A DNA stretch of 37,699 bases from positions 1 through 37,699 of the IMG/VR virus record IMGVR_UViG_3300010885_009135; one strand, written 5' to 3'. The notes under the pieces are model-generated. The model was not told the DNA's origin and ran no database searches. It saw only the letters and a list, made by a program, of their open reading frames with translations. Made by a program: the position numbers and the translations under genes. This stretch comes from a virus. Position 1 is the stretch's first letter, and each line of letters begins with the position of its first letter. Below, piece by piece: positions 1 through 37,699 of this stretch.

Positions 1-116
1 ACAGCGAAGCTGTCGTCGTACTGACGGTTGACGTTGCGCGTGAGTACAAGGTTGTTCTCCAGAATTTCCAGAGCCTTCCGCGTAATCATATCGATAGTAA
101 GGATTGAGTTTGCCAT
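1..116 (-). CDS. Coat protein, N-terminal fragment (duplicate of right-end gene)
   Basis: This is the 5' end of the P22-type coat gene, cut by the window edge. It encodes the first 38 residues, beginning MANSILTIDMITRK, identical to the N-terminus of the complete gene at 36493-37692. It should not be counted as a second gene. It shows that the coat start lies 15 bases downstream of the scaffold stop at 132-134, the usual scaffold-then-coat order. Confidence 0.95.
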   Translation of the reverse strand, partial: MANSILTIDMITRKALEILENNLVLTRNVNRQYDDSFA

Positions 117-123
117 GAAAAAG
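1..123. repeat. Terminal direct repeat, left copy
   Basis: These 123 bases are identical to 37577-37699. The simplest reading is an assembly overlap from a circular or circularly permuted genome, which is what headful-packaging P22-type phages give. The copy carries the first codons of the coat gene (start codon on the minus strand at 116-114), whose body lies at the right end. Confidence 0.95.
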
Positions 124-131
124 TCCCAAAA

Positions 132-914
132 TTAGCGGTTGCGTTGTGCCTCAGCCTTTTTGATCTGCCGCATCCGTTCCGCTTCGATCCATTCCGACGT
201 ACTCATCGATTTTGTCGAACGAGGGTCGGTTGTATCATACTGCGGCGATCCATTGGATCGTGATGTGACAGGTGCAATCGGAGCCGGGGCGGTTGAAGTC
301 CGTCGAACTGGTGGGTTCGAAGTCAAAGAAGCTTCGATCTTTCCAATCTCTTTAGCCTGCAAGAGCGGCACTAAACGAGCGATACGAGCGGCTTCTTTCG
401 GATTGGAGCCGAGGAAGTACAAGACATCCGGGCCGTTGTCCGAAGATTGAATGCTCTGCGCCATCACTTCTGTGATCGGAAGGTTCTGATTGTACGCGAC
501 TTGCTCGAAGTCATCGTACTTATCGCGCGCCTGCTCCTCACGGTCTTGATAGGCACCAAGCATTTCAGCATGTTGTCTGGCGGTATCCCGCCGTTCCAAC
601 AACTCCACTGCTTTACGCTCTGCCAAGGCTTCGGCGTAGTCTTCAGTGGTGTTATAGTCTCCCGGATAGACGACAGCATTTGACTGCTGGGGCGCACTAT
701 CCGCGAAACGCTGCTGTTGCTCACGTTCCCATTTACGCTGTTCTCTTGCGAGACGCTTACCTACAACGGCGTCAAGTTCTTCCTGTGTGAAAGACTTTGG
801 TTCGCCATGATCGGCTTGCGTTTCCGGTGTCTCGTTTTCTACAGGCTGGATTGCTACCGTGGCTTCCAGTTCTGGCGCGGAGGCATCCGCTAATGTTGGG
901 TCGTCTGTAGTCAT
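132..914 (-). CDS. Scaffolding protein candidate (gp8-type)
   Basis: A 260-residue acidic, charged and mostly helical protein lying immediately upstream of the coat gene, the standard place for a scaffold that directs procapsid assembly and then leaves. Residues 1-40 are acidic and disordered, 40-125 are rich in Glu, Arg and Gln and predicted helical, 180-225 are a Pro/Ser/Thr-rich linker, and the last 25 residues form a basic helix ending KKAEAQRNR. A basic helical C-terminus is what binds coat in P22 scaffold. The start is ATG with AGGAG about seven bases upstream. The call rests on position and composition; I see no diagnostic motif. Confidence 0.72.
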   Translation of the reverse strand: MTTDDPTLADASAPELEATVAIQPVENETPETQADHGEPKSFTQEELDAVVGKRLAREQRKWEREQQQRFADSAPQQSNAVVYPGDYNTTEDYAEALAERKAVELLERRDTARQHAEMLGAYQDREEQARDKYDDFEQVAYNQNLPITEVMAQSIQSSDNGPDVLYFLGSNPKEAARIARLVPLLQAKEIGKIEASLTSNPPVRRTSTAPAPIAPVTSRSNGSPQYDTTDPRSTKSMSTSEWIEAERMRQIKKAEAQRNR

Positions 915-918
915 GCAT

Positions 919-932
919 AACTCCTAAGAGTT
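919..932. promoter_or_regulatory. Small inverted repeat at the scaffold ribosome binding site
   Basis: AACTC and GAGTT form a five-base-pair stem with a CTAA loop. On the minus strand the stem includes part of the AGGAG ribosome binding site of the scaffold gene. It could tune scaffold translation, but a stem this short can occur by chance. Confidence 0.25.
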
Positions 933-998
933 CCCGGTAAACCTTGCCGGTACGGTTATCGGCCACAATACACCCTTAAATGTAGCATGGCAACAATA

Positions 999-2963
999 TC
1001 AAATCGCGGTATCGGCGACTGTTAATAGATCAATCGCATCGGTGACGTTGTTGGCTGTGGCAGGAATTGAAGTCCAAGTGATGTCTGCGTAGTTTGACAT
1101 AGCGACAACGTTAACATCGTAGGTGTATGCTAGTATTTCCAAGTCAACTATAAGCGCGGTGGCGGTAGACACGCCGAAATTTCCGCCGACAATCGCCAAA
1201 CCAAAACCAGATGCAGACGCAACGCCAGTAAGAAACTTCAAGCCAGCGATATAGTTTGTCGCGGGTTTCTTGGTTACGCTGATAACTGAAAGCTGCGCCG
1301 CGTTGGTGGCGTTATCGGTAACGCGATAGATAAACTCAACTGATACGATGCTCTGACCAGCGCCACCGCCGGGTGCACTAAGCATAACCGTGAGTTTTGC
1401 CTTGAACCCCGGCTTGACGCTTTTAGCGTATACCGTGGAGTTGAATAGCGCGATGACTTTTGAACTAGGATCGGCAGCGGTAAATGCGGCGCTGTTCAAC
1501 GTTGGCAACGTCCCCCCAATTGATCGCGCGAACCGCAGCAGATTGCCCGTCCCAAACGTATAGTTTTGGGGTGTAGCTGGTGCTGGTATAAGCATCTGCG
1601 ATACTTGTGAACGGTTTGTTGTCTGCGTGAAAAGGCTGTGCAAATTGTTTGGTGGGACAACGCTTAACGTCGTTTCGTTCTCAACACCAAAGAAATTGTT
1701 TCCTGCGGAGTTTGTATCAATGGAGAAAGCAGAGCCGTTGCACTCTGTTGTATAGCCGGAAAATACGTTTTTCAGCGCGTAGTTTTTCAGAACAAAAACT
1801 GTTGTCGCGCTGGTGGGCAATACGCCGATGTTTACACAAACAAAACCGCTAAATACGTTTTCAACACACTGCTCTGTGGCCGAAATTCCATCAAGCAAAA
1901 TGTGTTGATAACATTGCCGGATAGCAAAAGCCGTGAAATTATTGGCGTTGCAATTCGCGCCGAGACGTATAGCAACATCACAATTAGCAATGTAAAAGTT
2001 ATCTGCCCGGTTAAGATACCGCTGATAAGTTGATGGTGTCGAGCCATTAGGGTAAAAGATACCGTAGCACGTATTGGTGCCTGCCAGATCAGCAGTAGCG
2101 GAACCATAGATCGACACATTGCTGATTGTGGAGTTATAAACTGAGTTTGACCCAGCTAGCCCAACCTGAACAATGCCAGTAGTGGCCCCATTAATTTTGC
2201 TGTGCTTCAGATACAGGTTTGCGATGCCCGATGAGGACTGCAAAATCACAATGGGGCCAGCAGTGCCTGTCGAGAGTTTAGACAGGCAACTGCCTACGGT
2301 AGTGCTGCCGGGGCCAGCGGGAAAATATTCACTGGCAACCGAATTGCCGATAAGCGTAACGCCGGGCGGAATCGTCAGCGTTCCGTTAACTACATAGGTC
2401 TTGCCCGTCAGTTGCACTGACGCAGCGCCGCTGTTCAACGCTGCCTGAATAGCAACTGTGTCGTTGGTTACGCCATCGCCAACAGCACCAAAATCTTCAA
2501 CGCTCACCATATCCCGCAGTTTAGCCTGCGCGGAACGAGATACCGCGCCTGTGCCAGTGGCTATGAAGCCGACCTTGGATGTTCCAGCGGTTGAGCCGAG
2601 ATTGTCAAAGGCAGTCTGCACGTCTGTGGCGGTCGTGTAGCCTGATGACGTCAGTGAAACGCCGCCAGCCAGACCAGAAGTAAGGTTATCATAGGTGCCT
2701 AGCAGAACGTTCAATGCTGTGTAAATCGCAAACTTATAAGGGACGCCTGCGGTTATCCAAATTTCTCCGCCGGGGACGCGCCCAGCACTATCTAGAATGA
2801 TAGGGTTGGTATGGGCCGTAGAACCTGACGATGACGTGTACGCTGCGAGGGGTGTAGTTGTGCCAGCCGCATACGTGTACAGCTTGCCACCTGACAAAAT
2901 GACGCCGTTGTTGTCGAAGAACTGAGCGCCAGCGCCAGCAAGCGGGGATAGATTAACGGCCAT
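999..2963 (-). CDS. Tailspike with pectate-lyase-like beta-helix
   Basis: A 654-residue receptor-binding protein. Residues 1-100 form a conserved virion-attachment type region (MAVNLSPLAGAGAQFF, then GGKLYTYAAGTTTP and DSAGRVPGGEIWI). Near residue 155 comes SVEDFGAVGDGVTNDTVAIQ, the classic start of a Pectate_lyase_3 right-handed beta-helix. Residues 180-450 are repetitive, Asn/Gly/Ser-rich and beta-helical. The last 200 residues are a separate beta-rich C-terminal region. Proteins of this build bind or cleave surface polysaccharide. I chose the ATG at 2963, with AAGGA seven bases upstream, over the TTG one codon earlier. The gene lies between the portal and scaffold genes, unlike P22, where the spike is distant. 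Confidence 0.85.
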   Translation of the reverse strand: MAVNLSPLAGAGAQFFDNNGVILSGGKLYTYAAGTTTPLAAYTSSSGSTAHTNPIILDSAGRVPGGEIWITAGVPYKFAIYTALNVLLGTYDNLTSGLAGGVSLTSSGYTTATDVQTAFDNLGSTAGTSKVGFIATGTGAVSRSAQAKLRDMVSVEDFGAVGDGVTNDTVAIQAALNSGAASVQLTGKTYVVNGTLTIPPGVTLIGNSVASEYFPAGPGSTTVGSCLSKLSTGTAGPIVILQSSSGIANLYLKHSKINGATTGIVQVGLAGSNSVYNSTISNVSIYGSATADLAGTNTCYGIFYPNGSTPSTYQRYLNRADNFYIANCDVAIRLGANCNANNFTAFAIRQCYQHILLDGISATEQCVENVFSGFVCVNIGVLPTSATTVFVLKNYALKNVFSGYTTECNGSAFSIDTNSAGNNFFGVENETTLSVVPPNNLHSLFTQTTNRSQVSQMLIPAPATPQNYTFGTGNLLRFARSIGGTLPTLNSAAFTAADPSSKVIALFNSTVYAKSVKPGFKAKLTVMLSAPGGGAGQSIVSVEFIYRVTDNATNAAQLSVISVTKKPATNYIAGLKFLTGVASASGFGLAIVGGNFGVSTATALIVDLEILAYTYDVNVVAMSNYADITWTSIPATANNVTDAIDLLTVADTAI

Positions 2964-2972
2964 CAAATATCC

Positions 2973-3461
2973 TTACGCGCTAAGAGCAGCAACTTTATCT
3001 TGAAACGCCTGAACACGATTCTTTAGATCGTCAGCGTCAACGGATAGTTTTTCGCTGCGTTCGGTCAACTCAGCAGTCACTTTGGCCTGACCGGCTTCAA
3101 GACTTTCGCAAGCCTTGAGGCGAACAGCCAAATCGGCTTCAACAGCCTTGACCTTATTAGCCAGCGCAACTTCAGCCGTGTCTACCGCAGTTTCGCGGCT
3201 CTTAACCGCCGCAGCAGCCTCTTTGGTCTTGGCAGCTACGTCCTTAGCTTCTGCTAGAATGTCTGCCGCTGCGGTCTTGGCTGCATCCAGTTCTTTGACT
3301 GCGGCGGCGCGATCTGCGACGGCGGCTTCAGCAGCCGACAGTGCGCCTTGGCGGATCGCTAGTTCATCGCGGAGCGCAGCCATATTAGCCAAGTCTACAG
3401 GGAACTGCTTGGTGAAATACGCGACATAATCAATGCCGGGGGTATCGCCTGAAACGTTCAT
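2973..3461 (-). CDS. Alanine-rich coiled-coil protein of unknown function
   Basis: 162 residues. The first 30 (IDYVAYFTKQFPVDLANM) look folded. Residues 30-160 are Ala/Glu/Lys/Asp-rich with heptad-like spacing and no prolines, so one long coiled coil is likely. It sits between two small structural genes and the tailspike, with an AAGGA ribosome site upstream. A rod or spacer linking adsorption proteins to the virion, or an assembly chaperone, would fit. Neither is shown by sequence. Confidence 0.7.
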   Translation of the reverse strand: MNVSGDTPGIDYVAYFTKQFPVDLANMAALRDELAIRQGALSAAEAAVADRAAAVKELDAAKTAAADILAEAKDVAAKTKEAAAAVKSRETAVDTAEVALANKVKAVEADLAVRLKACESLEAGQAKVTAELTERSEKLSVDADDLKNRVQAFQDKVAALSA

Positions 3462-3472
3462 GTTTGCGTTCC

Positions 3473-3781
3473 TTAAACGTAGTAGCTGATATTAATCTTG
3501 GAAGATGCAGCCTGCTCGATGAACTTGATCTTCTTGAGATCACCGTCATACTGAAGCGAAACTCCAGCCGCGATAGGCATACCAACGGAAGCTGTAGGCG
3601 CTACGCCATCATCCCGCCACCGCACACCCTGCGTTTCGGGCGTAATAAGCGCGATTGTTGGCATGGCCTTCAAACCTGTAACGGGGTCGATCTCAGGCAC
3701 AGTCAAACTTTGGGCGGAACTAAGCGTCGAAATCTGCTGGTATCCCATGCAGCTTGTAATCGCCTTCAAATTGATAGCCAT
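3473..3781 (-). CDS. Small conserved-looking phage protein, unknown function
   Basis: 102 residues with no transmembrane segment. The C-terminal half (GVRWRDDGVAPTASVGMPIAAGVSLQYDG cut here into its start and end, then KKIKFIEQAASSKINISYYV at the tail) reads like a small beta-sandwich of the kind found in virion or baseplate decoration proteins. The ATG overlaps the stop of the micro-ORF upstream (TAATG), so translation is probably coupled. A hairpin sits just before its AGGAG ribosome site. I cannot name a family. Confidence 0.65.
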   Translation of the reverse strand: MAINLKAITSCMGYQQISTLSSAQSLTVPEIDPVTGLKAMPTIALITPETQGVRWRDDGVAPTASVGMPIAAGVSLQYDGDLKKIKFIEQAASSKINISYYV

Positions 3782-3897
3782 TAAAATCTCCTGCGTTCGG
3801 TAAACGAACGAATTTCAACAAACAAATCTTGTGCCGCCGCAACTATACCACCAAAAAACCCACCTGAAAAGAAATTTCCGCCAAAGAACGGCCCCAC
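3781..3897 (-). CDS. Micro-protein with FFGG repeats
   Basis: A 38-residue reading frame with a GTG start three bases after the stop of the upstream fibre gene. Its stop overlaps the next ATG (TAATG). The N-terminal half is a Phe/Gly repeat (GPFFGGNFFSGGFFGG) and the C-terminus is charged (EIRSFTERRRF). Very short FFGG-rich proteins recur among adsorption genes of aquatic and alphaproteobacterial phages, as I recall. Tight coupling on both sides and the low-complexity pattern favour a real gene. Short length and a GTG start without a clear ribosome site count against. Confidence 0.45.
   Translation of the reverse strand: MGPFFGGNFFSGGFFGGIVAAAQDLFVEIRSFTERRRF
3794..3810. promoter_or_regulatory. 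Hairpin before the ribosome site of the 102-residue gene
   Basis: CGTTCG and CGAACG pair perfectly around a five-base GTAAA loop. On the minus strand the stem ends two bases before AGGAG and the ATG at 3781. It could mark an mRNA processing site or affect translation. It is not followed by a T-run, so it is unlikely to be a terminator. Confidence 0.35.
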
Positions 3898-3899
3898 GA

Positions 3900-4967
3900 C
3901 TAACCCGCCACCCATGCTGTGCCGTTATCAAAAACTGGCGTTACTACGGCCCCACCAGCCGCTACTGCAACGAGAAATGCTGGCGCTAATGCATCTGTCA
4001 CATAGGCTACGCGCCCAGCAGTTCCCGCCGTTGGAAGCGTTGCGACGGTGTATCCCTTTAAGCGTAGTGTGCCGGTGCAGACCGTACTGCCCGTAAGCGT
4101 TATCGTGCTGGTGCTGCTACCACCGCCAATAGTGATATTAGCGGTGCTGCCTACCGCGCCATTCGCGCCGATGATTGTTGTACTTGTACTGCCAGACGCC
4201 GTGACACCCGCGTTAATTTGGACTGTCTGGGTCGCAGTAGACTGTCCCACTGTAATAGTGCCATTGCCATTAGTTCGACCTAGCGTAATCGTGCCTGCGG
4301 CTGTCGGGGTCAGCGAAAAACTGGCGGTGCCGATGCTCATGGTGATGCCACTAGCAGCGCCCGTGATGATCGTCGTGCCATTGACCGCAAATATACCATT
4401 GACCGTCACGGTCGTGCCACTGTCAGCAATAAGTGAACTAGTTACCGCGCCTGTACCAGCGCCAACAATCAACTGTCCCGAGGTGAGCGTAGCAGCACCT
4501 GTTCCACCACTGGCGACCGGCAACGCAGCGCCAAGTACCATTGACGATGCTGATAATGCACCCGTGACTTCTAGCTTGTAGGTTCCAGACGGCGTGTTGG
4601 CGATGCCGACGTTACCGGAGGCGTCAATGCGTATAGCTTCTAGGCTGCTTGTGCTGAAGGCGAGTACGTTTACCGCTGGAGACCACATACCTATGCTACT
4701 ACGCCCGGTAAACGAAAATGCAGGGCTGGCAACAGACCCCGCGCCCGAGAAATATCTAGTTGCTGCGGGATTACCAAGAGTAGGCGATACGAACGTCGGG
4801 CTGTTCGATAGTACCACAGAGCCTGTGCCAGTTGAGGTTGTGACACCTGTTCCGCCGCTATCGACTGCCAACGTGCCAACCAACGTATGGTCAGCGTTCC
4901 AAGCGGTTGCGCCCGTGGCGCTAAAAGAGCCATCTGCCGCCGTTGAATGAGTTACTGTTATCGGCAT
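3900..4967 (-). CDS. Fibre-like beta-repeat protein
   Basis: 355 residues, strongly Gly/Thr/Ser/Ala/Val-rich, with no Cys clusters or enzymatic motif. The N-terminus (MPITVTHSTAADGSFSATGA) is followed by TLAVDSGGTGVTTSTGTGSVVLSNSP, given here only by its ends (TLAVDSGG, VVLSNSP). That block is widespread in tail fibres, as is FSFTGRSSIGMWSPAVN later on. Residues 170-310 are short beta-repeats (TITVGQSTATQTVQINAG type). The middle of the protein (residues about 40-135) is visibly related to the second fibre-like protein at 32748-33620. Likely a trimeric fibre or fibre-attachment part of the adsorption apparatus. Confidence 0.7.
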   Translation of the reverse strand: MPITVTHSTAADGSFSATGATAWNADHTLVGTLAVDSGGTGVTTSTGTGSVVLSNSPTFVSPTLGNPAATRYFSGAGSVASPAFSFTGRSSIGMWSPAVNVLAFSTSSLEAIRIDASGNVGIANTPSGTYKLEVTGALSASSMVLGAALPVASGGTGAATLTSGQLIVGAGTGAVTSSLIADSGTTVTVNGIFAVNGTTIITGAASGITMSIGTASFSLTPTAAGTITLGRTNGNGTITVGQSTATQTVQINAGVTASGSTSTTIIGANGAVGSTANITIGGGSSTSTITLTGSTVCTGTLRLKGYTVATLPTAGTAGRVAYVTDALAPAFLVAVAAGGAVVTPVFDNGTAWVAG

Positions 4968-4976
4968 TTAACTGCC

Positions 4977-5342
4977 CTAAGCCAGAAATTTCAGTTTGTA
5001 GAGCGTCGAGAAATACAATCCCATGATTTCGTCGATGATGTTCTGTAGCGGGGTGCAATCCTTATCGACGACTTTGTACCGCATTTCCGTAAGATCGTCC
5101 ACTTGACCTTCAAGAAAGTCAACGACATTGTTGGTTTTCTTGGCTGACATGAGCGAAATAGGGCCGATAAGGCCATATTTGCCCTGATAGGCTTCCGCAA
5201 ACTTGTCAGCCAATTCAACAATACCTTCGTAAAATCCCTGAAGGGCCATGTGCTTGGCGAACGAACGTGTGTTCAGATGCGCCGAATGGGCCACGTCCCG
5301 CGCCAGAAACAGCATACCTACAAAGTCAGCGCAGCCAGCCAT
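4977..5342 (-). CDS. DUF5856-like helical protein (Dps/ferritin-like pattern)
   Basis: 121 residues, all helical by composition. The segment from LARDVAHSAHLNTRSFAKH to GFYEGIVELADKFAEAYQGK matches the pattern I know from DUF5856 phage proteins and recalls Dps-type four-helix bundles, where such His, Asp and Glu residues bind iron. Candidate ligands are in AHSAH and in FYEGIVELADKFAE. It starts inside the portal stop (TAATG), so it is translated with portal. The family name comes from memory of the pattern. Whether it binds metal or acts in the virion cannot be told here. Confidence 0.6.
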   Translation of the reverse strand: MAGCADFVGMLFLARDVAHSAHLNTRSFAKHMALQGFYEGIVELADKFAEAYQGKYGLIGPISLMSAKKTNNVVDFLEGQVDDLTEMRYKVVDKDCTPLQNIIDEIMGLYFSTLYKLKFLA

Positions 5343-7630
5343 TACATCATTCCTTCAGGTGCGGCGGGTTGTGGTTCGGGTGCCTCTTGCATCCCTTCTT
5401 GTGGCTGGCCTTGCATGGGCGGCATACCGCCCTGCTCGCCCATTTCAGGCAGGCCTGCGGGTTCAGGGGCTTCCTGTGCTTCGCTCATACCCGGCATTTC
5501 GCGATGTTGGGGGCTACCGCCGATCAAATCGCCTGTATCAAGGGCGGCGGCAATCGTCCCCATGACAATATCCTGAATTTGCTCAGGCGACATGCTATTC
5601 TGCACGGCGCTGATGCGCTTGGTTTCGGCGTCATAAGCATCGACCTGTGCCTTGTATTCCTTGATGTCTACCTCACGCTGCGCGGCGCTGTCCTGAATGT
5701 GCGTGATAACATCAGACATCTTGTTCAGTTCCTGCGTCATCGCTTCGATCTGCTGATGCGCGGCAACCATCTGCGGTGACTGATCGTCGGTAGCCAGAAC
5801 CTTCGGGTCAAGAATTTTCTTGAAGCGTTCGGCCATTTCCTGCGCTCCGGGCCAATCCATATTCTTGATGAACAGATCGCCAGCGACAGACCAAAGCTGC
5901 GGGTTAGACTGCAAGATCGTAGACATGGCATCCAGCGCCTCTTGACGCTTGGTCATGTAGCCGGGGCCAGTAGAAACCATCACGTCGTACAGGCCCACGG
6001 CTGGGTTGTAGATTTTTTCGATCATCGCGCCGTTCTGGTCACGAACTTCCTTGACAGGCTCTTGCTGTGCAGGGTTGAACTTGACCATGCTGACTTCGCC
6101 GTCAACGCCAATGATGCGAGCAACACGCTGCGTGTCGTAAATCTTCGGGATCATCTCGACAATCTGGCGCGTTGTGTGCCGGATGGCACGAGCGAGGTTG
6201 TCAACGTAATGATAAGTACCGACATCGCCCTGCTTCTCGCGCGCAAGGATGGCTTTACCCGACCGCTCATTGCTGCGCTGGCCTAGGCTGCTGTCATACT
6301 GTCCTGTGGTGGACTTGATGTCATCCGCAGCGCCCATTTTGGCCTGCAACAGACCGCTGGAGGCCATTGGTGGGGCCGCGCGCTGTGGAAGTGGCAGAAC
6401 TGCCCCAGAACCGTCCGTAACGTCTGGATTGACCTCCAGATACGGCCAATTGGTCGTGTTGGCTGTCTTCCACTGGCTTTCATAGCCTTCAAACTGCCCG
6501 CCATAGCCGATAAACGGCGCTTTGGGGGCCAAGGCGATCATTTCCGCCTCTTGGCTGACCCAATAGTTATACATGCGCTGGGCATCTTTGGCGTTTCGCA
6601 CGAGGCCAGAGATGTAAATCTGGCCTTCAACTTCAAATTCGTTGCCGATGACGCGGATAATTGGTATCCACTTGCCCGCCCACTCTTGTTCTTCAAGAAT
6701 GTCGAAGCCGTTCGTCTTCATCCACATGACTTTGCGGCGATTGACGAGGCGTGTGCGCGTAGGCTTACCAAACATCTCGGTAAGCTGCTTGTCGCGGTTC
6801 GACCGGGCGATAGCTGTCTGGTTATCTGGGTATAGATGCAGCGTTTCTTTCTCGGTGATATAGTAGAAGTATTCCGCAATGCGGATCGTGTCCTCACCAA
6901 GCCATGAACCCATGCTCTGATTGCCAACGCCCTGCGACATCAGCGTTGAGATAGGCGTAGCGTCAGGAAATAGTTCTTCGTACTCGGACTTGAGGATGTC
7001 CTCAGTCACAAAGCACCACTTGGCGTCAGCACCGCATGGGTCTTGGATCGTTGGGTCCATGTAGACGCTGAATGCGTTGCGGACGCGCTGGATGCGGATG
7101 TCCTGATCGAATGTCTCGTCGTTGCAATACTCGGTCAGCAGGCGAATGTAGCCTTCGCCGTAAGTGACCTGATTGTCGCAAGCCGTATCGTAGGCCACGT
7201 CGGCGTCCGACATGTACTCAATATGCCGAACGAGGCCATTGAAGATTTCTGCAACCTGAACGTCTGCGCCATCGTCGGCAGGAATGACCTTGCCGGATGG
7301 GCGGTTCTGGCGCTGCTCGTTCGTCACCTGTTTGACGTGCTGTGGCAGCTTGTTGATCGTCAGGCATGGGCGGGCGTTGATAGCCTGTCCCTGCACGGAC
7401 CCACGCGTAGAGAGAACGTCAGCGGGCCACTGCCACTGATTGTCTGGCGAACCCGCCATGAACTTCAGATCATCTAGTTCATCTTCGCGGCTGTCGCTGT
7501 ACGCGTCCATAGCCAGCGTCAGACGGGCGCGCATGGTCGCCATCTTGTCGGGGTCTTTCTTCCCTGAGTAGGAGTTGGACCCTACGTTGGCAACTCTGCC
7601 TGCTGCATTGATGCCTGTAGGGTCCGCCAT
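5342..7630 (-). CDS. Portal protein, P22 type
   Basis: 762 residues; P22 portal has 725. It forms the dodecameric ring at the capsid vertex through which DNA enters and leaves and to which terminase docks. Family features: an early W-rich segment (GSPDNQWQWPADVLSTRG), then VTNEQRQNRPSGKVIPADDG, AEIFNGLVRHIEYMSDADVA and DNQVTYGEGYIRLL, as in P22-type portals. The region near residue 470-510 (NLARAIRHTTRQIVEMIPKI) is typical of the wing/stem transition. From about 625 a helical stretch (ending MSPEQIQDIV) leads into a Pro/Met/Gly/Gln-rich tail of about 60 residues ending PEGMM, which is not part of the conserved core. The next gene overlaps its stop. Confidence 0.9.
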   Translation of the reverse strand: MADPTGINAAGRVANVGSNSYSGKKDPDKMATMRARLTLAMDAYSDSREDELDDLKFMAGSPDNQWQWPADVLSTRGSVQGQAINARPCLTINKLPQHVKQVTNEQRQNRPSGKVIPADDGADVQVAEIFNGLVRHIEYMSDADVAYDTACDNQVTYGEGYIRLLTEYCNDETFDQDIRIQRVRNAFSVYMDPTIQDPCGADAKWCFVTEDILKSEYEELFPDATPISTLMSQGVGNQSMGSWLGEDTIRIAEYFYYITEKETLHLYPDNQTAIARSNRDKQLTEMFGKPTRTRLVNRRKVMWMKTNGFDILEEQEWAGKWIPIIRVIGNEFEVEGQIYISGLVRNAKDAQRMYNYWVSQEAEMIALAPKAPFIGYGGQFEGYESQWKTANTTNWPYLEVNPDVTDGSGAVLPLPQRAAPPMASSGLLQAKMGAADDIKSTTGQYDSSLGQRSNERSGKAILAREKQGDVGTYHYVDNLARAIRHTTRQIVEMIPKIYDTQRVARIIGVDGEVSMVKFNPAQQEPVKEVRDQNGAMIEKIYNPAVGLYDVMVSTGPGYMTKRQEALDAMSTILQSNPQLWSVAGDLFIKNMDWPGAQEMAERFKKILDPKVLATDDQSPQMVAAHQQIEAMTQELNKMSDVITHIQDSAAQREVDIKEYKAQVDAYDAETKRISAVQNSMSPEQIQDIVMGTIAAALDTGDLIGGSPQHREMPGMSEAQEAPEPAGLPEMGEQGGMPPMQGQPQEGMQEAPEPQPAAPEGMM

Positions 7631-7633
7631 GAT

Positions 7634-7774
7634 TTACTTCTTACCCTTTGGTGCCGCGCTTCGCTTGACACTATACGCAATAGCCACGGCCTGTTTTGCT
7701 GGCTTTCCAGCAGCAACTTCAGCCTTGATGTTCTTGCGGAAAGCCTCTTTGCTTCCCGATTTCATCAACGGCAT
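7634..7774 (-). CDS. Small basic phage protein
   Basis: 46 residues, Lys/Ala-rich: MPLMKSGSKEAFRKNIKAEV, then AAGKPAKQAVAIAYSVKR and a basic tail KGKK. Small proteins with the pattern 'SGSK...F..N...E...GKP.KQAVAIAY' are common between terminase and portal genes in phages. Their role is unknown to me. The ATG is five bases after the stop of the upstream gene and its TAA lies four bases before the portal ATG. It might bind DNA or be a packaging accessory, but this is inference from charge and place. Confidence 0.7.
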   Translation of the reverse strand: MPLMKSGSKEAFRKNIKAEVAAGKPAKQAVAIAYSVKRSAAPKGKK

Positions 7775-7778
7775 GACG

Positions 7779-8192
7779 TTAAACGCAGTGAAGGATGGCG
7801 AAGTTGATAATAACAGCTTCGCTCAGTGTTCCGCCCGAAATGTTACGAAGCGAGATGCTAACTGTTCCAGCGCCTAATCCATTGGCAAATGCGTTATATG
7901 AACCCGGCGTAGCCTGCCCGCCTGAGATTGTCAGGATAACGGTATCATTAGCACTAATATAGGTATTGTTTAGCGTAAACGTAGCGTTGGTTGCCGTCGT
8001 CAGCGAAGCCGCGTTCATGGTGATACGGCCAGCCGACTTGTTCAGCGTGACGGCAGTGGACTTGTCGGTCAACTGCGTGACCACACCCTGAGCGGCAGCG
8101 GTATAGCCAAGCTGTTCGTCAGCCAGAATATATTGCGAGCCGATAATGTCCTGATCTAGGAACGCAACGCCGATTGATTTCGAATTAGCCAT
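7779..8192 (-). CDS. Beta-rich structural-type protein, unknown
   Basis: 137 residues. Ser/Thr/Asn/Gly/Ala-rich with alternating hydrophobics; the second half (ATFTLNNTYISANDTVILTI, then SISLRNISGGTLSEAVIINF) matches a beta-sandwich often seen at the C-terminus of phage fibre proteins and as a stand-alone small virion protein. I set the start at the ATG at 8192, with AAAAGGGAAC upstream, because the longer frame runs inside the HNH gene. The two genes overlap by eight bases. Likely a decoration or adsorption component; no motif proves it. Confidence 0.65.
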   Translation of the reverse strand: MANSKSIGVAFLDQDIIGSQYILADEQLGYTAAAQGVVTQLTDKSTAVTLNKSAGRITMNAASLTTATNATFTLNNTYISANDTVILTISGGQATPGSYNAFANGLGAGTVSISLRNISGGTLSEAVIINFAILHCV

Positions 8193-8655
8193 TTCTAGTT
8201 CCCTTTTCTGATTTACGCAGGTAATAGGCTTTCTGAGCAACTCTAGCACAAGTTCGACACGCGCGTCCACCAGTTTTGTTACGTCCGGTTGTGAGCGTAA
8301 GCAATGTGTTTTCGGGCGTAAATTCATGCCCTCTTTTGCAATGCGTCAGATATTTCCTCCAATCATAATCGCCCCGTGCAATATTATCTTCTAATGTGCA
8401 AGGGTCCATATGTTTTGGATTTACGCAGTTACGAACTCGACATAAATGGTCTAAAGTCATTCCTTCTGGTATAGTGCCAATCTCTTGTGCATAAATAAAT
8501 CTATGCGCATATATCGTTTTGCATCCTGTAGTTCCCCAAACTGGGTACCCATCATGGGTGGTTTTTCCTGTCCACAACCAACAACCAGCCGTGGAGGAAT
8601 CAAAATCTATACGTTTCTGCATAAATTCTTTATCTAGACTTTTATCTAGTAACAT
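8185..8655 (-). CDS. HNH endonuclease, mobile type
   Basis: 156 residues. Residues about 20-90 read GCWLWTGKTTHDGYPVWG, then the HNH core LDHLCRVRNCVNPKHMDP with catalytic His in DH, the Asn, and the second His. A second zinc site follows, HCKRGHEFTPENT paired with RACRTC. This is the HNH_3 type found in free-standing homing endonucleases. The ATG overlaps the large terminase stop (TAATG); an in-frame ATG 15 bases earlier is possible. It is clearly more AT-rich than the terminase and portal genes and lies right after terL, a common insertion place, so recent arrival is likely. Some HNH proteins there help DNA packaging, which is an alternative. Confidence 0.9.
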   Translation of the reverse strand: MLLDKSLDKEFMQKRIDFDSSTAGCWLWTGKTTHDGYPVWGTTGCKTIYAHRFIYAQEIGTIPEGMTLDHLCRVRNCVNPKHMDPCTLEDNIARGDYDWRKYLTHCKRGHEFTPENTLLTLTTGRNKTGGRACRTCARVAQKAYYLRKSEKGTRNG

Positions 8656-10190
8656 TAACTCGCCATCCATCCTGTTGCTGTCTGGGACGGAACATAGTGA
8701 CGTGGATTGTTCTTGTCAATGCGATCTCCGCGATATTCGCGTGATGCAACAGGAAACGCGAATGTCAGCGCGATGGCGTCCGCCGCGTCAGGTGACGCGA
8801 CGCCGCGAGACTTCATGTCCTTCTTGCTCTCAAGAAACAGCGTCCCCCGGCTATCCGGCTTCGTCATAGGACCAATCAAGTCACTCTTGAGGAACCTGTC
8901 GCTAGGGATGTGTCCTGCCTTAAGCCACTCGCGCATGTCGCCCCACATCTCGGCGCGCTTGTTGCCCCACATGATCTGGTTCTTGGCTTTGCTGCCGAAG
9001 TTGACGCCTCTAATCTTGTAGCGTTGCTCCTTGAGCCTATCCACGACGCCTGCGCCTAGCCCACCCTCGTCGATGCAGACGAGCGCGGGCTTGAACTCCT
9101 CAATAGCTTCGATGACGTGACCGACAACTTCCATCGTGTCTGCGCCCCGGTGACGGCGCAACTCCACAATGTCCCGCCCGCGCCGGATGGCGATGACGGT
9201 AGCGTCTGCCCCGAAGCGGGCCGGATCAACGCCGATAGTAATCGGCGCCGTCTCGTCCTTGTACTTAGGGCGGCGCATGGCGTCATCGACGAGGCTGGAT
9301 GCGATGAACTGGTCGTCGCCTTCGCTTGGAAACTGGCCGTAGACCTCGACATGGGCTTGGTAGCTGTCGGGGCCGTATTCTTCTATGATGCGCTGGTAGA
9401 TGTTCTTGTCGGTGCCTTCCACGTCGCGAGCGTCCACGTTGCGCTGGTTCCAGAAGGCGCGCTTGTTGTGGAACGTCTCGTAGAAGTAGCCCTTGTTGCG
9501 CCGAGGGTTGGAGAACGCCAGATGAAAGCGGTTCGGCGTGTTCTCCGTGAAGAACCCGTCGCTCACCGCCCAAATGCTGTCAGGGATACCGCTGGCCTCG
9601 TCGAAGATCAGCATGACGCCATCCTCGTTGTGCAGCCCTGCGTAGGCGTCCGGGTTTTCTTCAGACCACAGCCGCCCTTCTGCCGCCCAGTAGCGTGTGC
9701 CTTTCTTCAGGTCGCGTTCGACCAACTCGGTTAGCCACTTGGCGGGCTTGATCTGGGTGGCGGCAATCTCGAACCAGTGGCTGTTGATCGACATCGCCAG
9801 CCACTTGGTAATCTCTGCCCACGTCACCTTCTGAAGCTGCGCCTCGGAGTTGGCCGACACGATGACAGACCCACCGATGCGGGTTGATAGCATCCACGCC
9901 ACCAGCCAACTGACGAGTGCAGACTTGCCGATGCCGCGCCCAGACGCCACGGTTTGCCGCAGCGTGTCAAAGTCAACCTTGCCCTTGTTCTGCTGGATAT
10001 GGTCGCGGATGTCACCTAGCAACTCCCGCTGCCATTTGCGCGGGCCTGTGTGGTTTGCCAGCGGCGTCCCCGCCTCGCCCCATGGGAAGGCCAGATAGAC
10101 GAACGCCAGCGGGTCATCCTTAATGGCGGGCGACCACAGCCGCGACATCAACTCCATCTCGTCCGCAGCTTTGTAGATCGGCTGCTGCAT
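8655..10190 (-). CDS. terL: Terminase large subunit
   Basis: 511 residues; the ATPase and nuclease that packages DNA into procapsids. Walker A is ASGRGIGKSA (about 82-91). Walker B is VMLIFDEASG with Asp197 and catalytic Glu198. The C-terminal RNase-H-like nuclease shows GVDPARFGAD (Asp322), CIDEGGLGAGVVDRL (Asp374) and SPDAADAIAL (Asp468, Asp471), so all catalytic acids are present. Its ATG overlaps the upstream stop (TGATG). Size and motif spacing fit headful-type terminases, in agreement with a circularly permuted genome, though packaging strategy cannot be proved from sequence. Confidence 0.97.
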   Translation of the reverse strand: MQQPIYKAADEMELMSRLWSPAIKDDPLAFVYLAFPWGEAGTPLANHTGPRKWQRELLGDIRDHIQQNKGKVDFDTLRQTVASGRGIGKSALVSWLVAWMLSTRIGGSVIVSANSEAQLQKVTWAEITKWLAMSINSHWFEIAATQIKPAKWLTELVERDLKKGTRYWAAEGRLWSEENPDAYAGLHNEDGVMLIFDEASGIPDSIWAVSDGFFTENTPNRFHLAFSNPRRNKGYFYETFHNKRAFWNQRNVDARDVEGTDKNIYQRIIEEYGPDSYQAHVEVYGQFPSEGDDQFIASSLVDDAMRRPKYKDETAPITIGVDPARFGADATVIAIRRGRDIVELRRHRGADTMEVVGHVIEAIEEFKPALVCIDEGGLGAGVVDRLKEQRYKIRGVNFGSKAKNQIMWGNKRAEMWGDMREWLKAGHIPSDRFLKSDLIGPMTKPDSRGTLFLESKKDMKSRGVASPDAADAIALTFAFPVASREYRGDRIDKNNPRHYVPSQTATGWMAS

Positions 10191-11215
10191 CAGATTACCT
10201 TTCGACGTTTGAATGTCAGAAAGTCTGCCGCTTCTTCTATATTGTCAAACGCCTGCACCAGCGACTGCTGGCCGTTGCGCGGCGTGATGATCGTCGCCAC
10301 CGATTGCCCGTCGCGCTGCTCGGTAAACTGCCCCTTGAGCGCGTAGTCGTCGCTATCCTTGTAGCCGCGCGCACGGATGAGGCAGGCGCGTTTGCCACCC
10401 GGCAACTCAATGCTACCCGTGGCGAACGTATGGATGTGGAACGCCGCGTAGATGTCGGCAGGCTCGTCCATCATCGCCGCGCGTTTCAGCCCGTGCAACT
10501 CGTTGTAGATCGAACTGCCCTTGAAGTTATGCCGCGCCCACGCCGTGGTGACGCCGCCGCAGGGCGACACAATCCGCATCTTGGCGTCCCAATCGCGCAT
10601 CAACACGCGGTTCGTGTTCATGCCCTCGAATATCCGCTTGCCGTGGTTCCATGTGTCGTGGTTTCCCAACAGCCAGATCAGCCAGTTGACACCCAAATCT
10701 TTCAGTGCCCACTCGACCAGTTCCCAGCCTTCGGAGACAGTAGCCGAATGCTCGCCGTAGAGGCGCTCCAGCTTGCCGACCCAGTTGTTGATGCTGTCGC
10801 CGCCGTTCGCGCCGTACATGCCCTCGGTCACGGCGCAGATGCGGGCGTGACGCTCGAAGCCAACCAGATCGCAGTACGGGTCGTCAAGATGCGGATCGCC
10901 GAACCAACAGATACCGTAAGGTCCAGCAATCGGCACCCGGATCGTCTGCCACGCCTGCGCCCGGTCGTGGGCGATACGCAGGCCGTTGCGTAGCTTCATC
11001 GTTGCCAGACGCTCTAGGAACGGCAAGTCTGACGGCGGCAACTCGTCAATGACAAGTTCTCCGGTCGCCAAACTCTGCATATCTGCGGCCTTGAGCGTAT
11101 CCTGCAATGCGCTGCGTGATAGCCCGAGTGCCGCTGCGGTTGCGGTCTGATTGCGACCGTGTGCCTCAAATGCGTTGAGGCGACGTGCTACTTCTTCGGC
11201 GCTAACAGGTATCAA
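10190..11215 (-). CDS. HTH plus calcineurin-like metallophosphoesterase
   Basis: 341 residues. Residues 1-45 hold a helix-turn-helix of the Fis/Hin type (NQTATAAALGLSRSALQDTL). From about 98 comes a metallophosphoesterase with the two-metal motifs in order: FGDPHLDD (Asp107, His109), GGDSINN (Asp140, Asn143), LLGNHDTW (Asn185, His186, Asp187), His229 in WARHN and FHIHTFATG (His260, His262). The set appears complete, so it should be active on a phosphodiester or phosphomonoester. The start is TTG one base after the terS stop, with GAGG about ten bases upstream; no ATG is available before residue 46. It lies between the terminase genes and overlaps terL, so a role in packaging or DNA-end handling is plausible. 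The substrate is unknown. Confidence 0.88.
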   Translation of the reverse strand: MIPVSAEEVARRLNAFEAHGRNQTATAAALGLSRSALQDTLKAADMQSLATGELVIDELPPSDLPFLERLATMKLRNGLRIAHDRAQAWQTIRVPIAGPYGICWFGDPHLDDPYCDLVGFERHARICAVTEGMYGANGGDSINNWVGKLERLYGEHSATVSEGWELVEWALKDLGVNWLIWLLGNHDTWNHGKRIFEGMNTNRVLMRDWDAKMRIVSPCGGVTTAWARHNFKGSSIYNELHGLKRAAMMDEPADIYAAFHIHTFATGSIELPGGKRACLIRARGYKDSDDYALKGQFTEQRDGQSVATIITPRNGQQSLVQAFDNIEEAADFLTFKRRKVI

Positions 11216-11216
11216 A

Positions 11217-11672
11217 TTATTTTTCCTCTAGCCGTGTCGCCTCGGCTACATACTCTACTTGTTCGACGGGGGGAAGGTGTGTGTAAGTTCCTTCAATGAC
11301 GCGCATCTGCGCCTTCTCCAACGCGCCCGTGATGCTGATCTGCTGGTCGATGTTCACGTCAATCTGCTGCTTGGCGACCCACCCATGCTGATGCTTGAGA
11401 ATGTCCAGCGCGGCCTTGGCATCGCCTGCGGCTGCTGCGGCGTACAGCGTCTTGGCGGCGTTGATCTCGCCGTCAGCGCGGCCCTTCATCTCAGCCATCT
11501 CCGCCAGCGGGTCGGCTTCCTGCAAGCGCCGAAACTGTATGGGTGTCAGCCCAGACGCCATCGCCAAACTGTCGCCCTTCAGGCCATACAGCGCGGCATT
11601 ATATATAGCCTCCAACCGCGCCTCAGTTGCCTGTTGGCGCTCGGGTGTGAACGGCAGAGAGTAAAAGGACAT
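11217..11672 (-). CDS. terS: Terminase small subunit candidate
   Basis: 151 residues from the ATG at 11672; a TTG at 11708 would add 12 residues and neither has a strong ribosome site. The N-terminal half has a helix-turn-helix-like stretch (SLAMASGLTPIQFRRLQEAD), then a helical Ala-rich central part (EINAAKTLYAAAAAGDAKAA) and LDILKHQHGWVAKQQIDVNI, a pattern common in small terminases where it leads to the oligomerisation region. It recognises the packaging site and stimulates the large subunit. First gene of the leftward late block, next to the control region. The only doubt is the start. Confidence 0.78.
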   Translation of the reverse strand: MSFYSLPFTPERQQATEARLEAIYNAALYGLKGDSLAMASGLTPIQFRRLQEADPLAEMAEMKGRADGEINAAKTLYAAAAAGDAKAALDILKHQHGWVAKQQIDVNIDQQISITGALEKAQMRVIEGTYTHLPPVEQVEYVAEATRLEEK

Positions 11673-11718
11673 AGGCGATAGCCTAGTTTCTGTTTTGCTG
11701 TTGGTCAACTATTGTTTG

Positions 11719-11947
11719 GCAATAAGCTAAAAAAATAAAAATTGTCTGCGGACGGTCTGTCACAGTCAGTGCGGTCGGTCGGCCCCCCTCCCCCCCTCTC
11801 AGGAAAAATGCGTTTCGCTTGGCGCCGACGCCGGGGCGCTTCGCGTGGCGCTTATTGCTAACGGTTCTCATTAGCAGAGGAAAAACGCCAGCCAGCTTGT
11901 TGCTAATGGTTCGCAATAAGGCTGCATCGTGCTGTTTTGCTTATTGC
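11719..11947. repeat. CTTATTGC repeat family
   Basis: GCAATAAGC at 11719-11727, GCTTATTGC at 11850-11858, GCAATAAG at 11913-11920 and GCTTATTGC at 11939-11947: two copies in each orientation. Two of them are part of a longer pair, TTGCTAACGGTTC (11855-11867) and TTGCTAATGGTTC (11900-11912), 45 bases apart. Such spaced, mixed-orientation copies suggest binding sites for a repressor or initiator. Confidence 0.55.
11783..11800. other. C-rich/G-rich tract
   Basis: The plus strand has runs of six and seven C separated by one T, then CTCTC. The minus strand therefore has G7-A-G6, upstream of the small terminase. It might form G-rich structure in the leftward transcript, but only two G-runs are present, short of a canonical three-layer quadruplex motif. 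Confidence 0.4.
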
Positions 11948-11973
11948 TATTGCGAGTGCTATCGCAATAGCAA
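11944..11973. repeat. Perfect 11-bp inverted repeat
   Basis: TTGCTATTGCG and CGCAATAGCAA are exact reverse complements separated by eight bases. It may be an operator for a dimeric regulator or a strong cruciform or hairpin. It covers the -10 region of the candidate leftward promoter described next, which would suit a repressor site. Confidence 0.6.
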
Positions 11974-11992
11974 ACTTGATAATGCTTGTCAA
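11964..11992 (-). promoter_or_regulatory. Candidate leftward sigma-70 promoter
   Basis: On the minus strand a consensus -35 TTGACA (11992-11987) is followed after 17 bases by TATTGC (11969-11964). The -35 is perfect and the spacing ideal, but the -10 matches only its first half. The -10 lies inside the perfect inverted repeat, which suggests control by a bound protein. It would drive the terminase and late genes. Confidence 0.35.
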
Positions 11993-12040
11993 TAGCGTTC
12001 GATTGCGCGCGCCAGTCTGAATATGAACGGTTGTTCATAA

Positions 12041-12367
12041 TTGGGTCATCCACGATAGAAAAGCATGACCCAACTTTTTCGCTTATGTTATCAATGGTTT
12101 AAGGCCAAAAAAGGCCCAAATAGGCAATTGTCATGCGAAAACACAAACGCACCACGCCGCTATGTACAGCGTCCCCGTCGCGGTAGCGTATTACCCATAT
12201 ACTACACATATATATTTTCATCTCTTCAAAACACAATATTCCAATATATGACCCAAGAATAACGCTAACGCGTTGATAACAGGCAACAAAAGTTGGGTCA
12301 TCGCATTCAGCCCCATGACAAACCCTATAGCTAACCCGTTGATAACAGGAAACAAAAGTTGGGTCAT
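12041..12367. repeat. TTGGGTCAT iteron-like family
   Basis: TTGGGTCAT occurs at 12041-12049, 12293-12301 and 12359-12367, and its complement ATGACCCAA at 12065-12073 and 12248-12256. The copies at 12065, 12293 and 12359 each carry, on the TTTT/AAAA side, a related TGTTATCAA/TTGATAACA element. The result is a composite element with two direct copies and one looser inverted copy. This is the arrangement expected for an origin or a cooperative operator. Confidence 0.6.
12264..12302. repeat. 39-bp direct repeat, copy 1
   Basis: Starts GCTAACGCGTTGATAACAGG and ends AAAAGTTGGGTCATC. It matches 12330-12368 at 37 of 39 positions, 66 bases apart. This is the longest repeat of the control region and includes one TTGGGTCAT element. 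Confidence 0.8.
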
Positions 12368-12368
12368 C
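12330..12368. repeat. 39-bp direct repeat, copy 2
   Basis: Starts GCTAACCCGTTGATAACAGG and ends AAAAGTTGGGTCATC. It differs from copy 1 at two positions. The near-identity of non-coding copies argues for selection on a protein-binding or structural role, or for recent duplication. Confidence 0.8.
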
Positions 12369-12400
12369 CCCGCCGCGTAAACTACCCAAAAACATCTATT

Positions 12401-12429
12401 TTGACCCTCCAACATTACAAGTTGGTAAT
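12401..12429 (+). promoter_or_regulatory. Weak upstream rightward promoter candidate
   Basis: TTGACC (12401-12406), 17 bases, GGTAAT (12424-12429). Its -35 overlaps a GACCCTC element, as does that of the stronger promoter 44 bases downstream. It could be a second early promoter or only a regulator site. Confidence 0.25.
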
Positions 12430-12444
12430 TAAGGGTTATATTGC

Positions 12445-12473
12445 TTGACCCTCAAAAGCGACCCTCATAAGAT
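12445..12473 (+). promoter_or_regulatory. Candidate rightward early promoter
   Basis: TTGACC (12445-12450) and TAAGAT (12468-12473) with 17-base spacing, about 30 bases upstream of the first rightward gene. GACCCTC occurs at 12403, 12447 and 12460, so two copies lie within this promoter and one upstream. That suggests an operator. Host RNA polymerase is presumed to use it because no phage polymerase gene was found. Confidence 0.55.
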
Positions 12474-12503
12474 TGGCGAACGGAAACAAAAGGAGACGAC
12501 GAC

Positions 12504-12716
12504 ATGACCACCTACAATGCCGAGGCGGTCTCCGCCGATCCGCGCGGCCCAGTCCGCAGAATTCAGGCGGTTGATTTGTCTCGCCGCGCAGTTCGCGGCG
12601 ACGGTTGGACCTACCTGACGATGGAACCTTGCGGTCATGTCGGGGCATTCGTGTCACACCACCATTACAACGTCGGCGACGACCAGCATTGTTTCGCCTG
12701 CCGCGCCACCGCCTGA
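12504..12716 (+). CDS. Small Cys/His-containing early protein, unknown
   Basis: 70 residues, first gene of the rightward block, with AAAGGAG upstream of the ATG. The C-terminal half is PCGHVGAFVSHHHYNVG followed by DQHCFACRATA, which supplies a Cys, several His and a CxxC pair, enough for a zinc site. The N-terminal half is Arg-rich and polar. As the first product made, it may act on host functions or regulate transcription, but I recognise no family. Confidence 0.65.
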   Translation: MTTYNAEAVSADPRGPVRRIQAVDLSRRAVRGDGWTYLTMEPCGHVGAFVSHHHYNVGDDQHCFACRATA

Positions 12717-12746
12717 ACAATCCAATCAAAGGAACAATCCAATGAC
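12708..12746. repeat. 39-bp translation-start repeat, copy 1
   Basis: From ACCGCCTGAACAATCC through CAAAGGAAC to the ATGAC of the next gene; identical to 12948-12986 except for one base (12739/12979). It includes the stop codon of the preceding gene, the AAAGGA ribosome site and the start codon of the 66-residue gene. Confidence 0.9.
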
Positions 12747-12942
12747 CGCATCACATAGCATGCTGCACTATCTAGTTACCGGCGATAAGCTATGGAATGG
12801 CGTTATCGTTACCGCGCCACTAGCTGCCGCATATAATCGTCTGACAGACAAAATTGCATCATATGACAGCAAGGGGCGCAATGCGCCGGAAAACCTATTG
12901 AACGGTCGGCACAACTTGCTCAATGGTCATTATAACTGGTAG
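12742..12942 (+). CDS. 66-residue protein of unknown function
   Basis: Starts at the ATG at 12742 with AAAGGA upstream. The protein is mixed (SMLHYLVTGDKLWNGVIVTA, then LAAAYNRLTDKIASYDSKGR) and ends with a short internal repeat, NLLNGRHNLLNGHYNW. No membrane segment or known motif. It is flanked by two 39-bp copies of a start-site sequence exactly 240 bp apart, so it looks like a gene cassette gained or duplicated as a unit. Codon use resembles the rest of the block less well (more AT at third positions). Confidence 0.6.
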   Translation: MTASHSMLHYLVTGDKLWNGVIVTAPLAAAYNRLTDKIASYDSKGRNAPENLLNGRHNLLNGHYNW

Positions 12943-12947
12943 CACCA

Positions 12948-12986
12948 ACCGCCTGAACAATCCAATCAAAGGAACAATACAATGAC
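12948..12986. repeat. 39-bp translation-start repeat, copy 2
   Basis: Second copy, in front of the 114-residue gene. Here the CCTGA has no coding role, because the preceding gene stops eight bases earlier with TAG. It is therefore a relic of a gene end, which supports a 240-bp insertion or duplication event. Confidence 0.9.
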
Positions 12987-13326
12987 AGCCAAAACCATTT
13001 ACGAAATCCACGACGCTGCATTCGCTCGCGTCTCCGCCTACGTCATCCTTGATACGACTGGCGCACTCGTCGCCACCGTGTCGATCAAATATCCGACGGA
13101 CGGCGCGGGACGCCTTTACGCCTACGTCCACGTCATCGGCGCGCCTATGGTGCGCGGTAGCGCGTCCGGCGGCGGCTATGACAAGCGCAGCGCCGCTTGC
13201 GCCAGTGCCGCCAAGGCTAGCAAGGATTGGCCGGACGCCTTCCGCGCCGCCATGATGGCGAATGCTGGCGCGTCATGGGACCGCGCGGTCTCCGATGCGG
13301 GGTATATCGTCCATCAGGCCATCTAA
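12982..13326 (+). CDS. 114-residue early protein, unknown
   Basis: The N-terminal half is beta-like (FARVSAYVILDTTGALVATV, then GRLYAYVHVIGAPMVRG). A Gly/Ser-rich SASGGGYDKRSAACASAAKA leads into a helical C-terminus (FRAAMMANAGASWDRAV). I recall similar small proteins on phages and plasmids without a known function. Good ribosome site within the repeated leader. A long perfect hairpin follows its stop. Confidence 0.7.
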   Translation: MTAKTIYEIHDAAFARVSAYVILDTTGALVATVSIKYPTDGAGRLYAYVHVIGAPMVRGSASGGGYDKRSAACASAAKASKDWPDAFRAAMMANAGASWDRAVSDAGYIVHQAI

Positions 13327-13333
13327 TTTCATA

Positions 13334-13372
13334 GGCCTTCAAAATAGTGCTTTACATGCTATTTTGAAGGCC
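13334..13372 (+). terminator. Strong hairpin after the 114-residue gene
   Basis: GGCCTTCAAAATAG and CTATTTTGAAGGCC pair perfectly over 14 bases around an 11-base loop, eight bases after the stop codon. No T-run follows, so it may be a factor-assisted terminator, an mRNA-stabilising end or a processing site. It is AT-rich in the upper stem. Confidence 0.5.
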
Positions 13373-13449
13373 CTAATAGTGGACTTGTCCAACCGCCCTC
13401 AAACATCTCCCCGCCCTTCAACGCCTGCTACCGGAACGCTCCTCTAATT

Positions 13450-13478
13450 ACTACCGCCTCTTTAGCAAGGGCGGTAGT
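13450..13478 (+). terminator. Second hairpin before the clamp-like gene
   Basis: ACTACCGCC and GGCGGTAGT form a nine-base-pair stem around 11 bases, 41 bases before the next ATG. No T-run. With 13334-13372 it makes a tandem hairpin pair in the 193-bp gap, which holds no other gene. It may separate expression of the first small genes from the rest. Confidence 0.4.
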
Positions 13479-13519
13479 GTTAAGCCTCTCTCCTTCACAC
13501 TCTCATAAGGTAAAATCAA

Positions 13520-14095
13520 ATGACAACTAATGCACTCACAATCTCCGCTAATGTCCTTCGCGCTGCACTTGTTTGCGCATCGACGGACCCGCACCGCTAC
13601 TACCTTCACGGCGTTTATGTGGACCCGCGCGGCTATCTCGTCTCGACCGACGGACACCGTATGTTTGTCGGCAAGATTGACGTTAGCAACGGGATCGGCT
13701 TTGAAGGCTGGATAATTCCGGCTGGCGTCGTCAAGCGCGCGTTGACCGGCCATAAGGCTGCAATGATCGACATTAGCCCGACACGTTGCGGTGACATTGG
13801 ATGCGAGCCTGTAGACGGCACATTCCCAGATTGGACGCGCGTAGTCGCCCCTGCGGACGTGTCAAACGTCCCGGCGCAGTTTAACCCCGCATATATCGGC
13901 GATATGGGTAAGATTGCCGCCGCACTATCGGGTAGCAAATCCGCACCAGTCCACGTCCACTATAACGGCGACGGCCCTACGCCTATCACGTTCCCGTCGT
14001 ATGAATACCTAGCTTTTGCTATCCTACTGCCTATCCGGCAGGCGCATAATTTGATGGATTGGGAAGCAACCCGCAGCGAAACTATGCCCGCCTGA
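13520..14095 (+). CDS. Beta sliding clamp-like protein
   Basis: 191 residues, about half the length of a bacterial DnaN. The stretch RYYLHGVYVDPRGYLVSTDG followed by HRMFVGKID resembles the central-domain signature of clamps (the 'G...V.TDGHRL' motif). FEGWIIPAGVVKRAL, then PDWTRVVAP, follow in the order seen in phage clamp-like proteins, which usually carry only part of the three-domain clamp. It could act as a processivity factor for the phage polymerase or capture the host polymerase, since the replication genes lie downstream in the same block. SD ATAAGG upstream. Confidence 0.72.
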   Translation: MTTNALTISANVLRAALVCASTDPHRYYLHGVYVDPRGYLVSTDGHRMFVGKIDVSNGIGFEGWIIPAGVVKRALTGHKAAMIDISPTRCGDIGCEPVDGTFPDWTRVVAPADVSNVPAQFNPAYIGDMGKIAAALSGSKSAPVHVHYNGDGPTPITFPSYEYLAFAILLPIRQAHNLMDWEATRSETMPA

Positions 14096-14107
14096 CAACC
14101 CCGCCTA

Positions 14108-14129
14108 GGGGCGGCAATGGTGCCGCCCC
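14108..14129 (+). terminator. GC-rich hairpin after the clamp-like gene
   Basis: GGGGCGGCA and TGCCGCCCC pair perfectly around ATGG, 12 bases after the stop codon. No T-run follows. It may attenuate transcription or protect the upstream message. Confidence 0.5.
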
Positions 14130-14149
14130 AACCCCTGAAAGGACATATC

Positions 14150-14367
14150 ATGACCGACACACCCCAAGCACTTGCCACCGCCGCCCTAGATGCCGCGCTG
14201 CTAGCCGCCGCCGCCGCCGCCGCACTATATGACGCCGCGCGGGAGACGCTAACAGACTTGCAGATTGCCGAAGAACTTGCAGAAACCGCAGCACACGAAG
14301 CTAAAAATGTTTACGATGCCGCGTGTGAGTTAGTGATCGCCGCCCGCTCCGTTGCAGGGTTTGAAGC

Positions 14368-14371
<4 letters not shown>
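14150..14371 (+). CDS. Alanine-rich helical small protein
   Basis: 73 residues from the ATG at 14150 (GAAAGGA upstream). Over one third Ala, with a run LLAAAAAAALYDAARETLTD-like (residues 18-38) and then acidic helices (QIAEELAETAAHEAKNVYDA). Probably a helical hairpin or bundle. It starts the array of overlapping small genes: the next ATG overlaps its stop (ATGA). No function recognised. Confidence 0.6.
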
Positions 14372-14594
<223 letters not shown>

Positions 14595-14598
<4 letters not shown>

Positions 14599-14678
14599 AC
14601 ATCGCCCAAGGCGTCATCATGGCGCTATGTCTCGTCATCATCGTCATTGCGATGAACGTATTGGAGTACATCCTATGA
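14595..14678 (+). CDS. 27-residue membrane micro-protein
   Basis: GTG start overlapping the preceding stop (GTGA) and a stop overlapping the next start (ATGA). The peptide, beginning MNIAQGVIMALCLVIIVIAM, is a single hydrophobic helix with a short polar end (NVLEYIL). The double overlap and the near-perfect membrane-helix composition favour a real gene. Function unknown; membrane-active small phage proteins include holin-like and superinfection-exclusion types. Confidence 0.5.
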
Positions 14679-14938
14679 GCGCATCCGAAGCCTCCGCGCG
14701 GCTGGCGTGGGCGAGAGCCGCCGTGTCAACAACGCGCGAAATCGCCAACGACCGCCGCGACCAGTTTGAGGCGCTCGCGACCCTAGTTGACGACGACACA
14801 GATTGCCCCGCGTTTATCGTGGCCTCGTGCGACGCCGCGCTGGCACTCCTCAACCGCGCGGATGCGAGAGCGCAAGAGGCGTGGCTCGAACTTCGCGCGG
14901 CAAAAGCAGACTACGCAGCATTGGAGCCAAAGCCATGA
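14675..14938 (+). CDS. Helical small protein, unknown
   Basis: 87 residues from the ATG at 14675, overlapping the previous stop. Two helical segments (ASARLAWARAAVSTTREIAN and LALLNRADARAQEAWLELRA) are linked by an acidic loop (VDDDTDCPAF). It ends AALEPKP; the next gene ends EALEPKP, from a 24-bp DNA repeat shared by both gene ends. ATGA overlap with the next gene. Confidence 0.6.
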   Translation: MSASEASARLAWARAAVSTTREIANDRRDQFEALATLVDDDTDCPAFIVASCDAALALLNRADARAQEAWLELRAAKADYAALEPKP

Positions 14939-14940
14939 CC
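14917..14940. repeat. 24-bp gene-junction repeat, copy 1
   Basis: Starts AGCATTGGAGCC and ends AAAGCCATGACC; identical to 15102-15125. It holds the last codons of one gene, a GGAG ribosome site and the ATGA junction with the next. Confidence 0.9.
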
Positions 14941-15123
14941 GATACACCAGTTAACCGCCGCGCTGATGCCAAAAACGCTGCCTCAGATGATTACGCCGCT
15001 GCCGCCCGCGCCTACCACGCCGCCATTGCCGCCGCTGACGCTACCTACGCCGCTGAGTACGCCGCTACCTACGCCGCCTCGTGTATACGATTTTCCCGCG
15101 AAGCATTGGAGCCAAAGCCATGA
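14935..15123 (+). CDS. Alanine/tyrosine-repeat small protein
   Basis: 62 residues. The middle is a near-repeat of Ala with Tyr (DDYAAAARAYHAAIAAADAT, then YAAEYAATYAAS), coded by imperfect 9-base repeats built on TACGCCGCT. The end, EALEPKP, is shared with the preceding gene. ATGA overlaps on both sides. A helical low-complexity protein with no recognised function. Confidence 0.5.
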   Translation: MTDTPVNRRADAKNAASDDYAAAARAYHAAIAAADATYAAEYAATYAASCIRFSREALEPKP

Positions 15124-15125
15124 CC
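15102..15125. repeat. 24-bp gene-junction repeat, copy 2
   Basis: Exact copy of 14917-14940, at the junction with the Lar-like gene. The bases before and after differ, so the repeat covers just the gene end, ribosome site and start. Confidence 0.9.
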
Positions 15126-15521
15126 ATTGACGATACACTTTTGCCGTGTCCATTTTGTGGGGGTGCGGCGCGATGCGGGGAATACTCGCCAAGCTGGGAT
15201 ACCACGATGCAGATCGTGAGCTGCGGCACATGCGAAATGTCCGTCGACAGGAGGTTTCGTAGCGAGGCCCTCGCCGCGTGGAACCGCCGCACCCCAGACC
15301 CCGAAGCCGCCCACATCGAGGCCGAGCGCGACGCAGCGATTGCGCGGATCGAGGCATACAAGACGATGCTGGTACAAGCGGAAAGAGACGTTCTCGACAA
15401 TAAGGTACGCACGACTGCGGCGATTGTAGCGTGGATGCGCGGCATCGCACTATCGCGGACGATGAGGGTCGCTGCTAACCGAATCGAAGCAGGCGAACAT
15501 TTGAAGGGACCAAAGCTATGA
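15120..15521 (+). CDS. Lar-type restriction alleviation protein
   Basis: 133 residues. Residues 7-57 match the Lar family: LLPCPFCGGAARCGEY, then IVSCGTCEMSVDR and SEALAAWNRR, with the two CxxC pairs (Cys10/Cys13, Cys35/Cys38) expected for a zinc ribbon. Lar of Rac prophage alleviates type I restriction by modulating host enzymes. The C-terminal 75 residues are helical (AHIEAERDAAIARIEAYKTM) and common in phage versions. Start ATG overlaps the previous stop. The family call is firm; activity against restriction is only known for a few members. Confidence 0.8.
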   Translation: MTIDDTLLPCPFCGGAARCGEYSPSWDTTMQIVSCGTCEMSVDRRFRSEALAAWNRRTPDPEAAHIEAERDAAIARIEAYKTMLVQAERDVLDNKVRTTAAIVAWMRGIALSRTMRVAANRIEAGEHLKGPKL

Positions 15522-15703
15522 ACGCGCGGCTAGACCTAGACCCTATGGCATCACGGCACGACCCGCCATTGACGCCCCTAGGGCGCCCTAATGGGCAGAA
15601 CCGCAGCCGCAAGCGGCATTTTGGATACAAGACAGGAGTAGCATTGATGGCAATCGTATTAGGCTTTTTGATCGGCCTTATTATCGTGATGTTGACAGCA
15701 TGA
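15518..15703 (+). CDS. Small tail-anchored membrane protein
   Basis: 61 residues. The first 38 are polar and basic (NGQNRSRKRHFGYKT), and the last 20 form one membrane helix (VALMAIVLGFLIGLIIVMLT). The basic region would stay in the cytoplasm. ATGA overlaps with both neighbours. With the 27-residue peptide it is the second membrane micro-protein in the array. No family recognised. Confidence 0.6.
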   Translation: MNARLDLDPMASRHDPPLTPLGRPNGQNRSRKRHFGYKTGVALMAIVLGFLIGLIIVMLTA

Positions 15704-16335
15704 CCGACAGCACACCCATAAACCCGCTTAGTGGACGAGATCGCACTCAATATGGCACATCAGCCACGGATCATGGACTACACGCCGGACCCGCTTTACA
15801 AGACAGCCGCCCTGCCTCGCATCCTGACATTGCGACGACTGCAAACCCGAGCAGCTATGACCCCGCGCGAGCAAAAAGAACTGAAAAGGCTAGAGGCTAC
15901 GCAACGGGACACGGAGTACGACTGGCATCGACGCCAGCGGCAGGCGCAGGCAGCAAGAGAGCGCAAGCAGAAGCAGCAAAGCGACTTGATAGACGTATCG
16001 CCCGCGCCAATCGAACCGCGTCTGTAGAAGCCTACGAGCGGGGCGACGACTCGATTGATACGCTGGCAGCAAAGCATGGCCTGACACATCGCAAGTTTCT
16101 GGTATGGGTCTATGACGAGCGCAGGAGGCCACCTAAGCTGCATAAGGATGTCGAACCGCCAGAACCCAAGTTGCCACGCGTTCGCAACCCTGACGACGGC
16201 TTGTTGATCGGCGCAGGCGGTCACATGACCGACCCGGCGGTTCGCAAGGCGACGTTGCGGCTAGAGGAACGCATCACCGCGCTGCAATACCGCCAGAACA
16301 TGCCGACCTTCACATATCGAAAGACACTACCATGA
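15700..16335 (+). CDS. Open frame with a real-looking C-terminal half
   Basis: 211 codons open from an ATG overlapping the previous stop. The C-terminal half, from about residue 108 (SVEAYERGDDSIDTLAAKHG, then LTHRKFLVWVYDERRRPPKL), reads like a helix-turn-helix protein with good codon use and ends in an ATGA overlap with the next gene. The first 105 codons are poor in G/C at third positions, while another frame (15731-16027) fits much better there. No start codon for a separate downstream gene exists near 16020. So either both frames are used, ribosomes shift by -1 from the inner frame, or one base is wrong near 16020. Confidence 0.5.
   Translation: MTDSTPINPLSGRDRTQYGTSATDHGLHAGPALQDSRPASHPDIATTANPSSYDPARAKRTEKARGYATGHGVRLASTPAAGAGSKRAQAEAAKRLDRRIARANRTASVEAYERGDDSIDTLAAKHGLTHRKFLVWVYDERRRPPKLHKDVEPPEPKLPRVRNPDDGLLIGAGGHMTDPAVRKATLRLEERITALQYRQNMPTFTYRKTLP
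15731..16027 (+). CDS. Overlapping charged protein in the +2 frame
   Basis: 98 residues from a GTG; an ATG follows at 15752. It reads MDYTPDPLYKTAALPRILTL, then TPREQKELKRLEATQRDTEY and a basic, Gln-rich helix (RRQRQAQAARERKQKQQ). In a sampled stretch (15721-15780) about 70% of third positions are G/C, against about 30% in the longer frame, so this frame is probably the coding one here. It stops at TAG 16025 just where the other frame takes over. It may be the N-terminal part of one frameshifted protein or a separate gene. Confidence 0.5.
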   Translation: MDEIALNMAHQPRIMDYTPDPLYKTAALPRILTLRRLQTRAAMTPREQKELKRLEATQRDTEYDWHRRQRQAQAARERKQKQQSDLIDVSPAPIEPRL

Positions 16336-16580
16336 TCAAAGAATGCCCTGAGTGTGGCTACACCAAGCCGCCCAAGCCCCGCACCCCGCGCGGACGCCCC
16401 ACGACTTACGGACTTGAAGCTATGGCCCTATGGGATGAAGTGCTGCTACCGTTTGCGAACGCTTCTGACGTCAAGCGGATCAGGCGCAACCTGTCACAGT
16501 ATGGTGTAAGACATAACCGTTTCTTCACTGGCAAGATTGATCACGCCAAGGGTCATATTGTCGTGACGCGAGCAGAATAA
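16332..16580 (+). CDS. Small zinc-knuckle protein with RGRP motif
   Basis: 82 residues; ATGA overlap with the frame before. The N-terminus has one CxxC pair (IKECPECGYTKPP) and PRTPRGRPTTYG, which contains the AT-hook core RGRP. The rest (LWDEVLLPFANASDVKRIRR, then NLSQYGVRHNRFFTGKI) is a folded helical segment. Probably binds DNA or RNA; no family recognised. Last of the overlapping array. Confidence 0.6.
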   Translation: MIKECPECGYTKPPKPRTPRGRPTTYGLEAMALWDEVLLPFANASDVKRIRRNLSQYGVRHNRFFTGKIDHAKGHIVVTRAE

Positions 16581-16586
16581 CGCCAC

Positions 16587-16607
16587 TTGCTAAACATTTT
16601 TTGACGG
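16587..16607 (+). promoter_or_regulatory. TTGCTAAA-type motif, copy 1
   Basis: TTGCTAAACATTTTTTGACG lies 33 bases before the DUF2800 gene; the closely related TTGCTAAAGTTTCTTTGACG lies before the VRR-NUC gene (22881-22900), 17 of 20 identical. Both sit at the start of a gene group following a gap. It could hold a -35 (TTGCTA or TTGACG), but the -10 is unclear, so a middle promoter or regulator site is only a suggestion. Confidence 0.4.
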
Positions 16608-16639
16608 CCTATGTAGGTCAGACAGTAAAGGGGAATTCA

Positions 16640-17749
16640 ATGAAACACAGTAACATTGTCGGCGGTTCGTCCGCTAAACGCGTGATGGAATGCCCCGGCA
16701 GCGTGGCCCTAGTGGCACGTATGCCGGAGCAACCGAGCAGCACCTACGCGGATGAAGGGACGTTGCTGCACGACGTGATAGCGGACGCCTTGAACGGCAT
16801 AGATAGCCCGCTAGGCCGGACGCACGGCACGGCTATACTGACGCAGGAATTGATTGATGAGAAGATCACTCCCGCGCTAGACGCACTGGACGAGATCGAC
16901 GCGCACAACCAGATGGAATACGCCATAGAAAGCGAGGTTTCGTTCGGCAAATATCTGCCCGACGTGTTCGGTTCAGCCGACTATCTGGGCCGCATGAGCG
17001 ACAGAGCGATTGTGCTGGATTGGAAATTTGGCAGCGGCGTCATCGTCACCGCTGAGGAAAACGCCCAGTTGATGTTTTACGCCGCCGCCGCCATGCGGAC
17101 ACATGCAACGGCATGGGTGTTTGACGGCGCGACCGAGGTTGAGTTGGTCATCGTTCAGCCGCCAGAAGTGCGGCGTTGGGTGACAAGCATAGACCGCATC
17201 AAGGCGTTCGAACACGACCTGAAGGCAGCGGTCACGCTGTCAGCACGGCCTGACGCCCCGCTGAAGGCTGGCGCACACTGCAAGTGGTGCCGCGCCAAGT
17301 CTATCTGTCCTATCATGACCGGCGCGGTTGACCGCGTGGCTAAGGCCAAGCTGGACGCCCTGCCCGTCGATCAGATCGCGCACTATCTGGATCAGATACC
17401 TGTTGTCGAAGCGTTCCTGAAGGACTTGCAGCAATTGGCGCATACAATGATCGAAGGTGGCAAGACCATCCCCGGCTGGAAGCTGGTCAACAAGCGCGCA
17501 ACGCGGCGTTGGCTGGATGAAGAACAAGCAGCCAAGTTTATAATGAATGCCGGTGTCGGCGCGTATGAACTCAAGATTAAATCGCCAGCAGCAGTTGAAA
17601 AAGAACTGAAAAAGGCGAAGATAGAATTGCCCGCTGACCTAGTAGTCGCGGTCTCAAGCGGTAGCACTCTGGCCCCGGCGGATGACCCCCGGCAAAGCGT
17701 GTTGCAAATCGGACAGGTGCTAATTTCGGCCCTGTCCAAAATCCAATAG
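16640..17749 (+). CDS. DUF2800, Cas4/RecB-like nuclease
   Basis: 369 residues from the ATG at 16640 (AAAGGGG upstream). N-terminus HSNIVGGSSAKRVMECPGSV is the DUF2800 signature. PD-(D/E)XK core: Asp114 in FGSADYLG, Asp127 and Lys129 in LDWKFG, Gln143 in ENAQLMFYAAA. Cys18 plus Cys214, Cys217 and Cys223 (HCKWCRAKSICP) match the one-plus-three cysteines of Cas4/AddB-type iron-sulphur clusters. It probably processes DNA ends for recombination or replication. It heads the same gene set found in many phages: DUF2800, an ssDNA-binding type protein, DNA polymerase, helicase, VRR-NUC and SNF2 helicase. Confidence 0.85.
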   Translation: MKHSNIVGGSSAKRVMECPGSVALVARMPEQPSSTYADEGTLLHDVIADALNGIDSPLGRTHGTAILTQELIDEKITPALDALDEIDAHNQMEYAIESEVSFGKYLPDVFGSADYLGRMSDRAIVLDWKFGSGVIVTAEENAQLMFYAAAAMRTHATAWVFDGATEVELVIVQPPEVRRWVTSIDRIKAFEHDLKAAVTLSARPDAPLKAGAHCKWCRAKSICPIMTGAVDRVAKAKLDALPVDQIAHYLDQIPVVEAFLKDLQQLAHTMIEGGKTIPGWKLVNKRATRRWLDEEQAAKFIMNAGVGAYELKIKSPAAVEKELKKAKIELPADLVVAVSSGSTLAPADDPRQSVLQIGQVLISALSKIQ

Positions 17750-17761
17750 TGGAGAAACTAA

Positions 17762-18418
17762 ATGTCAAATCTTACTGTATTCGCAAGCGCCGGACTTCCT
17801 TCTGTCGCTTCGCTCTCGTCCGCACTCCGCGCTGTCGCCACCGACGTTGGCAGCACGGGCGCGTCGGGTATTATTCTCAAGATGGACAAGACGGGCCATT
17901 GGGTGTTCGGCGCTGACCAGACCGAGGTCGAGGACGGCAGCGTCTGGGCCGTCAATCCTTTCTCGTTCGTTCACGGCTATATCGCTTGGGGCGACGGCGA
18001 AGTGCTTGGCGAAGCCATGACCAGCGTATCGGAACCCCTGCCTGAGACGGGGCCAGCGCCTGCTGGTGCCAAGCGTGGCTGGGAAATGCAAGTCGGCATG
18101 ACTGTTGTCTGCATCAAGGGCGAGGACGAGGGCCTTCAGGCGCGCTATTCGGCAACGTCCGTGGGCGGCAAGAAGGCCGTGTCGGCATTGGGCATTGCTA
18201 TCGCTGAACAGGTAGACGCTACCCCCGGCAAGCCGGTACCGACCGTCGAACTGAAGAAAGAGCATTATCAGCACAAGTCCTACGGGCGCATCTTCACGCC
18301 TGTGTTCAGCATCGTCGGCTGGCAGGGCATGGGCAACGAAGCAGCCGCAGGCGTGGATGCTGAACTGCCGCTTGAGGATGCTAAAGAGCCTGCGCGCCGC
18401 AGCCGCCGCGCAGCCTAA
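17762..18418 (+). CDS. Probable ssDNA-binding or recombination accessory protein
   Basis: 218 residues, GGAG upstream. It occupies the place of DUF2815/ssDNA-binding proteins between DUF2800 and the polymerase. Residues 30-75 are beta-like (GIILKMDKTGHWVFGADQTE, then VWAVNPFSFVHGYIAW), 100-130 carry a W and a small motif (GWEMQVGMTVVCIKGEDEG), and YGRIFTPVFSIVGW closes the fold. The C-terminus is acidic then basic (DAELPLEDAKEPARRSRRAA); acidic tails are usual in SSBs, but here the very end is basic. Function is inferred from position and composition; I do not see the DUF2815 pattern. Confidence 0.55.
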   Translation: MSNLTVFASAGLPSVASLSSALRAVATDVGSTGASGIILKMDKTGHWVFGADQTEVEDGSVWAVNPFSFVHGYIAWGDGEVLGEAMTSVSEPLPETGPAPAGAKRGWEMQVGMTVVCIKGEDEGLQARYSATSVGGKKAVSALGIAIAEQVDATPGKPVPTVELKKEHYQHKSYGRIFTPVFSIVGWQGMGNEAAAGVDAELPLEDAKEPARRSRRAA

Positions 18419-18481
18419 CTGAACGCGAACGCCGGGGCGGATACACGCCGCCCCGGCCAGTAGCAACGAAAGTAAAGTAAA

Positions 18482-20467
18482 ATGACAATACTCTGGATAG
18501 ATTTCGAGACGCGCAGCCGCTGCAACCTGTTGACGCACGGCGTTTACAACTACGCGATGGACGCCAGCACCGACGTGCTGTGCATGTCCTACGCCCTCGA
18601 CGATGGCGACGTGCGGACGTGGCTACCTGAGCAGCCTTTCCCCGACGCCATCAAGAATTTCACCGGCCAGATCAGGGCGCACAACGCCGCGTTTGAGCGC
18701 CTGATTTTCTGGTATGTCTTGCAGATCGACTTCCCGCTGGAGCAGTTTTATTGCACCGCAGCACAAGCCCGCTCAAACTGCGCGCCGGGTAGCCTTGCCG
18801 ACGTGGGCCGCTTCGTTGGCACCGGGATGCGGAAAGATCACCGTGGTAGCCAACTAATACGGGCGCTGTCTATCCCGCAAGCAGATGGCGAGTTTCGCAC
18901 CGACACAAAGTTGATGCAGGAGATGGTTGACTATTGCGAGCAGGACGTTCGGGTTATGCGCGCGATCAGTCACGCGCAGCGCAACCTGAGCGCCGACGAG
19001 TTGACCTCCTATCACGTCAACGAGCGCATCAACGACCGTGGCGTGTTGCTGGATCGGCCATTGGCAGAAGCCGCTGTGCGCTACTCCGACATTGAGACGC
19101 GGGAGATACAGCAACAGGTGGTGATGCTGACACAAGGGCAAGTCACGTCCGTTCGCAGCGCCACCATGCGAACGTGGGTGCTGGATCGCGTTGGCCCCGA
19201 GGCGATGAAGCTGGCGACAGTTTACAAAGATGACGTTGCCAAGCTATCTATGGACAAGAGCGTTCGCGCCAACCTTCTGGCGCTATCTGAGGAAAACCCG
19301 GATGAAGTGTCGAGCGAAGTCGCGGAAGTCATACAGTGTGCGGACGACCTCTGGGCGTCATCAGTCGCCAAGTTCTCGCGCGCCGCTGCGCTTGCTGACA
19401 CAGAAGATAACCGCGTTAGAGGCGCATTCGTCTATGCTGGAGGAAGTGCTACTGGTCGTTTTGCATCATTTGGACTTCAGGTTCACAATCTCCCCCGAAA
19501 GTGCGTCGCCGACCCGGCATTAGTGCAACATACAATGGTGTGCGGCAAGGCCATAGTCCCTACGTTCGGCAAGCGCGCCACTGATGTACTGAAAGGTATG
19601 CTGCGTCCGTCGTTGATAGCACCGGAAGGCAAGCGCCTAGTGGTATCTGACTGGGCAGCTATCGAAGCACGAGTGAACCCGTGGGCATCCAAAACTGACA
19701 GCGGCGTGGATAAGCTGGGCATCTTCGCGCGCGGCGAAGATGTGTACAAGCACAACGCGATGGCGACGTTTGGCGTTGGCTATGATGATGTTAACAACGA
19801 GCAGCGGCAAGTCGGCAAGGTTCAAGAACTTGCGCTAGGTTTCTCTGGTGGTGTCGGTGCCTTCGCCAGCATGGGGCGTATTTACGGCGTTAATGTTAGT
19901 GAACGCGAGGCGCAAAACATGGTCAACGTTTGGCGCGCATCAAACCGTTGGGCGGGCATATACTGGGACGCGCTGGAGCGCGCCTACATGGCAGCAATGC
20001 GTATGCCGGGGACAGAGTTTCACGCTGGGCGTGTCACCTATCTATTTGACAAGCAGCACTTATGGTATGCGTTGCCGTCTGGCCGCGTGTTGTGCTATCC
20101 TTTCGCTCGTTTCAATGAAAAGGGCGATATTACCTACGCTAAAGCCGCGTGGAAACCGGCAGCAGACGCAAAGGAATGGCCCCGCGCGCGTCTATGGCGT
20201 GGCCTAGCTTGTGAGAACATCACGCAGGCCATCGCCAACGATCTGTTGCGGCATTCTCTCGAACAAATGGAAATTGTTAACTTGCCTGTTGTTCTGCACT
20301 GTCACGATGAAATTGTCTTGGAAGTGCCGGAGCAGGACGCCAAAGCCGCCGCCGATACGCTTTTGCGTATCATGTGCCAACCCCCTGTATGGGCCACGGG
20401 ACTTCCTTTGAACGCAGAGGTATTTACCATGTCCCGTTACGGCAAGAAGGAGCAATGCGATGATTGA
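18482..20467 (+). CDS. Family A DNA polymerase with 3'-5' exonuclease
   Basis: 661 residues. The exonuclease domain has WIDFET (Asp7, Glu9), IRAHNAAFER (Asn68) and YCEQD (Tyr151, Asp155). The polymerase domain has motif A SDWAAIEARV (Asp390), motif B RQVGKVQELALGFSGG (Lys446) and motif C LHCHDEIVLEV (His608, Asp609, Glu610). All catalytic residues are present. There is no 5'-3' exonuclease domain. This is the phage replicative polymerase and probably works with the clamp-like protein and the helicases. Start ATG with AAAGTAAA upstream; the stop overlaps the next gene's start by eight bases. Confidence 0.96.
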   Translation: MTILWIDFETRSRCNLLTHGVYNYAMDASTDVLCMSYALDDGDVRTWLPEQPFPDAIKNFTGQIRAHNAAFERLIFWYVLQIDFPLEQFYCTAAQARSNCAPGSLADVGRFVGTGMRKDHRGSQLIRALSIPQADGEFRTDTKLMQEMVDYCEQDVRVMRAISHAQRNLSADELTSYHVNERINDRGVLLDRPLAEAAVRYSDIETREIQQQVVMLTQGQVTSVRSATMRTWVLDRVGPEAMKLATVYKDDVAKLSMDKSVRANLLALSEENPDEVSSEVAEVIQCADDLWASSVAKFSRAAALADTEDNRVRGAFVYAGGSATGRFASFGLQVHNLPRKCVADPALVQHTMVCGKAIVPTFGKRATDVLKGMLRPSLIAPEGKRLVVSDWAAIEARVNPWASKTDSGVDKLGIFARGEDVYKHNAMATFGVGYDDVNNEQRQVGKVQELALGFSGGVGAFASMGRIYGVNVSEREAQNMVNVWRASNRWAGIYWDALERAYMAAMRMPGTEFHAGRVTYLFDKQHLWYALPSGRVLCYPFARFNEKGDITYAKAAWKPAADAKEWPRARLWRGLACENITQAIANDLLRHSLEQMEIVNLPVVLHCHDEIVLEVPEQDAKAAADTLLRIMCQPPVWATGLPLNAEVFTMSRYGKKEQCDD

Positions 20468-22802
20468 GGATCGCATCAAGTTCGTAGACTATATAGCCAA
20501 TCTGGCATCAGAGGATGGCGAGACAGCCTTGCTGTTGCGCCAGAAGCCAAAGACCGATGCAGATGGCAACCCGATGTATCATTCAGATGGGGTTCCGCAG
20601 GCAAGTTTTCCCGCGTTTCTTCCCGCCAACGCCAAGATCAAACCCGGCGAAGCATGGTACACCAACACAGGATCGTTCGTTGTCAGCCGCTTTGAAGACG
20701 GCAAGCCGTCAGCCAAGCGCGACAATGTAGACTATGTTCTGTTTATGATGCTGGATGACATTGGTACCAAGTCCAAGACGCCGCCGCTGGACCCTACATG
20801 GGTGATGGAAACGTCCGAAGGATCGTTTCAGTGGGGTTACGCATTCAGCAGCCAGCCGACCAAGGGCCAGTTCTGCGCCGCCATCAACGCCATCGCCAAG
20901 GCGGGCTACACCGACCCCGGCGCGACGAACCCCGTTCGCAATTGCCGCATTCCCGGATCAGTCAATCTCAAGCAGGGCCGCAACGCTTTCCAGTCGCGGC
21001 TTGTGTCGTTCAACCCTGAGCGTGAGTATACGCTGGAGGAAATCTGCGCGGCGCTGGATGTGGTTCCTGCTGAGGCCAACACCGCCGAGCATTACTCGAT
21101 CAAAATCCGCGACACCGGGCAGGACAACGTGCTGACGTGGCTATCGAACAACGGCATGGTAATGACCACGGCCAACCCCGAAGGCTGGCACGGCATCGTC
21201 TGCCCTAACAGCGCGATGCACACCGACAGCAACATCGAAGCCCGCTACAAGCCGCTCGACCGCTCGTTCTGCTGCTATCACGGCCACTGCGCCGACTTCA
21301 AGAGCAGCGCATTTCTGGAGTGGGTGTCCGCAAATGGTGGGCCGACAGTATCACCGGGCCTGCGTGACGAACTAATCGCTGAACGCATGGCCCAGATGTA
21401 TGAGAAGATCGCACCGACTACAGAATTTCCCGACGAGGCTGCAATCCGCGTTAAGGAAGTTGAGCGCAAGGAAGCTGGACGGCTGGAAAAGAACGATTGG
21501 TTCGCCCGCTACGCTTACGTCAAGAGCGACGATAGTTACTTCGACATGGAGACGCGGATGGAGGTGCCACGGCACGTCTTTAATGCGATCTATAGGCACG
21601 TTGACTGCAAGTCAGTCCACAACATCAAGCAGCGTGTGCCTGCGTCTATATTCTTCGACGAGCGCAGGCAGGAATTTGGTGCGCCCGCGCTGGAAGGCAT
21701 CACCTTTGCCGCAGGCGATACCGCGTTGGTAACGCGTGACGGGCTAGTTTACGGCAACAAGTGGCTGGATAGCCGCCCGGATATACGCGGCGCAGTTAAG
21801 GTCAGGGACATGGATATTTTGCCGTGGATAGACCATTGCAAGCTGCTGGTGGCCGAGCCTGAGGAACTAGAGCATGTGTGGAATGTTATGGCGTTCAACG
21901 TTCAGCATCCAAATATAAAGGTCAATCATGCGGTGCTGCACGGCGGTGATGAAGGCTGCGGCAAGGATAGCATGTGGGCACCTTTTCTATGGGCTATCGG
22001 CGGCGCAAACCAACGCAACCGCACGATCATCGACACGGGCGGCATCAACAGCCAATGGGGTTACGGTTTGGAAACTGAAGTTTTGATCGTGAACGAGTTG
22101 CAGGAAGGTGCCATGCGAGAGCGCCGCGAGATGGCAAACAAGATGAAACCGATCATCGCCGCGCCGCCAGAGACGCTGCTGGTCAACCGCAAGGGCCTGC
22201 ACCCCTACGAATTAGTGAACCGGCTTCAGGTGCTGGCGTTCACCAATTACACAATGCCGATCACGCTGCCGTCGCAAGATCGTCGTTGGTTCTGCCTGTG
22301 GAGCCAAGCGCCGATCATGCTGAAGGAAGATGCGGACCCGCTGTGGAATTGGTATAAGGCATTCGGGTATGAGAAGATTGCGGCGTGGCTGCATCAGCGC
22401 GACGTGTCACAGTTTAGCCCGACAGAAAAGCCACCTGTGACTGAGTGGAAGCTGAACATGATCGAACATGGCATGAGCGTTGCTGAAAGTTATCTTGTGG
22501 AGTTGATGAAGCGCCGCGTGGGGCCATTTGCCAAGGGCGTTGTGGGTGGGCCGTTCCATAAGCTGTGTGATACAGTCGCGCTGAACCACGTTCCATCAGG
22601 CACCAAGGTTCCGCAAGGCGCTATGCTTCATGCGCTTAAAGAAGCTGGTTGGATTGATTGTGGTCGCGTTGCTTCCGGGGACTACCCAACCAAAAAGCAC
22701 ATCTTTATCGACCCATCCATGCGTAAGACCAGCAAGTCTGACCTACGCCGCATGGTTGAGACAGCGGACACGCCAGCACCGCCGTCAATGAATATCCGTT
22801 AA
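20460..22802 (+). CDS. Primase-like and SF3 helicase protein (VapE/DUF5906 type)
   Basis: 780 residues. The N-terminal 210 resemble an AEP-type primase: LFMMLDDIGTKSK (Asp99, Asp100), WVMETSEGSFQWGYAF and NCRIPGSVNLKQG, the order seen in RepB-like primases. A Cys/His cluster follows at 248-277 (Cys248, His254, Cys271, His274, His276, Cys277). The C-terminal helicase shows Walker A HGGDEGCGKDS (about 494-504), Walker B VLIVNELQEG (Glu546) and sensor FTNYTM (Asn596), as in DUF5906/VapE helicases. It likely primes and unwinds at the origin. ATG overlaps the polymerase end; the stop lies in a hairpin. Confidence 0.85.
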   Translation: MIEDRIKFVDYIANLASEDGETALLLRQKPKTDADGNPMYHSDGVPQASFPAFLPANAKIKPGEAWYTNTGSFVVSRFEDGKPSAKRDNVDYVLFMMLDDIGTKSKTPPLDPTWVMETSEGSFQWGYAFSSQPTKGQFCAAINAIAKAGYTDPGATNPVRNCRIPGSVNLKQGRNAFQSRLVSFNPEREYTLEEICAALDVVPAEANTAEHYSIKIRDTGQDNVLTWLSNNGMVMTTANPEGWHGIVCPNSAMHTDSNIEARYKPLDRSFCCYHGHCADFKSSAFLEWVSANGGPTVSPGLRDELIAERMAQMYEKIAPTTEFPDEAAIRVKEVERKEAGRLEKNDWFARYAYVKSDDSYFDMETRMEVPRHVFNAIYRHVDCKSVHNIKQRVPASIFFDERRQEFGAPALEGITFAAGDTALVTRDGLVYGNKWLDSRPDIRGAVKVRDMDILPWIDHCKLLVAEPEELEHVWNVMAFNVQHPNIKVNHAVLHGGDEGCGKDSMWAPFLWAIGGANQRNRTIIDTGGINSQWGYGLETEVLIVNELQEGAMRERREMANKMKPIIAAPPETLLVNRKGLHPYELVNRLQVLAFTNYTMPITLPSQDRRWFCLWSQAPIMLKEDADPLWNWYKAFGYEKIAAWLHQRDVSQFSPTEKPPVTEWKLNMIEHGMSVAESYLVELMKRRVGPFAKGVVGGPFHKLCDTVALNHVPSGTKVPQGAMLHALKEAGWIDCGRVASGDYPTKKHIFIDPSMRKTSKSDLRRMVETADTPAPPSMNIR

Positions 22803-22825
22803 CCGATCCCCCCCTAGGTTAACGG
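22796..22825 (+). terminator. Hairpin across the helicase stop codon
   Basis: CCGTTAACC and GGTTAACGG pair perfectly over nine bases with a C-rich 12-base loop. The TAA stop lies in the stem. It precedes the classical terminator at 22831-22862, giving tandem hairpins. Confidence 0.55.
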
Positions 22826-22830
22826 CTATA

Positions 22831-22869
22831 ATCCCCCGGTGGTCCTCAATCCGCCGGGGGATTTCTTTG
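22831..22869 (+). terminator. Rho-independent terminator
   Basis: ATCCCCCGG pairs with CCGGGGGAT (extendable to about 12 pairs with a G-T pair), followed on the plus strand by TTTCTTTG. It is the best intrinsic terminator of the rightward block and separates the primase/helicase gene from the VRR-NUC group. Confidence 0.75.
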
Positions 22870-22880
22870 TCTATCGACGC

Positions 22881-22900
22881 TTGCTAAAGTTTCTTTGACG
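22881..22900 (+). promoter_or_regulatory. TTGCTAAA-type motif, copy 2
   Basis: TTGCTAAAGTTTCTTTGACG, just after the terminator and ten bases before the VRR-NUC start. See the related copy at 16587-16606. Its place after a terminator fits a restart promoter or regulator site; distance to the start codon is very short for a normal promoter. Confidence 0.4.
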
Positions 22901-22909
22901 AGGTAGATA

Positions 22910-23194
22910 ATGGGTATGACCGAGAAAGAAATAGAGAAGCACTTTGTCCAGCGCGTTCGCGCGGCGGGCGGTGTCACTTATAAGTTCCGCAGCGTCACAC
23001 AACGCGGTGTGGCCGACCGTATCGCCTGTATGCCAAACGGCAGGGCTTGGTTCGTCGAACTGAAGAAACCCGGTGGGCGGTTGTCGCCGCTGCAACAGAT
23101 TTTTGCTGAAGAAATGCAACAAACGCGGCAGTCGTATATCTGTCTGTGGTCGAAAGAGGACATTGACGAATGGCTAAACAATCTTCGTCCGTAA
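22910..23194 (+). CDS. VRR-NUC nuclease
   Basis: 94 residues; the ATG at 22916 is an alternative. VRR-NUC pattern: TEKEIEKHFVQRVRAAGG with catalytic Glu, then RSVTQRGVADRIACMPNGRA (Asp in VADR) and FVELKKPGGRLSPLQQ (Glu-x-Lys). It is the PD-(D/E)XK stand-alone nuclease that accompanies SNF2-type helicases in many phages and prophages and acts on branched DNA in related proteins. Ribosome site GAGG. The following gene starts within its last 25 bases. Confidence 0.93.
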   Translation: MGMTEKEIEKHFVQRVRAAGGVTYKFRSVTQRGVADRIACMPNGRAWFVELKKPGGRLSPLQQIFAEEMQQTRQSYICLWSKEDIDEWLNNLRP

Positions 23195-23463
23195 GGACTG
23201 TAACGAACATGAAGGCGACCAAAGTCAGCAAGTCGAAGCTAACTGGCAGCAGCGATGATGATCTCGTATGGGTATGGGAAGGGACACATGCAGACCCTTT
23301 GATCTATGAAGCCCGCGCTATCGTGGACAACATCTGGCCCGACACGGCTACGCCAGATATTGTGAATGGTGTGTGGGACGACACGCCGATCATGCGCGCG
23401 GTGCTAATCGCACTACATGCCGGTGTGGCTATTGGTATGGGCGCGGAAGTTGCTACAGCTTAG
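23170..23463 (+). CDS. Unknown protein between VRR-NUC and helicase
   Basis: 97 residues from the ATG at 23170 (AAAGAGGA nine bases upstream) overlapping VRR-NUC; an ATG at 23209 would give 84 residues. N-terminal basic Ser/Lys-rich segment, acidic/aromatic centre (DDDLVWVWEGTHADPLIYEA) and a helical end (AVLIALHAGVAIGMGAEVAT). It overlaps the helicase start by up to 47 bases. Expression coupling suggests a partner of the nuclease or helicase; no family recognised. Confidence 0.65.
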   Translation: MAKQSSSVRTVTNMKATKVSKSKLTGSSDDDLVWVWEGTHADPLIYEARAIVDNIWPDTATPDIVNGVWDDTPIMRAVLIALHAGVAIGMGAEVATA

Positions 23464-24751
23464 GCCATATCAAGACGATGCGGCGGACTTCCTGTACGAG
23501 CGCGACAGGGCGATGATACTCGCCCAAGTTGGCGCGGGTAAGACCGCCATCGCGTTAACGGCCATGCAGGCTATGCTGAAGGACGGGCTAGTCAAGCGTT
23601 GGCTCGTCGTTGCGCCCAAGCGCGTCTGCACTGACGTGTGGCCGGAGGAAGCGCCGAAGTGGTCGAACCTTGTTCCGGCATTGGCAGTTGGCACCCCGGC
23701 GCAACGCAAGGCAGCGTTTGACAGCAACGCGACCGTCGTCGTCACCAACTACGATTGCCTCGACAAGCTGGACAGTCTGGCAGGGTTCGACGGCATCGTC
23801 TTTGACGAGTTGACGCGCCTGAAGAACCCCAGCGGCAAGCGGTTCAAGTCCATCGAAAAGCTGCTCGACAACGTGCGTGTAAGGTGGGGCTTGACAGGTT
23901 CGTTCACGTCGAACGGACTTGAGGATGTGTTCGGCCAGTGCAAGGTGATCGACCAGACGCTGCTAGGTCGCGCCAAGGGCGCGTTCATGCAGCAGTATTT
24001 CATCTGCATCAACCGCGACTTCGGCCAGTGGGTGCCAGCGACCGGCGCGCTGGAGCAAGTGATGTCGAAGATCAAACCGTCTACCTATGTGCTGGAGGCA
24101 GGCGAATACGCCGACAAGCTACCGCCGTGCAACGTCGTCGAACTGCGGTGCAAGCTAGATGACCCGCTGCCGTACAAGGTGATGAAGCGCGACTATGTGG
24201 TCAAGTTTGGCGACGAGCGTGTCATCGCGCAGAACGCCGCGTCGGTCACAACCAAGCTACAGCAGATGGCGTCTGGGTTCGTCTATGACCGCACAGGGCC
24301 AGTGCCGGTGCATTGGTTCAGCACCCACAAGTTTGACCGGCTGGACGAGTTGCTGGACGAGAACCAACACGCCAACACACTTATCTGGTATAGCTATCAG
24401 GAAGAACTGGCCGAGTTGAAGCGCCGCTATCCCGGCATTCAGACGGCGGATGATGATAGCGTTGTGGCGCGCTGGAACCGTGGCGAGATACCGCTGTTGG
24501 CGGCGCATCCCAAGTCGTTCGGTCACGGCATCAATCTGCAAGGCCAGCAGCACATGGTGTTTCTGTCGCTGCCGTGGTCGCTGGAACTGTACGAACAGGC
24601 TGTTGGGCGGCTGCACAGGGGTGGGCAGAAGCACTCGGTCTGGGTCTACGTGATGTTGACAGAGAACACTATCGACGAACGCATCTGGGCCGCGCTGCAC
24701 GACAAGCGCGCGGTGTCCGAGATCGCGCTGGAGGAACTGCGCGATGACTAA
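23417..24751 (+). CDS. SNF2-type DEAD/DEAH helicase
   Basis: 444 residues from the ATG at 23417; a TTG at 23450 (start of LQLRPYQDDAADFLYERDR, the usual N-terminus of this family) with GGAAG upstream is at least as likely. Motif I AQVGAGKTA, motif II VFDELTRLKN (DELT rather than DEAH), motif III GLTGSF, motif V FGHGINLQGQ and motif VI YEQAVGRLHRGGQ are all visible. It pairs with VRR-NUC and is thought to remodel or unwind branched DNA in replication or recombination. Next gene overlaps its stop. Confidence 0.92.
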   Translation: MPVWLLVWARKLLQLRPYQDDAADFLYERDRAMILAQVGAGKTAIALTAMQAMLKDGLVKRWLVVAPKRVCTDVWPEEAPKWSNLVPALAVGTPAQRKAAFDSNATVVVTNYDCLDKLDSLAGFDGIVFDELTRLKNPSGKRFKSIEKLLDNVRVRWGLTGSFTSNGLEDVFGQCKVIDQTLLGRAKGAFMQQYFICINRDFGQWVPATGALEQVMSKIKPSTYVLEAGEYADKLPPCNVVELRCKLDDPLPYKVMKRDYVVKFGDERVIAQNAASVTTKLQQMASGFVYDRTGPVPVHWFSTHKFDRLDELLDENQHANTLIWYSYQEELAELKRRYPGIQTADDDSVVARWNRGEIPLLAAHPKSFGHGINLQGQQHMVFLSLPWSLELYEQAVGRLHRGGQKHSVWVYVMLTENTIDERIWAALHDKRAVSEIALEELRDD

Positions 24752-24953
24752 GGTAGACTGGCGTTCGCTGGCGGCAACGCTGAACACCATGACGGAAGAA
24801 CAGATCGAGCGCCTGCTACGCGACGAGGTGGCGGTTCACCGCCGCCCGGTGATCGCCAAGCGGCTGCACCAACGGTTTTCGATACTGCGGACGGCGCGAG
24901 AACGCGCGGAACTTATGGAAAGGGTATCTAATGGTCAACATTACTCACTGTGA
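24744..24953 (+). CDS. Small helical protein, unknown
   Basis: 69 residues; the ATG overlaps the helicase end by eight bases. Three predicted helices (WRSLAATLNTMTEEQIERLL, then HRRPVIAKRLHQRFSILRTA and RERAELMERV), basic in the middle. Short helical proteins with 'T.EQ...LL..E....R....RLHQR....R...ER' occur next to phage helicases, as I recall. A nucleic-acid binding or helicase accessory role is a guess. Confidence 0.65.
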   Translation: MTKVDWRSLAATLNTMTEEQIERLLRDEVAVHRRPVIAKRLHQRFSILRTARERAELMERVSNGQHYSL

Positions 24954-25362
24954 CGAGCACAATATATGGTTTGAGAGTTTCTGCTGGATTTGCTTTGAAG
25001 ACACGCGCGCTCACCACGCCGCCACTAAGAGTAACAGCGACGAGTACAACAACAATGAATGTGATAGGCACAGGATACGGTTTGAGGATTTTTGCTGGGC
25101 TTGCAGGAAAGAAGATCAACGCAACATGCTCAATGCCACGGAAGATGATATGGACGCCGTTAACCCCGACCACTACAAAGTCGGCGGGATTGAAACAATT
25201 GACTATCTGGAGGCGAAGCTATCGCCAGAGGAGTTCGCCGGGTACTGTCGCGGCAATGTCCTGAAGTACGTCAGCCGCATAGGCCACAAAGACGCTGACG
25301 TTGTAGAGATCGGGAAAGCTATTTGGTATCTGGAGAAGTGGCGGGACAGTTTGAAAGTGTAA
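24931..25362 (+). CDS. Duplicated CxxC/H zinc motifs fused to DUF3310
   Basis: 143 residues. Two tandem units: CDEHNIWFESFCWICFEDTR (about 7-26) and CDRHRIRFEDFCWACRKED (about 44-62), each C-x2-H-x7-C-x2-C, so each can hold one zinc. From about 77 comes the DUF3310 core: DAVNPDHYKVGGIETIDYLE, then FAGYCRGNVLKYVSRIGHK and KAIWYLEKWRDSL. DUF3310 proteins are common in phages and often called nucleotide kinase-like, without firm evidence. Last gene of the rightward block; it overlaps the preceding gene by 23 bases and meets the leftward lysis genes. Confidence 0.85.
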   Translation: MVNITHCDEHNIWFESFCWICFEDTRAHHAATKSNSDEYNNNECDRHRIRFEDFCWACRKEDQRNMLNATEDDMDAVNPDHYKVGGIETIDYLEAKLSPEEFAGYCRGNVLKYVSRIGHKDADVVEIGKAIWYLEKWRDSLKV

Positions 25363-25376
25363 GGCAACGCTTTACA
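25358..25376. terminator. Weak hairpin at the convergence point
   Basis: TGTAAGGC and GCTTTACA can pair (one G-U pair) around AAC between the ends of the two convergent blocks. No T-run follows on either strand. It may serve as a poor bidirectional terminator. Confidence 0.3.
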
Positions 25377-25378
25377 TC

Positions 25379-25891
25379 TCACTTAGGCCAAGCCGCAGCC
25401 TGCGCCTCGTACCAGTCAATCAACGCATTAACTTGTGCAGCGTTTATGTCTGCGGCTTCGCTGGCGGCGATGGCAGTTTCGATATCCACAGTCCCGGCGC
25501 AGGGCGCTGCATCAGCGCCGCTGGCGGCACTGGAAAAGGTAACTGTTTCATCACTGCTGGCGATACCCGGATCGGCGCGACGTGTGGACCACAGCTTACG
25601 CAAATCAGCATAGCGACGAGCAAGATCGCTGTTCTTAGCAATAAGAGCATTTTCCGTATCCTTTGAGATACTATCAGAGGCATCACGCGCAGCAGCTATC
25701 GTTGCGTCTTGCTCCGCCGTAGCAAGCTGCTCAGCAGCCGCAAACGCAGCCCGATCTACTTCGCCTTGCGCGGTTGCGCCCTCCCTACGGGCTGACGTCA
25801 CGGCGTGGCTGTGCCAGACGTAGAGCGCGGCGAGTAGCGCGGCGGCTGCGATTGCGGGCCATAGACGTCGCAACAAGAGCATTGCGGTCAC
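25379..25891 (-). CDS. Inner-membrane spanin (Rz-like)
   Basis: 170 residues from a GTG overlapping the upstream stop (GTGA); ATG three codons later is possible. One N-terminal membrane helix (PAIAAAALLAALYVWHSHAV), then a long charged helix across the periplasm (ATAQGEVDRAAFAAAEQLAT onwards, Lys/Arg/Asp near 80-105). This is the i-spanin architecture that joins inner to outer membrane in the last step of lysis. The C-terminal 55 residues are longer than in lambda Rz (153 residues in all). The position after holin-like and lysozyme genes and the embedded lipoprotein frame support the call. Confidence 0.8.
   Translation of the reverse strand: MTAMLLLRRLWPAIAAAALLAALYVWHSHAVTSARREGATAQGEVDRAAFAAAEQLATAEQDATIAAARDASDSISKDTENALIAKNSDLARRYADLRKLWSTRRADPGIASSDETVTFSSAASGADAAPCAGTVDIETAIAASEAADINAAQVNALIDWYEAQAAAWPK
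25444..25650 (-). CDS. Embedded outer-membrane spanin lipoprotein (Rz1-like)
   Basis: 68 residues from the internal ATG, entirely inside the Rz-like gene in another frame. Signal MLLLLRTAILLVAMLICVSC ends in a lipobox-like Cys followed by Gly; the -3 residue is Cys rather than Leu, which is unusual. The mature part is Pro-rich (KQLPFPVPP, RPAPGLWISKLPSPPAKPQ), as in lambda Rz1. Lipoprotein signal, Pro-richness and nesting in Rz together make chance unlikely. Confidence 0.7.
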   Translation of the reverse strand: MLLLLRTAILLVAMLICVSCGPHVAPIRVSPAVMKQLPFPVPPAALMQRPAPGLWISKLPSPPAKPQT

Positions 25892-26043
25892 TTAGCCTGC
25901 TCCGGCACCAGAACCATTATCACCCCGATGACAGCCACTACATAAGACCATGGCGACGACAATACGGATGCCGCAACGGTGCCCGCACTGATTCCAGCCC
26001 ACGTCGAGCGTTCGCCGAGCCGCGCGCGAAGATAGGCTATCAT
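25888..26043 (-). CDS. Holin-like small membrane protein
   Basis: 51 residues; ATG overlaps the lysozyme stop (ATGA) and its stop overlaps the GTG of the spanin. Basic N-terminus (MIAYLRARLGERSTW), then two hydrophobic segments (AGISAGTVAASVLSS and WSYVVAVIGVIMVLVPEQ) joined by a Pro. Small proteins with 'RLGE.STWAGI' and a C-terminal hydrophobic helix are often found as holins in proteobacterial phages. Not in the first ORF list because of its size. Confidence 0.72.
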   Translation of the reverse strand: MIAYLRARLGERSTWAGISAGTVAASVLSSPWSYVVAVIGVIMVLVPEQAK

Positions 26044-26462
26044 GCGCGAACCCCCGTCTTCATTTGCGCTGCCAACAGCGTGGCGCGGTCCTTAACCTGA
26101 CTGGCCCATTTGCTCGCCAGCAAACGCTTTGCCGCGCTCTCGAACTGTCCCTCTTTTATATCGGCCAACGAGTTCTTGAACCCAAGCAGGCCCTTAATTC
26201 CGAGGTTAAATGCCATGTTGACCAATACATCTTGCCGCGCGTCGTTGAGCGACCGCCACCAAGGTAGCCGCTTGTCGAGACTGGCGATCACGTCCGCGAT
26301 GTCGCTCGCCAACACGCGGTCAATCTCGTCGTCGGTCCAGACTGTGCCTGCCGGAACGCGCGCATGGCCGACACCAACAGTCCAGATGCCGACTGTATCG
26401 CGATAAGCAGTACGACGACGACCCTCGTCGCGCTCAATATCAGCGGCGAGGTGCGGCGTCAT
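26040..26462 (-). CDS. Endolysin, GH24 (T4-type) lysozyme
   Basis: 140 residues from the ATG that overlaps the upstream stop (TAATG). The GH24 triad is visible near the N-terminus in ERDEGRRRTAYRDTVGIWTV: Glu13, eight residues, Asp22, five residues, Thr28. Then come VGVGHARVP, NMAFNLGIKGLLGF and a C-terminal helix. It cleaves peptidoglycan between N-acetylmuramic acid and N-acetylglucosamine. No signal peptide or SAR anchor, so release needs a holin, and holin-like genes flank it. Length is typical for the family's catalytic domain. Confidence 0.93.
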   Translation of the reverse strand: MTPHLAADIERDEGRRRTAYRDTVGIWTVGVGHARVPAGTVWTDDEIDRVLASDIADVIASLDKRLPWWRSLNDARQDVLVNMAFNLGIKGLLGFKNSLADIKEGQFESAAKRLLASKWASQVKDRATLLAAQMKTGVRA

Positions 26463-26626
26463 TAGTGTATCTTCATGACGATATTGACCAGCAGCAGGAT
26501 GATAGCGCCCGCAACTGCAAGGCCAACATTCTCTAGCCGTTTCAGGCGGGCGCATAATCCTTCGTATCGAACAGCACAAACTTGCTCATGGGTTTCAAGT
26601 TTAGCTTCGGTGTGTTCAATACTCAT
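26462..26626 (-). CDS. XhlA-like membrane protein, holin accessory
   Basis: 54 residues: soluble N-terminal helix with heptads (EAKLETHEQVCAVRYEGLCA, then RLKRLENV) and one C-terminal membrane helix (GLAVAGAIILLLVNIVMK). This is the build of XhlA/haemolysin-type phage lysis proteins, which assist holins. It is first of the four-gene lysis cassette and shares an overlapping TAATG with lysozyme. Distinct from the holin-like protein downstream of lysozyme. Confidence 0.7.
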   Translation of the reverse strand: MSIEHTEAKLETHEQVCAVRYEGLCARLKRLENVGLAVAGAIILLLVNIVMKIH

Positions 26627-26685
26627 TTAAGATACGCCCCATGAAAAATACACGCTAATCATTGAATTGTGAAAAGTCAAATTGG

Positions 26686-28854
26686 TTAGTAACCGGCATC
26701 GTTATTCTGCTGCGGAGGAGTGTTTAGCATGTTGAAACTATTGACGCCGACGCTTGTTTTCCCGCTATTAAATATGTTAGGGGCCATTCTGCGCCCTAGC
26801 TGATACCGATCAGCTAGAGGAATAAGCGATAGCAATTCTTCTGCGCTCTTACCGCTGCTAAGTCCTTCGGCAAGGGCTTGTTGCGTTTGTTTGTTAAGCA
26901 TACCGCTATTCATCAAGTCTCCAAGGTGCATAGCAAGACCCGCAAGCGGGCCTACCGTGTAGCCAGTAAGTAACTTTGCTGGCGTTTTAAGCGCGCTCCC
27001 TATCGAGAAGGCATCAGTTGGTGAAGGTGGATTGCTCAACAATGATTTGGCTGCGTAGCCTCCTTGTTCAGCTTGGGTAGCCATAGTGTTACGCACGTTA
27101 ACGCCTTCGGCGACTTCTTGTAGCCCCGGCAAACGTGACGGGCCAACACCACCTTGTGGCCCCAGCATCGCGTTTACATCAAAGTTTTCCTTGCCCCCAC
27201 GGGGAAAGGCATTGCTCACGATACTTGTATCCCCTCCAGCTTTGCTCCCCATAACGTCGGCAAATTTGGTCGGGCCTTGCGCGCCAGAACCATATATATC
27301 GGACAATTCTCCCGCAAATCTCTGTCGCCCTATCTCTGCTTGGGCTGCACCATATCCAGTCTTGGCTGCTGAATATCCTGTGCCACCCGCGCTTTCTATC
27401 GCGCCCGCAATGTCTGGCTGTATGCTGGAGAGCAGCACACCAGTTTGTTTTGCCAACCCGGTAGCATTAGTGCTTTGAAATATCTTTTGCGCTTCTACCC
27501 CACCTTCCCGATAGATAGCATCAAGATCGCCCGCGCGCGCGACTGGGCCTAGAGTTTCAATGTCCTTTGCTACTGCGAGCATAGCTTGCCGCTGAGTCGG
27601 CGTAATACCTTCTGCCATAGCTTTAGATTGAATGTTGGATATAATGGGCGCGGTTTCTAACGTGCCCGCATTAGCACCTTGTCGTGCGGCTTCATACGCA
27701 GGTTCGTAAGCCCCACTAGCCTGCTTTTGCCTTAACAACAGCGCATGTTCAGCTTCACCAGCAGTATTTCCGCCGCGCGCGGCATTTAGCACTGCCTGAT
27801 CTTTTGCAGTCTGTGCCGTTGCCATGGGTGCGTAGATATCCTGACCCGCGCCTTCAGCCGCTGTCTTTTGGAGTGCTTGAACCGTCGGTTCACTCTTACC
27901 GGCGCGGACAAGACCTTCGCCAAAAGTCATTCCTTCTGGCATTTTGGCTGCTATGTCTTTGGCGTCTTGTACTGACATGCCTAAAGCAGAACGGAAAACC
28001 GCCGCCGCGCGCTGCGCGCCCAACTGCCCTACCATGCGTGTATAAAGTGGTAGCACCACCTTATCCATTGCGGTGCGGAAAACCATAGACCCCGCCGTAG
28101 GCATTACAGCGCCAATGAACGCGCCGGTTGCAGGGTCTTCGCCTGTAGCAACGCTTGTTCCCGCGCCAACAGTCGCACCCGCAGCGCCTCGAACACCTAG
28201 ATCAACAGCCCGCGCGCTCAATGTGGGCGCGGCTTCACCTGCTGCGATGGCCGCGCGGGTGGGCAAAATCCCTGTCTTAAAGCCGCCAGATGCTAGCGCG
28301 TCAGCGGCTATTGCGCCCGCCCGAGTACCGCCTACCGCAGTACGAATCGCACCACCAGTCAATCCAGCAAGCGGCGCGGTAGCAAAAATTTGACCGCCAA
28401 CTTTACCCGTAGCAAAATAGTTAGGGTGCGCCTCTTTGTATGGCGCATTAGTATCCTGATTATTTTGCGCGCCAGCAGTAATAATAGATTTGAAGTTGGG
28501 TAGCGAACTGAGATTGTTAGATATTTTAATTGCTTCGGCAGGGCTATACCCACTAATATGTTCCGCCGCCCAACGAACCGCTGAAGCGGGGGTAATCCCA
28601 AACCTATCTACCAGCATAGCGGCACCCTTTACCAGAGTGTTTGATACGCTGCCAACACCACTAGCTAACCCCGCTCCAAAACTGCTTACTGCGCCCGGTT
28701 CGTTTCCTGATGGTGCTCCCGCAATTGTAGGTGCGGAACCTGCACCGGGATGCTGACGCATCACTTCAGCTTGTATATCCTTATCCGATGCATTCGCGGG
28801 GCCAGTAACAGAATAGGTTCTGCCGTCTGGCGCTTTAAGGGTATAAGTCGGCAT
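26686..28854 (-). CDS. Large internal virion/ejection protein
   Basis: 722 residues from the ATG at 28854, four bases after the preceding stop. The N-terminus MPTYTLKAPDGRTYSVTGPA and SDKDIQAEVMRQHPGA matches a small phage domain seen at the start of ejection proteins. Hydrophobic, Gly/Ala-rich segments follow (AVSSFGAGLASGVGSVSNTL, and FATAPLAGLTGGAIRTAVGG), able to insert in membranes, then long helical Ala/Gln regions. Third in a trio after the virion cluster, as P22 gp16/gp20/gp7. No transglycosylase motif seen. Likely forms part of the DNA conduit through the envelope. Confidence 0.7.
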   Translation of the reverse strand: MPTYTLKAPDGRTYSVTGPANASDKDIQAEVMRQHPGAGSAPTIAGAPSGNEPGAVSSFGAGLASGVGSVSNTLVKGAAMLVDRFGITPASAVRWAAEHISGYSPAEAIKISNNLSSLPNFKSIITAGAQNNQDTNAPYKEAHPNYFATGKVGGQIFATAPLAGLTGGAIRTAVGGTRAGAIAADALASGGFKTGILPTRAAIAAGEAAPTLSARAVDLGVRGAAGATVGAGTSVATGEDPATGAFIGAVMPTAGSMVFRTAMDKVVLPLYTRMVGQLGAQRAAAVFRSALGMSVQDAKDIAAKMPEGMTFGEGLVRAGKSEPTVQALQKTAAEGAGQDIYAPMATAQTAKDQAVLNAARGGNTAGEAEHALLLRQKQASGAYEPAYEAARQGANAGTLETAPIISNIQSKAMAEGITPTQRQAMLAVAKDIETLGPVARAGDLDAIYREGGVEAQKIFQSTNATGLAKQTGVLLSSIQPDIAGAIESAGGTGYSAAKTGYGAAQAEIGRQRFAGELSDIYGSGAQGPTKFADVMGSKAGGDTSIVSNAFPRGGKENFDVNAMLGPQGGVGPSRLPGLQEVAEGVNVRNTMATQAEQGGYAAKSLLSNPPSPTDAFSIGSALKTPAKLLTGYTVGPLAGLAMHLGDLMNSGMLNKQTQQALAEGLSSGKSAEELLSLIPLADRYQLGRRMAPNIFNSGKTSVGVNSFNMLNTPPQQNNDAGY

Positions 28855-28856
28855 AA

Positions 28857-30494
28857 TTAATCCCCTGACCGCGTGGCTTTGCCCCAACCCGCAGATGGCG
28901 CGCCGCCGCCCGAAGTTGTAGGATAGTTATTACGCAAATTAATGCCTTTATCTTGCGCCGCGCTTTCAAGTGCCGCTTGCATAGTTTCACGCGACGGATT
29001 CGCACCTCCGCCGAGACTGCGAAGGTGGATTAGTTGCGCGCCAAGCGCCCTATCAGTAGATGCTGTTCCCGGAAGTCTACCCGCAATCATGGCAGCTGAT
29101 ATATGCTTATCAATCTGATCCCACATAGATTTATGTTCTATGCCGTTTGGCATCCAAGTATGTACGCCGTACTCGTGAGTCGCGGGATTGCCAGTACCGT
29201 GAACAAGTTCTTGAGTGCGATTAGCAATGTAACTATTTTTGTCGGAAGTCATAAAACTAGAATTGGAGGGATTAGTCACAAGATTATATGCTTGTTGCAA
29301 TTCGTGAGCCAGTTCAGCTTTCTTTTTTGGTGGCAATTCGCCAACTTCTGTAGTAGCCTTTCCTGTTCCGGGGACAGTTTTACCTAATTGAAACGGTCCA
29401 GCACCGCCCGTAGCTGCGGGAGCCGCGCCACCAGCACGTTGCCCCGTCTCAAACTCACGCATAGCTTTAGCGACCGCAGGGACTTGCGCCGCTGAAATTG
29501 GGCTGGCAGGGTCTATGCCCGTCTGCTGTGCGATATACTGCTTGTAGTTGGCTACGCTGGCGGGGCTATTCTCTGCTCCGGGAGGGGCGTAGCGGTTGAC
29601 AATCTTGTCAATCGTATTGATGCCCTTGTTGATGTAATTGCCCGTCAGCAAACTTTCCTGCGCGCTAACGCCCTGCGCGGGAGTATTGAATGTAGCAAAG
29701 CCGCCCGAAGCGCCAGTATAACCGGGCTGCGCGCGCGCGAACGGGCCGTCTTTCAACGCGCCGGGGTTAGTAGCCAACGCAGACGCACCACCACCACCAC
29801 GTTCGCCGCCGACAAGGTTAGCCGCAGACGCGCCCCCACTGCCCGCAAGCGGAAGATATTTTGGCGCGGTTATAGCACTATCGTTTGGACCCTTTAGATA
29901 AGTGACTTCGCTCGCGTTGGCGGGAGATAGCGTCTTGGCCGCAGTCGATCCGGGAACTACCTGTCCTCCGCCGCCACTACCGGCAAGGTCCGGCGAGGCA
30001 AACAAGCGTGTCGTTGCCCCGAGGTCTTGCTCCACAAAATGCTGTTTTAATCTATCCGCAGCGGATAGTGTTTTCGACAGTGTGGTGTCCTGCCAAGGCT
30101 TATATTGCGCGGGGTCTGACGGTAGAGTAGAAACCACTTCCGCTAGACCACGCTGAAACATATCTCCTTGGAACCTAGGGTCTGCTCCAATGGCTTCTAA
30201 TTTTGCCCGCGCAGATGCAATGTCTGGTGACTTTGAAGCTGTATCATACACATAATTCATGTAGCCCAGCGTGTTCTTCATCTCAGCATCGCTTAGGGCA
30301 GGCTTCGCCAACGCCGCCGCGCGCCCTTCCTGTGCTGCCTGAATACCCATAGTCTGTTGCGCCTGCTGCGCCATACGTTCAGCCGCCGTTCGCTGCGCCA
30401 TCATGTTCATAATCTGCATGTTCTGCGCGAACGAATTGCCGCCGCCAGATGAAACCGGAACGCGGGCTTGAAGGGCGATAGATTGATTTACCAT
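28857..30494 (-). CDS. Ejection protein with possible murein-hydrolase-like domain
   Basis: 545 residues. N-terminal 70 are Gln/Met/Ala-rich helical (NMQIMNMMAQRTAAERMAQQ). In the middle (about 240-345) is ATNPGALKDGPFARAQPGY, then GFATFNTPAQGVSAQESLL, TIDKIVNRYAPPGAENSPAS and VANYKQYIAQQTGIDP, a recurrent domain in phage structural proteins that I associate with virion murein hydrolases ('structural protein P5' type); no catalytic residue can be proved here. The C-terminal 150 residues are helical. Such a domain would open the cell wall during entry. Confidence 0.65.
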   Translation of the reverse strand: MVNQSIALQARVPVSSGGGNSFAQNMQIMNMMAQRTAAERMAQQAQQTMGIQAAQEGRAAALAKPALSDAEMKNTLGYMNYVYDTASKSPDIASARAKLEAIGADPRFQGDMFQRGLAEVVSTLPSDPAQYKPWQDTTLSKTLSAADRLKQHFVEQDLGATTRLFASPDLAGSGGGGQVVPGSTAAKTLSPANASEVTYLKGPNDSAITAPKYLPLAGSGGASAANLVGGERGGGGASALATNPGALKDGPFARAQPGYTGASGGFATFNTPAQGVSAQESLLTGNYINKGINTIDKIVNRYAPPGAENSPASVANYKQYIAQQTGIDPASPISAAQVPAVAKAMREFETGQRAGGAAPAATGGAGPFQLGKTVPGTGKATTEVGELPPKKKAELAHELQQAYNLVTNPSNSSFMTSDKNSYIANRTQELVHGTGNPATHEYGVHTWMPNGIEHKSMWDQIDKHISAAMIAGRLPGTASTDRALGAQLIHLRSLGGGANPSRETMQAALESAAQDKGINLRNNYPTTSGGGAPSAGWGKATRSGD

Positions 30495-30512
30495 GATACG
30501 AAGCCTTCTAAA

Positions 30513-31547
30513 TTACCCGCCGCTATACGCATATGGCGCAAAGGTTGTCCCCGCACCGCTGAGTGGGGCTAGCCCACCAAGGGTTTGATCGCCGCCGAGA
30601 TAGCCCGTTCCGCTGCCTAGCATGGTAGACGTTGGCACATAACCGCCTATACCACCAAGATAACTACTCAACATCTTATTTGACCCATAAGTCTGAGCAG
30701 CGTTACCAACACCACTCAACGCACCACTCAACGCGTTCGCGGAACCAACGTAGCCAGACGCGCGGGCTTGCCCTGCGTTGTAGGCGTTCGTGGCTGAGTT
30801 CTGGCCCTGCTGCTGCGACGCGCTCGTCAACATGTTCGTCGCAGTTTGGCCTGCACCCATCAGCGATTGCAGCGGGTTCAACTGGTTAGACCGATTGGTC
30901 TGGTAGCGGTTGAACGCATTGCCGTATTCTTGGCTCGCCAAGTCCTGCCCGAAGCGTTGAATGCCCTTCAGCGCACCGCCAGACAGCAAGCCACCCCGCG
31001 CTGACGCGGAGCGATCCAGCGCCTTCAATCCTTCAGATTGGCGAAAGGCATAGCCGGGGTCTTCCGTGAAGTCCGACATGGAGAAGTCTTTGGCGTATTT
31101 GCCGAAGTCAGCAGGCTGTGCGCCGCCCTGCGCCGTGGGCAGGGGGTTTGCAGCCATGTAGGCGTTAACGTCGCTGACGACTTGGCCTTGCTTGTCAAGA
31201 TATACAGGTTGGCCTCCGCCACCACCGAAGTCACCGCCGCTAGGAATGTTAAGCTGCGTCAAGCCGTAGTCAGCAGGGTTTGTTGACGTGCCGCCATAGC
31301 CACCACCACCCCCGCTAGGCGCGTTCAAGCCCAACAGGTTCATGATGCGGCCCTGCGCCGTAAGCCCCGCCTGACGAAACGGCTCTTGCAGTGCAACCTG
31401 ATTTTGATACTGCTTATCTTGCGCCGCCGCCGCTTCACGCGATGCTTGTAGTTGCGTATTGGCCGCGCTCTTAGCGCCGCCTGCGACGATCAATCCACCA
31501 CCGATTGCGGCCACGCCGCCAACTATTGCCGCTACAACTGCGCCCAT
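30513..31547 (-). CDS. DNA-transfer protein, gp7-like
   Basis: 344 residues. Begins with a Gly-zipper membrane segment (GAVVAAIVGGVAAIGGGLIV), then a basic/Gln helix (QASREAAAAQDKQYQNQVAL). A Gly-rich linker (about 80-110) is followed by FGKYAKDFSMSDFTEDPGYA and FRQSEGLKALDRSASARGGL, a motif common in phage DNA-transfer/ejection proteins. The C-terminal third is Gly/Ser/Asn-rich. It is first of the three ejection candidates and starts right after the cupin-SET gene. Confidence 0.72.
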   Translation of the reverse strand: MGAVVAAIVGGVAAIGGGLIVAGGAKSAANTQLQASREAAAAQDKQYQNQVALQEPFRQAGLTAQGRIMNLLGLNAPSGGGGGYGGTSTNPADYGLTQLNIPSGGDFGGGGGQPVYLDKQGQVVSDVNAYMAANPLPTAQGGAQPADFGKYAKDFSMSDFTEDPGYAFRQSEGLKALDRSASARGGLLSGGALKGIQRFGQDLASQEYGNAFNRYQTNRSNQLNPLQSLMGAGQTATNMLTSASQQQGQNSATNAYNAGQARASGYVGSANALSGALSGVGNAAQTYGSNKMLSSYLGGIGGYVPTSTMLGSGTGYLGGDQTLGGLAPLSGAGTTFAPYAYSGG

Positions 31548-31548
31548 G

Positions 31549-32403
31549 TTACTTGGCTCCCATCGACAGCGTTAATGCTTGTCTGTAATCTATGGTTATT
31601 TCATCACCTACAATACCACCTTTGCAGCCAGAAAGCACCTGTGTTGAAAACAGATATATGTCGTCTTTGTCGTCCTTGAACATGACGGCGTTCGGCCTGC
31701 ATGAGTGATTGGTAAAGCGTCCTGCTGGCGTCCGTTTGCCATTGATGCGGGCGGGCGCAATCAGTTCATGCGCCGCGATGTCGCCACTGGCAAAGACGCC
31801 CCTGCCGTGGATGCGCGAGGGGCCTATCTGCATCTTGTAGCTTCCAAGCGGCATAGGTATCTGGTCGTCCAGATGCTCTGACAGCGCCGTGACGATCTCA
31901 GGGGCAAACCCAAATTCTTCTATAGCTTTTGCAAAATCTTCGTGGTCTGCCGAGTGATCGTAAGCTATCAGAAGTGTACGCGCTTGTTGAGCATCTTGTG
32001 ATGCTACGGTCTTGTCAAGCAGCCGCGTTTCCAGCGCATCTACGTCCGTCTCGTTTGCTGCATAGACGTTCTGCCAGCGAACAGTCTCGTGGATATACGC
32101 GATCTTGCGCCCTGCTGGCGCGATAAATGTCTGCGGGGCAACCAACTCAGTATAAGTTCCATCTGAATTTATGAGCGTAAGACGGCCTTCGGCCATTATG
32201 TTGATGTGCGGAAATTTCTGGTGATGCCCGATGACGCAAGCACCAGCAGGCATGACCACTTCACGGATATACACGCCGGGGCCGAAGTGATGGGTAAGGG
32301 GGCAATCAACCTGTTCCTCACGCAGAAAGGCGATCTCCAGCTTTCCGACATCTTCTTCGGTAAACGTCTTGCCTACAACTGGCGACATATCAACGGTCAG
32401 CAT
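31549..32403 (-). CDS. Cupin-SET domain fusion protein
   Basis: 284 residues in two parts. Residues 40-110 form a cupin-like beta-barrel: GPGVYIREVVMPAGACVIGH, then HQKFPHINIMAEGRLTL, with His60, His61 and His66 and Glu72 placed like metal ligands. Residues 194-275 carry SET motifs: IGPSRIHGRGVFASG (SAM site), GRFTNHSCRPNAVM and GDEITIDYR (Asn232, His233, Tyr273). A helical linker (120-180) joins them. SET proteins transfer methyl from SAM to lysine; here the part between the motifs is very short and no post-SET cysteines exist. Start ATG overlaps the preceding stop. It stands among tail and ejection genes, so it may be a virion component or modify a virion or host protein. Confidence 0.85.
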   Translation of the reverse strand: MLTVDMSPVVGKTFTEEDVGKLEIAFLREEQVDCPLTHHFGPGVYIREVVMPAGACVIGHHQKFPHINIMAEGRLTLINSDGTYTELVAPQTFIAPAGRKIAYIHETVRWQNVYAANETDVDALETRLLDKTVASQDAQQARTLLIAYDHSADHEDFAKAIEEFGFAPEIVTALSEHLDDQIPMPLGSYKMQIGPSRIHGRGVFASGDIAAHELIAPARINGKRTPAGRFTNHSCRPNAVMFKDDKDDIYLFSTQVLSGCKGGIVGDEITIDYRQALTLSMGAK

Positions 32404-32738
32404 CAGCTTACCAGACGGCCTGACGCGCGGATGTTGATAGACGCAGCCGTGCCTGCGATGGTGGAGATGAAGCCGTTGTTCGGCAGCACCTGTCCTACCA
32501 GTTCGGGAAACGTGTACGTTTCAGCCGCCTGAAGCGTCTTGGTCTTGACAATCAAGTTGTCGTTGCCCGCAGAGCCAGCAGAAGCCACAAGGTTGACGCT
32601 GATCGTCGCGGGCGATGCCGAATAGTTCGTAGCCGTGAACTTGTCGATGATCGTCTGCACACCTGTCGAGGTGTACTGCGTGAACTGCGTAGCCTCGGCG
32701 ATCTTGGCCGGAATGATGTTGCTGATATATACGGCCAT
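32403..32738 (-). CDS. Small beta-rich virion-type protein
   Basis: 111 residues. MAVYISNIIPAKIAEATQFT, then IDKFTATNYSASPATISVNL, with a beta-sandwich-like rest that ends SINIRASGRLVS. I recall this as a recurrent small protein near phage tail fibres, without function. Its stop overlaps the cupin-SET ATG (TGATG), so the two are translated together, which may hint at a joint role. Confidence 0.65.
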   Translation of the reverse strand: MAVYISNIIPAKIAEATQFTQYTSTGVQTIIDKFTATNYSASPATISVNLVASAGSAGNDNLIVKTKTLQAAETYTFPELVGQVLPNNGFISTIAGTAASINIRASGRLVS

Positions 32739-32747
32739 GCTCTATCC

Positions 32748-33620
32748 TTATACCGACGTAACTGTTTGCCAAGCCGCGCCGCTGTAGACGCACAACTTAG
32801 CCAATGTCGTATCAAATACCATTAATCCCGCAGCAGGACCAGAGATGGCGTTCTTCTGCGTCGTCGTCATGTTGGGCATACGAACGCCCTTGGTCGTAGA
32901 CTGCACATCAAGAAGCGCCGATGCGTTGGCAGTGGTTCCAATCCCCACGTTTCCTGACGAGCCAATACGTATGGTTTCAACGCCGCTATTGCTAATGGCG
33001 ATGTTGCCTGTGGCGGGCGACCATATCCCCGTGTTGGTGTTGCCCGTAAATGTATACGCGGGCGTTCCCACAGCGCCCAAGCCGGTAGCGATGCTGGTTG
33101 CGCTAGCAACACCTAGAATTGGTGTGACGAGAGTTGGCGTGTTCGATAAGACTACCGCAACCGTGCCGGTTGAGGTCGTAACGCCCGTACCGCCGTTGGT
33201 GACGTTAAGTGTGCCACCTAGCGTGAATGTGCCGCTAGTCGTTATCGGCGAGCCAGTGAAAGTAAGACCTGTAGTGCCGCCTGACGCGCCAACCGACGTG
33301 ACGGTCCCAAACAACGAAGGCGGAGCAACCAATATGTCATTTTGAAACGTATAGAATTGGCTTGCAAGCGCTGCCGTGCGCGAAAGGCTATCTGGTGCGC
33401 TGTTAACTTCCTGAGCCAGATCGGTCAACATAGCATCATAGGATGCTATCAGGGAGTTAGCATCAACTAGCAGAGATGCTTCTTGCTGAGTAACTTCCGC
33501 AGAGTTTCGAAGCGACAAAAAGAACCGATACCACTCGCGGCTAATCGCGCCCGACCGCTCGTCGATGAACGCGACGCGCGGCGGAGTTATCTGCGTAGGG
33601 TTGATAGTTGGCCCAGCCAT
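32748..33620 (-). CDS. Fibre-like protein, virion-attachment and C-terminal head
   Basis: 290 residues. N-terminal 75 are helical with an IDERSGAISREWYRFFLSLR segment that recurs at the N-terminus of phage fibre proteins. The middle has GGTGVTTSTGTVAVVLSNTP, then AYTFTGNTNTGIWSPATGNI and ETIRIGSSGNVGIGTT, as in the fibre-like protein at 3900-4967. The C-terminus GVRMPNMTTTQKNAISGPAA, then YSGAAWQTV is a frequent fibre tip. ATG overlaps the gp10-type stop. Its place directly after gp10 suggests it attaches to the tail. Confidence 0.75.
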   Translation of the reverse strand: MAGPTINPTQITPPRVAFIDERSGAISREWYRFFLSLRNSAEVTQQEASLLVDANSLIASYDAMLTDLAQEVNSAPDSLSRTAALASQFYTFQNDILVAPPSLFGTVTSVGASGGTTGLTFTGSPITTSGTFTLGGTLNVTNGGTGVTTSTGTVAVVLSNTPTLVTPILGVASATSIATGLGAVGTPAYTFTGNTNTGIWSPATGNIAISNSGVETIRIGSSGNVGIGTTANASALLDVQSTTKGVRMPNMTTTQKNAISGPAAGLMVFDTTLAKLCVYSGAAWQTVTSV

Positions 33621-35062
33621 CAGGCGCGGGTTCCGCTAAGAAGAAGTTCAGCACCCATGATATACACGCGCACGGGGTCAGAACCAGATACCTCGTAAAC
33701 GCGGTCACGGATTTTCATGGTTGCGCCAAGCCGACGCCAGATCGTGCGCTTCCCATATTGGCCTATTGTCCCCATCGACTTCCAATGCTCATTCGACCAA
33801 GTGTGCCCGCCATCATCTGACCAGCGCAGCATGACTTCCGAATTGCTGCCTTGCCCCGTGTTCAGACCAACGCCGGTTTCGCAATCAAGCTGCATAGAGT
33901 GTTGGATCGTGCGTGTGAGCGTGTTAGCGCCCGTTGGTAGCGCCCGCCACGAACGCAGCCACTTCTGCGGCTGACCGTTGTCGGCGTAAACGTCCAGATC
34001 AAACGTGTAAAGATTGCCGTTCTCGTAGTCGCCCACAACGATGTTGCTCTGAAAGTTGCACATGTTGTTGGCACGATGGCGGTTGAACACGCCATTAGCG
34101 AACGCCGCCCGCTCATGCCAAGCGCCGGTAGCCACGTCAAACACCCACGTCGTGTTGGCGCTAGGAAAGTTCAAAACGTAGAAGCTATGGCCGTCCTGCT
34201 GGTAGGTGTAGCCGGTAGCGTCTGATGTATTGGCATACTGCTGTATCTGCCACTCAATAGCGTGGGTTGAGATACGCTGACCGATATACCCCGACGCACG
34301 GTAAACCATACCTTGTCCGCGCGCGTCTTGGCCCAGCCAGTAAATCTGGTTGTCCATCTTGGTGACCGAATAGGGCGAAGCGCAGCCGAGTTCGTTGAAC
34401 GCGCCTTGGATGCGGTCTAGCGGAAAATCTAGGTTGCCCGAATTATACCAAACTTCGGTTGTGTTTGTCCCAAATACCCACAATTCGCGGTGATCGGCAA
34501 ACACCGACACGACGCCATCAGGTGAACCTTCGGCGCTGGCAAACTCTAGCGGGTCGATGCTGGTGCCGTCCAATAGAGTGGTCACCCAAATTTTCTGAGT
34601 GTCTGGCTCGTTGAACACAAAGTATCCATCCAGATACGCCACAGTAACAGCGCCGGGGAAGTCTGGGTCTGTGATAGGGCCAAATGCGCCAGTGTCTGCA
34701 TTATAAATGAAACCGCTGGGATTGCAGGCAATGAAAATCTGTATGCCGTTATCGGCGATAGATACCGGGCCTGTGCCGTTGATCACGCCGAGAAGTTGCG
34801 GCGTTGCGGTCAGGCTTTCCAGCTTGTAAAACTCATTGCCTGACGCAACGTAGAACGCGGTGCCTGTGCTTTGCCGCACCCATAGCCCACGAATGGGGCC
34901 GGTGCCGACAGACTGCAAGAAACTAAGCCCCGGCGCGCGCTGAAGGAACGCGGGTTCCTTACCACCTTCGGGGACAATCTCAGGGAACAGATTGACCATA
35001 CGGTTGTCGGCAGCGTTGACGCTGCGCGCGACATACGCACTGCCTAATATTGGACTTTTCAT
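33620..35062 (-). CDS. Packaged-DNA stabilisation protein, P22 gp10 type
   Basis: 480 residues; P22 gp10 has 472. Begins MKSPILGSAYVARSVNAADN, then RMVNLFPEIVPEGGKEPAFL and LQRAPGLSFLQSVGTGPIRG, the family signature, followed by beta-propeller-like repeats (FADHRELWVFGTNTTEVWYN, then GCASPYSVTKMDNQIYWLGQ). It plugs the tail after packaging and bridges gp4 to the needle in P22. It follows the gp4-type gene, as in P22. Confidence 0.92.
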   Translation of the reverse strand: MKSPILGSAYVARSVNAADNRMVNLFPEIVPEGGKEPAFLQRAPGLSFLQSVGTGPIRGLWVRQSTGTAFYVASGNEFYKLESLTATPQLLGVINGTGPVSIADNGIQIFIACNPSGFIYNADTGAFGPITDPDFPGAVTVAYLDGYFVFNEPDTQKIWVTTLLDGTSIDPLEFASAEGSPDGVVSVFADHRELWVFGTNTTEVWYNSGNLDFPLDRIQGAFNELGCASPYSVTKMDNQIYWLGQDARGQGMVYRASGYIGQRISTHAIEWQIQQYANTSDATGYTYQQDGHSFYVLNFPSANTTWVFDVATGAWHERAAFANGVFNRHRANNMCNFQSNIVVGDYENGNLYTFDLDVYADNGQPQKWLRSWRALPTGANTLTRTIQHSMQLDCETGVGLNTGQGSNSEVMLRWSDDGGHTWSNEHWKSMGTIGQYGKRTIWRRLGATMKIRDRVYEVSGSDPVRVYIMGAELLLSGTRA

Positions 35063-35096
35063 GACGCTTTCACCTTCGGCACAGCGCGTCGCGGCA

Positions 35097-35807
35097 TTAG
35101 AAGTTACCGGCGTAGATGTTATACCGCTGGCGGGTTGCGATGAGGCTATACGGCATGGACATGATGTCGTCAGGATTGTTGATGCGCTTCAGATCGCGCT
35201 TGCTTGCCATAGCTATACGCATGACTTGCGGCGACGGTTCCACACCAAATTCAGGGGCCATTTCGCAAGCCAGACAATAGCGGAAAGCCCGCAGATAGCC
35301 GAGGGGAAACGACAAGACTGTAGCTAGCGTGGCTGGCTGCGTCAGTTCATCAACCGAAATGAAGTGCCACTCAAGGTCGCGCAGGGGGCGCGGATAGACA
35401 TACATTTCGATGTTGGGGTAGTTCATGTTCAGCCAGATGACTTGCGGAAACGTAGACGTGACCGTCTTGACCGCGATGCCGTCATACTGCTGCTGATTGA
35501 TGATCTTGATGCCGTAGCTGACGCCCGTGCCGGGGTCTTTGAAATAGGTGCTGTCATCCAGCAAGACTGGGCGGTTGCCGATGAAGTCGCCGGAAGGGCC
35601 AAGGGTGCGGCTGATAAGGCCCGACGGCCATGTGAACACCTGATCTTGCGTGGAGAACACCGCGAGACGTTCGGTACTCCAGCTATCGAGCATCTGGTTC
35701 ATGGCGTTGAGTGCGTCCTGCGACGTTTCCGCCGAGGGAACTTCGCCTTCGGCCAGCACACCTAAAAGCCGGAGTGACCCGTTAATGATGTCGCCAGCCG
35801 TTGCCAT
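35097..35807 (-). CDS. Tail accessory factor, P22 gp4 type
   Basis: 236 residues, longer than P22 gp4 (166). N-terminal signature: TAGDIINGSLRLLGVLAEGE, then SQDALNAMNQMLDSWSTERL, as in gp4-type adaptors that bind the portal and start tail assembly. Its C-terminal part (PLGYLRAFRYCLACEMAPEF, then PQVMRIAMASKRDLKRIN) is helical. P22 gp4 also has peptidoglycan hydrolase activity, which cannot be assessed here. Upstream is the small RGRP protein, downstream the gp10-type gene. Confidence 0.88.
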   Translation of the reverse strand: MATAGDIINGSLRLLGVLAEGEVPSAETSQDALNAMNQMLDSWSTERLAVFSTQDQVFTWPSGLISRTLGPSGDFIGNRPVLLDDSTYFKDPGTGVSYGIKIINQQQYDGIAVKTVTSTFPQVIWLNMNYPNIEMYVYPRPLRDLEWHFISVDELTQPATLATVLSFPLGYLRAFRYCLACEMAPEFGVEPSPQVMRIAMASKRDLKRINNPDDIMSMPYSLIATRQRYNIYAGNF

Positions 35808-35810
35808 TGC

Positions 35811-35996
35811 TTAATCTTCCTGCTTGACGCGGGGGCGTCCACGTCCGCGAGACGCCAGAGCATTGCCGACAGGCTCCACTACTGGTGCTTCTGGATCATA
35901 GCGCATCCAGCCGCTCATTTCATCATAAATCGCTTCGGCGTCGCTGATAGCGACTTTGGCCCCGTGAACGGGATGCGTCATGTAGATGACAGCCAT
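35811..35996 (-). CDS. Small protein before gp4 with basic RGRGRP tail
   Basis: 61 residues. MAVIYMTHPVHGAKVAISDA, then EAIYDEMSGWMRYDPEAPVV, a pattern I recall from small phage proteins between coat and gp4. C-terminus ASRGRGRPRVKQED includes an AT-hook-like RGRP core and might touch DNA near the portal vertex. Its ATG follows a strong terminator hairpin. Confidence 0.7.
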   Translation of the reverse strand: MAVIYMTHPVHGAKVAISDAEAIYDEMSGWMRYDPEAPVVEPVGNALASRGRGRPRVKQED

Positions 35997-36013
35997 AAAA
36001 AACCTTGAAAAAG

Positions 36014-36037
36014 CTGCCCCGGCCTAAGCCGGGGCAG
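36014..36037 (-). terminator. Rho-independent terminator after the decoration-like gene
   Basis: CTGCCCCGGC and GCCGGGGCAG pair perfectly over ten bases around four. On the minus strand CTTTTTC follows. It lies five bases after the stop of the 131-residue gene and will reduce read-through to the neck genes. Confidence 0.8.
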
Positions 36038-36042
36038 ACCTA

Positions 36043-36438
36043 TTAACCAGCAGTGCGATACAGGTTGTATGCAGCATCGCCAGTTTTCACTACCTTGAAC
36101 AGAACGCTCTTGGAAGCAACACCAGCGGCGGAACCAACCAGCGTCCATCCAGTGCCGACAGTAATCGTCGGTACACCAGCAGCCAGCGCGATAAGCGCGA
36201 TATCAAACGACGAGCCGACGCGAGCATTGCTGAACGCGGCGTCCGTGAGAGCAGCCGTTGGCAGCACAAGGTTAGCGGTGCTGGCCGAGTTATACACTAC
36301 CAGACCACCAAACAAATCGGCGGGCGCAAGAGTTACGCCAGCAGTGTAAGCAGTCGGAATAGCCGAGGGCACAAAGAGGACGTCATTAATGTTGCCGTCA
36401 CCGGCCTGATAGCCGCCGGTACCGTTTGCAATAGCCAT
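36043..36438 (-). CDS. Capsid decoration-like protein candidate
   Basis: 131 residues: MAIANGTGGYQAGDGNINDV, then LVVYNSASTANLVLPTAALT, SFDIALIALAAGVPTITVGT and FKVVKTGDAAYNLYRTAG. Beta-rich, Ala/Gly/Thr-rich and without membrane segments. It follows the coat gene and lies between two strong terminators, as expected for a very highly expressed capsid-surface protein. No homology proof. AGGAG precedes the ATG. Confidence 0.65.
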   Translation of the reverse strand: MAIANGTGGYQAGDGNINDVLFVPSAIPTAYTAGVTLAPADLFGGLVVYNSASTANLVLPTAALTDAAFSNARVGSSFDIALIALAAGVPTITVGTGWTLVGSAAGVASKSVLFKVVKTGDAAYNLYRTAG

Positions 36439-36461
36439 GAAAAAATCTCCTGTAAAAAGTT

Positions 36462-36483
36462 GGCCCCCGGATCACCGGGGGCC
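36462..36483 (-). terminator. Rho-independent terminator after the coat gene
   Basis: GGCCCCCGG and CCGGGGGCC pair over nine bases around four; on the minus strand AACTTTTTAC follows. Nine bases after the coat stop. It would set the ratio of coat to downstream products. Confidence 0.85.
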
Positions 36484-36492
36484 GGTTTTGCT

Positions 36493-37692
36493 TTAACCCC
36501 AGATACGTGCAGCCATCTGCGGACGGATTGCGCTGTAGCCGTACAGAACGTCGATACGGCAAGGGAGCCGGTCGTTGTTGATGTCGTACTGACGCACAAT
36601 GCGAAGCGAGATGCCGTTGTGAACCTGACGCGAGGCCATATCAACGCCCTGTGGGAGCAGAAGATCGGCGGTTGCGAAAGTGAACGCATCCTTGTGGTAG
36701 ACGAGGTTCTGCGCGTACTGCGAAGAAGCTGCACCGACGAACACAACTGCCTTGGCGTTGGCAGGCAGGACGTTGACGGTAGCCAGCGCATGAGCAGCCG
36801 AGTAGATCGCAGCCACGGTCACGGTAGCCGTCGTGGTCGAGGTCGAGGATGCCACAACGACGAACTGAAACAGCGAGCCGGTGCTTTCACGGGTCTGCGG
36901 GTTGACAGCGAAGCAGTCAGCAATCGTGAACACATCGCCGGGGACGAGGGTTTCACCAGAGCCAACAGTCAACGTCAGCGTGGTAGCGCCTTCCGACGTG
37001 ATAGCCGCGCCGGTCGTGTTGCCTGTGGCAGCGCGTGTGCCGGTCGTGAACTGCTTGATCGACTGCGACATGTTGATTTCGTCGTAGCCGAGGACGCCCG
37101 TACCCATCATGCCGTTGCGGAACTGCTTGCTGATGGTATCCGTTGGGTTGAACAAGCCCTTCATGCCTTCGACCAAACCAGCGTTTGCGGCTGGGTTGAC
37201 GGTAGCATAGCGCGGCGACATCACAGCGGCGTTCTCGTTCAGCTTCTGTTGAGCCTGAAGCAGCACCAACGACGTAGCTGGGGTCGTACCCGGCGTACCG
37301 ACCGAGTTACCAACCGACTTGAACACGTTGGCAACGTCTGCGTCGATGCTCGAAGCAAGCTGCGAGATACGTGGCTTGAGAACGCGTTCGGCGAAGTCGT
37401 CCAACTGCATCGTCAGTTCGGCAGTTGTGAAGTTCACGCCGATGTGCTTCTGGTTGGAAACACTCAGGGTTGTGAACTGCTCGTTGTCGTCCTGAACCTG
37501 AAGGGCAGCGCCGTCTGTGACGAGGGCGCGATCCGGCAGACGGATGCGAAGGGTCGAACCGATCTTGGCACCTTCAACAGCGAAGCTGTCGTCGTACTGA
37601 CGGTTGACGTTGCGCGTGAGTACAAGGTTGTTCTCCAGAATTTCCAGAGCCTTCCGCGTAATCATATCGATAGTAAGGATTGAGTTTGCCAT
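36493..37692 (-). CDS. Major capsid protein, P22 coat type
   Basis: 399 residues; P22 coat has 430. Begins MANSILTIDMITRKALEILE, then NNLVLTRNVNRQYDDSFAVE and GAKIGSTLRIRLPDRALVTD, the P22-coat (HK97-fold) signature, with LTMQLDDFAERVLKPRISQL in the spine helix region. The central part, about residues 235-290 (TTLTLTVGSGETLVPGDVFT, then VVASSTSTTTATVTVAAI), is a beta insertion in the place of the P22 I-domain. C-terminus CRIDVLYGYSAIRPQMAARI. Forms the icosahedral shell. Its start is repeated at the window's left end; the scaffold follows upstream across the junction. Confidence 0.95.
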   Translation of the reverse strand: MANSILTIDMITRKALEILENNLVLTRNVNRQYDDSFAVEGAKIGSTLRIRLPDRALVTDGAALQVQDDNEQFTTLSVSNQKHIGVNFTTAELTMQLDDFAERVLKPRISQLASSIDADVANVFKSVGNSVGTPGTTPATSLVLLQAQQKLNENAAVMSPRYATVNPAANAGLVEGMKGLFNPTDTISKQFRNGMMGTGVLGYDEINMSQSIKQFTTGTRAATGNTTGAAITSEGATTLTLTVGSGETLVPGDVFTIADCFAVNPQTRESTGSLFQFVVVASSTSTTTATVTVAAIYSAAHALATVNVLPANAKAVVFVGAASSQYAQNLVYHKDAFTFATADLLLPQGVDMASRQVHNGISLRIVRQYDINNDRLPCRIDVLYGYSAIRPQMAARIWG

Positions 37693-37699
37693 GAAAAAG
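37577..37699. repeat. Terminal direct repeat, right copy
   Basis: Identical to bases 1-123. See the left copy. Joining the ends restores the scaffold-coat neighbourhood, which supports true circularity of the assembly rather than a chance repeat. Confidence 0.95.

Follow-up and report, generated by a model that had tools for sequence, protein, structure and literature searches.

The window, by which we mean the whole 37,699-nt stretch analysed here (IMG/VR viral record IMGVR_UViG_3300010885_009135, positions 1 to 37,699), carries a cupin-SET fusion gene in its virion gene block, immediately before the gene for the first ejection protein:

31549..32403, minus strand: cupin-SET fusion gene (284 aa, ATG start; PHROG 34170; Pfam SET)
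32403..32738, minus strand: 111-aa protein, no function assigned; its stop overlaps the cupin-SET start
30513..31547, minus strand: first ejection protein, P22 gp7-like (PHROG 598, DNA ejection, E = 7e-42); starts 1 nt past the SET stop codon
28857..30494, minus strand: candidate second ejection/internal virion protein (PHROG 873, endolysin, E = 5e-16, residues 243-352)
33620..35062, minus strand: head closure Hc3, P22 gp10-like (PHROG 578, E = 2e-134)

The reading frame, its start-stop coupling to a small upstream gene and the ejection genes downstream are just as the first-pass annotation had read them from the letters. The gene is translationally coupled at both ends: on the coding strand, the stop of the 111-aa gene overlaps the cupin-SET start in the junction TGATG, and the cupin-SET stop TAA is separated by a single base from the ATG of the ejection gene in the junction TAACATG. 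Comparison with a 94%-identical gene (locus L007) gives a dN/dS of 0.09 overall and 0.08 in the SET part, and the gene is therefore under strong purifying selection. Elsewhere in the window, the genes at 32748-33620 and 3900-4967 match nearly the same stretch (profile positions ~215-279) of PHROG 28766, tail fiber, a fibre module common to these two genes of the phage.

The encoded protein is divided as follows:

32059..32313, minus strand: cupin (RmlC-like beta-barrel), residues 31-115, without the canonical 3His/1Glu metal motif
31552..31956, minus strand: SET module, residues 150-284 (helical segment 151-176 plus SET core)
31579..31854, minus strand: SET core, residues 184-275, without the SET-I insert
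31798..31806, minus strand: SAM-binding G200-x-G202
31690..31719, minus strand: R229-x-x-N232-H233...N238 motif (SAM pocket)
31585..31602, minus strand: E268-x-T-x-D-Y273 with the catalytic tyrosine

The SET identity, proposed in the first pass from the motifs IHGRGVFA (residues 198-205), NHSCRPNA (232-239) and GDEITIDY (266-273), is borne out by both the profile search and the structure prediction that had been suggested. Pfam SET (PF00856) matches the window protein at 31 bits (curated cut-off 22.4; E = 3.7e-7) and matches all 67 aligned relatives; PHROG 34170 covers residues 15-278 (E = 3.9e-79), and a search of NCBIfam gave no match. The AlphaFold2 model, computed from 67 aligned sequences (the window and IMG/VR loci), has a pLDDT of 91 and a pTM of 0.86. 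In VIA-align comparisons, modelled residues 184-274 superimpose on the SET domain of MLL1/KMT2A, the best structural match, with Z 10.3 (80 residues, 1.9 Å, 32% identity), and the modelled SET core superimposes on vSET of PBCV-1 (PDB 3kma) with Z 9.4 (80 residues, 1.9 Å). The match covers 80 of the 124 residues of the MLL1 chain, which has a SET-I and a post-SET segment, both absent from the window protein. vSET is, like the window SET half, a small viral SET enzyme, but it is the H3K27 methyltransferase of a chlorovirus (an algal virus), acts on a eukaryotic histone, is not joined to a cupin, and has more sequence between GxG and NHS than the window protein.

The residues that bind SAM and carry out catalysis in SET enzymes are the best preserved part of the family. 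Among 75 representatives less than 80% identical to each other (pairwise identity down to 22%), G202, R229, N232 and H233 are invariant, G200 and N238 are each kept in 74, and E268 and Tyr273 are present in all 74 that have letters at those positions. Twenty columns are conserved at 95% or more, 12 of them in the SET half, and these include every position of the SAM-binding and catalytic motifs; the same residues are kept in the free-standing SET copies described below. Judged from the alignment, such conservation is that expected of a working SAM-dependent enzyme, and the SET half is probably an active protein methyltransferase. Its target is most likely lysine, by analogy with established SET enzymes.

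The short segment between the SET motifs, which had been taken to indicate a minimal fold, corresponds to a missing SET-I: relative to ordinary bacterial SET proteins there is a gap of ~27 residues, and the signature ARI-x-x-x-RTPAGRYxNHS stands in its place. The gap extends through the whole subfamily, free-standing members included, so the earlier remark was right, and the shortness is a family trait rather than decay. In known SET enzymes, SET-I helps substrate binding and varies in length, so its absence marks a subfamily and does not exclude SET membership. By its sequence, the window protein thus belongs to a minimal, SET-I-less SET subfamily, and a SET domain that is naturally minimal in this way is useful for understanding substrate choice.

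The N-terminal half had been called cupin-like, and the modelled fold agrees: residues 31-115 match small cupins over ~85 residues with VIA-align Z scores of 8.5-8.9 (PpnP, Z 8.9). Family profiles support the assignment as well: Cupin_2 is matched by 10 of 67 relatives at E ≤ 0.1. The cupin half of the window protein has no Pfam match of its own. The window protein also matches the cupin families PHROG 12032, 'short tail fiber' (E = 5.8e-29), and PHROG 24280, 'tail fiber adhesin' (E = 6e-22). The 3His/1Glu ligand columns are unconserved: the HxH motif reads H66-x-N68, E72 is variable, and the histidine of motif 2 is replaced by Val, Ile or Ala. These metal ligands are absent in many cupins. 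Between the cupin and the SET core the model has a helical segment (~121-176), and free-standing SET versions in bacterial genomes (L337, L338 and L339) start at its 151-176 part; this helical linker is part of the SET module and moves with it.

The cupin-SET fusion is carried by hundreds of short-tailed water phages, in which it adjoins the genes of injected proteins. Three IMG/VR scans, by which the family was widened, each returned 567-579 candidate stretches encoding a relative. The first-pass annotation had placed the gene beside ejection genes in the virion block and proposed a search of related phages for the same gene at the same place; the arrangement recurs there, as the next gene encodes a gp7-like ejection protein in 122 of 137 loci with enough downstream DNA (within ~20 nt in 116), and Hc3 lies upstream in 107 of 129 relatives. 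The 111-aa protein family is found in 55 of the 129 relatives having enough upstream DNA, and the larger ejection proteins have few detectable homologues (21 and 34 ORFs). The cultured Rhodoferax phage P26218 has the same gene order, and its annotation notes a similarity of the gene to a putative tail fibre protein (of RSK1); Pseudoalteromonas phage PH1 also keeps this order.

The position can be occupied by the cupin without the SET module. Phages BA3, VvAW1, X14 and Amaethon and the T7-like Sphaerotilus phage R1 have proteins of PHROG 12032/24280 that share the cupin fold, the family and the slot but have no SET module, and no cupin-only protein fused to any other enzyme was found. On a cupin-domain tree, parsimony requires at least nine changes in SET presence, of which well-supported branches force four; the tree is built on few columns, which makes the exact number unsure. 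The slot thus belongs to the cupin as its older occupant, and SET is an optional add-on, gained or lost repeatedly. Neither the wide spread of the family, nor the SET-less cupins in the slot, nor the linker that travels with SET was part of the first-pass annotation.

In P22 (order gp10-gp26-gp14-gp7) the cupin-SET slot is held by gene 14 (L356:3912-4364; DUF2824), annotated as head morphogenesis, and in T7 (order gp12-gp13-gp14) the equivalent slot is held by gene 13 (L355:2808-3221; PF11090), a probable scaffold according to Pfam. These two proteins share the slot with cupin-SET but are unrelated to it in sequence, and possibly have a GNAT-like fold, neither cupin nor SET; the window protein has no homology to DUF2824 or PF11090, SET being its sole Pfam match at E ≤ 1. 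In the T7-like phage phiPsa17, the gp13 homologue is absent from the list of detected virion proteins (PMC4517105). The scaffold and morphogenesis annotations and the phiPsa17 list favour a morphogenesis role for the slot.

From the modelled fold, the conserved catalytic residues, the purifying selection, the slot and the gene coupling, all obtained by computation, we infer catalysis, lysine specificity and a substrate. The reading we put first, with about even confidence, is that the protein is an active SAM-dependent SET methyltransferase whose cupin, seated in the gene 14/13 slot, brings SET to its substrate, likely an ejection or tail protein. The cupin occupies the morphogenesis slot that separates the head-closure/tail genes from the gene of the first ejection protein; there it would probably bind an assembly intermediate or an ejection protein, and would thereby present the substrate to the SET domain late in assembly. 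The likeliest substrate would be an ejection or tail protein encoded by the next genes, with the ejection proteins as the best candidates. Ejection proteins are clustered in one operon and form a channel through the cell envelope (review PMC8954989). Three points stand against this reading: SET-I, an aid to substrate binding in known enzymes, is missing; free SETs occur by replication genes in elements without recognisable virion genes; and no lysine in ejA, Hc3, Ad3 or MCP is conserved solely in SET-bearing as opposed to SET-less phages. Because no SET-linked lysine was found in these four proteins, a host substrate stays a serious rival.

On that rival account, which we hold to be possible but clearly less probable, SET would methylate a host protein (one of the nucleoid, the ribosome or a defence system, for instance), late in infection or after ejection, and the cupin would merely package or stabilise it. 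In its favour is the mobility of the SET module, free copies of which stand beside primase and helicase genes in bacteria. In Rhodocyclales bacterium GT-UBC (L351), a free SET gene (15061-15618) lies in a 9,561-bp integrative element (7119-16732) that is bounded by 53-nt direct (att) repeats at 7119 and 16680, of which the right-hand copy lies within tRNA-Met, and that encodes a tyrosine integrase, a primase/helicase, a single-strand binding protein (SSB) and the SET protein. No capsid, portal or terminase gene was detected in this element, several ORFs of which are without assignment, and it is probably a phage satellite carrying the SET module. In Comamonadaceae ALPHA2B (L338, 4866-9048), a free-standing SET follows primase and helicase genes and is itself followed by unassigned ORFs of 265 and 501 aa and an SLT transglycosylase (8026-9048), an arrangement like an ejection cassette; capsid genes were not detected nearby. 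In Paraburkholderia ferrariae (L339, 4665-6112), cupin and SET are encoded by two separate ORFs that overlap by 4 nt, beside replication and integrase genes and with a tmRNA gene further downstream (L350:7086-7455); here a mobile element carries the fusion in split form. A plasmid search for free SET found none, and a search of the three genomes that carry a free-standing SET for a helper podovirus prophage (Hc3, PHROG 578) likewise found none. The substrate thus need not be a virion protein, since free copies neighbour replication genes in elements where no virion genes are recognisable. The host-directed account is at odds, however, with the phage fusion being almost always locked to ejection genes, and with the cupin alone persisting in the slot without SET.

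A broader variant of the virion reading, speculative and rather improbable as it stands, would have the slot hold an enzyme that modifies amino groups on ejected proteins, a GNAT in P22 and T7 and a cupin-tethered SET here, and so controls assembly or release of the ejectosome, with satellites having captured SET so as to act on phages of this type. The GNAT fold is only suggested: the model of P22 gp14 is poor (pLDDT 43), its top 50 Foldseek matches are GNAT acyltransferases or uncharacterised GNAT-like relatives (best VIA Z 8.6 for the low-confidence model against GNAT entries), for T7 gp13 the sequence match to spermine/spermidine acetyltransferase is weak and below significance (E 0.39), and hhalign found no match between P22 gp14 and E. 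coli SpeG. Should the fold be confirmed, three lineages would have folds of amine-modifying enzymes in the slot, which for now is a lead.

It is quite unlikely that the SET half is a structural relic, a beta-clip module retained as a tail or assembly part and an enzyme no more. The absent SET-I, the cupin half without its canonical metal motif and the 'tail fiber' labels on cupin-only homologues are in keeping with such a relic, but conservation across 75 diverged members is highest at the SAM-binding and catalytic residues, which free copies also keep, and a structural part has no need of GxG, NH and Tyr. Least probable of all is a receptor-binding short tail fibre with an accessory SET domain, which follows the PHROG 12032/24280 annotations and the RSK1 note in P26218: those labels come from annotation transfer (an experimental source was sought and none was found), a separate gene of the window (999-2966) is tail-spike-like, P22 and T7 have morphogenesis or probable scaffold proteins in the slot, and gp13 of phiPsa17 is not among the detected virion proteins.

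Literature searches found no description of a phage cupin-SET fusion, or of a SET enzyme in phage assembly or injection, in keeping with the first-pass remark that no role for such a fusion was described; the P26218 paper is silent on the gene, and the Shewanella phage X14 paper is without mass spectrometry. The sequence family itself is already catalogued, as PHROG 34170, which has the same two-domain architecture and is listed as of unknown function with no literature attached, and in BFVD as 'SET domain containing protein' entries of uncultured phages; to this the present analysis adds the fold, the slot and the conserved catalytic residues. What is new is the architecture and the genomic setting of this minimal SET enzyme. 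Phage biology hardly considers protein-lysine methylation, and a very common, conserved and probably active enzyme at the P22 gp14/T7 gp13 position opens a direct test of post-translational modification of ejection and assembly proteins in podovirus infection.

Several smaller observations concern the distribution of the gene. Two different cupin-SET genes lie ~83 kb from each other on one contig of Paraburkholderia sp. FW106_bin.8 (L329 and L333), both with an ejection gene after them, and probably mark two such prophages in the genome. The cupin-SET gene also stands on contigs of 32-35 kb (L326, L327 and L328) that binning had assigned to an archaeon, Lentisphaera and Anaerolineae; L327 has the MCP-Ad3-Hc3-ejection block as well, and these contigs are probably misbinned phage genomes. 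In MW202557.1 the cupin-SET gene (L004:4356-5240) is unannotated, and an adjoining opposite-strand ORF, probably spurious, is annotated 'contryphan-vn-tryptophan'. The SET half alone, used as query, gives weak SET-like matches (E 0.02-0.05) in Pelagibacter phage Kolga (MT375529) and cyanophages P-SSM7 (GU071103) and P-RSM6 (HQ634193).
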